64,000 nt of DNA from Aminobacter sp. HY435 (GTDB lineage Bacteria > Pseudomonadota > Alphaproteobacteria > Rhizobiales > Rhizobiaceae): NCBI RefSeq assembly GCF_027568395.1, contig NZ_JANKZL010000013.1:1-64000 (forward strand), given 5' to 3'. Below the pieces are notes generated by a model. It was not told the DNA's origin. It was given only the letters and a program-made list of their open reading frames with translations, and searched no databases. Position numbers and translations under genes: made by a program. Shown here piece by piece: positions 1 to 64,000 of the stretch; the first letter of the stretch is position 1, and every line of letters begins with the position of its first letter.

Positions 1-44
1 TCTCGACGCAGCGGCGTGAGGCGGGCATTCTTGTGGATGTTCAT
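1..44 (-). CDS. IS481-family transposase, N-terminal fragment (runs off window)
   Basis: Only 14 codons are visible: MNIHKNARLTPLRR. This is the start expected for IS481-group transposases, which are DDE recombinases with an N-terminal HTH and a C-terminal rve-type integrase core. The ATG at 44-42 is preceded by GGAGGG at 50-55 (minus strand) with normal spacing. The catalytic domain is outside the window, so whether the gene is intact cannot be judged. Confidence 0.7.
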   Translation of the reverse strand, partial: MNIHKNARLTPLRR

Positions 45-127
45 TCGGACCCTCCGGAGAGTGCTGTAGCTTGGTAACTCCAGTCTCCTCGGTCCGGTCC
101 GAATGGACAACCTCCTGAAAGCTCACA
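1..127 (-). mobile_element. IS481-like insertion sequence, one end only
   Basis: Read on the minus strand from base 127, the DNA begins TGTGAGCTTTCAGGAGGTTG, has a short leader, and enters a transposase start at 44. This layout (TGTGA end, AGGTTGT block, TTCGGACC block, then ATG-AAC-ATC-CAC-AAG) is the one I know for the left end of IS481 of Bordetella. The rest of the element lies outside the window. Directly outside the end is ACTAGG (128-133), matching the NCTAGN target recorded for IS481. Whether a duplicate of the target exists on the other side cannot be seen. Confidence 0.75.
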
Positions 128-133
128 ACTAGG
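107..133. repeat. IS481-like terminal repeat and CTAG target
   Basis: Bases 107-127 are the terminal repeat of the element (minus strand TGTGAGCTTTCAGGAGGTTGT). Bases 128-133 read ACTAGG, which fits the NCTAGN preference of IS481. The far repeat is not in the window. The remaining bases up to 227 hold nothing I can identify. Confidence 0.6.
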
Positions 134-227
134 CATCAGCCTATATCGGGAAATCGCAGGGAAAGGGCTTCGCCAATCCGGCGCATGGCAGACGGAGACC
201 CGCCGCCACGCACCTGGGGTTCGGGCG

Positions 228-1412
228 TCAGTCGAGGACCGAGACGATCGCCTTGGCGAGTTCGGTGATCTTGCCTTCCGGCAGGCCGGCTACGTTGATG
301 CGGCTGTCGTCGACCATGTAGATGCCGTGCTCGACGCGCAGGCGTTCGACCTGCTGCGGTGTCAGGCCGAGGCGCGAGAACATGCCGCGATGGTGGGCGA
401 CGAAATCGAAGCGGTTGGAGTTGGACTGCAGCCGCAGGGCATCGGCCAGCTCGACGCGCAGGCGCAGCATGCGCGTGCGCATCTCCTCCAGCTCAACCTG
501 CCAGTCGGCGCGCAGGGCGTCGTCTTCCAGGACGATCCGCACGGCGGCAGCGCCGTGGTCCGGCGGCATCGAATAGATCGAGCGGGCGGCCGACAGCATG
601 TTGCTGAGCGCGATGTCGGCTTGAGCGCCGTCCTTGGCGACGATCATCGCCGCGCCGACGCGGTCGCGGTAGACGGCGAAGTTCTTCGAGCAGCTTGCCG
701 CGACGACCATTTCGGGCGCCTTGGCGGCGACGATGCGCAGCCCCTCGGCGTCGGCGTCGAGACCTTCGCCGAAGCCCTGGTAGGCAAGGTCGACAAACGG
801 CAGCAACTGGCGTTCGAGCAGAAGCTCGGTGACGGCCTGCCACTGCGCGGCGGCCAGGTTGGCGCCCGTCGGGTTGTGGCAGCAGCCATGCAGCAGCACG
901 ACATCGCCGGCCGGCACCTGCTTCAGCGCAGCCAGCATGTCATCGAAGCGAACGCCACCGGTCGCGGCGTCGAAATAGGGGTATTCCTTCACCTGAAGGC
1001 CGGCGCCGCGCATCATCGGGATGTGGTTCGGCCAGGTCGGGTCCGAAACCCAGACCGTTGCATCGGGTCGGGAGCGCTTCAACAATTCTGCCACCAGCCG
1101 CAGTGCGCCCGAGCCGCCGGGCGCCTGGGCTGCACGAATGCGCGAGGCGTCGGCCGAGTCGCCGAACACCAGTTTGGCCATTGCGGCGTTGAAACCCGTA
1201 TCGCCGGCGAGGCCGAGATAGGTCTTGGTGCTCTGCTCTTTGTAGAGCCGTTGTTCAGCCTCACGCACCGCGCGCATCACCGGGGTGCCGCCATTGCCGT
1301 CCTTGTAGACACCGACACCGAGATCGACCTTGTCTTTTCGCGGATCGGCGCGGAATAGGCCGATCAGGGCCAGTATCTTGTCGGCGGGTGCGGGCTGCAG
1401 CTTCTCGAACAT
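228..1412 (-). CDS. Class I aminotransferase (aspartate/aromatic amino acid type)
   Basis: A 394-residue PLP enzyme of the AspC/TyrB family, which moves the amino group between an amino acid and a 2-oxo acid in the cytoplasm. Visible hallmarks are the N-terminal PADKI and LGVGVYKD segments, the cofactor-binding HNPTG (N180), Asp208 in VDLAYQGF, and the Schiff-base Lys243 in SCSKNFAVYRDRVG. I start at the ATG at 1412 because MFEKLQPAPADKI matches the family N terminus; an in-frame extension to 1532 encodes non-family sequence. It lies downstream of dadA and ridA on the same strand. The neighbouring indolepyruvate oxidoreductase suggests aromatic substrates, but specificity is inferred. Confidence 0.93.
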   Translation of the reverse strand: MFEKLQPAPADKILALIGLFRADPRKDKVDLGVGVYKDGNGGTPVMRAVREAEQRLYKEQSTKTYLGLAGDTGFNAAMAKLVFGDSADASRIRAAQAPGGSGALRLVAELLKRSRPDATVWVSDPTWPNHIPMMRGAGLQVKEYPYFDAATGGVRFDDMLAALKQVPAGDVVLLHGCCHNPTGANLAAAQWQAVTELLLERQLLPFVDLAYQGFGEGLDADAEGLRIVAAKAPEMVVAASCSKNFAVYRDRVGAAMIVAKDGAQADIALSNMLSAARSIYSMPPDHGAAAVRIVLEDDALRADWQVELEEMRTRMLRLRVELADALRLQSNSNRFDFVAHHRGMFSRLGLTPQQVERLRVEHGIYMVDDSRINVAGLPEGKITELAKAIVSVLD

Positions 1413-1763
1413 TGTCTCTTCCACTGGTTCTTGGGCGACGATGTGAATAGCGCTATTGGCGCTCCCTCGCCAGCAGCGAACAAATCGCCTGCACAGAATA
1501 TCGGTCAGGGCAAGCTGCCGTACTGCCAACATGGTGGTGCAACCGGCTCGCGCCGGCGGCAGCCGTCCTGCCGCCGGAGGGCCGCAAACTGCTCCTTTCC
1601 GCTATTCGGATGTCAATCTGTGACAGGCAGGGAGGTGCAATCCTCCGATCGCAATGGTGTCAAGCCGCGGATGCCGCCCCACCTGCTGCCGGTTGCTGTT
1701 GCCAACTGCGCGCAAGCCGATGCCCCCGCCATTGCCGGCCTTCTTGCGTCCGGTTCGGCCGGG
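1413..1763. other. 351-bp spacer between dadA and the aminotransferase, with a strong hairpin
   Basis: No protein is supported here. At 1553-1577 there is a perfect 10-bp inverted repeat, CCGGCGGCAG, a 5-base loop, then CTGCCGCCGG. No T-run follows on either strand, so it is more likely an mRNA stabilising or processing structure than an intrinsic terminator. A TTGACA hexamer on the minus strand (1611-1616) might belong to a separate aminotransferase promoter, but I see no convincing -10 at the right distance. Confidence 0.4.
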
Positions 1764-3014
1764 CTATTGCACCAGCATGCCGGCAGGATCGAAACTGGGT
1801 CTTGCCCGCTTGACGATGTCGGCGGTGATGCGCGCCGAGCCGGCAGACATGGTCCACCCCATATGGCCGTGGCCGACATTGAAGACAATGTTGGCGAAGC
1901 GCCCGCCACGGCCGAAAATCGGCGTGCCTTCCGGCGTCATCGGCCTGAGGCCAGCCCAATATTGCGGCTTGGCGTAATCCGCGCCGTTGGGGAAGATATC
2001 GCGAATGGCCGAAAGCATGTGACGGAAATCGTCCGGCTTGTGCGAGCGGTCGAAGCCCGTGAACTCGGCCGTCGCCGTTACGCGCAGGCGGTCGCCGAAG
2101 CGGGCATAGGCAACAAGATTGTCCTCGTCGACGCCACCCACGGTGGGCGGCAGGTTGGAGGCGTCGAGCGGCATCGTCACCGAATAGCCCTTGATCGGAT
2201 AGACCGGCAGCGACACGCCGAGGCGGCGCGCAAAATCGGGCGCGAAGACGCCGAGGCACAGCACGAATTCGTCGGCCGTAACCGAGCCGTTGGAGGTGGT
2301 GACGCGGGCTATTCGGTCGCCGCTGTTTTCGAAACCCTTGATCTCGGTGCCCAGCATGAACTTGACGCCGAGCTGTTCGGCGCAATGGCGGGCGAGATTC
2401 TGCGTGAAGACGCGGGCGTCGCCGCTTCCGTCCGACGGGCAATAGACGGCGCCGGCGAACTTGTCCTTCACCTTGGCCAGGGCGGGGTCGATACGGGCGG
2501 CCTCGTCGGGCGAGACGGCGCGCAGCTCCAGCCCCTCCTCCGAGAGAATGCGCGTGTTGGCGGAGCCGCGGGCGAAGGATTCGGGCTTGCGGTAGAGATA
2601 GAGAAGGCCGCCGTCGAGGCCGTGATAGTCGACGCCTGTATCGGCGACGATGCCTTGTAGCCGCTCCTGCGAGTAGCGGCAGAGGCGCACCTTGCGCTTG
2701 GTGTTGGTGCGCGCTTTCTCGGCGGTGCAGTTCATCAGGAATTTCCACGACCAGGCCCACAGCCGCGGATCGAAACTGGGCCTGAAACGCAGTGCCTGGC
2801 TGTCGTCGAACAGCGAGCGGAGCAGGATGCGCGGCGCCTTGGGTGAGGACCAGGTGTAGGCATGGCCGGGCGCGATCAGCCCGGCATTGGCAAAGCTGGT
2901 TTCGCTCGCCACCTCGGGCAGCCGGTCGATGACCGTCACCTCGTGCCCGTCACGGGCAAGTTCATAGGCGGTGGTTACGCCGACAACTCCGGCGCCGAGC
3001 ACGGCAACGCGCAT
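1764..3014 (-). CDS. dadA: D-amino acid dehydrogenase (DadA family)
   Basis: A 416-residue FAD-dependent DAO-fold dehydrogenase that oxidises D-amino acids to imino acids (then 2-oxo acids plus ammonia) and passes electrons to the respiratory chain at the inner membrane. The N terminus MRVAVLGAGVVGVTTAYELA is a Rossmann FAD site (GxGxxG), the mid-protein motif LLYLYRKPES is typical of DadA, and the C-terminal GHGHMGWTMS segment is the conserved flavin-contacting region. Length equals E. coli DadA within a few residues. The ATG at 3014 gives the family N terminus; an in-frame extension to 3152 does not. It is flanked by ridA, whose product removes reactive imines, which fits its product. Confidence 0.93.
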   Translation of the reverse strand: MRVAVLGAGVVGVTTAYELARDGHEVTVIDRLPEVASETSFANAGLIAPGHAYTWSSPKAPRILLRSLFDDSQALRFRPSFDPRLWAWSWKFLMNCTAEKARTNTKRKVRLCRYSQERLQGIVADTGVDYHGLDGGLLYLYRKPESFARGSANTRILSEEGLELRAVSPDEAARIDPALAKVKDKFAGAVYCPSDGSGDARVFTQNLARHCAEQLGVKFMLGTEIKGFENSGDRIARVTTSNGSVTADEFVLCLGVFAPDFARRLGVSLPVYPIKGYSVTMPLDASNLPPTVGGVDEDNLVAYARFGDRLRVTATAEFTGFDRSHKPDDFRHMLSAIRDIFPNGADYAKPQYWAGLRPMTPEGTPIFGRGGRFANIVFNVGHGHMGWTMSAGSARITADIVKRARPSFDPAGMLVQ

Positions 3015-3043
3015 CCCAAAATCTCCGTGTTGTGCTGCCGGGC

Positions 3044-3397
3044 TCAGAGAGCGGCGATGACAGCGATCTCGACCGTGAACTGCGGCGCAGCGAGCTTCGA
3101 TTCGACGGTTGCGCGGGCCGGGGCGTTGTCGGTGGCGACCCACGCGTCCCACACGGCGTTCATTTCGGCGAAGCTGGCGATGTCGGCGAGCCAGATCGAA
3201 GCCGACAGGACCCTGGTCTTGTCAGTGCCGGCCTTGGCCAGCACGGCGTCGATGCGGTCGAGGATATTCCTGGTCTGGGCCGTGACGCTTTCGCCGCCGG
3301 CATCGAGAGCGACCTGCCCCGACACATAGACGGTATTGCCGTGCACGACTGCCTGGCTCATGCGCGGGCCAACGTCAATTCGGGTGATGTTGCTCAT
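3044..3397 (-). CDS. RidA family enamine/imine deaminase
   Basis: A 117-residue YjgF/YER057c/UK114-fold protein, the usual size for a RidA trimer subunit. Family features are VVHGNTVYVSGQVALD, the middle TRNILDRIDAVLAKAG helix, and the C-terminal ARATVESKLAAPQFTVEIAVIA strand carrying the Arg that binds the carboxylate (R in PARATVE). RidA enzymes hydrolyse reactive imino/enamino acids released by PLP or flavin enzymes. It is the first gene of the leftward ridA-dadA-aminotransferase unit, 29 bp upstream of dadA, so it probably clears the imine made by DadA. Confidence 0.92.
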   Translation of the reverse strand: MSNITRIDVGPRMSQAVVHGNTVYVSGQVALDAGGESVTAQTRNILDRIDAVLAKAGTDKTRVLSASIWLADIASFAEMNAVWDAWVATDNAPARATVESKLAAPQFTVEIAVIAAL

Positions 3398-3433
3398 GAC
3401 TTAATGCTCCATGTCAGGTTCGAATACGTCGCG

Positions 3434-3462
3434 ACTATATGTCGACACAAGTGTATCCACAA
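3434..3462 (-). promoter_or_regulatory. Promoter of ridA-dadA-aminotransferase unit with candidate GntR operator
   Basis: On the minus strand TTGTGG (3457-3462) and TATAGT (3434-3439) are separated by exactly 17 bases. Inside the spacer, plus-strand AGTGTATCCA (3450-3459) and the adjacent ATGTCGACA resemble words found upstream of the next two rightward units. The position between divergent ridA and gntR suits autoregulation plus control of ridA. Promoter boxes are by inspection only. Confidence 0.45.
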
Positions 3463-3562
3463 GAGGATTGTGGACTGCACTTCGTCATGGCATTAGGTGA
3501 GCGACGTTGGGCCGCTAACCGGGCCCCAATCCATGGACAGTTGGACCGCAGACGGAGCGCAG

Positions 3563-4267
3563 GTGCAAAAGATAGCCAAGCCCAAGAAGACTGGACGCGC
3601 TGCCGACAGCGTCGAAAAGGTTTATGAGGCGGTCAAGGAACTGGCGGTCGAGTACCGGTTCAAGCCTGGCGAGCGTGTCAACGAAGTCGAGCTGGCAACC
3701 AGGCTGGGCGTGTCGCGCACACCCGTGCGCGAGGCGCTCAACCGGCTTGCCCGCGATGGCTTCATGACCTTCGTGCCCAATCGCGGCTTCCATGCCCGCG
3801 ACATCACGCCCGAGGGGGTGCAGGAACTCTACGAGTTGCGCGCGGCGATCGAGCGGGCGGCTTTCCGGCTCGCCTGCGAGCGCGGCACCGACGCCGAGAT
3901 CGCCGAGACGATCGCCATCTGGCAAAACAACAGCAATCTCGGTCCGACGACGGATTGGGCGAAGGTCGCCGAGGCCGACGAAGCGTTTCACATCGCGATC
4001 GTCACCCTGTCCAAGAACCGGCGTATGCTGAGCGCCCTCGAAGCCGTCAATTCGCTGATCCGGTTCTTCCGCCGCATCGATCTGGAGAGCAATCGCCGGC
4101 GCGGCGGCACCTATGACGAACATGCCGCGATCATCGAATGCCTCAGGCGCCGTGACGGCGATGCCGGCGGCGAACTCATCGAACGCCACATCACGCTGAG
4201 CTCGGCCCACGCGGTCGAAGTCACCAAGGAAGGCCTGGCGCGGATCTTCTTCGGCCGTCCTGACTAG
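3563..4267 (+). CDS. GntR family transcriptional regulator (FadR/FCD subfamily)
   Basis: A winged HTH lies near the N terminus (FKPGERVNEVELATRLGVSR followed by TPVREALNRLARDGFM), then an all-helical FCD ligand-binding domain with the usual metal/acid-binding pattern (ELRAAIERAAFRLA, DEAFHIAIV, EHAAIIECL, LIERHI). FCD regulators usually respond to organic or amino acids. I prefer the GTG at 3563 because GGAG lies 5 bases upstream and it gives about 234 residues, normal for the family; in-frame starts at 3497 (GTG) and 3533 (ATG) would add up to 22 residues. It is divergent from ridA-dadA and upstream of the oxidoreductase/transporter units, so it is the natural candidate regulator of all three. 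Confidence 0.9.
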   Translation: MQKIAKPKKTGRAADSVEKVYEAVKELAVEYRFKPGERVNEVELATRLGVSRTPVREALNRLARDGFMTFVPNRGFHARDITPEGVQELYELRAAIERAAFRLACERGTDAEIAETIAIWQNNSNLGPTTDWAKVAEADEAFHIAIVTLSKNRRMLSALEAVNSLIRFFRRIDLESNRRRGGTYDEHAAIIECLRRRDGDAGGELIERHITLSSAHAVEVTKEGLARIFFGRPD

Positions 4268-4352
4268 GGCGGCAATCACCACCACTCGAAGCGACACCGG
4301 GCTGCGCGCCGGATACCTTGCTGCTCCTGAGCGGCAAGCGGTGGCCAATGCA

Positions 4353-4381
4353 TTGACACATCAATGTGTATACAGTAATGG
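4353..4381 (+). promoter_or_regulatory. Promoter of indolepyruvate oxidoreductase gene with operator-like word
   Basis: TTGACA (4353-4358) is followed after 17 bases by TAATGG (4376-4381). The spacer contains the perfect inverted repeat ACACAT-CA-ATGTGT and, overlapping it, TGTGTATACA (4365-4374), whose core TGTATACA is itself a palindrome and fits the general GntR/FCD pattern GT-N(2)-AC. A protein bound here would block RNA polymerase. Confidence 0.5.
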
Positions 4382-4464
4382 ATTTACATGAGAGCTAACT
4401 TTGTTCTCGCATGTCAGTTCCGTCTGGTCGTGCCCGGGCGGACATCCGCGCCCAGGAGATCCAG

Positions 4465-7400
4465 ATGGCCAATCCGGCAGTTTCGCTCGATGACAAGTAC
4501 CTGCTGGACGACGGCCGCATCTACGTGACCGGCACCCAGACGCTGGTGCGCCTGCCCATGGTGCAACGTCGGCGCGACCGTGACGCCGGGCTCGACACGG
4601 CCGGTTTCGTCACCGGCTATCGCGGCTCGCCGCTCGGCGGCATCGACCAGGCGTTCGGCCAGGCGCGCAAGTTTTCCGAGGCGAGTGAGATCCGTTTCCA
4701 GACCGGGCTCAACGAGGACATCGCGGCGACCGCGATCCTCGGCACCCAGCAGATCAACCTGATGGAGAAGGCCAACAAGCAGGGCGTCTTTTCCATGTGG
4801 TACGGCAAGGGCCCCGGCGTCGACCGCTCGGGCGATGCCTTCCGTCATGGCAACCTCGCCGGCTCGGCCCCGCATGGCGGCGTCCTGCTGCTCGCCGGCG
4901 ACGACCACACCTGCAAATCCTCGACCACCTCGCACCAGAGCGAATATGCGCTGATGGACGCGATGATCCCGGTGCTGAACCCGGCCGGCGTGCAGGAGAT
5001 CCTTGACTTCGGCCTCTATGGCTGGGCGCTGTCGCGCTATTCCGGCTGCTGGACGGCCCTCAAGCTGATCGCCGAAACCGTCGATTCCTCCGCCTCGATC
5101 GTTGTTGCCAGCGACCGCCTTGCCTTCAACACGCCAGGCGATTTCGAGATGCCGGCCGTCGGGCTCGGCATTCGCTGGCCTGACAGTCCGCAAGAGCAGG
5201 AACGGCGGCTGCACAATCTCAAGCTGCCGGCGGCACTCGCCTTTGCCCGCGCCAACCGTTTCGACCGCGTCGCGCTCGGCGGTCCACGCCGCCGCCTCGG
5301 CATCGTCACGACCGGCAAGTCCTATCTCGATGTGCGCCAGGCGCTTGACGAACTCGGGATCTCGGAAAAGCGCGCCGTCGAACTCGGCCTGTCCGTCTAC
5401 AAGGTCGGCATGGTTTGGCCGCTCGAGCCCGAGGGTATCACTGCGTTTGCCTCAGGCCTCGAAGAGCTTTTGATCGTCGAGGAAAAGCGCCCGCTGATCG
5501 AAGGCCAGGTCAAGGATATCCTCTACAACATGCCGGCCGAGCAGCGGCCGCGCATCTTCGGCAAGCGCGACGGCGAAAACCGCATCGTTCTGCCGGCGCA
5601 TGACGACCTCACCGCAATCCAGATCGCCCGCGCTGTCGCCGCGCGCATTCTGCCCTTCATCGAGGACAGGGACCTTGTCGAGCGCATCGGCAAGCTGTCC
5701 GACGTCGACACGGCCAAGCTCGCCAGTCTCGCGCCGGTACAGCGCACGCCGTATTTCTGTTCGGGTTGCCCGCACAACACCTCGACGCACGTGCCGGAAG
5801 GCAGCCGCGCACTCGCGGGCATTGGCTGTCACTGGATGTCGCAGGCGATGGACCGCAACACCGCGACCTACACGCATATGGGCGGGGAGGGTGCCAACTG
5901 GATCGGCCAGTCGCCCTACGTGCCGACGCGCCACATCTTCCAGAATCTCGGCGACGGCACCTATTTCCACTCCGGCCTGCTGGCCATCCGCGCGGCGGTC
6001 GCAGCCAAGGTCAACATCACCTACAAGATTCTGTTCAACGACGCGACGGCGATGACCGGCGGTCAGCGCCATGACGGCACGCTGAACCCGCAGCGCATCA
6101 CCCACCAGATCCGGGCCGAAGGTGTCGAGCGCATCGCCGTCGTCTCCGACGATATCGACAAATACCAGGGACAGGAGCCGTTCGCGGCAAATGTTTCGAT
6201 CCATCACCGCGATGAACTCGATGCCGTGCAGCGCGAATTGCGCGAGATCCAGGGCGTGTCGGGCATCGTCTACGACCAGACCTGTGCTGCCGAAAAGCGC
6301 CGCCGCCGCAAGCGCGATCCCAAGCCGCGTGTCGAGCGCCGCGTCATCATCAACGAACTGGTATGCGAAGGCTGTGGCGACTGCTCGAAGAAGTCGAACT
6401 GCCTGTCGGTAACGCCTGTTGATACCGAGTTCGGACGCAAGCGTCGCATCGACCAATCGTCCTGCAACGAGGACTTCTCCTGCGTGAAAGGCTTCTGCCC
6501 GTCTTTTGTCACTGTCGAGGGGGTGAAGCCGCGCAAGCCGAAGAATGTCGATCCGAAGACGATTGCCGCCCGTCCCATCGCCGAACCTGCGCCGTTCGAG
6601 CTCAGGGAGCCATGGAACGTGCTGGTGACCGGCGTCGGTGGCACCGGCGTCATCACCATTGGCGCGATCCTCGCCATGGCCGCCCATATCGAGGGCAAGG
6701 GCTGCTCGACGCTCGACATGGCCGGCATGGCGCAAAAGGGCGGGCCGGTGACGACGCATCTACGCTTTGCGCCGACGCCCGACGATCTGCATGCGGTGCG
6801 CATCTCGTCGCGTTCGGCCGATGTCGTGCTCGGCTGCGACCTTGTCGTCGCCGCCGGCAAGGAAGCGCTCAGTGCGATCGCCAACGGCAAGACGCGCGTC
6901 GTGCTGAACTCGGAAGAGACCATCACCGGCGCTTTCATCCGCGACCCCAATTTCCGTGTCCAGGGTCTGGGGCTCGCCGGCGTAGTCAAGGATGTCGCGG
7001 GTACGGACCAGGTTGAAACCATTGCCGCTACCCAGATCGCAACGCAGTTGCTCGGCGATTCCATCGGCACGAATCTGTTCATGGTCGGTTTTGCCTGGCA
7101 GCGTGGGCTGATCCCGCTGACCTCGGCGAGCATCGACAGGGCGCTTGAGCTCAACGGTGCGGCGGTCGAGATGAACCGCACGGCCTTCCGCCTCGGCCGG
7201 CTTGCCGCGGCCGATCGTGCCGCAGTCGATGCCATGCTGCCCAGGGCGCAGGCCAGCTCGCCGCTTGGCCATCGCGTCGCCTCGCAGTCTCTCGACGAGG
7301 CCGTGACACGGCGCGTGGCGTACCTCACCGCCTATCAAAGCGCTGCCTACGCCGGCGAATACCGCGCCCTTGTCGACCAGGTGCGCACCCGCGAAAAGGC

Positions 7401-7944
7401 GGCTACTGGCGCCGAGGGAAAGCTCTCCGATGCGGTTGCCAGCTATCTGTTCAAGCTGATGGCCTACAAGGACGAATACGAGGTGGCGCGGCTCTATTCA
7501 GACGGCACGTTCCGCAAGCAACTGGCCGAAACCTTCGATGGCAAGGGCAAGCTGACATTCCACCTGTCGCCGCCGCTTCTGGCCAAGAAGGATCCCAACA
7601 CCGGCGAGCCGGCCAAGATGACCTTTGGTCCGTGGATGCTGAGCGCCTTCGGTGTGCTGGCGCGGTTCAAGCGCCTGCGCGGCACCGCATTCGATCCGTT
7701 CGGCTACAGCGCCGAACGCCGCACCGAACGCGCGCTCGTCGTGGAATACCGGGCCCGTATCGAACGCCTGCTCGTTAGGCTGACGCCGGACAACCTGGCC
7801 ACAGCGGTGGCGATCGCCGAGGTTCCCGAGGACATTCGTGGCTACGGCCACGTCAAGGAGCGCAACCTCAAGCTGGCGCAGGTCAAGTGGACGTCGCTCG
7901 AACAGGCGCTCGACCAGCGCCCGATGACAATTGCCGCCGAATAG
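4465..7944 (+). CDS. Indolepyruvate ferredoxin oxidoreductase, single-chain fused form
   Basis: A 1159-residue fused 2-oxoacid:ferredoxin oxidoreductase of the arylpyruvate type, converting aryl- or indolepyruvate plus CoA to the arylacetyl-CoA with reduction of ferredoxin. Order: N-terminal pyrimidine-binding domain (TGYRGSPLGGID), TPP-binding domain with CSGCPHNTS near residue 432 and FNDATAMTGGQ, a cysteine-rich [4Fe-4S] segment from about residue 634 (CEGCGDCSKKSNC and later Cys), then the gamma-type domain (GVGGTGV near 723). I start at 4465 because AGGAG lies 7 bases upstream; an in-frame ATG at 4411 would add 18 residues. It follows aminotransferase and DadA genes that make 2-oxo acids. 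No ferredoxin gene is adjacent; the nearest is at 39001. Confidence 0.93.
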   Translation: MANPAVSLDDKYLLDDGRIYVTGTQTLVRLPMVQRRRDRDAGLDTAGFVTGYRGSPLGGIDQAFGQARKFSEASEIRFQTGLNEDIAATAILGTQQINLMEKANKQGVFSMWYGKGPGVDRSGDAFRHGNLAGSAPHGGVLLLAGDDHTCKSSTTSHQSEYALMDAMIPVLNPAGVQEILDFGLYGWALSRYSGCWTALKLIAETVDSSASIVVASDRLAFNTPGDFEMPAVGLGIRWPDSPQEQERRLHNLKLPAALAFARANRFDRVALGGPRRRLGIVTTGKSYLDVRQALDELGISEKRAVELGLSVYKVGMVWPLEPEGITAFASGLEELLIVEEKRPLIEGQVKDILYNMPAEQRPRIFGKRDGENRIVLPAHDDLTAIQIARAVAARILPFIEDRDLVERIGKLSDVDTAKLASLAPVQRTPYFCSGCPHNTSTHVPEGSRALAGIGCHWMSQAMDRNTATYTHMGGEGANWIGQSPYVPTRHIFQNLGDGTYFHSGLLAIRAAVAAKVNITYKILFNDATAMTGGQRHDGTLNPQRITHQIRAEGVERIAVVSDDIDKYQGQEPFAANVSIHHRDELDAVQRELREIQGVSGIVYDQTCAAEKRRRRKRDPKPRVERRVIINELVCEGCGDCSKKSNCLSVTPVDTEFGRKRRIDQSSCNEDFSCVKGFCPSFVTVEGVKPRKPKNVDPKTIAARPIAEPAPFELREPWNVLVTGVGGTGVITIGAILAMAAHIEGKGCSTLDMAGMAQKGGPVTTHLRFAPTPDDLHAVRISSRSADVVLGCDLVVAAGKEALSAIANGKTRVVLNSEETITGAFIRDPNFRVQGLGLAGVVKDVAGTDQVETIAATQIATQLLGDSIGTNLFMVGFAWQRGLIPLTSASIDRALELNGAAVEMNRTAFRLGRLAAADRAAVDAMLPRAQASSPLGHRVASQSLDEAVTRRVAYLTAYQSAAYAGEYRALVDQVRTREKAATGAEGKLSDAVASYLFKLMAYKDEYEVARLYSDGTFRKQLAETFDGKGKLTFHLSPPLLAKKDPNTGEPAKMTFGPWMLSAFGVLARFKRLRGTAFDPFGYSAERRTERALVVEYRARIERLLVRLTPDNLATAVAIAEVPEDIRGYGHVKERNLKLAQVKWTSLEQALDQRPMTIAAE

Positions 7945-7950
7945 GTTCCG

Positions 7951-7970
7951 CCCGGCCCGCCCGGGCCGGG
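7951..7970 (+). terminator. GC-rich hairpin after the oxidoreductase gene
   Basis: A perfect 8-bp stem (CCCGGCCC, loop GCCC, GGGCCGGG) starts 6 bases after the stop codon. No clear T-run follows, so it may be a weak terminator or an RNA-stabilising structure. Confidence 0.4.
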
Positions 7971-8127
7971 GCTCGCTTCCCAGGCTTTCGTCACCGCTTC
8001 ACACGTCCCAAGATGGCGTTGCGAAGCGGCAGACCGGCGTGTGCGCAGCGGCACGGAGCGGCGCTGCACCCCATGCAAAACAAGCCTTTTCAGCGTTCAT
8101 GCAGATAAAGCGAGAAGTGCATCATTA

Positions 8128-8163
8128 TGTGTATTCACTTATGAAAAATTCTGTGTCTACATA
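8128..8163 (+). promoter_or_regulatory. Promoter of the Liv-type transporter operon with two operator-like words
   Basis: TTCACT (8135-8140) and TACATA (8158-8163) are 17 bases apart. TGTGTATTCA (8128-8137) overlaps the first box and TGTGTCTACA (8152-8161) the second. Both match the words in the promoters at 3434-3462 and 4353-4381, so the same regulator probably controls all three units. Confidence 0.45.
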
Positions 8164-8231
8164 TTCCCGATAAAGAGGGGACCGGGCGCCACGTAGCGGC
8201 CCGGCCGACAACGAAACGAATGGAGATGAAA

Positions 8232-9323
8232 ATGCACAAAGCCCTATTGGCTGCCGCTTGTCTTGCGCTGGGCAGCATGCCTGCATTGGCCCAGGAGGTC
8301 GTTCTTGGCGCCGTGGTGCCGCTGTCCGGTGCGAGCGCCACGCTCGGCGACGACCAGCGCCGCGGCATCGAACTGGCCGTCGACAAGATCAACGAGAATG
8401 GCGGCGTGCTCGGCGGCAAGAAGCTGCGCGTCATTGTCGAGGACTCCGGCGGCCGCGCGCCGTCCGCGCTCGACGCGGCCAAGAAGCTGGTCACCGTCGA
8501 CAACGTGCCGGTGGTGATCGGCGAGTACTCCTCCGGCATCACCATCCCGGTCGGCCAGTACCTGGTCCAGGAAGGCCGCGTGCATCTCAACATCGGTTCG
8601 TCCAGCGGCAAGATCCGCGGTCTCGGCGACGGCTCGTTCTCGCTGATCGGCCTCGACAACGTATCTTCCGGCTTCGCCGCCCAGGACGTGGTCGACAACA
8701 ACTGGAAGAAGGCGGCGGTGATCGTGCCGAACAACGCCTATGGCCAGGGCGTCGCCGAGCAGTTCCAGAAGGCTTTTGCTGCACTTGGCGGCGAAGTCGT
8801 CACCACTGTCATGTACACCGAGGGCCAGACCACCTACCGCCGCGAGCTGCAGCAGATGGAGCGCAGCGCACCCGACGTCTATGTCTATTCGGCCTATGGC
8901 AAGGAAGCCGCGACCATCAACCGCGAGTCCTTCGAGCTCGGCATCAACTCGACGCCCTGGTACGCCATCTACCTGTCGATGTGCACTTCCGACGCCGACC
9001 CCAAGTTCGTCCAGGGCCAGTACGGCCTCGACCTGAACTACGTTGGTCCCGATGGCGCTGCCTATGAGACCGCCTACAAGGCCAAGTACAACGAGCCCTT
9101 CAAGACGAGCTTCAACGGCTATGGCTACGATGCCGTGATGATGGCTGCCGCCGCCATCGAAAAGGCCGGCTCGGTCGAGCCGAAGGCGATCAGCGCCGCG
9201 CTGAAGGAGATCGGCAACGGCTACAAGGGCGCCACCGGCGACATCACCTTCGATGCCGACCGCCAGCGTTCCAAGCAGCCCTACCTCAAGCTGAAGATCG
9301 AGGACGGCGTCCAGCAGCGCTGA
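8232..9323 (+). CDS. Periplasmic branched-chain/amino-acid-type ABC solute-binding protein
   Basis: A type I periplasmic-binding-fold protein of the LivK/HAAT family, 363 residues. A Sec signal peptide (MHKALLAAACLALGSMPALA, cut before QEVV) precedes the mature domain, whose opening LGAVVPLSGASATLGDDQRRG is typical of the family. It captures the substrate in the periplasm for the permeases and ATPases that follow. GGAG at 8222-8225 supports the ATG at 8232; in-frame ATGs at 8220 and 8226 also exist. Substrate is unknown, though the context suggests an amino acid or aryl acid. Confidence 0.92.
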   Translation: MHKALLAAACLALGSMPALAQEVVLGAVVPLSGASATLGDDQRRGIELAVDKINENGGVLGGKKLRVIVEDSGGRAPSALDAAKKLVTVDNVPVVIGEYSSGITIPVGQYLVQEGRVHLNIGSSSGKIRGLGDGSFSLIGLDNVSSGFAAQDVVDNNWKKAAVIVPNNAYGQGVAEQFQKAFAALGGEVVTTVMYTEGQTTYRRELQQMERSAPDVYVYSAYGKEAATINRESFELGINSTPWYAIYLSMCTSDADPKFVQGQYGLDLNYVGPDGAAYETAYKAKYNEPFKTSFNGYGYDAVMMAAAAIEKAGSVEPKAISAALKEIGNGYKGATGDITFDADRQRSKQPYLKLKIEDGVQQR

Positions 9324-9335
9324 CGCCACGTCTTC

Positions 9336-9375
9336 GGGGCAGGCCGGCACCTGGCGCCGGGCCTGTCCCATTTTT
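9336..9375 (+). terminator. Intra-operon terminator/attenuator after the solute-binding protein gene
   Basis: GGGGCAGGCCGGC (9336-9348) pairs imperfectly with GCCGGGCCTGTCCC (9356-9369), and TTTTT follows at 9371-9375. A leaky intrinsic terminator here would give more binding protein than permease, a common arrangement in ABC import operons. Confidence 0.6.
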
Positions 9376-9425
9376 GCGCGCACGCCCTTGTGGGCGGCGC
9401 CGAAGTCCCCTTACGAGAAAAGAGC

Positions 9426-10319
9426 ATGGTCCAGTTTGTCGTCGACGTCCTGATCCGCGCGGTCGACCTGGCGCTGATCGCCATCGGGTTGAGCAGCGTC
9501 TATTCGCTGATCCGCTTTCCCAATGTAGCGCTTGTGCAGTATGCGACGACCGGTGCGTTGCTGGCGCTCGGCTTGCAGATGGCCGGTCTTCCTCTGATCG
9601 TCGCCGCCATTGCCGCCTGCGCCCTTGTCGGCATCGTCGCCGTGGTGCTCAACGTCGTCGTTTTCGAACGCCTGCTGCGTGCCGGCTCGGCCATCGCCAT
9701 GATCGGTTCGCTGGCGCTTTCCATGGTATTTTCGGCGATCTTCCTGGTCACCGCCGGCCCCAGGCCCAAGCGCTTCGAGCTGGAGATCAACCCGCCGCTA
9801 CGGTTCCTCGGCGCGCGCCTGACCGAGCACCAGCTGTTGTCCGTCGGCATCAGCGCGCTTGCCATCGCCGTTTTCGCGCTGATCCTGTTCCGCACCGACC
9901 TCGGTCGCTGCATGCGTGCCACCGCCACCAATTCGGTGCTCGCCAGCGCCACCGGCATCGACACCCGCAAGGTCACCAATACCGTCGTCTTCCTGTCCGG
10001 CGTGATGGCGGCACTCGGCGGCATCGGCCTGTCGGTCAAGGGGGAGATGAGCGCCCAGCTCGGTCTCGACATGCTGCTGCCGGTGTTTGCCGCGGCCATC
10101 CTGGGCGGGCTCGGCAACGCGCTCGGTGCAGCCGTCGGCGCCGTTGTCATCGCCATTGCCGAAACCATGGTCACCAACGTCAACTTCGGGCCGCTGTTCG
10201 GGGAGTCCGTGCTGTTCATCCCCGCTGCATATGCCACCGCCGCGTCCTTCCTGCTCCTCGTCGTCGTGCTCCTGATCAAGCCCTACGGCCTGTTCGTCTC
10301 GGAGGTGAAACGTGTTTGA
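9426..10319 (+). CDS. Branched-chain amino acid-type ABC permease (LivH family)
   Basis: A 297-residue, very hydrophobic inner-membrane permease of the BPD_transp_2 family with about eight transmembrane segments. The C-terminal half contains GLDMLLPVFAAAILGGLGNALGA, the coupling-loop signature of LivH-type subunits. It pairs with the next gene to form the heterodimeric channel. The ATG at 9426 is preceded by a purine-rich GAGAAAAGAG; an earlier in-frame start at 9390 is less likely. It overlaps the next gene by 8 bases. Confidence 0.92.
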   Translation: MVQFVVDVLIRAVDLALIAIGLSSVYSLIRFPNVALVQYATTGALLALGLQMAGLPLIVAAIAACALVGIVAVVLNVVVFERLLRAGSAIAMIGSLALSMVFSAIFLVTAGPRPKRFELEINPPLRFLGARLTEHQLLSVGISALAIAVFALILFRTDLGRCMRATATNSVLASATGIDTRKVTNTVVFLSGVMAALGGIGLSVKGEMSAQLGLDMLLPVFAAAILGGLGNALGAAVGAVVIAIAETMVTNVNFGPLFGESVLFIPAAYATAASFLLLVVVLLIKPYGLFVSEVKRV

Positions 10320-11205
10320 GTTCCTCATCCATGTTGCGATCATGGCCTGCCTCTACGGGCTGCTGTCGCTCAGCCTCAACCTGCAGGTCGGCTTTGCCGG
10401 GCTGGTCAATTTCGGCCAGGTGATCCTGTTCGGCTGCGGCACCTATGGCGCGGCGATTGCCTTCTCGCACCAGCTCGGTCCGGTCGCCGGCATCGCGCTC
10501 GGCATCGTTTTCGCCGTCGTGGTCGCCGCCGCCTTCGCCCGGCTCGGCCGCAATCTCGGCGCCGACTACTGGGGCATCGCCACGCTCGCCGTCGCCGAAG
10601 TGCTGCGTATCCTTGCCAACAACGAGGCCTGGCTGACCGGCGGCGCGCAGGGCGTCAGCGGCATTCCGCTGCTGTTCGGCGACATGCCGCGCCCGATGGG
10701 GCCGCTGATGACGCTCGGCCTGTGCGTGCTCCTGCTTCTCGCCGCGTGGTGGCTGTGCCAGCGCCTGACCGGCAGTCGCTACGGGCTGGCACTCAAGCTG
10801 ATGCGCGAGGAGCCGCAACTGGCCGCCTCGCTCGGCTACGATCTTTCAGCGCTCAAGACGCAGACGCTGATGGTCGCCGCGGTCCTCGCTGCCGCCTCCG
10901 GCTTTGTCTTCGCCCACTACATCACCTTCGTCGGTCCCGACCAGTTGGTCAGCTCCGAAACCTTCCTGATCTGGGCGATGGTCATCATCGGCGGCTCGGG
11001 CAACCATCTCGGCGCCATCGTCGGCGCCATCCTGATGCAGTTCCTGTTCGCGTTCGTTCCCTTCGTGAAGGACGCGCTTGGCCTGCCCTCGGAATATGTC
11101 GCGGCGATGCGCCTGACGCTGGTCGGCGGCGGCCTGCTCGCTTTCCTGATGTGGCGCACGCAGGGCCTGATCCCCGAACGTATCGGAGGCAAGCAAAATG
11201 GCTGA
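10312..11205 (+). CDS. Branched-chain amino acid-type ABC permease (LivM family)
   Basis: A 297-residue LivM-type permease starting with GTG at 10312, preceded by GGAGGTG (10301-10307) and overlapping the end of the upstream permease. It is strongly hydrophobic with the family motif LSLNLQVGFAGLVNFGQV near the N terminus and FLIWAMVIIGGSGNHLGAIVG near the C terminus, the EAA-like coupling region. It lacks the long C-terminal extension of some LivM proteins. Confidence 0.92.
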   Translation: MFEFLIHVAIMACLYGLLSLSLNLQVGFAGLVNFGQVILFGCGTYGAAIAFSHQLGPVAGIALGIVFAVVVAAAFARLGRNLGADYWGIATLAVAEVLRILANNEAWLTGGAQGVSGIPLLFGDMPRPMGPLMTLGLCVLLLLAAWWLCQRLTGSRYGLALKLMREEPQLAASLGYDLSALKTQTLMVAAVLAAASGFVFAHYITFVGPDQLVSSETFLIWAMVIIGGSGNHLGAIVGAILMQFLFAFVPFVKDALGLPSEYVAAMRLTLVGGGLLAFLMWRTQGLIPERIGGKQNG

Positions 11206-11959
11206 AGCTGTCCTGACCGCCGAGCGCGTGGCCAAGGCTTTCGGCGCCCACAAGGTGCTGAGCGACGTTCGCTTTCGCATCGGCGCCGACGAGATCGTCG
11301 GCCTGCTCGGGCCGAACGGTTCGGGCAAGTCTACCCTGCTCAACATCGTCTCGGGCTTTTCACGCCCCGATGCCGGCGAGATCCTGTTCCTTGGCAAGGC
11401 CGTCGGCGGAATGCCTTCGCACAAGATCGCGCGACAGGGGCTGGTGCGCACCTTTCAGCTGCCGTCGATGCCGCACCGCATGACCGTGCGCGAGGTGCTG
11501 CGGTCGGGATCGCGCGACGGGGCAGGCCTGCTCGATGCCTTCACCGGCAAGGGCAGCGACGATGCCGAGGCGGAAGAGCTGATCGAGCAGTTCGCGCTTG
11601 CGCCCGTCGCCCATCAGCCGGCAAGCTCGCTTTCGGGCGGCCAGAAGAAGCTGCTCTCCATCGCGGTCGCCTTGCGCACCCGTCCGAGGCTCTTGTGCCT
11701 GGACGAGCCGACGGCCGGCGTGCATCCGCAGTTGCGTGGCCGCATGGTCGAGTTGCTCAAGGCGTTCAACAAGCGCGGTGTCGCGATGCTGGTGGTCGAA
11801 CACGACATGCATTTCATCCGCGAGCTCTGCGGCCGCTGCATCGTGCTCGACCGTGGCGAAATCATCGCCGATTGCCCCCCGCGCGAGCTCACCGAAAACG
11901 AGCGCGTCGTCGAAGCCTATCTCGGCAAGTCGGTGACAAGGCAGAAGGTGTCGGCATGA
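11198..11959 (+). CDS. ABC transporter ATP-binding protein (LivG family)
   Basis: A 253-residue ATPase with Walker A GPNGSGKST, Q-loop region LVRTFQLPSMP, signature LSGGQKK, Walker B LLCLDEPTAG and the H-loop in VVEHDMHFI. The C-terminal extension (VEAYLGKS) is typical of LivG. It overlaps the upstream permease by 8 bases and the next ATPase by 4, so the transporter genes are translationally coupled. Confidence 0.93.
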   Translation: MAEAVLTAERVAKAFGAHKVLSDVRFRIGADEIVGLLGPNGSGKSTLLNIVSGFSRPDAGEILFLGKAVGGMPSHKIARQGLVRTFQLPSMPHRMTVREVLRSGSRDGAGLLDAFTGKGSDDAEAEELIEQFALAPVAHQPASSLSGGQKKLLSIAVALRTRPRLLCLDEPTAGVHPQLRGRMVELLKAFNKRGVAMLVVEHDMHFIRELCGRCIVLDRGEIIADCPPRELTENERVVEAYLGKSVTRQKVSA

Positions 11960-12711
11960 TCCGCGTCAACAATGTGCGCGCCGGCTATGGCGACGGTCCC
12001 GATATCCTGCAGGGCATCGACCTGACCGCATCTGGTGGCGAGATCGTCACCATCCTCGGCCCCAATGGCTGCGGCAAGTCCACCTTGCTGAAATGCATCG
12101 CCGGTTTCGTCAGGCCGCGCGGCGGGGCGGTCGAGATGGAGGGCCGCGATGTCAGCGCGGTTGCCGTACATGACAAGGTCAAGCACCATCGCATGGGCTT
12201 CGTGCCGCAGACCGACAATGTCTTTTCGACGCTGACGGTTGCCGACAACATCCTGCTTGGCGCGCGCCATCTGCCGGTGGCCGAACGCAACGAGCGTTAT
12301 GCCGAGCTGATGGCGCAATATCCTTCGCTGGCCTCCAGGCAGGAGCGCAAGGCATCGGCCCTGTCGGGCGGCGAGCGCCAGATCCTGTCGCTGGCCCGCG
12401 CCCTGATCTCCAACCCGAAGGTGCTGTTGCTCGACGAACCGTCGGCGGGCCTGTCGCCGCTGATGATGCACGAGGTATTTGCCGCGATCGCCGAGATCCG
12501 CGATCGCACCGGGATGTGCATCGTCATGGTCGAACAGAACGCCTTCGAGGCACTCGGTGTTGCCGACCGGGCCTACGTGCTGTCGCTCGGCAAGGTGGCG
12601 ATCGAGGGCAGGGCGGCGGACCTGCTGGCCGATCCGGCGATGCGCCATCTCTATCTCGGCGGCGAACCCCCGGCCGCCGAGTCACATCCCCGGCTTGCAG
12701 CCGTCAGCTGA
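11956..12711 (+). CDS. ABC transporter ATP-binding protein (LivF family)
   Basis: A 251-residue ATPase that forms the second nucleotide-binding subunit with LivG. Walker A is GPNGCGKST, the signature LSGGERQ, Walker B LLLDEPSAG, and the switch histidine is replaced by Gln in MVEQNAFEAL, as is usual for LivF. The ATG sits in an ATGA overlap with livG. Its C terminus ends near a GEPPAAES tail. It completes the SBP-permease-permease-ATPase-ATPase set. Confidence 0.92.
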   Translation: MIRVNNVRAGYGDGPDILQGIDLTASGGEIVTILGPNGCGKSTLLKCIAGFVRPRGGAVEMEGRDVSAVAVHDKVKHHRMGFVPQTDNVFSTLTVADNILLGARHLPVAERNERYAELMAQYPSLASRQERKASALSGGERQILSLARALISNPKVLLLDEPSAGLSPLMMHEVFAAIAEIRDRTGMCIVMVEQNAFEALGVADRAYVLSLGKVAIEGRAADLLADPAMRHLYLGGEPPAAESHPRLAAVS

Positions 12712-12740
12712 CAGCGCCTCCCAGAATAGAAGGGCAGATC

Positions 12741-13541
12741 ATGACCATCGCAGCACAACCGGTCGCCGCCGCCGGCCTTGTCTCGAACCTCGAGAACATC
12801 CCATTCGCAACCGACGACGGCATCGGCCAGGTGGCCAATCTCGGTCTTCTGGTGTTGCGCACCGACCAGACCATCGAGGACGAATTCCGCTTTGCCCTGC
12901 CGGCCGGCGTCGCGCTTTACGAGGCGCGGCTGCATTCGCCGGTCGAAATTACGCCCGCCAATTTGCGCAAGATGGAGGGCGATATCCCTGGCACCGTCGG
13001 TCTGTTGCCCGACGTGCGCTTTGACGTCATCGGGTTTGGCTGCACGTCGGGTGCACTGGTGATCGGCGAAAGTCAGGTTGCCAAGCGCGTCAAGGAAGTC
13101 ATGCCCGACGTCAAGGTCACCGATCCAGTGACCGCGGCGCTCGCCGCCTTCAAGGCGATGGGCGCCAAGAAGATCGCGCTGCTCACGCCCTATATCGCAA
13201 CCATCAATCACTCGCTGCGCGAGGCCTTCATGGCGCGTGGGCTCGAAATCCCCGTCATGGGCTCGTTCAACGAACCAGATGACAATCTCGTCGCCCGCAT
13301 CACCACCGAGGCAATCGAAAGGGCGATCCTGGACGTCGGCTCGTCCGACGATTGCGAGGCGGTGTTTGTCTCATGCACGAGCCTGCGCGTCGCCCGTATC
13401 GCCGAGCGTGTCGAAGCGAAGCTCGGCAAGCCGGTGACGTCGAGCAACCATGCCATGGCCTGGCACATGCTGCGCCTGGGTGGCCATGACCGTCCGGTCG
13501 AAGGTCTGGGACAGCTTTACCGTTCACCCCTATTAGGCTGA
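12741..13541 (+). CDS. Asp/Glu racemase / maleate isomerase / arylmalonate decarboxylase family enzyme
   Basis: A 266-residue enzyme of the Asp/Glu/hydantoin racemase superfamily. Two catalytic-type cysteines are present: C101 in GFGCTSGAL and C212 in FVSCTSLRV. Two cysteines fit racemases or maleate cis-trans isomerases; arylmalonate decarboxylases keep only the first. The ectoine-utilisation protein EutA is another relative. It is the last gene of the Liv-type operon, 29 bp after livF, so it probably acts on the imported compound. A racemase would link L- and D-substrates to the nearby dadA, but this is inferred. Confidence 0.8.
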   Translation: MTIAAQPVAAAGLVSNLENIPFATDDGIGQVANLGLLVLRTDQTIEDEFRFALPAGVALYEARLHSPVEITPANLRKMEGDIPGTVGLLPDVRFDVIGFGCTSGALVIGESQVAKRVKEVMPDVKVTDPVTAALAAFKAMGAKKIALLTPYIATINHSLREAFMARGLEIPVMGSFNEPDDNLVARITTEAIERAILDVGSSDDCEAVFVSCTSLRVARIAERVEAKLGKPVTSSNHAMAWHMLRLGGHDRPVEGLGQLYRSPLLG

Positions 13542-13567
13542 TCACGCATGTTCGCCTTGAAGCGGCA

Positions 13568-13912
13568 CTACATCTGACCGCTACAGGTGGTTCTCCTGGC
13601 GGATTCGATGGCGTCCTGTTCAAGTCGCAAACGGTCGATCTTTGCTGTCTGCCCCTCCTGGATCAGCGCGACTGCCTTTTCACCGCCCGGGGCCCAGAAC
13701 GGCACTTTCCATTTCGAGACCTTGCCTCGGCTGATGGCCGTTGCCGAGATGGCCTTGGCGGTATCGCCCATGGCGGTGTTCAAGCGGGCACAGGTCATTG
13801 CGTGATATCTTGAAGCGCTGATCGTCCCTGCCGTGCCTATCTGCGAGGCGCAGCCGGCAGTGGCCAACACCAGGAGGAGAGCGGTTCCTGTGCGGATTGC
13901 TTTCGCCTGCAT
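13568..13912 (-). CDS. Small predicted lipoprotein, function unknown
   Basis: A 114-residue protein with a lipoprotein signal: MQAKAIRTGTALLLVLATAGC, cut before Cys21 in LATAGC. Mature sequence resembles small rhizobial periplasmic lipoproteins with two further cysteines (TCARLN and RRTTCSGQM) that could form a disulphide. It converges on the racemase-like gene with 26 bp between stops. I do not recognise a domain. Confidence 0.7.
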   Translation of the reverse strand: MQAKAIRTGTALLLVLATAGCASQIGTAGTISASRYHAMTCARLNTAMGDTAKAISATAISRGKVSKWKVPFWAPGGEKAVALIQEGQTAKIDRLRLEQDAIESARRTTCSGQM

Positions 13913-14218
13913 TCCACCAGCCTAACAAGGCCTCGCCGCCATTGGAACGGGCGCATGAGTCAATGGCTGGAATAAATGCAGATCGTGCCGTGGGGCGCGG
14001 CATGGACAAATCGGCGCTTGAGCCAGAACAACAGGATCAGATCCCCAATTTCGGAATGGGCGGCATCGACCAGATCAGAGAACGACTGGCCGCGACGCCG
14101 CTGATAGCGCAGTTTCATCGTTGTCGAAACGGGCGCTGGCGGCCAAACTCCGCTGAGGCCGGCGGGCTGTCGAATGGGACTGCACAAAAATCGAGAATAT
14201 TCACTGAGGGACGAGACA
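13913..14218. other. 306-bp spacer, no supported gene
   Basis: It lies between two divergent genes and must hold both promoters. Open frames exist on both strands (13897-14229 plus; 13960-14187 minus) but neither gives a recognisable protein or a good ribosome site, and composition does not favour them. I see no repeat or clear promoter boxes. Confidence 0.4.
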
Positions 14219-14644
14219 ATGGACGATGATCATACGAGACGCATGATCCTTGAATTCCTGAGAAAGCACACCTTGGCAGTCATCGCGACCTGCCATCGTA
14301 ATGGAACGCCGGAGGCTGCTACGGTCGACCTCTCGGTGCGCGACAATCTTGAGATCGTGTTCAGCACTTTCAAGGACACGCGCAAATTCGACAATCTCGC
14401 GGAGCGTCCCGGCGTCGCGTTCGTGGTCGGATGGAACGACAATATCACGGTTCAATACGAGGGTGAGGCAACAAGGGTTGCTGCCGCGGATATCGAACAA
14501 TACCAGGAAGCTTATCTCGACAGCCTTCCGGCCGCCAGGGAGTTCATCGAGAGAGGGGCCGTGATGTTCAAAGCAACGCCGCGGTGGATTAGATATTCCG
14601 ATTTCAACAAGGAGCCTCCCGAACTGATCGAGATTCAATTCTGA
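14219..14644 (+). CDS. Pyridoxamine 5'-phosphate oxidase-fold (split-barrel flavin) protein
   Basis: A 141-residue protein of the PPOX/flavin-reductase-like split-barrel superfamily. Typical elements are LAVIATCHRNGTPEAATVDLSV, the strand VFSTFKDTRKFDNLAERPGVAFVVGW, and the C-terminal FKATPRWIRYSDF. Such proteins bind FMN, heme or F420; the actual substrate cannot be told. The ATG at 14219 follows GAGGGA at 14206-14211. It stands alone with no co-directional neighbour. Confidence 0.8.
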   Translation: MDDDHTRRMILEFLRKHTLAVIATCHRNGTPEAATVDLSVRDNLEIVFSTFKDTRKFDNLAERPGVAFVVGWNDNITVQYEGEATRVAAADIEQYQEAYLDSLPAAREFIERGAVMFKATPRWIRYSDFNKEPPELIEIQF

Positions 14645-14785
14645 TAGACGCAACGGCTTCGGGTTGCCGTCCGAGGACGTCGGCTAAATCGTGATATAGC
14701 CTTGGCTGTGCCAGTCCCAAGGCCGACACAGCCTGTGACCCCCTTACCGGGCCAGCCGGTCAAGATTGCTCGTCCGAGCGATTTG

Positions 14786-15622
14786 TCAGGTCCGGCTTCG
14801 CGACGCGGACGCCGTCCAGGGAAGCATCACCCGGCCCAGCCAGCGCACGGCGGAGCTGAACAGGAAGCCCATCAAGGCAACCGTGCAGATGCCGACATAC
14901 ATGCGGTTGGCCTGGAACAACGACCATGAATGCCAGATGCGGTAGCCAATGCCCTGGCTTGCCTGGACGAATTCGACGCCGACGATGACGAGCACGGCCG
15001 TGCCGATGGCGATGCGCATCGAGATGAACAGCTGTGGCAGCAGCGCCGGCCAGGTGACATGCCGAAACATGTTCCAGCCCCTGGCGCCAAAAGAACGCGC
15101 GGCCTCGCGATAGCTCTCAGGGATGGTCAGAACGGCTTCCATGCACTGGATCCAGACAAGGAAGAACACCGTCATGCCGACAAGCAGCACGCTGGGCAGT
15201 TCACCGAGGCCGAAGATCAAAAGCAGCAGAGGCAGCAGCGCCAATTTCGGCACCGTATAGAGCGCGGTCAAGAAGGGTTCGAGAGCGGCGCGCGTCAGCC
15301 GGGACAGCCCGAGCAGCAGCGCCGCGCCGAGCCCCGTCACCACGCCTATGGCAAAGCCGGCCAACACCCGAAGGGCGCTTGCCATGATGTCCTTTTGCAA
15401 CATGCCGGTGCTCAGCATTTCCAGCGCCGACATGAATATGGCACTGGGTGCCGGGAAAAATCGGGCGTCGAGCAGGCCAGCCCGGGCGAAAATCTCCCAA
15501 AGGATGAAAAACACCACAGGAGTTGCGATGGCCAGCACGGTCTCTTGTCTCCGTGCCCTGCGAGCATAGCCGCGCGGGTCACGTTCAGCCTCTCCAGGCT
15601 TGATGGTTATCGTCTTTTGCAT
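14786..15622 (-). CDS. NitT/TauT-family ABC transporter permease
   Basis: A 278-residue inner-membrane permease of the BPD_transp_1 family with about six helices. The opening helix IATPVVFFILWEIFARAGLL, FFPAPSAIF, and the EAA-type loop SYREAARSFGARGWNMFRHVTWPALLPQLFISM are typical of SsuC/TauC-like subunits. It lies 35 bp downstream of the ATPase gene on the same strand. No solute-binding protein is next to this pair; a candidate partner is at 23630. Confidence 0.92.
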   Translation of the reverse strand: MQKTITIKPGEAERDPRGYARRARRQETVLAIATPVVFFILWEIFARAGLLDARFFPAPSAIFMSALEMLSTGMLQKDIMASALRVLAGFAIGVVTGLGAALLLGLSRLTRAALEPFLTALYTVPKLALLPLLLLIFGLGELPSVLLVGMTVFFLVWIQCMEAVLTIPESYREAARSFGARGWNMFRHVTWPALLPQLFISMRIAIGTAVLVIVGVEFVQASQGIGYRIWHSWSLFQANRMYVGICTVALMGFLFSSAVRWLGRVMLPWTASASRSRT

Positions 15623-15657
15623 GTTTGCGCCGCCTCCTCCGCGTCGATCAAGATGTC

Positions 15658-16479
15658 TCAGGCCGCGTGCTTGCCCACCTGCTCGCGCAGCAGGCTCCAG
15701 AGCTCCTGCTCAAGCTTGGCGAATGTCGGGTCGGCACGGATGTCGGGCGAGCGTGGCCGCGCGAAAGGCACCTGGATCTCGGCGATGATCTTGCCCGGCC
15801 TTGCCGACATCACCACCACCCGGTCGCCAAGCAACAAGGCCTCCTCCAGACTGTGCGTGACGAATACGACCGTGCGCCGATCCTCCTGCCAGAGCTGCAG
15901 CAGTTCATCCTGCAGGATGCGGCGGTGCTGGGCATCGAGCGCGGCAAAGGGTTCGTCCATCAGGAGAATTTCCGGCTCGACCGCCATGGCTCGCGCGATC
16001 GCCACGCGCTGCAACATGCCGCCGGAAAGCGCCGGTGGATAGGCGTCGGCAAAGTCGCCAAGCCCCATCTTGCCAAGCCATAGCGTCGCGCGCTTGTCAG
16101 CCTCGGCGCTGGCCATGCCGGTCATTTCCAAGCCGAAACGGACATTGGCCTGGATGGTCTTCCATGGAAACACATTGTAGTTCTGGAAGACCATTGCCGT
16201 GGGCACCGTCCGGGCGCCGCTGGCATGTACCAGGATCTCGCCTTCGCTCGGTTTGTGCAGCCCAGCGATCATCCGCAGAACCGTCGATTTGCCGCAGCCC
16301 GACGGGCCGACGAGGCAGACAAATTCGCCACTTTTCACCGTGAGATCGACACCGGAAAGCGCCTCGACGTTGCCGTTGGCGTCATAGCGCTTGCGTACGC
16401 CGCGCACTTCGATCTTGGCTGGCATGTCATGCCCCAGCGGCGTTGCGGTTGCGATATCGGTACTGCGCAGTGAATTCAT
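15658..16479 (-). CDS. NitT/TauT-family ABC transporter ATP-binding protein
   Basis: A 273-residue ATPase with Walker A GPSGCGKST, Q-loop MVFQNYNVFPWKT, signature LSGGMLQR, Walker B LLMDEPFAALD and H-loop FVTHSLEEA, the SsuB/TauB pattern. The ATG at 16479 has GGAGCG upstream (minus strand) and gives a normal N terminus; an in-frame extension to 16623 does not look like protein. It is divergent from hyuA across a 361-bp region. Confidence 0.92.
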   Translation of the reverse strand: MNSLRSTDIATATPLGHDMPAKIEVRGVRKRYDANGNVEALSGVDLTVKSGEFVCLVGPSGCGKSTVLRMIAGLHKPSEGEILVHASGARTVPTAMVFQNYNVFPWKTIQANVRFGLEMTGMASAEADKRATLWLGKMGLGDFADAYPPALSGGMLQRVAIARAMAVEPEILLMDEPFAALDAQHRRILQDELLQLWQEDRRTVVFVTHSLEEALLLGDRVVVMSARPGKIIAEIQVPFARPRSPDIRADPTFAKLEQELWSLLREQVGKHAA

Positions 16480-16840
16480 CAATCGCTCCGTGCAAGCCAG
16501 CAAATATCGAGGCGAGGGCCGAATGGCACTCGCGGTCGGGAAGCTAGGCCAACAAGCGAAGGCAAAACAATCGCTTCTCCAGCTTTTCCGAGTAGCCGGA
16601 AAATTCCCGGATGCGTTTGACACCGGATCTGGTTCGACGCCTAATCGCCCTGTCTCAAGTAGCGGAAATCATTGCCGACTTCGGACGTTCGGCGGGCAGC
16701 GACAAAGCTTGCGCACCGGTACCTTGTTTCAATAGTCCGCCGGTCTCCGGCGATCATCGCAGACCTTCGAGCGGCGAGCGCCACCTGCGTTTTCCGCAAA
16801 GGATGCCTGCGCCCTGGAAAATGGTTGGACGAGTTCGAGC
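16480..16840. promoter_or_regulatory. Divergent control region between the ABC pair and the hyu operon
   Basis: This 361-bp region must carry promoters for both directions. On the plus strand TTGACA (16617-16622) is followed after 17 bases by CCTAAT (16640-16645), a fair but unproven match for the hyuA promoter; that would leave a leader of nearly 190 bases. I see no convincing operator and no open frame worth calling. Confidence 0.3.
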
Positions 16841-18955
16841 ATGCAGATCGTCGGCATAGACACGGGTGGAACGTTTACGGACACGGTCATCCTGACCGCC
16901 GACGGCCGCACCGGTGTCGGCAAGGCCTTGACCACCCACGGCTGTCTGATGGATGGCGTTCTCGCCTCGCTTACCGTTGCGGCCCGCACCCTGGGCAAAA
17001 GCCTCCGCGACGTGCTTGCGACCACCGATGTCCTGTCGCACGGCACGACTGTTGGTCTCAACGCGCTCTTGACCGGTGCAGGCGCCAAGGTCGGACTGCT
17101 GGTCACCGCCGGGTTCGAATCGACGCTGCCCATGGCGCGTTCCAACAAGGTGCACGGCCTGCCCGACGAAGACAGCATCAACGCCTTGAAATGGCGCAAG
17201 CCGGACCTTCTGGTGTCCCGCCGACGCATCGTGGGCGTGCGCGAGCGCATCGACGTCGATGGCAACATTGTCATTCCCCTCGACGAGGATCAGGCGCGCC
17301 AGGCGATCGGCAAGCTTGTGGCGCTCGGCGTCGAGGCTATCGGCATCGCGCTGATGTGGTCACCGGTCAACGGCTCGCACGAGCGCCGGTTGGCCGAATT
17401 GGTCGCCGAGGAGGCGCCCGGCCTTCATGTCACGCTGTCCGGCGATCTCGCACCGCGCATCGGCGAGTATGAGCGCACCGCGACGGTGGCAATGAACGCG
17501 TATATCGCGCCGCTGGTTGGCAACTATCTGACCTCGCTGGAAGCGGCCCTGTGCGAACAAGGTTTTGACGGCCTGTTTCTGATCGTCACCATGGGCGGCG
17601 GCGTGCGGCGCGCCAGGTCCTTGCGGGATGCTCCCGTCCACCTGCTGCAGTCCGGGCCGGTGGGCGGCATCATGGCCGCGCAACAGGTTGGTGCGCGGCT
17701 TGGCCATGCGGACGTGCTCGCAACGGACGTCGGCGGGACCAGCTTCGATGTCGGCCTCGTGATTGGCGGTACGTTGCCCAGTGCCTCACGACCGCGGATC
17801 GACCGCCACAGCCTCGCCGTGCCGGTCATCGACCTCGCCTCGATCGGCACCGGCGGCGGCAGCATCGCATATGTCGATTCCGAACTGGGCGTGCTCCGCG
17901 TTGGGCCTCAAAGCGCCGGTTCCACGCCGGGTCCGGCTTGCTACGGTCGCGGCGGCACGCAACCGACAGTCACCGACGCAGCGGTCGTCCTGGGCTATCT
18001 TGACCGGCTCGGGGGCGCCCTCTCTCTCGACGGCCAAGCTGCCCGAGCGGCCATGGTGCCGCTCGCCGAACGGCTTGGCCTTGCCATTGAGGCGACTGCC
18101 GAGGGCATTTTGAAAGTTGCCAACGCCCAGATGGCCGATCTCGTCCGCCGCGCGAGCGTCCAGCGAGGTCATGATCCCCGCAACTTCGTTCTCTACGCCT
18201 ACGGCGGCGCCGCCCCCCAGCATGTCGGGCGCTATGCGGCCGATATCGGCGTAAAGGGCATCGTCGTACCTCGTCTCGCGCCTGAATTTTCTGCCTGGGG
18301 TGCGGCGTCAGGCGATATGCGCACGTCCTATGAACTCGAATTGCCATCGAGGCCCCTTCGCGATTTTCTGGACATGGAGATCCCCGCATTCGGGCAACTC
18401 GAGCAGCGTGCCCGAAACGAGTTTGGCGGGCTTGCCGGTGCCGGCCTCAACGGCGCTATCGACGTCAAGCGCAAGGTTGGCCTGAAGTTTTCGCGCCAGT
18501 TGCATCGCATCGACATCGAAGTACCTGGTGCTCGTCTGAGTCGTGACGACATCGTTTCGGCAGAGGCGGCGTTTCGGGCTCGCTACGAGCAGATCGTCGG
18601 TCGCGGATCAGCCTATGCTGACAGTGCCATCGAACTCGCGGCACTGGTCGTCGAAGCCCGGATGCCGCTCGAACTGCCCGCTGCAGCAGCCGCCGAAAAT
18701 CGTGGCCAACCTCGGCCAGTTCGCCATCGCCGCGCTTGGTTTTCTGGCGACAGCCACGAAACGCCTGTCTTCCTGTGGGATGCTCTCGGCACCGGTGCCG
18801 GAATTGCGGGGCCTGCCTTCGTCGAATCCGAGCAGACCACCGCGGTGATCTACCCCGGCCAGACGGCAACGGTCGATGCCGATGGCAATCTATCCATCAA
18901 TGTCCCGAAAAAACCCTCTCGCACGGCGCCGGCCCTGGCCGAGGAACTCGCATGA
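16841..18955 (+). CDS. hyuA: Hydantoinase A / ketone carboxylase ATP-binding subunit (HyuA family)
   Basis: A 704-residue protein of the HyuA / 5-oxoprolinase N-terminal / acetone-carboxylase beta family. The acetate-kinase-like nucleotide-binding fold shows at MQIVGIDTGGTFTDTVIL and again at LATDVGGTSFDVGLVIGG. Relatives use ATP to activate amide (hydantoin, oxoproline) or ketone/bicarbonate substrates together with a HyuB partner. It starts the rightward operon and overlaps hyuB by 4 bases (ATGA). The gamma-like tail on the partner favours a ketone-carboxylase role over a hydantoinase, but substrate is not determined. Confidence 0.9.
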   Translation: MQIVGIDTGGTFTDTVILTADGRTGVGKALTTHGCLMDGVLASLTVAARTLGKSLRDVLATTDVLSHGTTVGLNALLTGAGAKVGLLVTAGFESTLPMARSNKVHGLPDEDSINALKWRKPDLLVSRRRIVGVRERIDVDGNIVIPLDEDQARQAIGKLVALGVEAIGIALMWSPVNGSHERRLAELVAEEAPGLHVTLSGDLAPRIGEYERTATVAMNAYIAPLVGNYLTSLEAALCEQGFDGLFLIVTMGGGVRRARSLRDAPVHLLQSGPVGGIMAAQQVGARLGHADVLATDVGGTSFDVGLVIGGTLPSASRPRIDRHSLAVPVIDLASIGTGGGSIAYVDSELGVLRVGPQSAGSTPGPACYGRGGTQPTVTDAAVVLGYLDRLGGALSLDGQAARAAMVPLAERLGLAIEATAEGILKVANAQMADLVRRASVQRGHDPRNFVLYAYGGAAPQHVGRYAADIGVKGIVVPRLAPEFSAWGAASGDMRTSYELELPSRPLRDFLDMEIPAFGQLEQRARNEFGGLAGAGLNGAIDVKRKVGLKFSRQLHRIDIEVPGARLSRDDIVSAEAAFRARYEQIVGRGSAYADSAIELAALVVEARMPLELPAAAAAENRGQPRPVRHRRAWFSGDSHETPVFLWDALGTGAGIAGPAFVESEQTTAVIYPGQTATVDADGNLSINVPKKPSRTAPALAEELA

Positions 18956-21147
18956 CAATCGGTCCGATCGAACTCGAAATCATCCGTCATCGACTGGAGG
19001 CGATCAACGCCGATGCAGGCGAGACGCTGGTGCGCGTCTCCGGCTCGCAGATCGCGTCCGAGGCGAGCGATTTCAACACCGCGATCATGACTGCCGACGG
19101 TACTGTCGTTTCCTGCAGCAAGTTCATCCTTGTGCAGTCGACCTCGCTCAACCTGATCGTCCGCGACATCATCGAACGCTATGCCGAGAACCCGGGCATC
19201 CGGCCGGGTGACCAGTTTCTCACCAACGATCCCTATCTCGGCACGCTGCACCAGCCGGACGTGACACTGGTGGCGCCGATCTTCCATGGCGGGCGGCTGA
19301 TCGGTTGGGCGGGCTCGACAGTGCACGAGCCCGATGTCGGCGGTCCGGTCAGCGGTGGCTTCAACTACGCCGCGCGTTCGATCTTCGACGAGGCCATTCC
19401 GATTCCGCCGGTCAAGATCGTCGAAGCGGGCCAGGTTCGGCGCGACATCGAACGCGATTATCTGGCCCGCACACGCACGCCCGAGCTGAACGCGCTCGAC
19501 CTGCTTGGACAAATTGCCGCCAACCGTGCATCGGAACGCCAGATGCTCGAACTCTGCGCGGCGTATGGCGCTGACGGCTTCGTCGATGCGATGGACAGGC
19601 TGCTTGCCTCGACCGAGGCGGCCTTCCGCCGCCGCCTGTGCGAATTGCCTGATGGCGTCTGGCGCGAGAATTCGTTCATTCAGCATGAGCAGCGCCGAGG
19701 CGCCGACTACGTGCCCAATCAGGTCTACGCCATCAGGCTTGCGATGACCAAGACGGGCGATCGGCTGGCCTTTGATTTCACCGGCAGCGACGACGAGGCG
19801 CCCGGAGCGGTCAACGCGACCTATCCGACGCTCGCCAACTTCACCATGGCCGCTGTTCTGGTTCACATCTGCCAGGGCCTGCCATGGATGCCCGGGGCCA
19901 TATGGCGGACGATCGATATCCGCACACGCAAAGGTTCGATAGTCGATGCAGTCTGGCCTGCCGGCGTCGCCATGAGCACGGGCACCTCCGCCCAGGCGAT
20001 CCGCAACTGTGTAAGCGGCTGCCTCGCCCGCCTGCTGGACGGTTCCGAGCAGCATGCGCACATGGCAATGGCCTCGTCGCAGTCGTCCGGAGCCGGGGGC
20101 ATGTCGATCTCCGGACACCGGGCCGACGGACGGCCGTTCACGACGCTGTTCCTCGACGAATTGAGTGGCGGCGGCGGCGCGACATGCAATGCCGATGGCA
20201 GCGATACATCGGGCACCGCGACCTCGCCCGGCGCAACCCCTTCCAACATCGAAACCAACGAGGCCTACTATCCCGTGCTCTACCTGACCCGACGCGAGCT
20301 CGCCGATTCCGGCGGCCCGGGCAAGCATCGGGGTGGCGTGGGCGCCATGCATGCCTATCGCCCGCATCAGACTGCCCGGTCGATCTCGCTGCTGTCGATG
20401 GCACAGGGCTTGCAGCATCCGGCGACCATGGGCGCGTCCGGTGGCGAACCCGGATCGCCGAGCGGCTTTGCCATCATGTGCAGTGATGTTCCGGTGAACA
20501 TGGCACAAGGCTGGTCGGACCTCGCTGACGTTACCGATATCCGGTTGCCGAGCGCTGACACGAGGCTCCAGCCTGACCAAATGCTGGTCACCTCGTCGCA
20601 GGGCGGCGGCGGATTGGGCGACCCGCTGGAACGCGATCCGGCGTTGATTGCCGCAGATGTGCGCGACGGGCTGGTCAGTATCGAGGGCGCGCGACGGGAC
20701 TTTGGCGTCGTGTTGGCAATGCACGGTGGCGAGCCGGTCATCGATCAGGTCGCGACCCTGCTCACCCGTCGTACACGTCTCATGGCCCGTCTCGGCGGCC
20801 GTGAACCGGCATCTGGCGAACCGATCCACGGCGGCAGGCGACTGTCCAGCCACTTCCGCGTCGTTGACGCCACCACTGGTAGCCAGCGCATCGCCTGCGC
20901 GACTTGCGGCCATCAGATTTGCGATGCCGATGCCAACCTCTACGAGCATCTTGCGCGCGACGAGGCGCTGCCCGGCGAGCGCTCGGCAATCACCGATCGC
21001 TACCCCGGCAGCGAACGCTTTCGTATCCGGCACTTCTATTGCCCGGGATGTGCACGCCAGGTCGACGTCCATGTCGCGCTGGCCGGCGAGCCTATGCTTG
21101 CGGCGATCGAGACCGCCTCCAGTTTGTCGACGGACCCGGCACCATGA
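18952..21147 (+). CDS. hyuB: Hydantoinase B / ketone carboxylase subunit fused to a gamma-like zinc domain
   Basis: A 731-residue protein. Residues about 1-560 are HyuB (PF02538-type): EIIRHRLEAINADAGETLVR, NDPYLGTLHQPD and the glycine-rich GGVGAMHAYRPH region. The last ~90 residues, beginning near IACATCGHQICDADANLYEH and ending with FYCPGCARQVDVHVALAGEP, have a CxxC...CxxC pattern with the layout of the acetone carboxylase gamma subunit, which is normally a separate small protein. The fusion suggests a HyuAB enzyme of the acetone/acetophenone carboxylase kind. The start is fixed by the ATGA overlap with hyuA; the stop overlaps the next start the same way. Confidence 0.88.
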   Translation: MTIGPIELEIIRHRLEAINADAGETLVRVSGSQIASEASDFNTAIMTADGTVVSCSKFILVQSTSLNLIVRDIIERYAENPGIRPGDQFLTNDPYLGTLHQPDVTLVAPIFHGGRLIGWAGSTVHEPDVGGPVSGGFNYAARSIFDEAIPIPPVKIVEAGQVRRDIERDYLARTRTPELNALDLLGQIAANRASERQMLELCAAYGADGFVDAMDRLLASTEAAFRRRLCELPDGVWRENSFIQHEQRRGADYVPNQVYAIRLAMTKTGDRLAFDFTGSDDEAPGAVNATYPTLANFTMAAVLVHICQGLPWMPGAIWRTIDIRTRKGSIVDAVWPAGVAMSTGTSAQAIRNCVSGCLARLLDGSEQHAHMAMASSQSSGAGGMSISGHRADGRPFTTLFLDELSGGGGATCNADGSDTSGTATSPGATPSNIETNEAYYPVLYLTRRELADSGGPGKHRGGVGAMHAYRPHQTARSISLLSMAQGLQHPATMGASGGEPGSPSGFAIMCSDVPVNMAQGWSDLADVTDIRLPSADTRLQPDQMLVTSSQGGGGLGDPLERDPALIAADVRDGLVSIEGARRDFGVVLAMHGGEPVIDQVATLLTRRTRLMARLGGREPASGEPIHGGRRLSSHFRVVDATTGSQRIACATCGHQICDADANLYEHLARDEALPGERSAITDRYPGSERFRIRHFYCPGCARQVDVHVALAGEPMLAAIETASSLSTDPAP

Positions 21148-21599
21148 CCGCAATACCTTTGCCCTACACCGACGAGCCGGACACTCGGGGCTTCTGGCAA
21201 GCTGCGCGTGAAGGGCGGCTAGTCGTCCAGTGCTGCACAGCTTGCGGCCATCGCCAGTTTCCGCCGCATCCGTTCTGTGAAAACTGCGCTCACGCAGAAA
21301 CCGAATGGGTCGAAACACCAGGGCGCGGAAACATCTGGTCGTTTGGCGTGGCCCATGGGCCGAGCCTGCCGGGCCTCCAGGATGTCGTTCCCTATCCGAT
21401 GATCGTCGTTGAACTCGACGAGCATCCGCATATCCGCATGGTCGGAAGCCTTGTCACGGGTCCCGACGCGCCGATCAACAGCGTGCCCGCTGGGGACATC
21501 CGAATTGGGCTGCCGGTTGAAGTCACTTTCGCGGCCGTTTCCGACGATGTCACCTTGCCGCGCTGGATGCCACGCAGGTCCGAGGGCCGGAAGCCATGA
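21144..21599 (+). CDS. DUF35 OB-fold/zinc-ribbon acyl-CoA-associated protein
   Basis: A 151-residue DUF35 protein. The N-terminal rubredoxin-like zinc ribbon (CTACGHRQFPPHPFCENC: two CxxC pairs) is followed by the OB-fold (GRGNIWSFGVAHGP, YPMIVVELDEHPHIRMVG, GLPVEVTF). DUF35 proteins bind CoA thioesters and form complexes with thiolase-fold partners, such as ChsH2 with Ltp2 in steroid side-chain breakdown. It overlaps both hyuB and the following thiolase-fold gene by 4 bases, so a stable complex with the latter is likely. Confidence 0.88.
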   Translation: MTAIPLPYTDEPDTRGFWQAAREGRLVVQCCTACGHRQFPPHPFCENCAHAETEWVETPGRGNIWSFGVAHGPSLPGLQDVVPYPMIVVELDEHPHIRMVGSLVTGPDAPINSVPAGDIRIGLPVEVTFAAVSDDVTLPRWMPRRSEGRKP

Positions 21600-22756
21600 G
21601 CGATACGATCTCCCTCAAGGACCGCACCGCGATCGTCGGCATCGGCGAGACCACTTTCGGCAAGGGCATGGCCGAAAGCGAGGAGCAACTCGCCTGCATG
21701 GCCATCAAGGCGGCACTCGACGATGCCGGCATTGCACCGTCCGAGGTCGACGGCCTGTGCTCGCTCAACATGGAGAATGTCTGGCAGCACGACATCGCGC
21801 GTGATCTCGGCATGAAGGAAGTGACCTACTACGCACAGATTCCCGCGGGTGGCCATGGCGGCTGCGGCACGGTTGGCCATGCCGCGATGGCGATCGCCAC
21901 TGGCCAGGCCAAGGTCGTCGTCGGCTGGCGCTCGCGCAAGCGCAGCGGCCGTGCCAGCCGCATCTGGGCGCAGACCGAACAGCGCGTGCAGGGCCGCGAC
22001 ACCTGGCTGCGGCCTTGGGGCATCATCCGCCCTGTCGATGAGGTCGGCGTGCTCGCCGCCCGCTACATGCACGAATTCGGCGCCACCCGGGATCACCTCG
22101 CCAATGTCGCGCTTGCCTTCCGCAGCCACGCCAATCGCAATCCGAACGCGGTGATGCATGGCAAGCCGATGACGCGCGAGGACTATTTCGCCGCGCGCTG
22201 GATCAGCGAGCCGCTGTGCCTGTTCGATTGCTGCCTCGAGACCGACGGCGCCATCGCCTTCGTCGTCACCTCGGCGGAGCGCGCCAGGGACTGCCGCGCT
22301 CGCCCGGCCTACATCCATGCTGTGGCGCAAGGCTTCGACGGCGGCAGCACCATGCTTGCCAACTATTTCACGGCCGACCCGATGCGCTCGCAGGCGGCGA
22401 CCTGTGCGAAGTCGCTGTGGCGGCAAAGCGACTTCGGTCCTTCCGACATGAAGGTCGCGCAGTTCTACGACGCTTTCACGCCCGAGGTGTTCTTCACGCT
22501 TGAAGGCTACGGCTTCTGCGGGCGCGGCGAGGGCGCTGCCTTCACCGAGGACGGCGGCATCGCGCTCGGTGGACGATTGCCGGTCAACACCGGCGGCGGC
22601 AGCCTGTCGGAGGTCTACCTGCATGGCTTCAACATGATTACCGAAGGCGTGAAGCAGATGCGTGGCACCTCGACCGGCCAGGTCGACAGTGCCGACTGCT
22701 GCTTCGTCAGTTCGAGCGACCTGGGCCCGACCTGCGCGGTCGTGCTGCGCAACTGA
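21596..22756 (+). CDS. Thiolase-fold protein (lipid-transfer/Ltp2-like), usual nucleophile Cys absent
   Basis: A 386-residue thiolase-fold protein, opening TAIVGIGETTFGKGMAESEEQLA. Where SCP2-type thiolases have the nucleophile in NNNCSTG, this protein reads AGGHGGCGTVGHAAMAI; aligning on the following helix and GxAxxVV strand puts Gly at the Cys position, with the nearest Cys four residues later. The C-terminal part keeps NTGGGSLSE. Loss of the nucleophile together with a DUF35 partner is the pattern of Ltp2-type retro-aldolases rather than thiolases. The alignment was done by eye. Confidence 0.85.
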   Translation: MSDTISLKDRTAIVGIGETTFGKGMAESEEQLACMAIKAALDDAGIAPSEVDGLCSLNMENVWQHDIARDLGMKEVTYYAQIPAGGHGGCGTVGHAAMAIATGQAKVVVGWRSRKRSGRASRIWAQTEQRVQGRDTWLRPWGIIRPVDEVGVLAARYMHEFGATRDHLANVALAFRSHANRNPNAVMHGKPMTREDYFAARWISEPLCLFDCCLETDGAIAFVVTSAERARDCRARPAYIHAVAQGFDGGSTMLANYFTADPMRSQAATCAKSLWRQSDFGPSDMKVAQFYDAFTPEVFFTLEGYGFCGRGEGAAFTEDGGIALGGRLPVNTGGGSLSEVYLHGFNMITEGVKQMRGTSTGQVDSADCCFVSSSDLGPTCAVVLRN

Positions 22757-22771
22757 CATGGAGGGCTAGTT

Positions 22772-23569
22772 ATGCACGACACCATCGTCTGGATCAGCGG
22801 CGCGACACAGGGCATAGGCCTCGGCCTTGCCCGCAACGTGCCGTTCGAGAAGACTCGCGTCATCAACCTGTCGCGGCAGCAGCACCCGGAATACGAGACA
22901 GTAACCTTCGACCTTACTGATCCAGCCTCCTGGGACCGCGTGCGCGGCCACTTCATCCGGGAACTCGCAGCATTCCGCGGCAAGCGCGCGATCTTCATTC
23001 ACAACGCCTATTATTCCGAGGCGATAGGCGTGGTCGGCAAGGTACCGTCCGACAAGTATGAAAAGGGCGTGCTTGCCAATCTGGCGGCGCCCTTCGTACT
23101 GGCGGAGGCGTTCCTTGATGCCTGCCGCCCCGGTTATGAGGCCGGTCTGGTGATGCTGTCGTCTGGTGCCGCGGTAGCGGCGCTGGAAGGTCTTGCCTCG
23201 TACTGTGCCTCCAAGGTGGCGATCGAGCATTGGGTCGAGGTGGTGTCGCGTGAGCGCGAGAGCCGTGGTGGAACCGGCCCCTGGGTGGTCGCGGTGCGCC
23301 CCGGTGGCGTCGATACGCCCGCATTGCGCGCAGCCTCCGAGGTCGACCCCGAAATCTATCCGCGCGTGGCCAGCCTCAGGCGCAACATCGTCAACCGTGT
23401 CGACATCGACACTGCCGGCAAGCGGATCTGGGCAGCTCTGCCGCCAGCACCGGACACCGCGGTCATTTCGTTTGCCGAGCCGCCGGGCGATCCGGCTTTC
23501 CACTTCGGCGGCCCGCGCGTGAGGCAACTCGCGGGATCGAGCTGGAAGCTGGTCTACGACGCCGGCTGA
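22772..23569 (+). CDS. Short-chain dehydrogenase/reductase
   Basis: A 265-residue SDR with the NAD(P)-binding SGATQGIG, a divergent middle motif (IHNAYYS instead of NNAG), the catalytic Ser in MLSSGAAVA and the YCASK active-site motif, then VRPGGVDTP. GGAGGG is 8 bases before the ATG. It probably interconverts a hydroxy and a keto group within the operon's pathway; substrate unknown. Confidence 0.88.
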   Translation: MHDTIVWISGATQGIGLGLARNVPFEKTRVINLSRQQHPEYETVTFDLTDPASWDRVRGHFIRELAAFRGKRAIFIHNAYYSEAIGVVGKVPSDKYEKGVLANLAAPFVLAEAFLDACRPGYEAGLVMLSSGAAVAALEGLASYCASKVAIEHWVEVVSRERESRGGTGPWVVAVRPGGVDTPALRAASEVDPEIYPRVASLRRNIVNRVDIDTAGKRIWAALPPAPDTAVISFAEPPGDPAFHFGGPRVRQLAGSSWKLVYDAG

Positions 23570-23629
23570 CAAGAAGCTTGCCGAACCGGTGGAGGACCGG
23601 CGGCGACGAGGAGCAACAGGGAGGAAATG

Positions 23630-24655
23630 ATGAAATCTCTATGGAAGAAACTGGCGGTCGCCGCTGCCGCCCTCGGGGCGAGCTTCAGCGCCCACGCCGA
23701 GGGCTCGGATGCGCCGAAGCCCTTGCCGCAGCGCGAAAAGGTCGTCGTCGCCATGACCGCCAAGGTCGAGGCCTACATCCCCATGATCCTTGCCGACCGA
23801 ATGGGCGAGTTCGACAAGGAAAACATCGACATCGAATATACTTTCGCCAAGTCGAGCGACGGCATCGTGCTGCTGTCCACCGGCCGCGCCGACGTGCTGG
23901 GCGGCCAGCCAAGTGCCGCGGTTTTCAATGCAATTGCCAGCGGCGCCGACATCCGCGTCGTGGCGCCGCTGTTCGTCCAGTCGGCGGCCCAGAAGCAGGG
24001 CATCTGGGCCAACAACGCCTTCCTCAATGGCCGCAAGTTCACCGTCGACCTGTTCAAGGACCAGACCATCGCCAGCGCGATCGGCCTCGGCTCGACGGCT
24101 TCCTACTTCCTGCAGACGGAACTCGATAAGGTCGGGCTGTCGCTGAAGGATGTGAAGTTCCAAACCATGGCTTCGCCCGACATCCTGGTCGCGCTCGAGA
24201 ACGGCGCCGTCAATTTCGGCTACCTGATCGATTCCATCTGGCAGAAGGCCGACGCATCCAAGGTGTCGCTGGCGTTCGTGCAGGGGCCGGAGATGTCGGC
24301 GGGCTCTTGGAGCTTCGGTCCGCGCCTGCTCAAGGAGCGCCGCGATGTCGGCGAGGCGATGATGCGGGCGCTGGTGCGCACGACGCGCACCTACCTCCAG
24401 GGCGACTATCACAAGGACCCGGAAGTCTTGAAGGTCATGGTCGAGGAACTGCAGTTGCCCGAGGAAACGCTGCAGAAGGGCGTGTCGCTGACCTTCGATC
24501 CCAATCTTTACATGCCGGCCGATCTGGCGGCACGCCTGCAAAAGACCTACGCGCTGATCCCTGAAGTCCTGTCCTATACGGAGCTGATGCCCGAGGGTCG
24601 CGTCGTGGACCAGGGCTTCATTGCTGCTGCGGGGATTCCCATTCCGGCGAAATAG
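23630..24655 (+). CDS. NitT/TauT-type ABC solute-binding protein
   Basis: A 341-residue periplasmic binding protein of the SsuA/NMT1-like kind. A Sec signal (MKSLWKKLAVAAAALGASFSAHA) precedes EGSDAPKPLPQREKVVVAMTAKVEAYIPMILADRMG. Two adjacent ATGs (23627, 23630) occur; GGGAGG at 23619-23624 gives better spacing to the second. It closes the hyu operon and has no permease or ATPase beside it; the unpaired NitT-type pair at 14786-16479 is the likely partner. Its last 38 bases overlap the end of the convergent IclR gene. Confidence 0.9.
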   Translation: MKSLWKKLAVAAAALGASFSAHAEGSDAPKPLPQREKVVVAMTAKVEAYIPMILADRMGEFDKENIDIEYTFAKSSDGIVLLSTGRADVLGGQPSAAVFNAIASGADIRVVAPLFVQSAAQKQGIWANNAFLNGRKFTVDLFKDQTIASAIGLGSTASYFLQTELDKVGLSLKDVKFQTMASPDILVALENGAVNFGYLIDSIWQKADASKVSLAFVQGPEMSAGSWSFGPRLLKERRDVGEAMMRALVRTTRTYLQGDYHKDPEVLKVMVEELQLPEETLQKGVSLTFDPNLYMPADLAARLQKTYALIPEVLSYTELMPEGRVVDQGFIAAAGIPIPAK

Positions 24656-25514
24656 GCAGGTCGTCAGAGGCCCGGTGCAGTTCCGCGAGGCGTTGGTGCC
24701 GGGCCGCTATCTGCCTGAGCGTGCAACCAAGGGCAACGGTTCCGGGGCCTTCCTCAGGGTCGGGGCTGACAAGGCCGACGGCAACCGGAACACGCATGAA
24801 CCTAGACTGGAAGGGTGCCGCGACCGCGGTCACGCCTTCCGCCGAAAAGCCGCGGGAGGTGGCATAGCCTTGTTTGCGAACCGTTCTTACCTTGTCGAGC
24901 AGCGTGGCCACACTGGCCGCGCGCCTTGCCGGCGGCTCGGTGCGGAACATGCGCTTGGCAATCTCCACCACCATCTCCTGCGGCTTGCCCGACAAAAGTG
25001 CCATGCCAGCTGCGGTCGACCAGTCGTAGTCGGTGAAGCCCTCGACATGGACACCGGCGTGGAAATCGGAACCGGGAATGATGGCCGAGCACTGCACCCA
25101 GCGGTCGTTCTGCATGCACAGCCACACCGTCTGGCCGGTGCGGCGATGCAATTCGTCCATCAGGTCGGAGACCACCGTGCCGCCGAAGAACGAGCCTTCG
25201 AGACGTCTTGCGAGCGTCACGATCCGGTAGGACGGAAGGTAGACCTTCTGGCGCGGATCGAAGGCAAGGTAACCGGTGCGCACCAGCGTCTTCAAAATGT
25301 CGTCGGCGCTGGAATTGGGGATGGCGAGCGCGCGGCTGATCTCGGTCGTGCGCGCCGGCCGGGGATTGGCCTGGAAATATTCAAGCACCGAAAGCACGCG
25401 CAGGCTGGACTTCACCACGCCACCGGAGCGGTCGTTGGTGACACCGCGCAGCAGCTCATTGGGCTCGTCGAAACCCAGTTCCACCCGTCTTGCCGTGTTG
25501 GCTGCGGCTCCCAT
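24618..25514 (-). CDS. IclR family transcriptional regulator
   Basis: A 298-residue regulator: a winged HTH around residues 30-90 (SLRVLSVLEYFQANPRPARTTEISRALAIPNSSADDILKTLVRTGYL) and a C-terminal IclR effector domain (YDWSTAAGMALLSG, GYATSRGFSAEGVTAVAAPF, the latter lining the ligand pocket). A ~30-residue N-terminal extension precedes the HTH. The ATG at 25514 follows AGGAGAG on the minus strand. It is divergent from the acyl-CoA synthetase gene, its probable target, and tail-overlaps the solute-binding protein gene. Confidence 0.9.
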   Translation of the reverse strand: MGAAANTARRVELGFDEPNELLRGVTNDRSGGVVKSSLRVLSVLEYFQANPRPARTTEISRALAIPNSSADDILKTLVRTGYLAFDPRQKVYLPSYRIVTLARRLEGSFFGGTVVSDLMDELHRRTGQTVWLCMQNDRWVQCSAIIPGSDFHAGVHVEGFTDYDWSTAAGMALLSGKPQEMVVEIAKRMFRTEPPARRAASVATLLDKVRTVRKQGYATSRGFSAEGVTAVAAPFQSRFMRVPVAVGLVSPDPEEGPGTVALGCTLRQIAARHQRLAELHRASDDLPISPEWESPQQQ

Positions 25515-25656
25515 AGCGCTCTCCTTTCCTCGTGCCGGTGCACCGGCGCAGAGCGTTCCGTGCCCAGCTTGGCACCACGGCCGGCGCTCGTACTCGGCCA
25601 TTTGGCCTAGGCCAGCTTCGAACATCAATTCCGAGAACCATGGAAGTCCCGACATC
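25515..25656. promoter_or_regulatory. Divergent control region with two palindromes (IclR / acyl-CoA synthetase)
   Basis: Two inverted repeats stand out: GTGCC-N6-GGCAC (25560-25575) and the perfect 12-bp palindrome TGGCCTAGGCCA (25603-25614). Either could be the IclR site; the second is 43 bases before the synthetase start. No strong promoter hexamers were seen. Confidence 0.4.
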
Positions 25657-27783
25657 ATGCAGACCATCCCACAGGCAATCCGGCACGCCCGCGACGATCT
25701 CGACCGCAGCCTGGCCGACCTTCAGCGCATGTTCCGCAAGAAAACCGGCATCGCCTATGTCGGCCGTGTCGATGCGTCGCCGCAGGCGCACAACTGGTTC
25801 CGCCGCTTCGGTGAGGATGTCCGCTTCTGCTATGTCAACCCGCGTGGCGGCGAGGCCGGCGGCGTGCCGGTCTTCACATCGATGGCCGAGGTGCCGGACT
25901 ACGTCGATCTCGCCGTGGTCAAGGTCGCGCCTGCGATTGTCCCCCAGGTGATAGCCGATTGCGGCCGCCGCGGTGTGCGTGACGTGATCGTGTTCAGCTC
26001 CGGCTTCTCGGAGGTTGGCGCCGAGGGCGCTGCCCTCGAGGCAAAAGTTGCCGAGGCGGCGCGCGCGCACGGCGTGCGCGTCATCGGTCCGAACACAAAT
26101 GACAACACCTTCGAACAGTTCCCCGTTCCCGAGCATCATCGCGGTGGGCTGATCGGCCTCGTCACCCAGAGCGGCTTCAACGGCCGGCCCATCGTCGAAG
26201 GCGTCGCCATGGGCGCTGCCTTCCGGCGCTGGGTGACGGTGGGCAACGAGGTCGACCTCGAGGTTGCCGACTTCATCAACTACTTCGCCCACGATCCGCA
26301 AACGTCCGTCATCGCGTCATATGTCGAAGGATTCAAGTCGATCCCCAAGCTCCGGCTGGCTCTGGAAGCGGCGAACGCCATGAACAAGCCGGTGGTCATG
26401 CTCAAGATGGGCTCGACCGAGCGTGGTGCGCGCATGGCCGCCTCGCACACCGGCCACCTTGCTGGTGCCGACGCAGTCATCAACGGCCTGTTCAGGCAAT
26501 ATGGCGTGATCCGCGTCCGCGATCTTGATGAACTTCTCGAAACCGCCAACATGCTGGCCAAGCTGCCGGCGGGCACCGGCCCCAATTGCGCACTCTATTC
26601 GGTCTCCGGGGGCTCGACGACGCTGATGGCCGAACTGGCCGACAGCTATGGCGTGAGCTTCCCTGACCTGTCGCCGGCGACCGTCGAGAAGCTCTATGGC
26701 CACCTGCCCAGCTACGTCACGGTGTCAAACCCCATCGACAATGGCGGCGGCTTTGCCATCGCCGCTCCGCAGCCGCAGCGTCTCGAAGTTCTTGACCTGA
26801 TCGCCGCCGACCCCAATGTCGACGTCATCGTGGTTGGGCTGACCGCGGCTCTCGGGCTGCTGTCCGACAGTTTTGCCGCCGACGTGCTGGCGTTTGCACC
26901 GCGCTCGCCCAAGCAGATCGTCGCGGTTTGGGGATCGGTCTTGACCGACAGTCCCGGCTATCGCGACCTGGTCAAGTCCGGTGTGCCGATCTTCCGCTCA
27001 TTCCGCAAGTGCTTCCGCGCGCTGCGCGCCCAGGCCGACCATGCACGCGCCGAAGCTTCGTTCCGCCCGCGCTTGTGGGATGCCGCGCCGCTGACACCCG
27101 CCCAGCTCGAAGTGCTTGGTCAGGAGGGGATCCTTGACAGCGCCCAGGCCGCCGCCTTGCTGGCCGGCGCTGGCATCGACCGCGCACGCGAACGCCTGGT
27201 CCAAACGGCCGGCGAGGCGCGGGACGCAGTCGCGCAGCTTGGAGGACGCGTCGCCATGAAGATCGCCTCTCCCGATATCGCGCACAAGTCGGACGCCGGG
27301 CTCGTCCGGCTCGGCGTGACCGACGGCGAGGCGGCCGCAGCCCTCCATGACGAACTCGTCGCCAGGGCAGCAGCATATTCACCCTCCGCCCGGATCGAAG
27401 GCGTCCTCATGCAGGAGCAAATCGGTGTCGGCGTTGAGATGATCGTCGGTCTGTCCCAGGACGCCGACCTTGGCCCGACACTGACTGTGGGCGCCGGCGG
27501 CATCTACGCCGAAATCCTCAGGGACGCCGCCACCCGCCCACTGCCTGTGGACAGGGGCGACATCCGCGAGATGATCGCAAGCCTCAGGCTTTCGCCACTG
27601 CTCGACGGCGCCCGCGGAGCGCCGGCCGCAGACAAGGAGGCGCTCGTCGAATTGGTTTTCCGACTGGCTCAGTTGGGCCTGGCAGCCGGTCCAGGCATCG
27701 CCGAGCTGGACCTAAATCCGGTAATAGTCTTGCCGGACCGTGCAGTCGCGGTTGACGCCCTGGTGGTCAGTCGTCCCGCTTGA
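25657..27783 (+). CDS. NDP-forming acyl-CoA synthetase, fused alpha-beta type
   Basis: A 708-residue acyl-CoA synthetase of the ADP(NDP)-forming family, which makes an acyl-CoA from acid, CoA and ATP through a phospho-enzyme. Order: CoA-binding Rossmann domain (IAYVGRVDAS), ligase CoA domains (GLIGLVTQSGFNG; the presumed phospho-His in ASHTGHLAGAD), and a C-terminal ATP-grasp domain (GGRVAMKIASPDIAHKSDAGLVRLGV, EMIVGLSQDADLGPTLTVGAGG). The usual GPNCxG motif is GPNTND here, so Cys is replaced. The ATG at 25657 gives the family N terminus although no strong ribosome site is seen. It is alone between IclR and TetR genes. Confidence 0.88.
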   Translation: MQTIPQAIRHARDDLDRSLADLQRMFRKKTGIAYVGRVDASPQAHNWFRRFGEDVRFCYVNPRGGEAGGVPVFTSMAEVPDYVDLAVVKVAPAIVPQVIADCGRRGVRDVIVFSSGFSEVGAEGAALEAKVAEAARAHGVRVIGPNTNDNTFEQFPVPEHHRGGLIGLVTQSGFNGRPIVEGVAMGAAFRRWVTVGNEVDLEVADFINYFAHDPQTSVIASYVEGFKSIPKLRLALEAANAMNKPVVMLKMGSTERGARMAASHTGHLAGADAVINGLFRQYGVIRVRDLDELLETANMLAKLPAGTGPNCALYSVSGGSTTLMAELADSYGVSFPDLSPATVEKLYGHLPSYVTVSNPIDNGGGFAIAAPQPQRLEVLDLIAADPNVDVIVVGLTAALGLLSDSFAADVLAFAPRSPKQIVAVWGSVLTDSPGYRDLVKSGVPIFRSFRKCFRALRAQADHARAEASFRPRLWDAAPLTPAQLEVLGQEGILDSAQAAALLAGAGIDRARERLVQTAGEARDAVAQLGGRVAMKIASPDIAHKSDAGLVRLGVTDGEAAAALHDELVARAAAYSPSARIEGVLMQEQIGVGVEMIVGLSQDADLGPTLTVGAGGIYAEILRDAATRPLPVDRGDIREMIASLRLSPLLDGARGAPAADKEALVELVFRLAQLGLAAGPGIAELDLNPVIVLPDRAVAVDALVVSRPA

Positions 27784-27806
27784 GACGACGCTGACCAACC
27801 GTCGTC
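27784..27806 (+). terminator. Stem-loop between convergent genes
   Basis: GACGACG (27784-27790), a 9-base loop, and CGTCGTC (27800-27806) follow the synthetase stop codon directly. There is no T-run, so intrinsic termination is uncertain. Confidence 0.35.
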
Positions 27807-27825
27807 CGGCCGAAGTGTTCCAGGC

Positions 27826-28584
27826 TCAACGGGCGGCGAGTGTGCCAGTCGATGCGTTGCGATCTCCACGCACCGCCGCCACGACGATGCTTGTGACGGC
27901 TGCGACATAGGCGTCGATGGTGGTGCCGCGTTTGCGGTACTTGGCTCGCTTGACGTACCAGTCCTGCAACAGGGGCTTGATGAGCGACGCGGTCAGTTCG
28001 ATGTCTGAGATGTCAAATGCGCCGCGCGCTACGCCTTGTCGCAGCACACCGGCAAAAATCTCCTCGGTTGCCGCCTCGCTGTCGACCGCCATCCGGCGTT
28101 CGGCGGCGGGGAACGACTTGGCTTCCATGTAGGCGAATACGAACCATGGCTGCATCGCCTCGGTCAGACGGATGTGCGTCTCAATCAGCCATTTCATGTG
28201 CTCAAGAGGCCGGTCGGCGATCTCCGGAGGTGCGGTGTTCAGCACTTCGGCCACGGTCGTCGACACTTCGCCGAGGATCATCGACAGCAATGTCGCCTTG
28301 TTGTCGAAGTGGGAATAGAGCCCGCCCATGCTGAGGCCGGAAGCCTGGGCCAGGTCGCGCAGGCTGGTGGCGTGGAAGCCCTGTTTGTTGGAAAGCTTGA
28401 GCGTCGCCTCGATGATGCGGCCCAGATTGGCGACCGCGATATGCGGTTTCTGAACCCGCACGGTTTCGCGATGACGCTCAAGGATGCGGGTGCAAAGCGC
28501 CTCGGTCGAGAATGCGGTCGTCCATTGCCTGTGGTTGCCTGCGACGTTCAAGCTGTTTCGTCTCCGCGGTCTGTCGCGCCTCAT
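27826..28584 (-). CDS. TetR family transcriptional regulator
   Basis: A 252-residue regulator with a TetR_N HTH (IIEATLKLSNKQGFHATSLRDLAQASGLSMGGLYSHFDNKATLL) beginning near residue 53 and a ligand-binding helical domain containing ETHIRLTEAMQPWFVFAYMEAKSF. The exact start is uncertain: the only upstream ATG in frame is at 28584, giving about 50 residues before the HTH. It is divergent from the SDR/acyl-CoA dehydrogenase/kinase operon, so it likely represses that operon in response to an acyl-CoA. Confidence 0.85.
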   Translation of the reverse strand: MRRDRPRRRNSLNVAGNHRQWTTAFSTEALCTRILERHRETVRVQKPHIAVANLGRIIEATLKLSNKQGFHATSLRDLAQASGLSMGGLYSHFDNKATLLSMILGEVSTTVAEVLNTAPPEIADRPLEHMKWLIETHIRLTEAMQPWFVFAYMEAKSFPAAERRMAVDSEAATEEIFAGVLRQGVARGAFDISDIELTASLIKPLLQDWYVKRAKYRKRGTTIDAYVAAVTSIVVAAVRGDRNASTGTLAAR

Positions 28585-28641
28585 CTGGCATCGAAATAGC
28601 AGCTATTGGTCTGTTGCAAAAGGGGATGAAGGCGAATAAAG

Positions 28642-28664
28642 AAAGCGAACGCTCGCTCGTTTTT
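28642..28664. promoter_or_regulatory. Candidate TetR operator
   Basis: AAAGCGAACGCTCGCTCGTT is an AT-flanked imperfect inverted repeat: AGCGA-N4-TCGCT nested in AAA...TTTTT. It lies 11 bases before the SDR start and about 60 bases before the TetR start, where a repressor would block both. Confidence 0.45.
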
Positions 28665-28674
28665 AGGTGTCGCC

Positions 28675-29427
28675 ATGATGCAATTCGACGATCTCAATGG
28701 AAAAGCGGCACTCGTCACCGGTGCTTCCGGTGGCCTTGGCCAGCATTTCGCAGAGTTGCTCGCTAGTCATGGGGTGGCGGTCACGCTCGCCGCGCGGCGA
28801 CGTGAGGCGCTCGAGGAGGCCTGCGCCAGGATCGCTGCCGCCGGCGGCACCGCCCGCGCCATACAGATGGACGTCAGCGATGGCGGATCGGTTGCCGCGG
28901 CGCTGTCCGGCGCGAACTTCGACATCCTTGTCAACAATGCCGGCATCTCGGGCGCGTCCCGCGCACTCGACCTCGAGGAGGCCGAATGGGACCGCGTGCT
29001 CGACACCAACCTCAAGGGCGTCTTCGTCGTCGCCCAGGCGGTGGCGCGCGGCATGAAGGCTTCGGGCCGGGGTGGGGCGATCGTCAACATCGCATCGATC
29101 CTCGGTCACCGCGTCGCCGGCAACCTCAGCGCCTATGCCGCCTCCAAGGCTGGCGTGATCCAGCTGACCAAGGCTCTGGCACTGGAGTGGGCACGCGAAG
29201 GCATCCGCGTCAACGCGCTTTGCCCCGGCTATATCGAGACCGACATCAACCGCGACTTCTTCGCCTCCGCAGCCGGACTGGACCTGATCAAGCGCATCCC
29301 GCAGCGCCGGCTCGGCCGGCCGCAGGAACTCGACGGCGCGCTGCTTTTGCTCGCTTCCGCTGCCGGCAGCTACATCACCGGCTCGTCGATCGAAGTCGAT
29401 GGCGGCCACCTCGTTTCATCCCTGTGA
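28675..29427 (+). CDS. Short-chain dehydrogenase/reductase (FabG-like)
   Basis: A 250-residue classical SDR: cofactor motif TGASGGLG, NNAG, the catalytic Ser in IVNIASILG and YAASK, then the PG motif CPGYIETDI. The C terminus GSSIEVDGGHL is standard for FabG-like 3-hydroxyacyl dehydrogenases. AGGTG sits 5 bases before the ATG at 28675. It is the first gene of an operon with an acyl-CoA dehydrogenase 8 bp downstream, so a hydroxyacyl-CoA substrate is likely. Confidence 0.9.
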   Translation: MMQFDDLNGKAALVTGASGGLGQHFAELLASHGVAVTLAARRREALEEACARIAAAGGTARAIQMDVSDGGSVAAALSGANFDILVNNAGISGASRALDLEEAEWDRVLDTNLKGVFVVAQAVARGMKASGRGGAIVNIASILGHRVAGNLSAYAASKAGVIQLTKALALEWAREGIRVNALCPGYIETDINRDFFASAAGLDLIKRIPQRRLGRPQELDGALLLLASAAGSYITGSSIEVDGGHLVSSL

Positions 29428-29435
29428 GTACCGTC

Positions 29436-30653
29436 ATGAATTTCGATATCCCCGCCCATGTCGAAGACTATCGCGCCCGCATCGCCGATTTTGTCGCCGG
29501 CGAGATCCTGCCGCTCGAGGCCGACAAGGCATCCTATGATGAGCACGGCAACATTTCGCTGCCGCTGCTCGCGACCCTCCGCGCCAAGGCGCGGAGCGCC
29601 GGCCTGTGGTGCCTGCAGCTCAAGCCGGAGACCGGCGGCGCCGGTCTTGGCAAGATGGGCATGGCGGTCTGCTACGAGGAGATGAACCGCTCGATCTTCG
29701 GCCCTGTCGTCTTCAACTCGGCGGCGCCCGACGACGGCAACATGATGGTTCTCGAAGCGCTCGCCACGCCCGAGCAAAAGGAAAGGTGGCTGAAGCCGAT
29801 TGTCGAGGGCAAGGTGCGCTCGGCTTTCGCCATGACCGAGCCGCATCCCGGTGGCGGTTCCGATCCGTCGATGATCGCCACCCGCGCCGAGCGTCGCGGC
29901 GACAAATATGTCGTCACCGGCCGCAAGTGGTTCATTACCGGAGCGGAGGACGCCAGCCACTTCATCCTGGTCGCCCGCACCTCCGATGACCCCAAGCATG
30001 GACTTTCCGCGTTGCTCTTCCACAAGGATCAGCCCGGCTGGTCCATCAAGCGCCGCATCGAGATCATGGGTCCGGAAGAGCATGGCGGCCATTGCGAACT
30101 CGAGTTCGACGGGCTCGAAATCCCGGTCGAAAACCTCTTGGCCGGCGAGGGCAGGGGCATGAAGGTGACGCAGGTACGGCTTGCGCCGGCGCGGCTCACC
30201 CATTGCATGCGCTGGCTCGGCCTGTCCAAGCGCTGCGTCGAAATCGCCCGCGCCTATGCTGCCGAGCGTTATGGTTTCGGCGTCAGGCTGGCCGACCGCG
30301 AGAGCATCCAGCTCAAGCTCGGCGATCTCGCCATGCGTATCGAGATCGGCCGCATGCTGGTCATGAAGGCTGCCTGGGAGCTCGACCGCGGCGGCTTTGC
30401 CCGCAAGGAAGTTTCGATGGCGAAGGTTCAGGTTGCCAATGTCTTGCATGATGCTGCCGACGTGGCGATCCAGATCAACGGCGCCCGCGGCTACTCCAAG
30501 GACACCGTGCTGGAATGGATCTACCGCTATGCCCGCCAGGCGCGGCTGGTCGACGGTGCGGATGAGGTTCACAAGATGGTGCTGAACCGTTTCCTGAATG
30601 AGGAAGGCGCGGATTTCTGGCGTTGGAACGTAGAAGGCGAGGCAAATACTTGA
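29436..30653 (+). CDS. Acyl-CoA dehydrogenase family protein (ACAD10/11-like)
   Basis: A 405-residue FAD acyl-CoA dehydrogenase-fold enzyme. FAD/substrate motifs are AFAMTEPHPGGGSDPSMI and GRKWFITGAEDA; the C-terminal half has RYGFGVRLADRESIQLKLGDLA and GARGYSKDTVLEWIYRYARQARLVDGADEVHK. Its immediate coupling to an APH-type kinase gene (TGATG overlap) matches the domain pairing in ACAD10/11 and the LvaC/LvaA gene pairing, where 4-hydroxyacyl-CoA is phosphorylated and then processed by the dehydrogenase-fold enzyme. That role is inferred from organisation, not shown. Confidence 0.9.
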   Translation: MNFDIPAHVEDYRARIADFVAGEILPLEADKASYDEHGNISLPLLATLRAKARSAGLWCLQLKPETGGAGLGKMGMAVCYEEMNRSIFGPVVFNSAAPDDGNMMVLEALATPEQKERWLKPIVEGKVRSAFAMTEPHPGGGSDPSMIATRAERRGDKYVVTGRKWFITGAEDASHFILVARTSDDPKHGLSALLFHKDQPGWSIKRRIEIMGPEEHGGHCELEFDGLEIPVENLLAGEGRGMKVTQVRLAPARLTHCMRWLGLSKRCVEIARAYAAERYGFGVRLADRESIQLKLGDLAMRIEIGRMLVMKAAWELDRGGFARKEVSMAKVQVANVLHDAADVAIQINGARGYSKDTVLEWIYRYARQARLVDGADEVHKMVLNRFLNEEGADFWRWNVEGEANT

Positions 30654-31693
30654 TGGCTGGGGACAGCAAGGCGCAGATCGACGCTGACTTCGATCCATCG
30701 GCCCTCGAAGCGTTTCTCGTCGGACACTTCGGCGAAGGCAGCATGGCGCTCGAACGGATTGGCGGCGGCCAGTCCAACCCGACATACTTCGTCGATTTCG
30801 GAGCGCGCCGCATGGTGTTGCGCAAGAAGCCGGCGGGGCCGATCCTGCGCGGCGCGCATGCCATAGACCGCGAGTATCGTGTGCTCGAAGCACTTGCTCC
30901 GACCAATGTACCGGTGCCAACACCGGTGCTGTATCATGACGACGATGCGCTGCTCGGGACGCCGTTCTACCTGATGGAACGGCTGGAGGGCCGCGTCTTC
31001 CATGATTGCTCGTTGCCGGGCCTGTCGCCTGACGAGCGCCGTGGTATCTATCTCGGCATGGCCGAGGCGATGGCCAGGCTGCATGCGGTTCGTCCCGACG
31101 AAGTCGGCCTCGGCGACTATGGCAAGCCGGGAAACTATTTCGAGCGCCAGATCGCCCGCTGGACAAGGCAGCTTGGAGAGTCGCCGAGCGATCGCATTCC
31201 GGCGCTGGAAACCGTTGCCGACTGGCTGCCGCAAAACATGCCCGAAGACGATGGCCGGGTGTCGATCGCGCATGGCGATTTCCGTCTCGGCAATCTGTTG
31301 TTTCACCCCGACAAACCCGAGGTGATCGGAATCCTCGACTGGGAGTTGTCGACGCTTGGGCACCCGCTCGCCGACCTCGGCTTCTGCTCGATGACCTGGC
31401 ATTGTTCGCCGGACGAATATGGCGGCATCCTCGGTCTGGACATTGCGGCACTTGGCATTCCGAGCCAGCGCGAATTCCTCGACCATTATTTCGCACACGC
31501 GGCCCCGACACCGCAGCTCGAACGCTTCCATCTGGTGTTTTCGCTGTTTCGCTTTGCCGTGATCTTCGTCGGCATCGCCGACAGGGCGCGAGCCGGCAAT
31601 GCTGCCGCTGCCGATGCCGCGGACGTTGGGCCGCTCGCCGGGCGCTTCGCGGCGCGGGCCATGGAAATCATCAACGGAGCGCGGACGTGGTGA
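30653..31693 (+). CDS. APH-family kinase (phosphotransferase, ACAD10/11- and LvaA-like)
   Basis: A 346-residue aminoglycoside-phosphotransferase-fold protein. Kinase landmarks are GGGQSNPTYFVDFG near the N terminus, MVLRKKPAG (ATP-binding Lys), the catalytic loop HGDFRLGNLLFH, and metal-binding GILDWELSTLGHPLADLG. The first ATG (30653) overlaps the dehydrogenase stop. Bacterial homologues beside acyl-CoA dehydrogenases phosphorylate hydroxyacyl-CoA; antibiotic resistance is an unlikely role here. It ends the operon. Confidence 0.88.
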   Translation: MAGDSKAQIDADFDPSALEAFLVGHFGEGSMALERIGGGQSNPTYFVDFGARRMVLRKKPAGPILRGAHAIDREYRVLEALAPTNVPVPTPVLYHDDDALLGTPFYLMERLEGRVFHDCSLPGLSPDERRGIYLGMAEAMARLHAVRPDEVGLGDYGKPGNYFERQIARWTRQLGESPSDRIPALETVADWLPQNMPEDDGRVSIAHGDFRLGNLLFHPDKPEVIGILDWELSTLGHPLADLGFCSMTWHCSPDEYGGILGLDIAALGIPSQREFLDHYFAHAAPTPQLERFHLVFSLFRFAVIFVGIADRARAGNAAAADAADVGPLAGRFAARAMEIINGARTW

Positions 31694-31700
31694 GATGAGT

Positions 31701-31750
31701 CTGCCGCGGCGGTCCAACCAGCGAAGCGAACCGGCGAAATGCCGCGGCAG
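31701..31750. repeat. Inverted repeat between convergent genes
   Basis: CTGCCGCGGC (31701-31710) and GCCGCGGCAG (31741-31750) are perfect 10-base arms around 30 bases that can extend the pairing (CGGT/ACCG). It sits between the kinase stop and the LysR stop and may act as a bidirectional transcription end, although no T-run is present. Confidence 0.4.
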
Positions 31751-31768
31751 CATGCGCTTGTCAGCGTG

Positions 31769-32704
31769 CTAGGTTCGACGCTTTGCCATTTCAAGGGCAG
31801 TCACATCCTTTTCGAGCGACGCGAACTCTTCGATCAAACTGGAGGTCACTGCGCGCACGGCGGGCCAACTCTGCCGTTCGCGGTGGATGAGCAGTCCGAT
31901 CTCGCTCTGCTGCAGTTCCTGCTCAACGAGCGGTACATGCACGAGCTCGCCTGCCTTAAGTTCCTCTACAAAGCCGGCCGGAGTGAAAAAGCCAAGGCCT
32001 ATGCCAGCGCGCATGACCTCCTTCGTCATCGGCAGTGAGTTCGTGAGCAGCACCGATCGAAACTGCGCGCCACTGTGGATGAATTCGGCTTCGGCCGCCG
32101 CATTGAGGAGCCAGGGGTCGCTCAACATGGCGACTGGATAGGCCGCGCATTCTGTGAGGGTCAGCTCCTTGCGCGTTGCAAGCGGGTGGCCCGGGTGCAT
32201 GATTGCGCCCAGCCGCAATCTGATTCTGGCAGCTACATCGTAGCCGCTATGCCGCCGGTCGATGAACAGGATCGCCACGTCCGGCCTGCGCGCGCGCATT
32301 TCCTCGGCATGGTCGGCAGGGGCGGCATCGATAACGCGAAAGGTAATGTGCGGATGGAGCCGCGAGGTCGCTTCAATCGCACGCGGCAGGATGCGCACGA
32401 TGGGGGCTGGTATCGACACGATCCGGACTTCGCCATGAACGTCGCCCGAAAGCTCCGTTATCTCTGTTTGGATGGTCTGCCAGCGCGCCAAGGTCTCGCG
32501 TGCATGACGAATGACATAGTCGCCTGCCGCTGTCGGACGAACGCCGTTGCCCACCCGTTCGAACAGCGGCGTTCCCATGTCCGCTTCAAGCTTGAGAATC
32601 TGCCGGTTCACCGCCGACGAGGCCACATTGAGCACGCTTGCGGCGCGACGGATCGAACCCAGACGCGCCACCTGATCGATATAGCGCAGCACCGAAGCGT
32701 GCAT
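31769..32704 (-). CDS. LysR family transcriptional regulator
   Basis: A 311-residue LysR-type protein. The HTH is at residues 4-62 (LRYIDQVARLGSIRRAASVLNVASSAVNRQILKLEADMGTPLFERV), followed by the two-lobed effector domain (GEVRIVSIPAPIVRILPRAIEA, HPHITFRVI). It is divergent from the nine-gene operon at 32904-41759 and is the obvious regulator of that operon. Confidence 0.92.
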   Translation of the reverse strand: MHASVLRYIDQVARLGSIRRAASVLNVASSAVNRQILKLEADMGTPLFERVGNGVRPTAAGDYVIRHARETLARWQTIQTEITELSGDVHGEVRIVSIPAPIVRILPRAIEATSRLHPHITFRVIDAAPADHAEEMRARRPDVAILFIDRRHSGYDVAARIRLRLGAIMHPGHPLATRKELTLTECAAYPVAMLSDPWLLNAAAEAEFIHSGAQFRSVLLTNSLPMTKEVMRAGIGLGFFTPAGFVEELKAGELVHVPLVEQELQQSEIGLLIHRERQSWPAVRAVTSSLIEEFASLEKDVTALEMAKRRT

Positions 32705-32722
32705 GGTCTACCTCTCCAGGGT

Positions 32723-32784
32723 GATGCCTTTTTGGCATCGCCTGTCTCGAATCTTTATGCTTCCGGAGAGCGCTTGGCTATACT
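32723..32784. promoter_or_regulatory. LysR box and promoter of the nine-gene operon
   Basis: GATGCC-TTTTT-GGCATC (32723-32739) is a perfect inverted repeat containing T-N11-A, the LysR-box form. TATACT (32779-32784) is a good -10 with a poor -35, as expected for an activator-dependent promoter. The box centre lies about 60 bases before the implied start of transcription, the usual LysR recognition position, and it is 19 bases upstream of the lysR ATG, allowing autorepression. Confidence 0.6.
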
Positions 32785-32903
32785 CTAATCATCTTTGAGA
32801 CGATCGGACAGACCACCGACTCCAGCACTCAAGACTGGCGCGGCGACATGGACGAGGCTCAATGCCGGGCTACAGGAACAGCCCATCGGAAAGGGGAACT
32901 TCG

Positions 32904-33938
32904 ATGATTAAGACAGCACTCTCTCGCCGTTCGCTGCTGAAGGCTGGTGCCGGTATGGCCGGTGCGCTTGCCATGCCAGCGATAGTCACCAGCCGTGTCT
33001 TCGCGCAGAAAGGCACCCGCTCCATCAACATGCAGCTTGGCTGGCTCGGCGGCGGAAATCAGCTTGGCGAGGTGGTTGCCAAGCATCTCGGTTATTTCGA
33101 GCAGGAAGGCCTCGACTTCGCCATTCAGGCTGGCGGACCGTCGATCGACGGCGTGGCGATCGTAGCCTCAGGCCGTTACGAAATCGGACAGGTTTCGTCC
33201 AGCCCCTCGCTCATGCTTGCTGCCTCGCAGGGCATCCCGGTGAAGGCCTTCGCGGTGAGCGCGCAGGAGCATCCCTACGCCTACATCTCGCTGGCTTCCA
33301 ATCCGATCAAGACCCCGCAGGACATGGTCGGCAAGAAGATCGGTATTCAGGCGACCGGCAAGGTACTGCTCACTGCCCTGCTCAAGAAGGCCGGTATCCC
33401 CGAAAGCGAGGTCGAGGTCGTCGTGATCGGAGCCGACATGACGCCGTTGCTGACCGGTCAGGTGCACGCCGCCACCGGGTGGCTGACCAACACCACCGCG
33501 ATTGCGGCACTCGGCCAGGACTACGTTGCCATGAAGCTGTGGGACCAGGGCGTCCAGCTGTACGGCAACCCCTATTACGCCACCGCCGACACGATCGAAA
33601 AAGACCAGGAGATGCTGACCGGCTTCCTCAAGGCGTCGGGCAAGGGCTGGGAGTATGCCAATTCCAATCCGGAAGCCGCGGTCGACCTGCTGTTGAAGGA
33701 ATTCCCGAATCTTGTCCGTGACGACGAGATCGCCGCTTCCAAGGTGCTGCTCGCCCACATCTTCACGCCCGCGACCGCCGCTGGCGGCTGGGGCACGATG
33801 GATCCGGCCATTTGGCAGGGTCAGATCTCTCTTTACGATGAGCTCCAGCAGTTCTCGGCCGGCGCGCCGAAGCTGGAAAACGTCATCTCGATGGCCCCGC
33901 TGGAAGCGACGGCTGCCGACCGCCCCAAGATCGGCTGA
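32904..33938 (+). CDS. NMT1/THI5-like ABC solute-binding protein with Tat-type signal
   Basis: A 344-residue periplasmic binding protein of the NitT/TauT superfamily. The N terminus LSRRSLLKAGAGMAGALAMPA contains SRRSLLK, a twin-arginine signal. The mature part NMQLGWLGGGNQLGEVVAKHLGYFEQEGLDF and GKKIGIQATGKVLLTALLKKAGI are typical of NMT1-like binders of small organic acids, sulfonates or pyrimidine-like compounds. AGGGGA precedes the ATG at 32904. It heads the operon and pairs with the next two genes. Confidence 0.9.
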   Translation: MIKTALSRRSLLKAGAGMAGALAMPAIVTSRVFAQKGTRSINMQLGWLGGGNQLGEVVAKHLGYFEQEGLDFAIQAGGPSIDGVAIVASGRYEIGQVSSSPSLMLAASQGIPVKAFAVSAQEHPYAYISLASNPIKTPQDMVGKKIGIQATGKVLLTALLKKAGIPESEVEVVVIGADMTPLLTGQVHAATGWLTNTTAIAALGQDYVAMKLWDQGVQLYGNPYYATADTIEKDQEMLTGFLKASGKGWEYANSNPEAAVDLLLKEFPNLVRDDEIAASKVLLAHIFTPATAAGGWGTMDPAIWQGQISLYDELQQFSAGAPKLENVISMAPLEATAADRPKIG

Positions 33939-33951
33939 AGGGAGGCCTGAG

Positions 33952-34773
33952 ATGGCACTTGCCGCGCTCGAATTCGACCGGCCCGCGCCGGTATCCATGT
34001 CGATGGCTGATGAAATTGCCGTCGACCTGAAACAGGTTTCGGTCCGCTTCACGACCGAGCGCGGAACCATCACTGCGCTGGACAACATCGATCTTTCCGT
34101 GGTGACGGGCGGCTTCCTGACGCTGCTAGGACCTTCGGGCTGCGGCAAGTCCACGCTTCTGCGAGTCGTTGCCGACATCATCAAGCCGTCCAGCGGCTCG
34201 GCGAGCGTGCTCGGCGGCGTGCCATCTCTGGCTCGCTCTCGTCGCGACATCGGCTTCGTCTTCCAGGATGCGGCGCTTCTGCCCTGGCGCACGGTTCTGG
34301 ACAATGTGACATTGCCGCTCGAAGTGGGCGGCGGCGCCCCGGCAGGGAGAGCGCGGGATCCGCGCGAACTGCTCGAACTCGTCGGGCTTTCGGGCTGGGA
34401 GAAAGCATTCCCGCACGAACTCTCGGGCGGCATGCGGCAGCGTGTGTCGATCGCGCGCGCGCTCGTCTCCAGCCCCAAGCTGCTCCTCATGGACGAGCCG
34501 TTCGGGGCGCTCGACGAGATTACGCGCGATCGCCTCAACGAGGAACTTCTCGCCGTCTGGGAGCGTACCGGAACGACGATCCTCTTTGTCACCCACTCAA
34601 TCTACGAGGCGGCATTCCTCGGCCAGCAAGTGCTGCTGCTTGCGGCGCGTCCGGGCCGGGTGCGCGAAATGGTGCCGGTCGATCTGCCATCTCCTCGGCG
34701 TGTTGCCATGCGCGAGACGCCGCAATTCGTCTCGCTCGTGACCCGTCTGCGCAAAGTGCTGGAGACCTGCTGA
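33952..34773 (+). CDS. NitT/TauT-family ABC transporter ATP-binding protein
   Basis: A 273-residue ATPase: Walker A GPSGCGKST, Q-loop FVFQDAALLPWRT, signature LSGGMRQR, Walker B LLMDEPFGALD, H-loop FVTHSIYEA. GGGAGG precedes the ATG at 33952. It is 13 bp downstream of the solute-binding protein gene and 1 bp upstream of the permease gene. Confidence 0.93.
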   Translation: MALAALEFDRPAPVSMSMADEIAVDLKQVSVRFTTERGTITALDNIDLSVVTGGFLTLLGPSGCGKSTLLRVVADIIKPSSGSASVLGGVPSLARSRRDIGFVFQDAALLPWRTVLDNVTLPLEVGGGAPAGRARDPRELLELVGLSGWEKAFPHELSGGMRQRVSIARALVSSPKLLLMDEPFGALDEITRDRLNEELLAVWERTGTTILFVTHSIYEAAFLGQQVLLLAARPGRVREMVPVDLPSPRRVAMRETPQFVSLVTRLRKVLETC

Positions 34774-34774
34774 C

Positions 34775-35608
34775 ATGGCCAACACCGCAACAATGGGCGC
34801 GTTTGTCGACGACAACGAAGCCCAGGAAGTCTACCTCGCGGCCAAGCGCCGGCTTCTCTGGCGCAGGCGGCTGCTGCCGGTCGTGACGTTCCTGACGCTG
34901 CTCGTCGTCTGGGAAGTCAGTGTCCGGGTGTTCGAGATCAAGCCCTTCATTGCACCGGCACCCAGCGCCGTGATGCAGGTGCTGGTCAGCAAATTCCCGA
35001 TGCTGATGCAGAACCTGCTGCCGACGGCCATCGAGGCGATCGCCGGCTTCATCATCGGCAATCTGGCGGCGATCAGCATCGCCACCGCCTTTGCCTACAA
35101 GCAGAGCCTGGAAGAGGCATTCTTCCCGATCGCGGTGATGGTCAACACCATCCCCGTCGTGGCGAAGGCGCCGATCCTGGTGCTGCTGCTCGGCAACGGC
35201 ATGGAGCCGAAGATCGCGATTGCCGCGCTGATCTGCTTTTTCCCGACGCTCGTCAACATGACGCGCGGCTTGCGTGACGTGAATGCGCAGCAACTCGAGC
35301 TGATGCACGTGCTGTCGGCTTCGCCGCGCGAGGTCTTCATCAAGGTCCGGCTCAAGAACTCGCTGCCCTATCTGTTTTCGGCGCTGAAGATCGCCGCCTC
35401 GACGGCCGTCATCGGCGCCATCGTCGGCGAATGGATCGGATCGACGGTGGGTATCGGCGCCCTGATCATTCAGGCCACCTACAACTTCGACTCGCCGCTT
35501 CTCTACGCAACCATCGTCGTCGGATCGGTCTTTTCGGCCTCCTTCTTCGGCGTGATCTCGTGGATGGAACGCTACTTCCTCACCTGGAACGCATCGGGCA
35601 CGCGCTGA
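34775..35608 (+). CDS. NitT/TauT-family ABC transporter permease
   Basis: A 277-residue permease with about six transmembrane helices, including VVTFLTLLVVWEVSVRVFEI and the conserved FIAPAPSAVMQVL after helix 1. The coupling loop is LELMHVLSASPREVFIKVRLKNSLPYLFSALK. It completes a self-sufficient importer with the two genes upstream. Confidence 0.92.
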   Translation: MANTATMGAFVDDNEAQEVYLAAKRRLLWRRRLLPVVTFLTLLVVWEVSVRVFEIKPFIAPAPSAVMQVLVSKFPMLMQNLLPTAIEAIAGFIIGNLAAISIATAFAYKQSLEEAFFPIAVMVNTIPVVAKAPILVLLLGNGMEPKIAIAALICFFPTLVNMTRGLRDVNAQQLELMHVLSASPREVFIKVRLKNSLPYLFSALKIAASTAVIGAIVGEWIGSTVGIGALIIQATYNFDSPLLYATIVVGSVFSASFFGVISWMERYFLTWNASGTR

Positions 35609-35640
35609 GCCGCCGCCCGCACATAACTTGGGAGACCCAA

Positions 35641-36993
35641 ATGACTTCTCGACAGATGATTGACGAGCCGGGCGGCAAGGTTCCCGTCGTCGCGGAAGCC
35701 GACCTCGTCGTGGTCGGCGGCGGTCCGGCCGGCATCGCGGCTGCGGTGGCCGGCGCGCGCAACGGCCTCTCGGTCGTGCTTCTGGAGCGATATGCCTATC
35801 TCGGCGGCCTGGCATCGGGCGGCATGGTGCTGGTGCTCGACGACATGTGCAACGGCAATGAAGTGACCGTGAAGGGCCTTTGCGGCGAACTCATCGACCG
35901 CATGACGACGATGGGGCTTTGCGTGACGCCGCCTGAAGCCGACTGGATCGCCGACGAAGCCAAGTTCCGGCAGTGGGCGCGCTGGGGTACCTACAACTTC
36001 CACAGCCATTCCAAGCCGCAGCCGGTTTGCTATGCCTCGGCTTTCGATCCCGACGGGTTCAAGCGTGCATCCAACGACATGATTGCCGAAGCCGGCATCA
36101 ATCTCAGGCTGCACTCCTGGTTCTCGAAGACGATCGTCGAGGATGGGGTCGTCAAGGGTGTCATCTGCGACTCCAAGTCGGGTCGCCAGGCGATCCTCGG
36201 CAAGGTCGTGGTCGACGCGACCGGCGACCTCGATGTCGCGGCCTCTGCCGGCGCCGCGCACAGCCAGGGTTCTTTCATCGTCACCACGGTGTTCCGCCTG
36301 GGTGGCATCGACACCGAAGAGGCCGAGCGCTTCGAATATGCAGAGCCGGAAGCTTTCGCGCAGGTCGACCGCGAGGCAAAGCGCATCATGGGCGGTTCCT
36401 GGGAACGCTGGTGGCTGAAGACGCCGCTGCCCGGCATCGTCTGGTGCAACTGCCCGCACATGGCAGGCTTCGACGGAACCTCGGTCGAGGACCTGACCCG
36501 CGCCGACTTCAAGGGGCGCGAGAAGATCGCAGCCCTGGTCGAATATGTGCGTGCCAGCGTTCCGGGCTTCCAGAACGCATTCGTGGTCGACGTTGCGCCC
36601 CAGGTTGGCGTGCGCACCTCCCGCCTGCTCGAGGGCGAATATGTGCTGACCAAGGAGGACGTGTCGTCCCGTCGCCACTTCGCCGACTCCGTCGCGCGCG
36701 GCCGGGACTACTATTATCCGTATCGCACGCTGCTGCCCAAGGATGTGAAGCAACTCCTCGTCGCCGGCCGGCATTATTCCTCGACCGCCGCGGCCCAGCG
36801 CATCTCGCGCGAGATCCCGCCCTGCATGGCGATGGGCGAAGCGGTTGGCGTCGCTGCCTCCGTCGCGCTCGACCAGGGCGTGACGGTCGACAAGGTGGAG
36901 ATTGCCAAGGTGCAGCGCCTGCTGCGTGAGCAGGGTGCCGATCCGGGCGATCAGCCTGCGCCGAACGCCACGTTCCAGGCGGCGGCGGAATGA
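35641..36993 (+). CDS. FAD-dependent oxidoreductase (FAD_oxidored family)
   Basis: A 450-residue flavoprotein with an N-terminal FAD-binding ADLVVVGGGPAGIAAAVAGA and the long insert LLERYAYLGGLASGGMVLVL typical of PF12831-type oxidoreductases. The C-terminal GRHYSSTAAAQRISREIPPCMAMGEAVGVAA contacts the flavin. Members act on varied hydroxy or unsaturated substrates and some use Fe-S electron acceptors; a 7Fe ferredoxin is encoded three genes downstream. The exact reaction is not known. Confidence 0.88.
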   Translation: MTSRQMIDEPGGKVPVVAEADLVVVGGGPAGIAAAVAGARNGLSVVLLERYAYLGGLASGGMVLVLDDMCNGNEVTVKGLCGELIDRMTTMGLCVTPPEADWIADEAKFRQWARWGTYNFHSHSKPQPVCYASAFDPDGFKRASNDMIAEAGINLRLHSWFSKTIVEDGVVKGVICDSKSGRQAILGKVVVDATGDLDVAASAGAAHSQGSFIVTTVFRLGGIDTEEAERFEYAEPEAFAQVDREAKRIMGGSWERWWLKTPLPGIVWCNCPHMAGFDGTSVEDLTRADFKGREKIAALVEYVRASVPGFQNAFVVDVAPQVGVRTSRLLEGEYVLTKEDVSSRRHFADSVARGRDYYYPYRTLLPKDVKQLLVAGRHYSSTAAAQRISREIPPCMAMGEAVGVAASVALDQGVTVDKVEIAKVQRLLREQGADPGDQPAPNATFQAAAE

Positions 36994-37007
36994 GGAGAGA
37001 CAAGCAG

Positions 37008-38222
37008 ATGAACACCACCGACACCCAGCCGCTTTCCGGCGTCAAGGTCATCGATTTCACCCAGGTTATGCTCGGCCCCTGCTGCACCCAGGTGCTGGCC
37101 GACTACGGCGCTGATGTCATCAAGATCGAGCGGCCGGGGGCGGGCGATCTCTCCCGCACCTCGATCGCCGACGATCCGGATGGCATGAACAATCCCGTCT
37201 TCCGCAGTCTTAACCGCAACAAGCGTTCGATCGCGCTCGACCTGCGCAAGGATGAAGCGAAGGAAGTCATCTACGACCTGGTCCGCAACGCAGACGTGGT
37301 CGTCAACAATTTCCGCGCCGGCGTGATGGAGCGCATGGGCTTCGGCTACGACAAGCTGTCTGAGATCAACCCGCGCATCATCTGCGCCTTCGGCTCGGGT
37401 TTTGGCCCGTCCGGCCCGCTCTCCCACAAGGGTGGGCAAGACATCCTTGCCCAGGCCTTGTCGGGCGTGATGGCGCGACGCGCCGATGCGTCAACGCCGA
37501 TGACGATCTATCCAACCGCGCTCGCCGACTACTCGGCGGGGATGCATCTCGTGCAGGCAATTCTGCTCGCGCTGCTACAACGCGGCAAGACGGGACGAGG
37601 CCAGGCCGTGTCGGTCTCCCTGTTCGAATCCATGCTGGCGATGCAGATGCAGGAAGCGGCGATGTGGCTGCAGCGAAAGAAGGACCTCAACTGGGCTTCC
37701 TTCCCGCTCACCGGCGCCTTCGAAACGACTGATGGCGCGCTGGTTTTGGTCGGCGCGTTCAAGGTGAACCCGCTCAAGGACATCTCGGCGGCACTTGGCC
37801 TGCCTGATCTGTCGCAGGAGGAGCGTTTCTCGACCTTTGCGCGGCAGATGGACAACAAGGCAGAGCTTCACCGCATGTTCGGCGAGAAGTTTTCCTCGGG
37901 AACCACCGAACACTGGCTGGCGAAACTCGAGGAGCAGGACATCCTGTGCTCGCCGGTTCTCAGCCTGGCCGAGGCGCTCGACCATGGGCAGACGGCTGAA
38001 AACGGTTCAGTCATCGAGGTCGAAGGTGCCCGCGCGCCGATGCAACTGATGGGCACGCCGCTGACCATGAGCGGCGACGCGTTCCAGGTACGCCGTGCGC
38101 CGCCGGATCTCGGCGCGGACGGAGCAGATGTTCTGCGTGAGGCCGGCTACTCGCCAGAGAAGATCGATGCGCTGATTGCAGCTGGCATCCTCACCGGCGA
38201 GCGTCGCGGAGAGGCGGCATGA
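37008..38222 (+). CDS. Family III CoA-transferase (CaiB/BaiF)
   Basis: A 404-residue family III CoA-transferase, which moves CoA between carboxylic acids. Landmarks are GVKVIDFTQVMLGPCCTQVLADYGADVIKIERPGAGD, FGSGFGPSGPLSHKGGQDILAQALSG, and the catalytic aspartate, D174 by position in TALADYSAG. Two ATGs exist (36990 overlapping the previous stop, 37008); GAGGAG at 36992-36997 favours the second. It probably activates the imported acid or an intermediate for the hydratase that follows. Confidence 0.92.
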   Translation: MNTTDTQPLSGVKVIDFTQVMLGPCCTQVLADYGADVIKIERPGAGDLSRTSIADDPDGMNNPVFRSLNRNKRSIALDLRKDEAKEVIYDLVRNADVVVNNFRAGVMERMGFGYDKLSEINPRIICAFGSGFGPSGPLSHKGGQDILAQALSGVMARRADASTPMTIYPTALADYSAGMHLVQAILLALLQRGKTGRGQAVSVSLFESMLAMQMQEAAMWLQRKKDLNWASFPLTGAFETTDGALVLVGAFKVNPLKDISAALGLPDLSQEERFSTFARQMDNKAELHRMFGEKFSSGTTEHWLAKLEEQDILCSPVLSLAEALDHGQTAENGSVIEVEGARAPMQLMGTPLTMSGDAFQVRRAPPDLGADGADVLREAGYSPEKIDALIAAGILTGERRGEAA

Positions 38223-38995
38223 GCGTCGCATTCACCGTCGAAAACCACGTCGCACGGGTCACGATCGATCGGCCGGAGCGCATGAACGCGGTCGATCTGG
38301 CGACCGAGGCGGAACTCGTCCGCATCTGGGAGGCTATCGAAAAGGATCGCAGCGTGCGTGTCGTCGTGCTGACGGGGGCGGGCGATCGCGCCTTTTGCAC
38401 CGGCGCCGACATGAAGGGCACCAGCGGCCTGTCCGGCCTCGAATACTGGGCAGCCGAGCGCAAGGGCGGTTTCGGCGGCATCGCCTTGAGGGATACGCTT
38501 GATGTGCCGGTCATCGCCCGCGTGAATGGCCATGCGCTTGGCGGCGGCATGGAAATGGTGCTTGGCTGCGACATCGTCATTGCATCTGAAAAGGCGACGT
38601 TCGGGCTGCCGGAGCCACGCGTCGGCAGGCTGGCGCTCGATGGCGGCATTGCCCTTCTGGCGCGGCGCATTCCGCATGTCCACGCCATGGGCATGCTGCT
38701 GACCGGCCGGCGCATCGACGCGGCCAAGGCGCACGAGTTCGGCCTCGTCAATGAGGTGGTGGCGCCCGATGCGCTCGACGAAGCGGTCGATCGCTGGGTC
38801 GCGGACGTCCTTGCCTGTGCGCCGCTTTCGGTGCGGGCGGTAAAGGCGATGGTGCGGGCCGGGGAAGGCTTGAGCGCCAGGGAAGCGCAGATGCTGCGTC
38901 TGCCGCAATTGATCGAGGCGCTACAGTCGCAAGACCAGAACGAGGGTGTCGCAGCCTTCGTCGAAAAGCGCGCCCCGAACTGGTCTGGCAAGTAA
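38219..38995 (+). CDS. Enoyl-CoA hydratase/isomerase family protein
   Basis: A 258-residue crotonase-fold enzyme. The oxyanion-hole strand is VVLTGAGDRAFCTGADMKG and GHALGGGMEMVLGCDIVIASEKATFGLPEPRVG holds both catalytic Glu positions found in hydratases (GGGMEM and LPEPRVG). It overlaps the CoA-transferase gene by 4 bases (ATGA), so it most likely hydrates the CoA ester made by that enzyme. Confidence 0.92.
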   Translation: MSVAFTVENHVARVTIDRPERMNAVDLATEAELVRIWEAIEKDRSVRVVVLTGAGDRAFCTGADMKGTSGLSGLEYWAAERKGGFGGIALRDTLDVPVIARVNGHALGGGMEMVLGCDIVIASEKATFGLPEPRVGRLALDGGIALLARRIPHVHAMGMLLTGRRIDAAKAHEFGLVNEVVAPDALDEAVDRWVADVLACAPLSVRAVKAMVRAGEGLSAREAQMLRLPQLIEALQSQDQNEGVAAFVEKRAPNWSGK

Positions 38996-39000
38996 CGGCC

Positions 39001-39342
39001 ATGCCCTATGTGATCGCCTCTGCCTGCATCGATGTAAAGGATGGCGATTGCCAGGACGTCTGCCCCGTCGAATGCATCTACGAAGGAGGTCGGATGATGT
39101 ACATTCATCCGACCGAATGCATCAGTTGCGGTCTGTGCCTCTCCATATGCCCTGTCGACGCGATCTTCGCCGACGATGAACTGCCTTCACATGAAGGGCG
39201 GTTCCTCGCGATCAATGCCGAGTTCTTCGGCGAAGGGGTCACGGGCTGGGGCGAGCCCGGAGGCGCAACGGACAAATTTCGCACCGATCTCGATCATGCC
39301 GAGGTTGCCGGTGCGCCCAGGAAGGAATCCATAATATCATGA
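39001..39342 (+). CDS. 7Fe ferredoxin ([3Fe-4S][4Fe-4S], FdxA/FdI-like)
   Basis: A 113-residue ferredoxin whose cysteine spacing (C9, C17, C21, C25, C40, C43, C46, C50) equals that of Azotobacter ferredoxin I shifted by one. By that comparison C9, C17 and C50 bind a 3Fe-4S cluster and C21, C40, C43 and C46 a 4Fe-4S cluster. The C-terminal ~50 residues form the usual tail. It is 5 bp after the hydratase gene and overlaps the dehydrogenase gene by 4 bases, so it probably serves a redox enzyme of this operon, most likely the FAD protein. Confidence 0.93.
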   Translation: MPYVIASACIDVKDGDCQDVCPVECIYEGGRMMYIHPTECISCGLCLSICPVDAIFADDELPSHEGRFLAINAEFFGEGVTGWGEPGGATDKFRTDLDHAEVAGAPRKESIIS

Positions 39343-40775
39343 CAGTGCACCAGAACTTCATCGCCGGCCGCTGGACGGACGGTGCTGAAGCAGCAGAAAA
39401 CTACAACCCATCCAACACGAACGAAGTCATCGGAACCTACGCGCGGGCATCGCGCAAGGATGCGGACGATGCGATCGCGGCGGCGCGTGCTGCGTTGCCG
39501 GCCTGGTCGCGCTCAGGCATCCAGCAGCGCCATGACATCCTGAAGAGAGTTGGAGACGAGATCCTCGCCCGGAAGGACGAACTCGGTCTGCTGCTGGCGC
39601 GCGAGGAGGGCAAGACCCTCCCCGAGGCAGTGGGCGAGGTCACGCGTGCGGCGCAGATCTTCGACTTCTTCTCGGGCGAAGTGCTCCGGCTGGCAGGTGA
39701 GAAGCTCGCCTCCACGCGCCCCGGCATCGAGGTCGAAATCACGCGCGAGCCGGTGGGTGTCGTCGGCATCATCACGCCGTGGAATTTCCCGATCGCCATT
39801 CCCGCCTGGAAGATTGCGCCAGCACTTGCCTATGGCAATTGCGTGGTCTTCAAGCCCGCCGATCTGGTTCCCGCTTCGGCCTGGGCGCTGTCCGACATCA
39901 TCATCCGCGCTGGCACTCCGGAAGGGGTGTTCAATCTCGTGATGGGCCGCGGCGCCATCGTCGGCGACGCAATGCTGAACGATCCCCGGATCGACGCCAT
40001 CACGTTCACCGGTTCCGTTGCCACCGGCAAGAAGGTCGCTTTTGCCTGTGTCGAAAACATGCGCAAGTTCCAGCTGGAGATGGGCGGCAAGAACCCGATG
40101 GTCGTGCTCGACGACGCTGATCTCGGCGTCGCGGTGGAGGCTTGCGCGAACGGCGCGTTCTTCTCGACCGGTCAGCGCTGCACGGCCTCATCGCGCCTTG
40201 TGGTGACCGAAGGCATCCACGACCGCTTCGTGTCTGCACTGACCGAGCGGTTGAAGGGGCTCGTCGTTGACGATGCGGTGAAGAGCGGCACGCATGTCGG
40301 TCCCGTGGTCGACCAGAACCAACTCGACCAGGATCTGTCCTACATCGACATCGGCCAGAAGGAAGGCGCCAGACTTGCATGGGGCGGCGAGCGGCTCAGT
40401 CGAAATCACCCGGGCTTTTACCTGCAGCCCGCGCTCTTCACGGAGACAAGCGCGGACATGCGCATCAACCGCGAGGAGATCTTCGGCCCGGTCGCAAGTG
40501 TCATGCGGGTCAAGGACTATGATGAGGCCCTTGCTGTCGCAAACGATACCGTCTTCGGCCTGTCGGCGGGCATCTGCACGACCAGCCTGAAGCATGCGTC
40601 GCATTTCCGGCGCAACGTCGAAGCCGGCATGGTGATGGTCAACCTGCCGACGGCCGGTGTCGACTACCACGCACCGTTCGGCGGCCGAAAGGCATCGTCC
40701 TATGGCCCGCGCGAACAGGGCCGATACGCCGCTGAGTTCTATACGACGGTGAAGACTGCCTACACGCAGCCTTGA
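39339..40775 (+). CDS. NAD(P)-dependent aldehyde dehydrogenase
   Basis: A 478-residue ALDH superfamily enzyme: cofactor fold FTGSVATGKKV, general base E247 in QLEMGGKNP, nucleophile C281 in STGQRCTASSR, and the C-terminal NLPTAGVDYHAPFGGRKASSYGPREQG. The last motif and PWNFPIAIP resemble 2-oxoglutarate semialdehyde dehydrogenases, but other semialdehydes are possible. It precedes a DapA-family lyase, so it may oxidise the aldehyde released by that enzyme. Confidence 0.92.
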   Translation: MTVHQNFIAGRWTDGAEAAENYNPSNTNEVIGTYARASRKDADDAIAAARAALPAWSRSGIQQRHDILKRVGDEILARKDELGLLLAREEGKTLPEAVGEVTRAAQIFDFFSGEVLRLAGEKLASTRPGIEVEITREPVGVVGIITPWNFPIAIPAWKIAPALAYGNCVVFKPADLVPASAWALSDIIIRAGTPEGVFNLVMGRGAIVGDAMLNDPRIDAITFTGSVATGKKVAFACVENMRKFQLEMGGKNPMVVLDDADLGVAVEACANGAFFSTGQRCTASSRLVVTEGIHDRFVSALTERLKGLVVDDAVKSGTHVGPVVDQNQLDQDLSYIDIGQKEGARLAWGGERLSRNHPGFYLQPALFTETSADMRINREEIFGPVASVMRVKDYDEALAVANDTVFGLSAGICTTSLKHASHFRRNVEAGMVMVNLPTAGVDYHAPFGGRKASSYGPREQGRYAAEFYTTVKTAYTQP

Positions 40776-40786
40776 CGTCCTCAGCG

Positions 40787-40810
40787 GCCATTTCCCCCGG
40801 GAAACGGCCA
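40787..40810 (+). other. Intercistronic stem-loop
   Basis: GGCCATTTCCC and GGGAAACGGCC pair with one mismatch across a two-base centre, between the aldehyde dehydrogenase stop and the lyase ribosome site. It may tune or protect the mRNA; no T-run follows. Confidence 0.35.
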
Positions 40811-40841
40811 TCCTCAACGGCATCAAGTCAGGAGCCAGCCG

Positions 40842-41759
40842 ATGGGCATTCTCAAAGGCGTCATCGCCGCCGCCGCTACGCCGCTCAACGATGATCTTTC
40901 GATCAACCTCAGCGGCCTCGTTCAACATTGCGCCTACCTTCTCGACAAAGGTGGCTGTGACGGTATCAACCTGCTTGGGACGACAGGCGAAGCGACGTCC
41001 TTTTCGCTCGAACAGCGGATCGAGGCGATGCGGGCCATCGCTTCGTCCGGCTTGTCGATGTCACGTTTCATGGTCGGTACGGGCGCTGCGGCATTTGACG
41101 ATGCCGTGACGTTGACCGCTTCCGCGAAAGAGCTCGGCTTTGCAGGCGCATTGCTGCTGCCGCCGTTCTACTACAAGGGCATCGATGTCGACGCCTTGGT
41201 CGCCTATGTGACGGCGGTGGTGGAGCGCGTTGGCGCAGAGGGCTTGCCACTTTATCTCTATCACTTTCCTGCGAATTCCGGCGTGCCCTATGCTGCAGAT
41301 GGCGTGAAGCGTTTGCGCGACCGTTTTCCTGGAGTGCTGAAGGGGCTAAAGGATTCCTCGGGAGATCTGGACTATTCGGCGGGCCTGGCACGGGATCTTC
41401 CAGGCTTCGACGTTTTCCCGAGTGCTGAAGCGTCGATAGGAAAGGCATCGGAGCTTGGTTTCGCAGGCTGCATCTCCGCGACTGCGAACGTGACCGGACC
41501 CTTTGCCCAGGCCGCGTTCACAGGCACGTCGGATGGAGACAAGGCCGATGGCCTTGCGGCCGCCGTGCATATTCGCGGTGAAATCTCCAAATTTCCGCTT
41601 GTCGCTGCAGTCAAGGAAACATTGGCGCTGACAAGCGGCCACGCAGGTTGGCGACGGCTCGTGCCTCCACTGGGAAGCCTGTCGGCCGCCCAGTCCGATG
41701 CGCTGCGAACTGCACTTGCGCAGACCGAACTCGGTCAACTGCTTAGGCCTGTTTCGTAG
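40842..41759 (+). CDS. DapA/NanA-superfamily aldolase or dehydratase
   Basis: A 305-residue class I aldolase of the DHDPS/N-acetylneuraminate lyase superfamily. The 2-oxo-acid-binding GTTGE motif (LLGTTGEATS), the catalytic Tyr in LYHFPANSG and the Schiff-base Lys in GLKDSSGD are all present, so it should be active on a 2-oxo acid. Members include dihydrodipicolinate synthase, deoxyglucarate dehydratase and hydratase-aldolases of aromatic pathways. It ends a catabolic operon, so an aldol cleavage or dehydration is more likely than lysine synthesis. Confidence 0.9.
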   Translation: MGILKGVIAAAATPLNDDLSINLSGLVQHCAYLLDKGGCDGINLLGTTGEATSFSLEQRIEAMRAIASSGLSMSRFMVGTGAAAFDDAVTLTASAKELGFAGALLLPPFYYKGIDVDALVAYVTAVVERVGAEGLPLYLYHFPANSGVPYAADGVKRLRDRFPGVLKGLKDSSGDLDYSAGLARDLPGFDVFPSAEASIGKASELGFAGCISATANVTGPFAQAAFTGTSDGDKADGLAAAVHIRGEISKFPLVAAVKETLALTSGHAGWRRLVPPLGSLSAAQSDALRTALAQTELGQLLRPVS

Positions 41760-41833
41760 ACGGACGACGCCCGTTCAGGGCCGTTTCGTCAGCAGTTGCC
41801 GCAACGACAGTGGCATCTTCGGCCTTGAACGGT

Positions 41834-42370
41834 TCATCGCGACAGGCGCTTTTCGTCGTCGATGAGGATCAGCCGGGCAGGGGCCGCATCGCTCCAAGTC
41901 CAGAGTACCAGGTTGAGATCGTCCATCGTGGCGCCCGGGGCGAAGCTTCTCACCAGCAAGCCATGATATCCGCCGTCAATCAGCCGGCGGGCGAAAGCCT
42001 GCGTTCGAGCTTCGCCGCGTGATTTCATCTGGTCGCGCCATGTGCCATCGGCCAGCGCGATTTCGTCCATTTCGGCCGCTTTGAGCGCGTGATCGTCCCG
42101 GCAATCGAACACGCGGTCGATTTCGGCTTCGTAGCTGACGAGCGTGGTAGGCTGGAGGTTGCCGACCTGGTTGGCTTCGCGCAGTGCGGTCATCATCGCC
42201 AGTGATGCATACAGGGCAGGCAGGCCCTTGGGATTGAACCGGCCGCCGTAGAGTTCGGCGCCGCGGCCGGACAGGGGCTCGCGCGCATAGACCGGGTTCA
42301 GCGCTCGATAGAGCTTTCCCTGATATCGCACGACGTCAGGCGTATACGCCGGCGTCGACCGCGTCGACAT
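41834..42370 (-). CDS. RES-domain toxin (NAD+ phosphorylase family)
   Basis: A 178-residue RES toxin. The name-giving Arg, Glu and Ser residues fall in KLYRALNPVYAREP, YGGRFNPKGLPALYAS and the EAEID region. RES toxins such as MbcT break down NAD+ and are held inactive by Xre/MbcA antitoxins. The start at 42370 lies 35 bases inside the upstream antitoxin gene, the usual coupled layout. An inverted repeat (CCGTTCAGGGCC at 41771-41782; GGCCTTGAACGG at 41821-41832) just past the stop may help end transcription with the convergent aldolase gene. Confidence 0.88.
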   Translation of the reverse strand: MSTRSTPAYTPDVVRYQGKLYRALNPVYAREPLSGRGAELYGGRFNPKGLPALYASLAMMTALREANQVGNLQPTTLVSYEAEIDRVFDCRDDHALKAAEMDEIALADGTWRDQMKSRGEARTQAFARRLIDGGYHGLLVRSFAPGATMDDLNLVLWTWSDAAPARLILIDDEKRLSR

Positions 42371-42686
42371 AGTCAAGCACTTCGTCCGCGCGGCCGTTGC
42401 GCACGAGCTGCATGGCTGTCTGGCCCGAGAAGCCGGGGAGCGGCTCTGATCTATACCAGGCATAGGCCATCAGGCTCGAACCAAAACGCGGCTCGACCTT
42501 GTTGATCACTTCGACCATCTCGCGGAGCCGACGCTGGGTCTTGTCAGACCGCACGCGGTCCTTGCGCTGGACTGCGTCCTTGCCGAGCCCCGCTGTGCGC
42601 GCGACTTCCTCGCTCGTGGTCCGGAAGGCGTCTGCAATCTTGCGGGGCGCGAAAAAGCCGTCGTCCGCATACTGTACCAAGCCCAT
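42336..42686 (-). CDS. Xre/MbcA/ParS family antitoxin (DUF2384)
   Basis: A 116-residue antitoxin. The N-terminal HTH region (FRTTSEEVARTAGLGKDAV) binds DNA and the C-terminal half (GSSLMAYAWYRSEPLPGFSGQTAMQLVRNGRADEVLDYVDAV) is the MbcA/ParS toxin-binding domain. I choose the ATG at 42686 because GGAGG lies 6 bases upstream; ATGs at 42710 and 42743 are also in frame, but the promoter found at 42712-42747 would exclude the latter. It precedes and overlaps the toxin gene. Confidence 0.88.
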   Translation of the reverse strand: MGLVQYADDGFFAPRKIADAFRTTSEEVARTAGLGKDAVQRKDRVRSDKTQRRLREMVEVINKVEPRFGSSLMAYAWYRSEPLPGFSGQTAMQLVRNGRADEVLDYVDAVDAGVYA

Positions 42687-42711
42687 TCCAGGCCTCCATG
42701 AGACGCTCATA

Positions 42712-42747
42712 TTGACGGAATATAGCGTCAAAGATGGCGGCATTCAA
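42712..42747 (-). promoter_or_regulatory. Autoregulated promoter of the toxin-antitoxin pair
   Basis: On the minus strand TTGAAT (42742-42747) and TATATT (42719-42724) are 17 bases apart. A perfect inverted repeat, TTGACG-N8-CGTCAA (42712-42731), covers the -10 box, the place expected for the Xre antitoxin to bind and repress. Confidence 0.65.
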
Positions 42748-42964
42748 GGCGATGGCTGGGGCGGAAATAGTGCCGTCGCGATGGAGGGACGACGTGTCCC
42801 TCGCATCGGGACAGGACGAACATCGTTGGCAATGTTGCCGACACGGGTCTGCAACCGATGGCGCATGTCTAGAGAATTGTCGATGCCGACAATCTGCGCA
42901 TCGAAGCAATCAACGCCACGAACGTCAATCGTAGTCCCGATGCCCGTACTGAGTTCTGACTTTT

Positions 42965-42996
42965 CTTGGCGCGGCTGTTGTCGCAGCCGCGCCAAG
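42965..42996. terminator. Long hairpin at the end of katG
   Basis: CTTGGCGCGGCTG and CAGCCGCGCCAAG form a perfect 13-bp stem with a 6-base loop, 13 bases beyond the katG stop. On the katG strand no T-run follows, so it may end or protect the transcript rather than being a classical intrinsic terminator. Confidence 0.5.
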
Positions 42997-43009
42997 GTGT
43001 TTCTGTCCG

Positions 43010-45334
<2,325 letters not shown>

Positions 45335-45384
45335 CTATTGTCATCTCTCGCGCCTCCCTCGCGGATTGAGATCAGAACGAACCT

Positions 45385-45489
45385 AGGTGACAAAGTGAAT
45401 ACTGTATACGATCACCTTGGAATAATTCCAGTTTAGGATGTGGATTCGATAAAGCCAAATTGTCTTTTCTGAATATTCTGATAGGCTTT
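45385..45489. promoter_or_regulatory. katG-oxyR intergenic control region
   Basis: In the 297-bp spacer, AGGTGA (45385-45390) and TCACCT (45412-45417) form an inverted repeat around an AT-rich core with TGTATAC, and AAAGCC (45451-45456) with GGCTTT (45484-45489) form another that ends just before the oxyR start. OxyR tetramers contact spaced elements over about 45 bp, so one or both may be OxyR sites. The match to the E. coli consensus is weak. Confidence 0.4.
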
Positions 45490-45493
45490 GGTT

Positions 45494-46399
45494 ATGATCA
45501 GGATGACAGTCAGGCAGATGCAGTATTTTGCAGCGCTCGCTGAAACGCTGCATTTCGGCCGTGCGGCCGAGTTTGCCGGAGTGAGCCAGCCGGCACTTTC
45601 GGCACAGATAGCGGAGATGGAGGAACGGCTAGGCTGCACGTTGTTCGAACGCGGCGGCAAAACGGTGCGCATGACCGAGGACGCGCTCATGCTGCAGCCC
45701 CGCATCGAGGCGGTTCTCGCAGAGCTCCGCGACATCGAGACCATGGCTCGCCGCGGGCGGATAGCGATGGAGGGACGCTTCCGGCTCGGCATCATCCCCA
45801 CGGTAGCGCCATATCTTTTGCCGCATGTGCTGCCGGTGCTGAAGGAGAAGTATCCAGCATTGCAGCTCGAACTGCGCGAGGCCGTCACCGGCTCTTTGGT
45901 CGAGGAAACAATGGCCGGCCGCATCGACGCCTTCGTCGCGGCGCTGCCGCTCGACTTCCCCGGCCTTACGACGGAAGAGCTGTTCGCCGATCAGTTCTTC
46001 CTGGCGGTGCCCGCCAACGATCCAGATTTCGCCTCGCCGCCCGTTCCGCCGGAAAGCCCGGCGCTGGAACGGCTGATGCTTCTGGAGGAGGGGCACTGCC
46101 TGCGCGAGCAGGCCCTTGCCATTTGCGGTTCGGTCAAGCCGGTGGCGATGGCGAATTACGGCGCGACCAGTCTTATCACCCTTTTGCAGATGGTAGCTCA
46201 TGGCCTGGGCGTGACGCTGATCCCGGAAATGGCGGCTGGCCCCGCACGCGATCAGCGCGACCTGAAGATCGTGCCATTCGCCGAGCCGGTTCCCCTGCGC
46301 CGCATATGCCTTGCCTGGCGGCGCAACAGCCCCCGGCACAACGAATGCATGGAGCTGTCGCAGATCATACGGCGACTGCAGCCGCTGTTGAGGCATTGA
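45494..46399 (+). CDS. oxyR: Hydrogen peroxide-inducible regulator OxyR
   Basis: A 301-residue LysR-type regulator. The HTH spans residues about 6-62 (QMQYFAALAETLHFGRAAEFAGVSQPALSAQIAEMEERLG). The sensing loop EEGHCLREQALAICG has cysteines C202 and C211, with the same spacing and surroundings as C199/C208 of E. coli OxyR, which oxidise to a disulphide with peroxide. Starts at 45494 and 45503 (both ATG) are possible. It is divergent from katG, as in many alphaproteobacteria, so it probably activates katG and controls itself. Confidence 0.95.
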   Translation: MIRMTVRQMQYFAALAETLHFGRAAEFAGVSQPALSAQIAEMEERLGCTLFERGGKTVRMTEDALMLQPRIEAVLAELRDIETMARRGRIAMEGRFRLGIIPTVAPYLLPHVLPVLKEKYPALQLELREAVTGSLVEETMAGRIDAFVAALPLDFPGLTTEELFADQFFLAVPANDPDFASPPVPPESPALERLMLLEEGHCLREQALAICGSVKPVAMANYGATSLITLLQMVAHGLGVTLIPEMAAGPARDQRDLKIVPFAEPVPLRRICLAWRRNSPRHNECMELSQIIRRLQPLLRH

Positions 46400-46626
46400 A
46401 CGGCGAAGCTCCGACGCGCAGCGGTTTGAAACGATGTTGGAAATTGTCGTTCCGCGTGTGGATGCGCTCAGACCCTCCAGAACCTTTCTTAAGAATTTCG
46501 AGGGCGATGCCTCGCAGGTTCATCGTTGCTTAACTGTGTCCCGCAATCTCGGTGGACGCGGCTTAATCAAGCCATGGGGGGACAATACCGACGTATTCCG
46601 AGTCACAGGTTGCGGGGGTTGTTCCG

Positions 46627-46800
46627 ATGGATGAAAGACAGAAAACCAGGTCTGAGCGGTGGGCACCTTTGCAGTGCCTGGCGCATGTTGCACTGTTGTT
46701 TGCGCCTGTCGCTATCGGGCTTGGCGTCCTTGTGGTGCTTTCGGTCGACAGCCATCCGGATGTGGATCGCGTCATGACTGGTACCATCAGGCAACCGTAG
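46627..46800 (+). CDS. Putative 57-residue membrane protein
   Basis: ATG at 46627 to TAG at 46800 encodes 57 residues with a charged start (MDERQKTRSERW), one hydrophobic helix (LLFAPVAIGLGVLVVLSV) and a short polar tail. Only a G-rich stretch precedes the start, so the ribosome site is weak. I know no family for it. The single-helix layout is its only support. Bases 46400-46626 before it hold nothing I can identify. Confidence 0.35.
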   Translation: MDERQKTRSERWAPLQCLAHVALLFAPVAIGLGVLVVLSVDSHPDVDRVMTGTIRQP

Positions 46801-46830
46801 GGCAGCCGCACCCTTCGATGCCTACTTGGA

Positions 46831-47244
46831 TCAGGCCGAAAAGACGCCGTCGAAGTCCTTGAAACCCTTGATCTCGATCGGGTTGCCCGAGGGGTCGAAG
46901 AAAAACATCGTGCGCTGCTCGCCTGGCTCGTCCTTGAAGCGGACCACCGGCGGAATGTCGAACTTGATGCCGGCGCTTGCCAGGCGGTCGGCCAGGGCAA
47001 GCCAGTCGTCGAGGCGCAGCACGGCACCGAAATGCGGCATCATCACAAGATGCTCGCCGACCTTGCCCGTGCGGGTGATTTCGAAGGGCTTGCCGAGATG
47101 CAACGAAAGCTGGTGCCCGAAGAAGTCGAAGTCCACCCAGGTATCGGTCGAGCGGCCTTCCTCGCAGCCAAGAACATCGCCGTAGAAGCGGCGCGCCTGA
47201 TCGAGATCGGTGACGTGGATAGCGAGGTGGAACAGCGATTTCAT
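46831..47244 (-). CDS. VOC (glyoxalase/dioxygenase-fold) family protein
   Basis: A 137-residue vicinal-oxygen-chelate protein. Two beta-alpha-beta-beta-beta modules are seen: FHLAIHVTDLDQARRFYGDVLGCEEG and RLDDWLALADRLASAGIKF...RTMFFFDPSGNPIEIKGF. Metal-ligand type residues are H8/H11 of FHLAIHV, His in GHQLSLHL and Glu in NPIEIKG. Function (lyase, dioxygenase or resistance) cannot be told. It has its own promoter and stands alone. Confidence 0.88.
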   Translation of the reverse strand: MKSLFHLAIHVTDLDQARRFYGDVLGCEEGRSTDTWVDFDFFGHQLSLHLGKPFEITRTGKVGEHLVMMPHFGAVLRLDDWLALADRLASAGIKFDIPPVVRFKDEPGEQRTMFFFDPSGNPIEIKGFKDFDGVFSA

Positions 47245-47270
47245 GGTGGTCCTTCCAGGTTGCGGCCGGA

Positions 47271-47299
47271 CCTATAAGGGGTTCACCAGGCGAATTCAA
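47271..47299 (-). promoter_or_regulatory. Promoter of the VOC gene
   Basis: On the minus strand TTGAAT (47294-47299) and TATAGG (47271-47276) are separated by 17 bases, with the start codon about 27 bases downstream of the -10. Confidence 0.5.
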
Positions 47300-47318
47300 T
47301 TTCTGCGGCAAGAGAGAG

Positions 47319-47342
47319 GCAAGCCTGACCTATCAGGCTTGC
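47319..47342. repeat. Perfect inverted repeat upstream of the VOC promoter
   Basis: GCAAGCCTGA-N4-TCAGGCTTGC, 20 bases upstream of the VOC -35 box and about 90 bases beyond the phaG stop. It could be a regulator site or the transcript end of the pha operon; no T-run supports the latter. The remaining bases to 47430 show nothing else. Confidence 0.45.
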
Positions 47343-47430
47343 ATCAACTCGATCACGGCGCGCACCGCGGTCGGGCAACCTAGCTAGCCTGGCGATGACG
47401 GCGGCGGCGACCTTTGACACGAACGAAAGG

Positions 47431-47787
47431 TCAGTCCCGCCCCGAGGCGTCTTTCGGCACGCCCGGCGTGCCTTCGGTGCGGTCGCGGTAAAGCGCCGCG
47501 CGGGCAAGCAGCATCAGCGTGACGGGAGTCGTCACCACCACGAAGATCGTGATCAGGATCTCGTGCAGGACCGGCCGCGACTGCAGCACGGTGAAGCAGA
47601 CGATCGAGGCGATCAGGATCGCGCCCGCGCCCCAGGTCGTTCCCAGCGTCGGGGCATGGACGCGGGCATAAAAGCTTTCGAAGCGAACAAGGCCGATCGC
47701 GCCGAGCAGTGTCAGCCCCGATCCGAGCACCAGGAAGAAGGCGACAAGCAGGGCCGCCCAGACCGGAAGGTCGGTAACATGGCTCAT
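47431..47787 (-). CDS. phaG: Monovalent cation/H+ antiporter subunit G
   Basis: A 118-residue MnhG/PhaG subunit with three predicted helices (ALLVAFFLVLGSGLTLLGAIGLVRF, TTWGAGAILIASIVCFTVL, ILITIFVVVTTPVTLMLLARAALYR). The motif RFESFYARVHAPTLGTTWGAG is the family signature. It ends the leftward operon and overlaps subunit F by 4 bases. Confidence 0.93.
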   Translation of the reverse strand: MSHVTDLPVWAALLVAFFLVLGSGLTLLGAIGLVRFESFYARVHAPTLGTTWGAGAILIASIVCFTVLQSRPVLHEILITIFVVVTTPVTLMLLARAALYRDRTEGTPGVPKDASGRD

Positions 47788-48065
47788 TCGATCACCTCGC
47801 CGCGCATCAGGAACTTCGCCAGCGCCACCGTCGAGACGAAGCCCAGGAGCGCGATCACCAGCGCAGTCTCAAAATAGGTGGTCGAGCCGCTGCGGATGCC
47901 GAACACCAGCAGCAACAGCATCGCCGCCACATAAAGCGCGTCGAGCCCGAGCACCCGGTCCTGGGCGCGGGGACCGCGCACCAGCCGCCACACCGCACAG
48001 GCCATCGCTGCGACGAGCATCATCTGCGAAAGCGTGATCGCCAGGATGAGAATGACGCCGCTCAT
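47784..48065 (-). CDS. phaF: Monovalent cation/H+ antiporter subunit F
   Basis: A 93-residue MnhF/PhaF subunit with three helices and the conserved WRLVRGPRAQDRVLGLDALYVAAMLLL. The start at 48065 is fixed by overlap with the end of subunit E and by normal length; an in-frame extension is out of character. Confidence 0.92.
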   Translation of the reverse strand: MSGVILILAITLSQMMLVAAMACAVWRLVRGPRAQDRVLGLDALYVAAMLLLLVFGIRSGSTTYFETALVIALLGFVSTVALAKFLMRGEVIE

Positions 48066-48547
48066 TCGAATATCTCCATCAGCAAGCGCTCGTAGCGGTT
48101 CTTGATCGTGTCGATCCATTCCTGCTCGTCGACCAGATCGAGGACATGGATCAAGACGTTGCCGTTGGTCGAGTTGTATTCGAGCCAGGCGGTGCCCGGC
48201 GTGCTGGTGACAATGCAGGCGAGCACGGCGAGGCCGGTGCGGTCGCGCAGGTCGAGCGGAATGCTGACGAAGCCGGAATTTTGCCGCCGCCGCCGCCCCT
48301 GCAGGATGATGCTGGCGACCGCGATATTGGAGCGGCAGATGTCGACGAACACCAGCCACACCAACTGGGGGATCTTGTCCCATCGCCTGATCCGCGGCTT
48401 GGTTGGCTGCAGCGCCGCCATCGCCTGCGACGCCACCAGCGCGATGATGCTGCCAAGGACCAAGTGGGCGAGCGAGAATTGGTTGAGCAGCAGCCACATG
48501 ACCAGCAACGAGGCGGTCAGAAGCGGGTAGGGCAACAAGCGCGTCAT
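48062..48547 (-). CDS. phaE: Monovalent cation/H+ antiporter subunit E
   Basis: A 161-residue MnhE/PhaE subunit: two N-terminal helices (LLTASLLVMWLLLNQFSLAHLVLGSIIALV), then a cytoplasmic domain with LVFVDICRSNIAVASIIL and LACIVTSTPGTAWLEYNSTNGNVLIHVLDL, both family signatures. It overlaps its neighbours by 4 bases. Confidence 0.93.
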   Translation of the reverse strand: MTRLLPYPLLTASLLVMWLLLNQFSLAHLVLGSIIALVASQAMAALQPTKPRIRRWDKIPQLVWLVFVDICRSNIAVASIILQGRRRRQNSGFVSIPLDLRDRTGLAVLACIVTSTPGTAWLEYNSTNGNVLIHVLDLVDEQEWIDTIKNRYERLLMEIFE

Positions 48548-50184
48548 TTGGCCTCCGACGTCTTGGGGCCGGGTAGGCTCGGCGCTGACAGCACGTCGGC
48601 GATATAGTTCCGCGGGCTGTGCAGCGACCGGGCGGTCGCGTCCATGTAGGTCATCACCCTGCCGCCCTGGATGGTCAGGCCGATGCACAGCACGAGCAGG
48701 AACGCAACCGGCGCGAACTCCATGACCAGCACGCGCGGCACGGTGCCTTCGATCGGCGCCCAGAATGTGCGGATGCCGGCGCGCGTCATGGCGATCATCG
48801 CGGCGAGACCCGACAGTATCAGCAAGGTCACGAAGCCCCAGGCGGTGATTGAGATCGAGCCGTCGCTGGCACCCAATCCCTGCGGGTTGAGCAGGGCCGT
48901 CAGCATGGCGAACTTCGCGACGAAGCCGGATAGCGGCGGCATGCCGGCCAGCAGCACGGCGCAGGCGGTGAAGCAGATGCCGAGGATGACGAGCGTTGCT
49001 GGAATGGCGACGCCGACCTCTTCTTCGACCTCTTCCTCATCCATGTCGTCGCCATAGACTTCCATGGTGACGGCCAGCACGTCGGCAGCGGGGTCCTGGG
49101 CGCGTTCGACCAGTTCGATGAGCAGGAAGAACGCCGATATCGTCAGCGTCGAGCTGACCAGGTAAAACAGCGCGCCCGCGGTGACCGAGACATTGGCCAT
49201 GCCGATCGCCGCAAGCAGCGTACCCGAGGACACCAGAACATACGAGCCGGCAAGCCGCCCCATGGCCTGCGAGGCGAGAACCCCGATCGCGCCGAAGGTG
49301 ATCGTGGCCATGCCGCCATAAAGCAGCCAGGGCTCTCCGAAACCCGCGGAGGCGCCGGCGTCGGCGCCAAACAGCAGCAGCGACAGGCGCAGCAGGATGT
49401 AGATGCCGACCTTGCTGAGCATGGCGAAGATCGCCGCCACGGGCGCCGCCGCGGCGCTGTAGGTAGTGGGCAGCCAGAAACCGAGCGGCCACATGCCGGC
49501 CTTGATCAGGAACGCGATGCCGAGAATGGCCGCGCCCGCCTCCAGCAGCATGCGGTTGTCGGCGTCGACCAAGGGAATCCGCAGCGCGAGGTCGGCCATG
49601 TTGAGCGTGCCGGTGACGCCGTAGATCAGGCTGACGCCGACCAGGAACAGCGATGCGCCGGCGAGATTGATGACCACATAGTGCAGGCCCGCCTTGACCC
49701 GCTGCGCGCCCGATCCATGCAGGGCCAGACCATAGGAGGCGGCAAGGAATACTTCGAAGAAGACGAACAGGTTGAACAGGTCGCCGGTCAGGAAAGCGCC
49801 GTTGAGCCCCATCAGCAGGAACTGGAACAAGGTGTGGAAATGCGGCCCGCTCTTGTGCCAGCGCGCCAGCGAGAAGGTCAGCGCCGCAATCGCCAGCACC
49901 GACGTCAGCAGCAGCATCAGCGCCGACAGGCGGTCCAGCACGAGCACGATGCCGAACGGGGCGGCCCAGTTGCCGAGCAGGTAGACCTGGGTTGCCGCGT
50001 CCTGATCCGGCGCGGCGTCGGCATAGGTCATGAGCGCGATCGCGATGGCGAGCAGGGCCAGTGTCGAAAACAGGCTGACCAGCGCCTTGAAGGAACGGCG
50101 GCGCTCGTCGAACAGCAAAAGAAACGCGCCCGTGACCAGTGGCAGCAGGATCGGCGCGATCAGGAGGTGGTTCGCCCAAGCCAT
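48544..50184 (-). CDS. phaD: Monovalent cation/H+ antiporter subunit D
   Basis: A 546-residue multi-helix protein of the NuoN/MrpD family with 14 or so predicted helices. The proton-translocation core is visible in LMGLNGAFLTGDLFNLFVFFEVFLAASYGL and FLIKAGMWPLGFWLPTTYSAAAAPVAAIFAMLSKVGIYILLR (with the Lys and Glu used by complex I-like pumps). An acidic insert around DDMDEEEVEEE is unusual. It shares TGATG overlap with subunit C. Confidence 0.94.
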   Translation of the reverse strand: MAWANHLLIAPILLPLVTGAFLLLFDERRRSFKALVSLFSTLALLAIAIALMTYADAAPDQDAATQVYLLGNWAAPFGIVLVLDRLSALMLLLTSVLAIAALTFSLARWHKSGPHFHTLFQFLLMGLNGAFLTGDLFNLFVFFEVFLAASYGLALHGSGAQRVKAGLHYVVINLAGASLFLVGVSLIYGVTGTLNMADLALRIPLVDADNRMLLEAGAAILGIAFLIKAGMWPLGFWLPTTYSAAAAPVAAIFAMLSKVGIYILLRLSLLLFGADAGASAGFGEPWLLYGGMATITFGAIGVLASQAMGRLAGSYVLVSSGTLLAAIGMANVSVTAGALFYLVSSTLTISAFFLLIELVERAQDPAADVLAVTMEVYGDDMDEEEVEEEVGVAIPATLVILGICFTACAVLLAGMPPLSGFVAKFAMLTALLNPQGLGASDGSISITAWGFVTLLILSGLAAMIAMTRAGIRTFWAPIEGTVPRVLVMEFAPVAFLLVLCIGLTIQGGRVMTYMDATARSLHSPRNYIADVLSAPSLPGPKTSEAK

Positions 50185-50522
50185 CAGTTGGGCTCCCGGC
50201 CGTCGACATGGTCGCTGCCGGTCAGGCCGCGCGAGACCAGCAGCAGGACCAGGAACAGCGCCGTGGTGGCAAAGCCGATGACGATGGCGGTCAGCACCAG
50301 CGCCTGTGGTATGGGATCGGTGTAGTCGGCGGGATCGATCGTCGCGGATGCCAGCACCGGTGCGGCATTGCTCTGCAGCCTGCCCATCGAGAAGATGAAC
50401 AGGTTGACGCCATAGGCGATCAGCGAAAGGCCGACGATAACCTGATAGGTGCGCGGCCGCAGCAACAGCCAGACGCCCGAGCCGACGAACACGCCGATGC
50501 CGATGGCGAGGATCAGTTCCAT
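50184..50522 (-). CDS. phaC: Monovalent cation/H+ antiporter subunit C
   Basis: A 112-residue NuoK-like subunit with three helices and the conserved RTYQVIVGLSLIAYGVNLFIFSMG and PQALVLTAIVIGFATTALFL. The start at 50522 overlaps the stop of the AB gene by one base. Here phaC is a pH-adaptation antiporter gene, not polyhydroxyalkanoate synthase. Confidence 0.93.
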   Translation of the reverse strand: MELILAIGIGVFVGSGVWLLLRPRTYQVIVGLSLIAYGVNLFIFSMGRLQSNAAPVLASATIDPADYTDPIPQALVLTAIVIGFATTALFLVLLLVSRGLTGSDHVDGREPN

Positions 50523-53440
50523 CAGGCTTTCTCCTCGACGGCGGCTGAGGCGGTGCGGACGCGGTGGCGGCGGATCGACTGGTGGGCGAGCGCGATCAGC
50601 ATCAGTACGGTCGCACCGACGACCAGCGAGAAGACGCCGAGATCGAAGAACAGCGCGCTGGCCAGCGGAACCTCGCCGATCAGCGGCAGGTCGACATAGC
50701 GCGAATGCGACGTCAGGAACGGATAGCCGAACAGCCACGACCCGGCGCCGGTGATCGCGGCCATGAGCAGGCCGGCGCCGATCCACCTGACCGGCAGGAC
50801 CTTGAGCCGGTCCTCGACCCATCTGGTGCCCGCCGCCATGTATTGCAGGATGAAGGCTGCGGCCATGGCGATGCCGGCGGCAAATCCGCCGCCCGGCAGG
50901 TCGTGTCCGCGCAGGAACAGATAGGCGGCGAACACAATGATGACCGGGAACAGCCATTGCATGATGACAGCGGGGATCATCAGCCAGTCGCTGGCCGTGT
51001 CCCCCGCCTCACGGTCCGGCTGGGCTTCGTCGAAGGCCGTCTGGTTGCGTTGTTGTTCCGGCGAGTCGACGCTGTCGGAAGCCGGCCGGAAGCGGCGCAG
51101 CAAGGCAAACACGGTCAGCGCCACGATGGCGAGCACGGTGATCTCGCCGAAGGTGTCGAAGCCGCGGAAATCGACCAGGATGACATTGACGACATTGCGC
51201 CCGCCGCCCTCGCTGTAGGCCTTCTCCAGGAAGTAGTCGGCGATCGTCGCCGGCGGCGTCCGGGTCATCACCGCATAGGCGATGGCGGTCATGCCAAACC
51301 CGACGGCGACCGCGAGCGCCAGGTCGCGAACACGGCGCAAGCGCGCGCCCCTGCTTGCCGCGGCCAGTGCATCGGCGTCCTCGACGCGCTTGGGCAACCA
51401 ACGCAGGCCCAGCAGGATAAGAACCGTAGTGACGATCTCGACCAGCAGCTGGGTGACCGCAAGGTCGGGCGCGGACAGCCAGACAAAGGTGATGCAGGTG
51501 ACGAGCCCGGCCCCGGAAAGCAGGATGAGGGCCGCCAGGCGGTGGAACTTGGCCTGGTAGGCCGCGCCGATGGCACACAGCATGCCCAGAACCCAGACCC
51601 CGGCGAAGGCCGGGTCGGCGCCGAGGAATGTGAAGCGGCCCGGTTCGAATCCGAGGCTGTACAGCGGCCAGGACGCCGCGGCGAAGGCGACGAAGACGAG
51701 CAGCCTGAGCTGCGGCTGCAGCCGGCGCGGGCCAAGGCGGAATTCGACGAAGCGCGCCCAGCGCCACGACACGGTGACCATTGCGCGCTCGAAAATGCGC
51801 TGGCCTTTCAGGCGGCGGAAGATCGGCGGACCTTCCTCGCAATTGGCGAGATAGTTCTTCAGGCACAGGTACAGGATGACACCGGCGACAAGCGCGACGG
51901 TGCTCATCAGCAAAGGCACGTTGAACCCGTGCCAGACTGAAAGGCTGTATTGCGGCGTTTCCGCGCCGAGCACGGAGCTTACCGCAGTGTGCAGGAACGG
52001 TCCGATGGTGATGCCGGGGATCGTTCCCACCAGAATGCAGGCCAGCACCAGAAGCATGATCGGGAACCGCATCAGGAACGGAGGCTCGTGCGGCACGCGC
52101 GGCAGGTCGGTCGGCGCGGGTCCGAAGAATACGCCGTGGATGAAACGGATCGAATAGGTTACCGCAAAAGCACTCGCCAGCACGGCGACATAGGGTGCTG
52201 CGGTGTCGAGGACCGAGATCGCATGCGTCTCGATCGCCTCGGCGAAGAACATTTCCTTGGACAGGAAGCCGTTGAGCAGCGGCACGCCCGCCATCGCCGC
52301 GCTGGCAACCATGGCCAGCGTCGCGGTGATCGGCATGAACTTGAACAGCCCGCTCAGCCGGCGGATGTCACGCGTGCCCGTCTCATGGTCGATGATGCCC
52401 GCCGCCATGAACAGCGACGCCTTGAACGTCGCGTGATTGACCATGTGGAAGATCGCCGCCACGGCGCCGAGCGGGCTGCCCAGGCTAAGCAGCAGCGTGA
52501 TCAGGCCGAGATGGCTGATCGTCGAGTAGGCGAGCAGGCCCTTGATGTCCTGCTGGAAGATCGCGAAATAGGCGCCAAGCGCGAGCGACATCATCCCGCA
52601 GAAGCCGAGAATCCAGAACCATTCGGTCGAGCCGGCCAACACCGGCCACAGCCGCGCCATCAGGAAAACGCCGGCTTTCACCATGGTTGCGGAATGCAGG
52701 TAGGCCGACACCGGAGTGGGTGCGGCCATCGCATTGGGCAGCCAGAAATGGAACGGGAACTGCGCGCTCTTGGTCAGCGTGCCGAGCAGGATCAACAGCA
52801 GAGCCGGAAGATAGAGATCGTGCGAGCGGATCAGCTCGCCCGAGGCAAGCACCCGGTCGAGATCGTAGCTGCCGGCGATGTGGCCGAGCAGCAACACGCC
52901 GGCGAGCAGGCCAAGTCCGCCGATGCCGGTGATGGTCAGGGCCATGCGCGCGCCGTCGCGCGCATTGGCATTATGGTGCCAATAGCCGATCAGCAGGAAG
53001 GAGAAGACGCTGGTCAGCTCCCAGAACACGACGAGCAGGATCAGGTTGCCGGAGAGCACGATGCCGAGCATCGCGCCCATGAAGGCCAGGAAGAACGAGA
53101 AGAAGCGGGGAACCGGATCGTCCGGCGACATGTAGTAGCGGGCGTACAGCACCACCAGGAAGCCGATGCCGCTGATCATCATCGCAAACAGCCAGGCGAA
53201 TCCGTCCATCCGCAGCGACAGGTTGAGCCCGAGCGAGGGCACCCATTCGATGGTGTTGCGGATCGCGCCGCCGGCAGCGACCGCGGGATAGCTCGCCGAC
53301 GCCATGACCAGCACGGCGAGCGTAACGAAGCCGGCGAGCCAGGCTTCGGCGTTGCGCGCATTTGAAGGCAAGACAGCAGCTATGGCGCTGCCGACGAAGG
53401 GCAGGACGATCATCCAAATCAGCGATGTTCCGTCCATCAT
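50522..53440 (-). CDS. phaAB: Monovalent cation/H+ antiporter fused subunits A and B
   Basis: A 972-residue polytopic protein. Residues about 1-790 are the NuoL-like MrpA (HSATMVKAGVFLMARLWPVL, FHMVNHATFKASLFMAAGIIDHETGTRD, plus a MbhD/E-like section with VVNVILVDFRGFDTFGEITVLA); residues about 820-965 are MrpB (FPVIIVFAAYLFLRGHDLPGGGFAAGIAMAAAFILQYMA). The fusion is typical of the rhizobial pha system, a K+(Na+)/H+ antiporter for alkaline and salt adaptation. Two adjacent ATGs (53440, 53437) are possible. It is the first gene of the six-gene operon. Confidence 0.95.
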   Translation of the reverse strand: MMDGTSLIWMIVLPFVGSAIAAVLPSNARNAEAWLAGFVTLAVLVMASASYPAVAAGGAIRNTIEWVPSLGLNLSLRMDGFAWLFAMMISGIGFLVVLYARYYMSPDDPVPRFFSFFLAFMGAMLGIVLSGNLILLVVFWELTSVFSFLLIGYWHHNANARDGARMALTITGIGGLGLLAGVLLLGHIAGSYDLDRVLASGELIRSHDLYLPALLLILLGTLTKSAQFPFHFWLPNAMAAPTPVSAYLHSATMVKAGVFLMARLWPVLAGSTEWFWILGFCGMMSLALGAYFAIFQQDIKGLLAYSTISHLGLITLLLSLGSPLGAVAAIFHMVNHATFKASLFMAAGIIDHETGTRDIRRLSGLFKFMPITATLAMVASAAMAGVPLLNGFLSKEMFFAEAIETHAISVLDTAAPYVAVLASAFAVTYSIRFIHGVFFGPAPTDLPRVPHEPPFLMRFPIMLLVLACILVGTIPGITIGPFLHTAVSSVLGAETPQYSLSVWHGFNVPLLMSTVALVAGVILYLCLKNYLANCEEGPPIFRRLKGQRIFERAMVTVSWRWARFVEFRLGPRRLQPQLRLLVFVAFAAASWPLYSLGFEPGRFTFLGADPAFAGVWVLGMLCAIGAAYQAKFHRLAALILLSGAGLVTCITFVWLSAPDLAVTQLLVEIVTTVLILLGLRWLPKRVEDADALAAASRGARLRRVRDLALAVAVGFGMTAIAYAVMTRTPPATIADYFLEKAYSEGGGRNVVNVILVDFRGFDTFGEITVLAIVALTVFALLRRFRPASDSVDSPEQQRNQTAFDEAQPDREAGDTASDWLMIPAVIMQWLFPVIIVFAAYLFLRGHDLPGGGFAAGIAMAAAFILQYMAAGTRWVEDRLKVLPVRWIGAGLLMAAITGAGSWLFGYPFLTSHSRYVDLPLIGEVPLASALFFDLGVFSLVVGATVLMLIALAHQSIRRHRVRTASAAVEEKA

Positions 53441-53534
53441 CCTTAGCGGCAACTCATGTCTTGGGTGGAGGCAACCATTGCCTGATCTCGCCCATTATGG
53501 TTGACTCCCATGCGATCCGGCAAGGCTTCATTCC

Positions 53535-53774
53535 ATGAACTTACATCCTGAGCAATGCAGAGCCGCTCGCGGCATGCTCAACTGGACGCAGCAGGAGCTG
53601 GCTTCCCTTGCCGGAGTGTCGCGGAGCACGATCAAGGATTTCGAGTGTCATCGCCATGCCCTGCATCGTGCGACAGAGACTTTGTTGATCGAGGCCCTGA
53701 CCCGCGGTGGCGTGATCCTGCTTGCCGCCGAAGGCGAGGGACCCGGGGTCCGGATGCGGCAACCGGCCTGCTGA
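53535..53774 (+). CDS. Small XRE-type HTH protein
   Basis: A 79-residue protein that is almost entirely one Cro/CI HTH: QCRAARGMLNWTQQELASLAGVSRSTIKDFECHRHALHR followed by TETLLIEALTRGGVILL. It matches the widespread single-domain alphaproteobacterial XRE regulators. It is divergent from phaAB with 94 bp between starts, so it may regulate that operon or itself. No partner toxin is adjacent. Confidence 0.85.
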   Translation: MNLHPEQCRAARGMLNWTQQELASLAGVSRSTIKDFECHRHALHRATETLLIEALTRGGVILLAAEGEGPGVRMRQPAC

Positions 53775-54123
53775 CCGACAAGGGACCCCGATCCCTGGCC
53801 GCGGCGAGATGGGTAGATTCGGCGGCAGCGGCAGGGGCCAGCCAAGCATCTTCGAACGACCAGCAGCGCTCCGATCGGCGCGAACTGCCGGCTGTCGGCA
53901 TCTCTGCGGCTTCCAAACGGCGCGGGGGACGGCCGTTCAGCGATCTCCCGTCGTCTCTCGTTTTGACAGGTGTCAACGCACCCGGAAACGTCGATTCGAG
54001 ATTGAGCACAATTATTGTCGATTATTATGTTGAAGAATTGTCGGCAATTTGGTTGGATCGCTTCCGTTGAAGAGGGAGAGCGGTTGGCGGCGTATCCGCC
54101 TGGGCCGCAATGGGAGGAATGAA
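53775..54123. promoter_or_regulatory. 349-bp spacer with AT-rich control region of the aap operon
   Basis: Bases 53775-53990 show nothing I can name. At 54001-54050 the DNA turns AT-rich and carries ATTGTCG twice (54014-54020, 54037-54043), the second within TTGTCGGCAAT (54038-54048), close to the TTGTCAACAAT palindrome at 62161-62180. This is probably the promoter/operator of aapJ. Confidence 0.4.
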
Positions 54124-55152
54124 ATGGCAATGTTCCGAACGGCCTGCCGTGTTGCGGCAGCCGCTATGCTTCTTGGCTCATCGGTTGTTGCAGCCGAAGC
54201 GGCGACCACGCTGGAGACGGTCAAGGCGCGCGGCAAACTGATCTGCGGCGTGTCGATGGGCACGACCGGCTTCGCCCTGGCCGACGCGCAGGGCAAGTTC
54301 GCCGGCTTCGACGTCGATGTCTGCCGCGCGGTTTCGGCAGCGGTTTTCGGCGACCCGAACAAGGTCGACTTCGTGATGACCAACATCAACACGCGTTTCC
54401 AGGTCCTGCAGTCGGGCGAGATCGACATCCTGTCGCGCCAGACGACCATGACCTACTCGCGCGAAGCCTCGCTGGGCATCGATTTCGGACCTGCGGTGTT
54501 CTACGATGGCCAGGGCCTGATGGTCGCCAAGAGCCTCGGCATCACCACCGCCAAGGACCTTGACGGCGCCGCCGTCTGCACGCTGCCGGGCACCACGACC
54601 GCGCAGAACCTGGCCGACTTCTTCCGTGCCACCGGCAAGAAGTTCGAGCTGGTGGTGTTTGAGAACCCCGACGAAAACAACAACGCCTTCTTCTCTGGCC
54701 GCTGCGATGCCGTGTCGTCGGACCGCTCGGACCTGGCGTCCATTCGCGCCGCCTCCAAGAGCCCCGACGACTACGTGATCCTGCCGGAGACCATCTCCAA
54801 GGAGCCGCTGGCGCCGGCTGTTCGCCAGAACGATTCCAACTGGCGCGACATCGTCTCGTGGACGGCCTGGATGCTGATGGCCGCCGAGGAGAAGGGCATC
54901 ACCCAGGCCAATGTCGACGAGCAACTCAAGAGCGAGGATCCCGAGATCCTGCGCATGCTCGGCGCCACCGACGATCTCGGCCCGATGCTCGGCCTGGACA
55001 AGGCGTGGGGCTACAACGTCGTCAAGCACGTCGGAAACTATGCCGAGGTCTTTGACCGCAACCTTGGCGAAAAGACCGCGCTCGGCCTGAGCCGGGGGCC
55101 GAACACCTTGTGGAACAATGGCGGCCTGCTCTATCCGCCGCCCTTCAGGTGA
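54124..55152 (+). CDS. aapJ: Amino-acid ABC transporter solute-binding protein (AapJ-like)
   Basis: A 342-residue periplasmic binding protein of the AapJ/BztA family. The Sec signal MAMFRTACRVAAAAMLLGSSVVAAEA is followed by TTLETVKARGKLICGVSMGTTGFALADAQGKFAGFDVDVCRAV, and the C terminus LSRGPNTLWNNGGLLYPPPFR is a hallmark of general L-amino-acid binding proteins. GGGAGG precedes the ATG at 54124. It is followed by two AapQ/AapM-type permeases. Confidence 0.93.
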   Translation: MAMFRTACRVAAAAMLLGSSVVAAEAATTLETVKARGKLICGVSMGTTGFALADAQGKFAGFDVDVCRAVSAAVFGDPNKVDFVMTNINTRFQVLQSGEIDILSRQTTMTYSREASLGIDFGPAVFYDGQGLMVAKSLGITTAKDLDGAAVCTLPGTTTAQNLADFFRATGKKFELVVFENPDENNNAFFSGRCDAVSSDRSDLASIRAASKSPDDYVILPETISKEPLAPAVRQNDSNWRDIVSWTAWMLMAAEEKGITQANVDEQLKSEDPEILRMLGATDDLGPMLGLDKAWGYNVVKHVGNYAEVFDRNLGEKTALGLSRGPNTLWNNGGLLYPPPFR

Positions 55153-55220
55153 GATCTTGAGGCACAGCGGCGCATGTCCCGTGATGTGCGCCGCGCTTTC
55201 TGGAACAGGTCCCCGCGAGG

Positions 55221-56387
55221 ATGTCAGGCGTGTCGCCCATAGTTCTGCTACGTGACCGGCGCGCCCGCGAACTGGCGTATCAGGTGATTTGCGTCGCGGC
55301 CGTCGCGCTCTGCGTCTGGTATCTGTTGCGCAACGCGCTCGGCAACCTGGCCCAGCAGGACATTGCCACCGGCTTTGCCTATCTCGGCCGCGAGGCCGGC
55401 TTCATCATCAGCGAAACGCCGATCGCCTATGAGCCGAGCGACAGCTATGCGCGAGCGGTGCTCGTCGGCCTGCTTAACACCGTGAAGGTGTCGCTGCTGG
55501 CGATCGTGCTGGGAACGATCATCGGCACCCTGGTCGGCATAGCCAGGCTGTCCCGCAATCCGCTGCTGTCGCGGCTGATGCTGTTCTACGTCGAGGCGCT
55601 GCGCAACGTGCCGCTGCTGCTCTACCTGTTCCTTTGGTATGCGGCGATCATCTTCACCCTGCCGCCGGTCAAGCAGGCAATCACGCTGCTGCCCGGCGTC
55701 TATGTCTCGAACAGCGGCCTGGTCGTGCCTGCCGTCGTCTGGAACTCCGGTTTCTGGGCGCTTGCGGTCGCCGCCGGCATTGGGCTCGCTGCCGCGTTCG
55801 CCTGGCAGGCCGCGGCAAAGCGCAAGCGTATCGCGACAGGCAAGGCCAGGCCGGTCTGGCCGGTGGCGCTCGGCTGGTTCATTGCGCCCGTCGTTGTAGC
55901 GGCGCTGCTGTTCGACGTCAGCGCCCAGCTCGACTGGCCCGAACTCGGCCGCTTCCGTCTGACAGGCGGCGCGCACCTCAAGCCGGAGTTTGTCGCGCTC
56001 TTGCTCGGGCTCACCCTTGGCGCCTCGGCATCGGTGGCCGAGATCGTCCGCAGCGGCATCCTGGCCATCGGCAGGGGCCAGCGCGAGGCCGCCCAGGCGC
56101 TGGGGCTGCCGGAAGGCTTGACCATGCGGCTGGTGATCCTGCCGCAGGCCTTGCGGGTCATCGTGCCGCCGCTGACCAACATCTATGTGACGACGTTCAA
56201 GAACAGCTCGCTGGCCATCGCCATCGGCTATCCGGACCTGGTGATGGTCTCCAACAACATCATGAACCAGACCGGGCAGGCAATCGAGCCGATCGCGCTG
56301 TTCATGCTGGTCTACCTGTTCCTGTCGCTGACGACGTCGCTGCTGATGAACTGGTACAACGCGCAAGTCGCGCTGAAGGGGCGCTAG
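55221..56387 (+). CDS. aapQ: Amino-acid ABC transporter permease (AapQ-like)
   Basis: A 388-residue polar-amino-acid-type permease, long for the class as AapQ proteins are. The EAA loop is AEIVRSGILAIGRGQREAAQALGLPEGLTMRLVILPQALRVIVPPLTN. The central hydrophilic stretch between helices is an Aap/Bzt feature. Spacing of 68 bp to aapJ allows extra control of the binding protein. Confidence 0.92.
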   Translation: MSGVSPIVLLRDRRARELAYQVICVAAVALCVWYLLRNALGNLAQQDIATGFAYLGREAGFIISETPIAYEPSDSYARAVLVGLLNTVKVSLLAIVLGTIIGTLVGIARLSRNPLLSRLMLFYVEALRNVPLLLYLFLWYAAIIFTLPPVKQAITLLPGVYVSNSGLVVPAVVWNSGFWALAVAAGIGLAAAFAWQAAAKRKRIATGKARPVWPVALGWFIAPVVVAALLFDVSAQLDWPELGRFRLTGGAHLKPEFVALLLGLTLGASASVAEIVRSGILAIGRGQREAAQALGLPEGLTMRLVILPQALRVIVPPLTNIYVTTFKNSSLAIAIGYPDLVMVSNNIMNQTGQAIEPIALFMLVYLFLSLTTSLLMNWYNAQVALKGR

Positions 56388-56389
56388 CC

Positions 56390-57481
56390 ATGAGCGACCG
56401 CACCGCAACGCTGGCCGACCAGGGCTTGATGCGTCCGCCGAGGCAGCGCAATTCCCTGGCGAAGACCTATTTCGGTACGCCGGGCAACACGGTGGTCACG
56501 CTTGTCTGCCTTGCCGTGCTGGGCTTTGCCGCCAAGGTGGCGGTGAGCTGGCTGCTGCTTGACGCGGTGTTCGAGGGCACGCCCGAGGATTGCAAGGCAA
56601 GCTCGGGAGCCTGCTGGCCATACCTCGCCGCCAAGATGCGCTACATGCTGTTCGGCATCTATCCCTTCGACGAACAGTGGCGGCCGCTGCTGGCGACGCT
56701 GCTGTTCATTGCGGCCATGGCGATCTCGGGCATTCCGCGGCTATGGGGCAGGTCGTTGCTTGTCGCCTGGGTAGCGCTGCTGCCGGTGCTGTTCTGGCTG
56801 ATGGCCGGCGGTGCGTTCGGGCTCAGCGCGGTGCCGACATCGCAATGGGGCGGCCTGCCGCTGTCGTTCATGCTGACGTTCGTCGGTCTCGTCTGCGCTT
56901 TGCCGCTCGGCATCCTCCTGGCGCTCGCGCGCCTGTCGAACCTTCCGGCGATCCGCGTTCTCGCCATCACCTTCATCGAACTGGTGCGGGGCGTGCCGCT
57001 GATCAGCATCCTGTTCATGGCCTCGGTCATGCTGCCGCTGTTCATGCCCGAAGGCATGACCATCGACAAATTGCTGCGCGCCCAGGTCGCGATCATCCTG
57101 TTTGCGGCGGCCTATATCGCCGAGATCGTGCGGGCGGGGCTGCAGGCCCTGCCGCGCGGCCAGACGGAAGCAGCCCAGGCCCTGGGCTTGCACTATTGGC
57201 AATACACGGTGCTGGTGACCGTGCCGCAGGCGCTGAAGATGGTCATTCCGCCGCTGGTTTCGCTGTTCATCGGCTTTTTCCAGGACACCACGCTGGTCAC
57301 CATCGTCGGCCTGCTGGATTTCCTCAACACCGTGCGCACCGCATTGCGCGATCCCAACTGGCAAGGCATCGCCGTACTTGAGGGGTACGTCTTCGCGGCA
57401 GTAGTCTACTTCGTGTTCAGTGCGCTGATGGGCGCTTACAGCCGCTTCCTCGAGAAACGCTTCAGAGTGGGTCATGACTGA
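56390..57481 (+). CDS. aapM: Amino-acid ABC transporter permease (AapM-like)
   Basis: A 363-residue permease pairing with AapQ. The EAA loop is AEIVRAGLQALPRGQTEAAQALGLHYWQYTVLVTVPQALKMVIPPLVS, and IELVRGVPLISILFMASVMLPLFMPEG is typical of AapM. Next to it no aapP-type ATPase gene is found; an amidohydrolase follows instead, overlapping by 8 bases. The ATPase must come from elsewhere. Confidence 0.92.
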   Translation: MSDRTATLADQGLMRPPRQRNSLAKTYFGTPGNTVVTLVCLAVLGFAAKVAVSWLLLDAVFEGTPEDCKASSGACWPYLAAKMRYMLFGIYPFDEQWRPLLATLLFIAAMAISGIPRLWGRSLLVAWVALLPVLFWLMAGGAFGLSAVPTSQWGGLPLSFMLTFVGLVCALPLGILLALARLSNLPAIRVLAITFIELVRGVPLISILFMASVMLPLFMPEGMTIDKLLRAQVAIILFAAAYIAEIVRAGLQALPRGQTEAAQALGLHYWQYTVLVTVPQALKMVIPPLVSLFIGFFQDTTLVTIVGLLDFLNTVRTALRDPNWQGIAVLEGYVFAAVVYFVFSALMGAYSRFLEKRFRVGHD

Positions 57482-58916
57482 AATCACCGTCATTCGCGAC
57501 GTCGAAATCATTGTTGCCTATGACCCCGATGGCGACCGGCAGGTCTACCGCCATGGCGGCGACGTCGCCTTCGACGAAACCGGCATCCTGTGTGTCGGCG
57601 GGCGTTTTGAAGGTCAAGCCGCGACGGAGATCTCGGGCAAGTCGCGCATGGTCATGCCCGGCCTGATCGACATCCATTGCCATTCGCACGACGAGCCGCT
57701 GGCCAAGGGCATTTTCGAAGACGTCGGCACGGCGGCTCTCTGGGGCCAGGCGATGTACGAATATTCCGGCGTCATCGACGGCGGCGAGGATGCGCGCGCC
57801 GCTTGCCTGACGGTGATGCTCGGCGACCTGATGCGCTCGGGAGCGACGACCGTGCTCGATATCGCCGGCGCCCATGAAATTTGGCTAGATGTCGCGGCGC
57901 AAAGCGGGGTGCGCGGCTATCTTGCACCCGGCTTCCGCCAGGCTGACTGGGTGGTGCACGACAGTCATCGGCTCGATTTCGAATGGAACGACAAGGCCGG
58001 CCGCGACGCTTTTGCCCGGGCGTTGGATTTCGCCGACCGGGCGAGGGCGCATCCAAGCGGGCGGCTGGATGGCGTCGTCGCGCCGTCGCAGGTCGAAACC
58101 TGCCGGCCAGACCTGCTGGCCGACGCCGCGCATGAGGCGCGCAAGCGCGGCATGACGATCACCATTCATGCGGCCCAGACCATGGCGGAGCATGAAGAGT
58201 TGCTGCGCCGTACGGGCCTGACAGCCGTTCAATATCTCGACCGGCTCGGTGTTTTGGGCGGCGACGTTATTCTGGGGCACTGCATCTTCGCCGACCATCA
58301 CTCCTGGACAAGGCAGCGGACCGAGGACGACCTTGCGACGCTGGTCGCGCGGAACACGTCGGTCGCGCATTGTCCGGTGACCTTCGCCCGCAGCGGCATG
58401 GCGCTGGAGACGCTCGGCGCCTATCGCCGCGCTGGCGTCAACGTCGCCATCGGCACCGACAGCTACCCGTTCAACATGCTCGAGGAAATGCGGCAGGCGC
58501 TGATCTGCTCGCGGCTTGGCGCAAAGAGCGTCTTCGATATCGCGACGGGCGACATCTTCGATGCCGCGACACTTGCCGGAGCGCGCGCGCTTGGCCGCAC
58601 CGACATCGGCAGGCTGAGCGTCGGCGCCAAGGCCGACCTGCTCGTCATCGACCTGACCGTACCGTCTATGAGGCCGGTCTACGACCCGCTGCGCAGCCTG
58701 TTGCATTGCGCCGCCGAGCGCGCGGTCGAGCGCGTCTATGTCGACGGGCGCTTGACAGTCGATCACGGCAAGCCGACGCAGCTCGACTGTGACGCGGCGG
58801 TCCGCGAAGTGCAGTCGCTGCAGCAATGGGCCTGCGCGCGTGCGGGGCTGCACGATCCGAAAGGGCGCGGCATCGCCGAACTGGCGCCGATGTCGCTGCC
58901 CGTGTTCGGCAGTTAG
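57474..58916 (+). CDS. Amidohydrolase (TrzA/cytosine deaminase-like), canonical metal site
   Basis: A 480-residue metal-dependent amidohydrolase. All metal ligands are visible: HCHSH (HxH) after PGLID, His in ITIHAAQT, His in LGHCIFADHHSW, and Asp in IGTDSYPFN. It hydrolyses a C-N bond (amide or deamination); related enzymes act on purine, pyrimidine or triazine rings. It is the last gene of the aap operon, with an 8-base overlap with aapM, so its substrate is probably imported by AapJQM. Confidence 0.9.
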   Translation: MTEITVIRDVEIIVAYDPDGDRQVYRHGGDVAFDETGILCVGGRFEGQAATEISGKSRMVMPGLIDIHCHSHDEPLAKGIFEDVGTAALWGQAMYEYSGVIDGGEDARAACLTVMLGDLMRSGATTVLDIAGAHEIWLDVAAQSGVRGYLAPGFRQADWVVHDSHRLDFEWNDKAGRDAFARALDFADRARAHPSGRLDGVVAPSQVETCRPDLLADAAHEARKRGMTITIHAAQTMAEHEELLRRTGLTAVQYLDRLGVLGGDVILGHCIFADHHSWTRQRTEDDLATLVARNTSVAHCPVTFARSGMALETLGAYRRAGVNVAIGTDSYPFNMLEEMRQALICSRLGAKSVFDIATGDIFDAATLAGARALGRTDIGRLSVGAKADLLVIDLTVPSMRPVYDPLRSLLHCAAERAVERVYVDGRLTVDHGKPTQLDCDAAVREVQSLQQWACARAGLHDPKGRGIAELAPMSLPVFGS

Positions 58917-58924
58917 GCGCTCGC

Positions 58925-60412
58925 TCAGGCGCCTTCGGCCAGGAGCGGATAGCTCGGCGAAAAGAGCTCGGACACCGGCCGGTGCTGCCAGCTTCTGTCA
59001 GGGTATTTGGCGACCAGGCCATCGAACTGGCGTTGCGCGCGTTCACGTGCCGCGCGCATGTCGAGGTTGGCGACCTCGCCATCGAGCATCGACAGCCGCC
59101 CGTCGACAAACACCGCCTGCGTGACCTTGCCCGAACCGCCCAGGACCAGGGTGGTGATGGGGTCGATTGTCGGCGTCATGCAGGGGTCGTCGAGACGGAA
59201 CACCGCGATGTCGGCATTCGTGCCGGACGCCAGGCGGCCGATATCCGTCCGGCCCAGTGCTTTTGCGCCGCCCAGCGTGGCCGCGTCGAACAGCTCGGCG
59301 CTCGACACGGCATCGGAGGCCTTCTCGCTGACGCGGCAGCCGACCAGGCCCATCAGGAGATTCATCAGCATGTCGGGCGGAGCCGTATCGGTCGCCATGC
59401 CGATGTTGATGCCGAGCTTGCGGCATGCCGCGAACGAATTCAGCGTGCCGCCCATGCGCGCCGACACCAGCGGCGAGTGGGCGATCGACACGCGGTGTTC
59501 GGCGTAGAGCTGGAGGTCGCGCTCGGAGGCATGTGTGGCGTGCGGCGCGATCAGGCGTTCATTGAACAGGCCGTTGTCGGCCAGCCACTGCGGCCCGGAC
59601 ACGCCGTGCAGCGCGTGCATGGTCTCGAGCTCGAGCTTGCCCTGGGCCAGATGCATGCGCACCCGGCAGTCGAGGTCGCGTGCCGCATCCATCGTCCGTC
59701 GCAACAGCTCAAGCGTGCAGGTCTCGACCCGGTCGGGCGCCAGCATACCGTTGACCAGGCCGCCATGGCGACCGTGCTGCCGTTCGATGAACGAGACAGC
59801 GTCGGCGAGGCCCGCAAGGCCCTTCTGTTCGTCGAACATCGGCACCATCTTGCCAGGCGCTTCCAGCACCATGCCGCCCGAACGATAGGCCGGGCTGAGG
59901 AAGACGCGGAGGCCGAGGTCGCCGGCGGCATCGGCCGCGGCGTCGAATTCGGCGACGGTCTCGCCCCATTCGCGGTAGTAGAGCGAGGCAATCGGCGCGG
60001 CCGTCGTGATGCCGTTGAGCAGCAGCAGGCCGAAGGCGAAGCGTTTCTGGAAAGCCAGTTCCTCCGGCGTGTACATCTCGTAGGGCCCGCGCTCGACATA
60101 GGAGCGCGGCCAGATCCTGCCCTTGGCCCAGCCCGGCTGGTTGTCGGTCACCAGGCCGTAGGTGTCGATGTCGGAGAGAGCGTCGAGGTCGATCAGGCCG
60201 GGACTGATCAGGGCGCTGCCGAAATCGATGCGGCGGGCGACGACGCCATCGAAGCGCCGTCCGGCAAAGATGACCTTGCCATCCTCCATGACAAGTTCGC
60301 CGCGCGGCACCAGCCTGTGGCCGTCGTCGTGATAGGCGAGCAGCCAGTCAGCGGTCATCAGGGTGCGGCCCGCGGGCCGCTGGCCAAGGGTCAGGTCGGT
60401 CGGGCGTGTCAT
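58925..60412 (-). CDS. Amidohydrolase-family protein with altered first metal motif
   Basis: A 495-residue amidohydrolase relative. Later ligands are present (RMHLAQG; APHATHASE; ATDTAPPDM), but the HxH that should follow PGLID reads LDALSD, i.e. both first histidines are missing. Either it uses an altered metal site or is not hydrolytic. It lies 28 bp or more past a terminator that ends the upstream solute-binding gene, and is 8 bp tail-to-tail from the previous amidohydrolase. Confidence 0.85.
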   Translation of the reverse strand: MTRPTDLTLGQRPAGRTLMTADWLLAYHDDGHRLVPRGELVMEDGKVIFAGRRFDGVVARRIDFGSALISPGLIDLDALSDIDTYGLVTDNQPGWAKGRIWPRSYVERGPYEMYTPEELAFQKRFAFGLLLLNGITTAAPIASLYYREWGETVAEFDAAADAAGDLGLRVFLSPAYRSGGMVLEAPGKMVPMFDEQKGLAGLADAVSFIERQHGRHGGLVNGMLAPDRVETCTLELLRRTMDAARDLDCRVRMHLAQGKLELETMHALHGVSGPQWLADNGLFNERLIAPHATHASERDLQLYAEHRVSIAHSPLVSARMGGTLNSFAACRKLGINIGMATDTAPPDMLMNLLMGLVGCRVSEKASDAVSSAELFDAATLGGAKALGRTDIGRLASGTNADIAVFRLDDPCMTPTIDPITTLVLGGSGKVTQAVFVDGRLSMLDGEVANLDMRAARERAQRQFDGLVAKYPDRSWQHRPVSELFSPSYPLLAEGA

Positions 60413-60470
60413 GGCAACTCATTCCGTCATGCGTGGAATCTCGACCGCGCCCGGTCCGTGATGGCGAGGT

Positions 60471-60508
60471 CAAAAAAGAAAAGGCGTTTCACCCGGAGAT
60501 GAAACGCC
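60471..60508 (-). terminator. Intrinsic terminator after the peptide-type solute-binding gene
   Basis: On the minus strand GGCGTTTCA (60500-60508) pairs perfectly with TGAAACGCC (60483-60491) across an 8-base loop and is followed by TTTTCTTTTTTG (60471-60482). It lies between the solute-binding gene and the next amidohydrolase on the same strand, so some readthrough would be needed to express the latter from this promoter. Confidence 0.85.
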
Positions 60509-60536
60509 CAGTAGCTTGGGAGTCAGCCGGCCGCGC

Positions 60537-62105
60537 TTATTTGCCGGCCATCTGGGTGTGCCAGTGGCGAGGCTTGTTGTCGGCGCGGAAGTCGACGTTC
60601 TTCACCTTGCCGAGCATGGCCCAGGCGATCGGCTGCTGGTGCAGCGGGACGAGCAGGACTTCATCCTTGGCAAGCTTCAGCGCCGCTTCTTCAAGCTGCA
60701 GGCGCTTGGCGTTGTCCGGCTCATGCACGGCCTGCTCGACCAGCTTGTCGAGTTCCGGGTAGGACCAGCCGCCATAGTTCGAAACGCCGACCTTGCCGGT
60801 CTTGGTCGACAGCACTTGCGCGAGCAGCGAGTAGGCGTCGAGCGTCGGCTCGTTGGCCCAGCTCAGGTTGAACATGTCGGCCTTGCCGTTGGTGCGCTTG
60901 GGGGTCTGCACGGCGCGCGGCGCGATGTCGATGTTCGGCTGGAAGCCTGCCCGCTTCAGCATGTTGGCGATGCCGACGCAGAAGTCTTCTTCGTTGATGC
61001 TCTCGTCGTTCATGCAGGTGTAGGTAAACGGCAGGTCCTTGTGGCCGGCATCGGCCAGCAACTGCGCCGCACGCTTGGGGTCAGCCGGGCTGTAGGTGTC
61101 GAGCGCCTTGGAATATCCGGCGATTTCCGGAGCGATCACCGAGCCGGACGGGCGAGCAAGCCCGCGCATCACCTTGGCGTTGATGAGGTCGCGGTCGATG
61201 GCGGCCTCGACGGCCTGGCGAACGCGCACGTCGTTGAACGGATTGGGGCGTCCGTCCTCGAGCTTTTCCTTGCGGTTGAAGGCGACGAATACGGTGCGCA
61301 GTTCGGTACGCTTGTTGACCGTGATGTCGGGAGAGGATTCAAGCCGCGGCAGATCCTGGATCGGCGCGGAATCGATGAGGTCGACTTCGCCTGAAAGCAA
61401 GGCGGCCACGCGCGTTGCCGGTGACGAAATCGGCAGATACTCGATGCGGTCGAGATTGTGCTTCTTCTCGTCCCACCACCCGTCATTGACGACGAGCACG
61501 GTCTTGCTGTCCGGCTGCCGGCTCTCGAGCTTGAACGGGCCGGTGCCGTTGGTGTTGTGGGTGGCGTAGCCTTCGACCTTGGATGCAAAGTCGGTCGGCT
61601 TTTCCGTGTTGTTGTCCTTCAGCCACTTGGCGTTGAACATGAAGATGTTGGTCATGTCGTTGAGGAAGAGCGACGTTGGCGCCGACACTTCGACATCGAC
61701 CGTGTAGTCGTCCACCTTCTTGCTGCTGACATAGAGCGGGATATTGCCGCGCAGCGGCGAGGTCGGGTCGGTGACGCGCGTCAGCGAAGCAATCACGTCG
61801 TCGGCAGTGAAGTCGCTGCCGTCATGAAACTTGACGCCCTTGCGCAGGGTGAAGCGCCAGTACTTGTTGTCGACGAGTTTCCACTCGGTGGCCAGCGCCG
61901 GCTCGATGGCGAAATTGGCATCGTAGCGGACGAGCCCTTCATAGATGTGATTGAGGAAGGCCAGGTTCGACGTCGACGGAACCGAGTCCGGATCGAGCGA
62001 GTAGATGTCGGCTCGGCTGCCCCAGCGCAGCGTCTCTGCACTGACCGGACCGGCCATGGCGACTGCCGCCATTGCACCGAGGATGAGTTTCTTCAAGCGA
62101 GCCAT
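60537..62105 (-). CDS. Peptide/nickel-type ABC solute-binding protein (SBP_bac_5)
   Basis: A 522-residue periplasmic binding protein of the DppA/OppA superfamily. Sec signal MARLKKLILGAMAAVAMAGPVSA is followed by ETLRWGSRADIYSLDPDSVPSTSNLAFLNHIYEGLVRYDAN, the family start. GGGAGG precedes the ATG at 62105. No permease or ATPase of this class is in the window, so the other subunits are elsewhere. It shares a divergent control region with an amidohydrolase. Confidence 0.92.
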   Translation of the reverse strand: MARLKKLILGAMAAVAMAGPVSAETLRWGSRADIYSLDPDSVPSTSNLAFLNHIYEGLVRYDANFAIEPALATEWKLVDNKYWRFTLRKGVKFHDGSDFTADDVIASLTRVTDPTSPLRGNIPLYVSSKKVDDYTVDVEVSAPTSLFLNDMTNIFMFNAKWLKDNNTEKPTDFASKVEGYATHNTNGTGPFKLESRQPDSKTVLVVNDGWWDEKKHNLDRIEYLPISSPATRVAALLSGEVDLIDSAPIQDLPRLESSPDITVNKRTELRTVFVAFNRKEKLEDGRPNPFNDVRVRQAVEAAIDRDLINAKVMRGLARPSGSVIAPEIAGYSKALDTYSPADPKRAAQLLADAGHKDLPFTYTCMNDESINEEDFCVGIANMLKRAGFQPNIDIAPRAVQTPKRTNGKADMFNLSWANEPTLDAYSLLAQVLSTKTGKVGVSNYGGWSYPELDKLVEQAVHEPDNAKRLQLEEAALKLAKDEVLLVPLHQQPIAWAMLGKVKNVDFRADNKPRHWHTQMAGK

Positions 62106-62160
62106 TGTTACCTCCCGGGGATCGCACTTCCTGCCTGCAGCATCGTAACGAATGACAGGA

Positions 62161-62193
62161 TTGTCAACAATATTGTTGACGTAAATTGCCGAC
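62161..62193. promoter_or_regulatory. Divergent operator between solute-binding protein and amidohydrolase genes
   Basis: GTCAACAATATTGTTGAC (62163-62180) is a perfect 18-bp palindrome, followed by TTGCCGAC (62186-62193), the reverse complement of GTCGGCAA found before aapJ. The palindrome is of GntR/FCD form (TTGT-N-ACAA). Confidence 0.6.
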
Positions 62194-62297
62194 ATCGGTA
62201 GCAAAATGGTCGAATGCTGTGTGCGGTCCAGTTGCTGCCCGCCAGCCGGTCGGAGGCCGCGTTTGTGTAGCGCGCCGGCATTATGGGAGGGAACCGC

Positions 62298-63773
62298 TTG
62301 AACGGCCTGCTACTGCTCCACGCCACCATCGTCACCGTAGACCCCGACAGGCGCATCATCGAGGATGGTGCAATCGCCATTTCCGGGGACAGGATTGTCG
62401 ACATTGGTGCCAGCGCCGACCTCAAGGCGAGGCATCAAGACAAGAAGGTCATGGATTGCCGCGGCAAGCTCATCATTCCGGGCCTGATCGACGCGCACGG
62501 ACATGCCGGCCACGTGCTGATCCGCAGCATCGCCGCCGACACCAATTCGATGTGGATGCGGATCGTAACGCCGGCCTACCATCACTATACGACCCGCGAT
62601 TACTGGTACGCGGATGGACTGGTGTCGGGGCTCGAACGGCTCCGTGCCGGCGTCACCACGGGCGTCAGCATCATCTCGTCGATGCCCAGAAGCGACGATC
62701 CGGTTTTCGCCAGCAACCATGCCAGGGCCTATGGCGAGATCGGCCTCCGGGAGATCATTTGCGTCGGCCCGGCCGGGCTGCCATGGCCGCACAGCGTGAC
62801 CCGCTGGGAAACCGGAAGCCCGGTGCGCCGGCAGGTTTCGTTCGAGGAGATGATCGAGGGCGCGGAAGCGACGATCCAGGAACTGGACGGCAGCGCCGAC
62901 GGGCGCATCAAAGTGTTCATCACGCCGTTTACCATCGTGCCGTCGCTCGACCCGTCGAACATGTCGACGCCCGATCAGGCGGTGAAGCTGACCGACAACG
63001 ACCGCATGCAGGCGCGGCGGGTGCGCGAGACGGCGCGCAAGTGGGGTGTGCGCATCCACTCCGACGCTTTCGCCGGCCAGATCCGCATGGCGTTCCAGGA
63101 CAAGGAAAATGCCCTTCTTGGCCCGGACGTGCACCTGCAGCATTGCTGGGGCATCTCGCACCAGGAGATCGACATCCTGGCCGAAACTGGCACCTTCGTG
63201 ACGCATGCGCCTCCCGGACGTTCCACGCCTATCCTCAACATGATCGCAAGGGGTGTTCCGGTAGCCATCACCACCGACGGCGTTTCTCCCAGCCGTCACT
63301 TCGACATGTTCCAGACAGCCCGGCTGGCCCAGTACACCCAGCACCTGCTGGCAAACCACGACCGCTATCTGCTGCCGCCAGGCAAGCTTTTCGAGATGAT
63401 CACCATCGAGGCGGCCCGGGCGCTCGGCATGGCCCACGAGATCGGGTCGCTGGAAGTCGGCAAGAAGGCCGACATCGCCATCATCAACATGCGCCAGCCG
63501 CATTTGACGCCGAACTGGATGGTGATCCATCGCCTAGCACATCAGGTTCTCGGCAGCGACGTCGAGACCGTCATCGTCGATGGCAAGATCCTGATGGAGG
63601 GTGGCAAGGTGCTGACGGCCGACGTCGATCAGGCGCTCGATTTCGGCGAGCGCGAAGCCCGTGCGCTGGTCGAACGCGCGGGCCTTCAGGCGCATATGCA
63701 CAGCCCCGGCTGGGGCCAGCTCAGCCGGACGTTCGACGAGCCGGTGGTGCCGCCAGCGCCTCCGGAAGTCTGA
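62298..63773 (+). CDS. Amidohydrolase family protein, canonical metal site
   Basis: A 491-residue amidohydrolase with HGH after PGLIDA, His in VRIHSDAF, His in LQHCWGISHQEI and Asp in ITTDGVSPS, so the binuclear or mononuclear metal site is complete. I favour a TTG start at 62298 because GGGAGGG lies 6 to 8 bases before it; an ATG at 62283 in frame has no such site. It is divergent from the peptide-type solute-binding gene and shares its operator, so both probably serve one imported compound. Confidence 0.88.
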   Translation: MNGLLLLHATIVTVDPDRRIIEDGAIAISGDRIVDIGASADLKARHQDKKVMDCRGKLIIPGLIDAHGHAGHVLIRSIAADTNSMWMRIVTPAYHHYTTRDYWYADGLVSGLERLRAGVTTGVSIISSMPRSDDPVFASNHARAYGEIGLREIICVGPAGLPWPHSVTRWETGSPVRRQVSFEEMIEGAEATIQELDGSADGRIKVFITPFTIVPSLDPSNMSTPDQAVKLTDNDRMQARRVRETARKWGVRIHSDAFAGQIRMAFQDKENALLGPDVHLQHCWGISHQEIDILAETGTFVTHAPPGRSTPILNMIARGVPVAITTDGVSPSRHFDMFQTARLAQYTQHLLANHDRYLLPPGKLFEMITIEAARALGMAHEIGSLEVGKKADIAIINMRQPHLTPNWMVIHRLAHQVLGSDVETVIVDGKILMEGGKVLTADVDQALDFGEREARALVERAGLQAHMHSPGWGQLSRTFDEPVVPPAPPEV

Positions 63774-63782
63774 GTATCGGAC

Positions 63783-63819
63783 AAAAAGCCCGCCCAGGGG
63801 ACACCTTGGGTGGGCTTTT
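63783..63819 (+). terminator. Bidirectional intrinsic terminator
   Basis: AAAAGCCCGCCCA and TGGGTGGGCTTTT pair along 13 positions with one G-T, with a T-run on each strand. It ends the amidohydrolase transcript and the leftward gene at the right edge. Confidence 0.85.
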
Positions 63820-63880
63820 CATGTTCGGTGTTCCCGGAGAGTCGGAAGCGGCCGGCCCATCCTGCGATGAGCCGATGCTG

Positions 63881-64000
63881 TCAGCCGTTCACGGCCAGGC
63901 GCTGCGGTGCAGCGCTGCAGGCAGCGCCGGCATCCTTCTGGCGCGGATAGTTGTAGGCGTTGACCTTGGAGGTCGAATAGCCCGCGCCGACCAGCGCCTC
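63881..64000 (-). CDS. 3' end of an unidentified gene (runs off window)
   Basis: The minus strand from 64000 to a TGA at 63883-63881 encodes 39 residues ending RQKDAGAACSAAPQRLAVNG. The reading frame is open to the edge and stops just before the bidirectional terminator, as expected for a true gene end. The visible part (GYSTSKVNAYNYPRQ) does not let me name a family. Confidence 0.6.
   Translation of the reverse strand, partial: EALVGAGYSTSKVNAYNYPRQKDAGAACSAAPQRLAVNG

Follow-up and report, generated by a model that had tools for sequence, protein, structure and literature searches.

The window analysed here, a stretch of 64,000 nucleotides from Aminobacter sp. HY435, contains nine genes (A to I) packed on the forward strand and a LysR-type regulator gene diverging from A (Table 1). 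A sequence-only reading had proposed this set of nine genes; all are present exactly where it placed them, and the Pfam assignments agree with it gene by gene. From A to I, the successive intergenic gaps are 13, 1, 32, 14, -4, 5, -4 and 66 bases. An alternative start is possible for E, at an in-frame ATG (position 36990).

Table 1. Genes of the operon and its putative regulator (positions within the window)
Gene	Product	Position	Strand	Domain or model
R	LysR-type regulator, divergent from A	31769..32704	-	PF00126+PF03466
A	Tat-type NMT1/ThiY-like solute-binding protein	32904..33938	+	NMT1, PF09084
B	ABC transporter ATPase	33952..34773	+	ABC_tran, PF00005
C	ABC transporter permease	34775..35608	+	BPD_transp_1, PF00528
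D	FAD-dependent oxidoreductase	35641..36993	+	FAD_oxidored, PF12831
E	Family III (CaiB/Frc) CoA-transferase	37008..38222	+	CoA_transf_3, PF02515
F	Crotonase-fold hydratase	38219..38995	+	ECH_1, PF00378
G	7Fe-type ferredoxin (FdxA-like)	39001..39342	+	Fer4, NCBIfam FdxA_Actino
H	Aldehyde dehydrogenase, nearest alpha-ketoglutaric semialdehyde / 2,5-dioxovalerate dehydrogenase models	39339..40775	+	Aldedh, NCBIfam
I	DapA-family lyase or dehydratase	40842..41759	+	DHDPS, PF00701

The reading of A as a Tat-exported, NMT1-like binding protein is supported by its PF09084 match (168.7 bits) and by a Tat-like SRRSLLK motif near its start. A twin-arginine pattern was present in 76 of 91 reading frames of A orthologues; among the 12 misses listed, several had wrong frame starts, and some read RRAAL, which our pattern disallowed. 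In structural comparisons, thiamin and pyrimidine binders ranked first (thiamin-bound 4nmy, ThiY and Thi5) and sulfonate binders lower, which suggests that A is an NMT1 protein of the pyrimidine/thiamin-binding type, with pyrimidine binding itself a prediction; A is only 23-24% identical to ThiY and 4nmy. The top NCBIfam model for A is a sulfonate family with a sub-threshold score (55 of 163.5 bits). Import of sulfonate or taurine through A was rejected on this score and on the structural ranking. Actinobacterial operons carry an MFS importer, which we take to resemble metabolite:H+ (acid) symporters, together with a short-chain dehydrogenase (SDR) and an aldehyde dehydrogenase.

The nearest folds of D include a geranylgeranyl-reductase-like protein, urocanate reductase, fumarate reductase and FixC, the last of which works with the ferredoxin-like FixX. 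Residues E112 and E132 of F are invariant in 12/12 aligned sequences, as is the GGG oxyanion-hole motif (G108-G110); from motif and spacing, these two residues are presumably the catalytic glutamates of enoyl-CoA hydratase. G lies just above the FdxA_Actino cut-off (126.7 vs 125), and its cysteine pattern is presumably that of 7Fe ferredoxins. For H, two models of 2,5-dioxopentanoate dehydrogenases, NF042993 and NF052305, rank first among aldehyde dehydrogenase models with 532 of 770 and 514 of 750 bits, below both curated cut-offs; the next-best model reaches 431 bits, and every listed model is below its cut-off. The same two models also rank first for the Rhodococcus H protein and give the best E-values for 11 H orthologues, all 11 of which are matched by other listed aldehyde dehydrogenase models as well. 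Ranking H by sequence against the PDB was uninformative. The window copy of I harbours the motif KDSSGD, which we take to be the Schiff-base lysine motif; all its NCBIfam scores are far below the cut-offs, and its best PDB match, 3b4u, is named only dihydrodipicolinate synthase.

We determined the distribution of the module in 140 loci, 139 of them with D, which were reduced to 103 by dropping D proteins at least 95% identical. In genomes of the same family, D was detected in 47/297 at E<=1e-40 (own genome included) and in 42/297 at E<=1e-100. The clusters of A, C, E, F and R were each represented in 32 of the first 35 mapped loci, and that of B in 34. Complete A-F sets, i.e. transporter, FAD enzyme, CoA-transferase and hydratase, occur in 90 of the 103 non-redundant loci, with B and C each in 96, E in 102, F in 100 and the ferredoxin G in 91; an R orthologue adjoins A or follows F/G in 79. 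H is found in 20 loci and I in 34, a second DapA subfamily bringing the latter to 40 with 6 more. Of the 20 loci with H, 19 also carry I or its substitute; neither H nor I is present in 62 of the 103, and 63 were counted as lacking the H-I pair or both. The cluster is more than a chance assembly, and its core is A-F, usually with G; H and I are optional. The module is grouped in many soil and marine bacteria, and D is present in 59 plasmid records, including pRL11 of the pea symbiont Rhizobium johnstonii 3841, whose A and D orthologues are RL_RS29860 and RL_RS29875.

This conservation supports the earlier view of a single catabolic unit with CoA activation. Co-occurrence holds for A-F(+G), which are kept together, but not for H and I. 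The description of the pathway as complete is not supported: H and I are optional, and a deaminase, linked in other loci, is absent beside the window copy.

Such a deaminase gene is present in 55 of the 103 loci, and in 54 it lies no more than 300 bases from a gene of the module. The linked deaminases form four families, three PF01979 groups and one PF00383 group (identity cut-offs: AMH12 38%, AMH17 38%, AMH13 45%, dCD 35%). Two of the four classes never occur in one locus, whereas shuffling gave a mean of 8.9 such cases and 0/20,000 shuffles with none, although the families were defined from the same loci as were counted and relatedness inflates all p-values. AMH12 has 19 copies in 294 family genomes, 13 of them at D on the same contig (p far below 1e-30 for these 13, relatedness ignored); the copy of genome G262, on a different contig from D, was left out of the linked count. 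Similarly, 7 of the 11 dCD copies in the family genomes are located at D, and 10 are in strong-D genomes, 3 of these elsewhere in the genome.

Among proteins of solved structure, AMH12 and AMH13 are closest to MTA/SAH deaminases and dCD to CMP/dCMP deaminases, all of them enzymes of 5'-substituted nucleosides. For AMH17, the models of 5'-deoxyadenosine deaminase and N-ethylammeline chlorohydrolase tie for first place, and the linked deaminases also resemble chlorohydrolases and 8-oxoguanine and guanine deaminases. Several further proteins were noted: an additional PF01979 protein outside the four classes in a locus that has dCD (L140), an AMH17-like protein at 31-32% identity (L048/L134) and an adenosine deaminase that may belong to a neighbouring operon (L045), the latter two left out of the count.

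No linked deaminase was found in the window's own clade (10 rows of the D tree), and the window genome gave no match to dCD and none to AMH12 at E<=1e-60. Three amidohydrolases encoded at 57.4-63.8 kb were rejected as the missing deaminase, being 21-28% identical to AMH12/13/17 and 16 kb distant. In ten relatives, none of the PF01979 copies among the matches listed was within 10 kb of D. None of the four deaminase classes is linked to the module in the actinobacterial operons.

Genes of uracil degradation were also found beside the module. The Pyd and Rut pathways act on uracil and thymine, and their genes adjoin the module in 4/103 non-redundant loci; the fetched flanks of the other 99 contain no Pyd/Rut gene, and flanks of at least 3 kb on both sides were available in only 57 of the 103. 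The neighbouring genes include PydX-PydA-M20 hydrolase-ABC-PydB (L216/L230), PydA/B/X with a carbon-nitrogen hydrolase (L147, L148), this hydrolase with PydB (L219), rutA-F (L212) and RutC/D-like genes (L097). Nucleoside-related genes are a PF01156 nucleoside hydrolase in L048 with a homologue in L134, two genes for 5'-nucleotidase-type proteins in L153, and pyrE with a thymidine kinase gene near L203. With XdhB alone as purine marker, the purine control gave 0/141 loci. None of the nine window genes codes for a ring-cleaving enzyme of Pyd or Rut. The window genome has a dihydropyrimidinase gene away from the operon (C23), and RutA matched nothing there at E<=1e-120; for D-bearing genomes, dihydropyrimidinase-type genes are uninformative, as they are present in 265/294 genomes.

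The deaminase linkage, the Pyd/Rut neighbours and the thiamin- and pyrimidine-binding relatives of A together point to an amino-pyrimidine substrate. We propose, with a probability of roughly 60%, that a pyrimidine with an exocyclic amine is taken up by A-C and broken down by D-G, joined by I and H in the loci that have them, and that the deaminated ring enters uracil catabolism by Pyd or Rut. In L216, the Pyd cluster beside the module includes a separate NMT1 importer that shares 25% identity with A over 233 residues; hence, A should import something other than the free base.

That substrate might be the 5'-carboxylate of a pyrimidine (deoxy)nucleoside; if it is the unmodified nucleoside, D would oxidise the 5'-CH2OH and pass electrons to ferredoxin G. 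E would then form a CoA thioester at C5', and F, acting as a dehydratase, would remove the acidified C4'-H and expel the 3'-OH. The resulting enol ether would open and the base depart from C1', leaving HOOC-CO-CH2-CHX-CHO. With X=H, this remainder would be 2,5-dioxopentanoate, which H could oxidise to 2-oxoglutarate; with X=OH, H would yield 4-hydroxy-2-oxoglutarate, which I could split into pyruvate and glyoxylate. The deaminase would convert the cytosine form to the uracil form. As H and I are both missing from so many loci, the argument from this C5 product rests on part of the family. The 5'-carboxylate chemistry taken by itself is a tentative proposal that we consider rather doubtful, and the nearest relatives of A, which bind thiamin and the thiamin pyrimidine and not nucleosides, count against the main reading. 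So do the 99 loci without a Pyd/Rut neighbour, the lack of a linked deaminase in the window's clade, the sub-threshold scores of H and the likeness of the deaminases to chlorohydrolases and to 8-oxoguanine and guanine deaminases. It is similarly doubtful that the module represents a general CoA-dependent nucleoside catabolism in Alpha-, Beta- and Gammaproteobacteria and Actinomycetota, in which C5' oxidation, thioester formation and dehydration would free the base in place of phosphorolysis or hydrolysis, the deaminase step being taken by unrelated enzymes in different lineages.

The same relatives of A favour the main rival, catabolism of the thiamin pyrimidine (HMP, 4-amino-5-hydroxymethyl-2-methylpyrimidine) or of 5-hydroxymethylcytosine. 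Here the linked deaminases would take the 4-amine, an SDR and H would turn the CH2OH into COOH, in keeping with the SDR and aldehyde dehydrogenase of the actinobacterial operons, and E would make the CoA ester. F would hydrate C6, beta to the thioester, the ring would open, and D with G would adjust the oxidation state. However, the DapA lyase is left without a role, and the linkage is to Pyd/Rut. In addition, no TPP riboswitch was found with Rfam: the window has no match at all, and the sole match in seven other loci is one unrelated SAM_alpha. We regard this alternative as unlikely.

Alternatively, the module might reductively use the C3 compound left when the ring of uracil or thymine is cleaved. 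E would activate 3-hydroxypropionate or its methyl homologue, F, with both hydratase glutamates kept, would dehydrate it, and D, given its reductase-like folds and FixC, would reduce the enoyl-CoA with G. The Pyd/Rut linkage is consistent with this, but a dedicated importer joined to D-E-F, the deaminases, H and I would all be unexplained, and A differs from the Pyd-cluster importer, which makes this alternative improbable. Equally improbable is a self-contained route for some small acid with no pyrimidine involved, the deaminase and Pyd/Rut neighbours being incidental. The sequence-only reading had suggested sulfonates, furans and pyridines, in line with the sulfonate-family model for A and with actinobacterial operons that have an MFS importer and no linked deaminase. 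Yet the four mutually exclusive deaminase families, with copies concentrated at D, the Pyd/Rut, nucleoside hydrolase and nucleotidase-type neighbours, and the structural rank of pyrimidine over sulfonate binders for A turn the balance towards pyrimidines or nucleosides. Cytokinin, melamine and guanidine, considered from the deaminase families only, were dropped because of the Pyd/Rut linkage. Folate or pterin degradation was rejected; PMC9513972 names carboxypeptidase G and pterin deaminase for it, and the terms ABC transporter, CoA-transferase, ferredoxin and gene cluster do not occur in that paper.

With the amino-pyrimidine reading, a widespread module, found also on plasmids and now annotated only as 'FAD-dependent oxidoreductase', 'CoA transferase' and 'dihydrodipicolinate synthase family', would gain a substrate class. 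If the nucleoside version is true, it would be a further chemical means of detaching the base from its sugar, and carbon of environmental DNA/RNA would have a sink in it. The uracil formed would go to Pyd/Rut, while deoxyribose would end as 2-oxoglutarate and ribose as pyruvate and glyoxylate. If the thiamin-pyrimidine alternative is true, the module would provide a gene-level breakdown route for the pyrimidine of vitamin B1, of which we found none in the literature searched, short of full texts. Within the same limits, we found neither an operon of this gene set, in agreement with the earlier statement that no described pathway has it, nor the proposed route.

Several known systems share parts of the module. 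Nucleoside oxidase, which Koga et al. in 1997 reportedly described as converting the C5' of nucleosides into a carboxylate, is by its reaction a precedent for the proposed C5' oxidation. The Pyd/Rut pathways adjoin the module in the loci named above, and the L216 Pyd cluster likewise has an NMT1-type importer, but the window operon contains no Pyd/Rut gene; to our knowledge, these pathways comprise no CoA-transferase, crotonase or PF12831 enzyme. A shares the fold of ThiY, the binding protein of ThiXYZ thiamin-pyrimidine import, but at the low identity given above, in an operon that looks catabolic and without a detected TPP riboswitch. The alpha-ketoglutaric-semialdehyde routes (Weimberg/arabonate and glucarate) similarly pair enzymes of the DapA-dehydratase and KGSADH families, to which I and H belong; however, H scores under the KGSADH cut-offs, and the nine genes include no sugar-acid dehydratase. 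Finally, the carnitine-type CoA pathway also combines a family III CoA-transferase (CaiB) with a crotonase (CaiD) acting after it, but E reaches 140 of 413 bits for CaiB and F 166 of 500 for CaiD, and the other partner genes differ.

The nine genes that had been read from the sequence as one operon were confirmed by their coordinates, all on the plus strand, with intergenic gaps of -4 to 66 bases, and Pfam and NCBIfam agreed with the gene names (Table). Among the best 25 NCBIfam models per protein, no cut-off was reached by A-F, H or I, and G lies narrowly above that of FdxA_Actino (126.7 versus 125). The region upstream of R codes for SDR, acyl-CoA dehydrogenase and APH-type phosphotransferase proteins. 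The operon is followed by a RES-domain gene with a small upstream gene, resembling a RES/Xre toxin-antitoxin pair, and then by a KatG-like, peroxidase-family gene. Elsewhere in the window lies what we read as a second, unassigned catabolic cluster. It codes for hydantoinase/oxoprolinase A and B, an ABC permease, a thiolase-like protein and a further NMT1-like binding protein; an acetone-carboxylase-gamma-like domain comes after the B part.

Table. Coordinates of the operon and of other features, in the window or in related loci (L numbers)
Sequence	Feature	Position	Strand
Window	R, LysR gene	31769-32704	divergent from A
Window	A, binding protein	32904-33938	+
Window	B, ATPase	33952-34773	+
Window	C, permease	34775-35608	+
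Window	D, FAD enzyme	35641-36993	+
Window	E, CoA-transferase	37008-38222	+
Window	F, hydratase	38219-38995	+
Window	G, ferredoxin	39001-39342	+
Window	H, aldehyde dehydrogenase	39339-40775	+
Window	I, DapA-family enzyme	40842-41759	+
Window	Hydantoinase/oxoprolinase cluster	14786-24655	
Window	Region upstream of R	28675-31693	
Window	RES-domain and small upstream gene	41834-42743	-
Window	KatG-like gene	43010-45259	
Window	PF01979 amidohydrolase	57474-58916	+
Window	PF01979 amidohydrolase	58925-60412	-
Window	Dipeptide-type binding protein-like gene	60537-62204	
Window	PF01979 amidohydrolase	62283-63773	+
L042	Two copies of A	4321-5337, 5885-6907	
L074	Genes of the D paralogue locus	8379-9698, 1424-2899, 12394-13692, 16718-17797	

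With the window's own genome counted, D occurs in 47 of 297 family genomes at E<=1e-40 (42 at E<=1e-100, by our own tally) and in 16 of 385 class genomes at E<=1e-90; 59 of 72,556 plasmid records carry it at E<=1e-50. A scan of named genomes confirmed 465 relatives, the best 80 of which are mainly from Alphaproteobacteria, plus Variovorax and two Gammaproteobacteria. We pooled 140 loci, 139 of them with D, and 103 were left once D proteins at least 95% identical had been removed. Among these, E is present in 102, F in 100, B and C in 96 each, A in 93, G in 91 and R in 79. I is found in 34 loci and a second DapA subfamily in six more, and H in 20. I or its substitute accompanies H in 19 of the 20 H loci and occurs without H in 21, and 62 loci have neither H nor I. 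Because of these counts, the core of the module is A-F with G, and H and I are add-ons that travel together. A-F are complete in 90 of the 103 loci. The sequence-only interpretation is supported in part: there is one conserved catabolic unit, but H and I are optional in it. A is duplicated in L042 and likewise in L043, the copies being 54-65% identical to that of the window.

Some lineages use other importers. Two gammaproteobacterial loci (L138 and L153) combine D-E-F with an MFS transporter and an amidohydrolase, and A-C were not seen within the fetched stretches. Rhodococcus qingshengii plasmids (L202, L214) have the order MFS-D-E-F-DapA-SDR-ALDH-ferredoxin, as does an Arthrobacter plasmid (L203), but there the ferredoxin was not found. 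On the actinobacterial plasmids, DapA shares about 18-25% identity with I and groups with the second DapA subfamily (34% identical), which occurs with an SDR gene in L212 too. The enzyme set therefore recurs, reordered and with another lyase. This subfamily replaces I in L202, L203, L210, L211 and L214, in L045 and L096, and in L054 and L212; an SDR accompanies it in L054, L212 and the actinobacterial loci. The SDR upstream of R is 35% identical to that of L212. In L074, a distant paralogue of D shares its locus with a PF01156 nucleoside hydrolase, two amidohydrolase-like genes and a dipeptide-type importer; this suggests a wider family of such modules.

Non-core genes adjoining the module include those for a PF01979 amidohydrolase and a PF00383 deaminase. 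Profile searches over the loci, with the final count on the 103, gave three PF01979 groups (AMH12, 18 loci; AMH13, 10; AMH17, 8) and one PF00383 group (dCD, 19). One of the four classes occurs in 55 loci and two together in none; 20,000 shuffles gave a mean of 8.9 loci with more than one class and never reached zero. No more than 300 bases separate the deaminase gene from a module gene in 54 of the 55 loci, the exception being L093 (4.6 kb). In several loci it belongs to the operon itself, overlapping H (L059) or G (L216) by 4 bases or starting 14 bases past G (Chelatococcus L205) or 10 bases past H (Roseibium L207).

As an outside control in 294 family genomes, 13 of 19 AMH12 copies are at D on the same contig; of the others, one is on another contig of a D genome, one is a second copy in a D genome and four are in genomes without D. 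Of 11 dCD copies, seven are at D, three elsewhere in D genomes and one in a genome with only a weak D relative (Fisher p about 1e-8, with 41 of 294 genomes taken as D-bearing and relatedness ignored, as also in the binomial values for deaminase-D linkage). On the D tree, with absence treated as a state, the deaminase label requires 22 changes, and dCD alone requires eight, six of them forced by well-supported branches (quick method); the slot has therefore been refilled repeatedly. We read this as unrelated enzymes displacing one another in a single function, the deamination of a heterocycle. No deaminase is linked in the clade to which the window belongs (10 rows of the D tree), and searches of the window genome found no match to dCD, nor any to AMH12 at E<=1e-60. 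Three window amidohydrolases not close to the linked deaminases, with a gene resembling a dipeptide-type binding protein among them, may form another locus for N-heterocycles; PF01979 also has matches farther along the contig, at 68-70 kb.

In a few loci, genes for uracil degradation, by the reductive (Pyd) or the Rut pathway, also adjoin the module. In L216/L230, a reductive cluster next to AMH13 comprises an NMT1 importer, a PydA-type protein (DHO_dh and ferredoxin domains), a PydX-type protein that has a dihydropyrimidine-dehydrogenase domain, an M20 hydrolase taken for PydC and a dihydropyrimidinase that scores above the cut-off of its model. In L147 and L148, AMH12 is followed by homologues of PydA, PydB and PydX (62-72% identical) and by a carbon-nitrogen hydrolase taken for beta-ureidopropionase (best model N-carbamoylputrescine amidase, below cut-off); L219 has such a hydrolase together with PydB. 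In Rhizobium sp. ACO-34A (L212), an operon annotated as rut runs divergently from A; next to AMH13 in L097 are homologues of its RutC (78% identical) and RutD (51%). Pyd or Rut is linked in four of the 103 loci; in the other 99, neither was seen in the fetched flanks, which reach 3 kb or more on each side in 57 of the 103. Few family genomes have RutA (23 of 294 at E<=1e-120), so its adjacency to the module is notable; dihydropyrimidinase-type genes are common (265 of 294). A PF01156 nucleoside hydrolase occurs in one of the 103 loci (L048) and in the relative L134, two 5'-nucleotidase-type proteins in L153, an adenosine-deaminase-family protein in L138, and pyrE and thymidine kinase genes a few genes upstream in Arthrobacter L203. 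The purine marker XdhB matched none of 141 loci.

We conclude that the module most likely serves an amino-pyrimidine compound (probability roughly 0.6). In the open literature searched, which excludes most subscription papers, we found no such operon, in keeping with the sequence-only reading, which knew of no pathway described with these genes. The thiamin pyrimidine or 5-hydroxymethylcytosine appears an unlikely substrate: relatives of A's pocket favour the thiamin pyrimidine, but it would leave DapA without a role, and a search for TPP riboswitches in the window and in seven other loci gave none. A C3-acid route starting from uracil would account for D-E-F-G but not for the importer, deaminase, H or I. 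The acid pathway first proposed, with no pyrimidine involved, leaves the deaminase and the Pyd/Rut linkage unexplained.

Within the amino-pyrimidine reading, we propose more tentatively, as possible but rather doubtful, a chemistry whose argument pools features from different lineages of one module. The substrate would be a pyrimidine nucleoside 5'-carboxylate or, if it is the nucleoside, D with G would oxidise the 5'-alcohol. E would make the CoA ester at C5', F would remove the C4' proton and the 3'-OH, the ring would open with loss of the base, and H would oxidise the C1' aldehyde. With ribose, I would cleave 4-hydroxy-2-oxoglutarate. The C5 remainder would end as 2,5-dioxopentanoate or its 4-hydroxy form, as expected from a nucleoside 5'-carboxylate, and where an SDR occurs with the other DapA type, the two would form an alternative lower part, in which 2-keto-3-deoxypentonate is first made by reduction and then dehydrated to 2,5-dioxopentanoate. 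The amidohydrolases also match chlorohydrolase, 8-oxoguanine and guanine deaminase models. The nearest solved relatives are MTA/SAH deaminases for AMH12 and AMH13 and CMP/dCMP deaminases for dCD; these enzymes act on 5'-substituted nucleosides or nucleotides, which would suit the nucleoside 5'-carboxylate chemistry.
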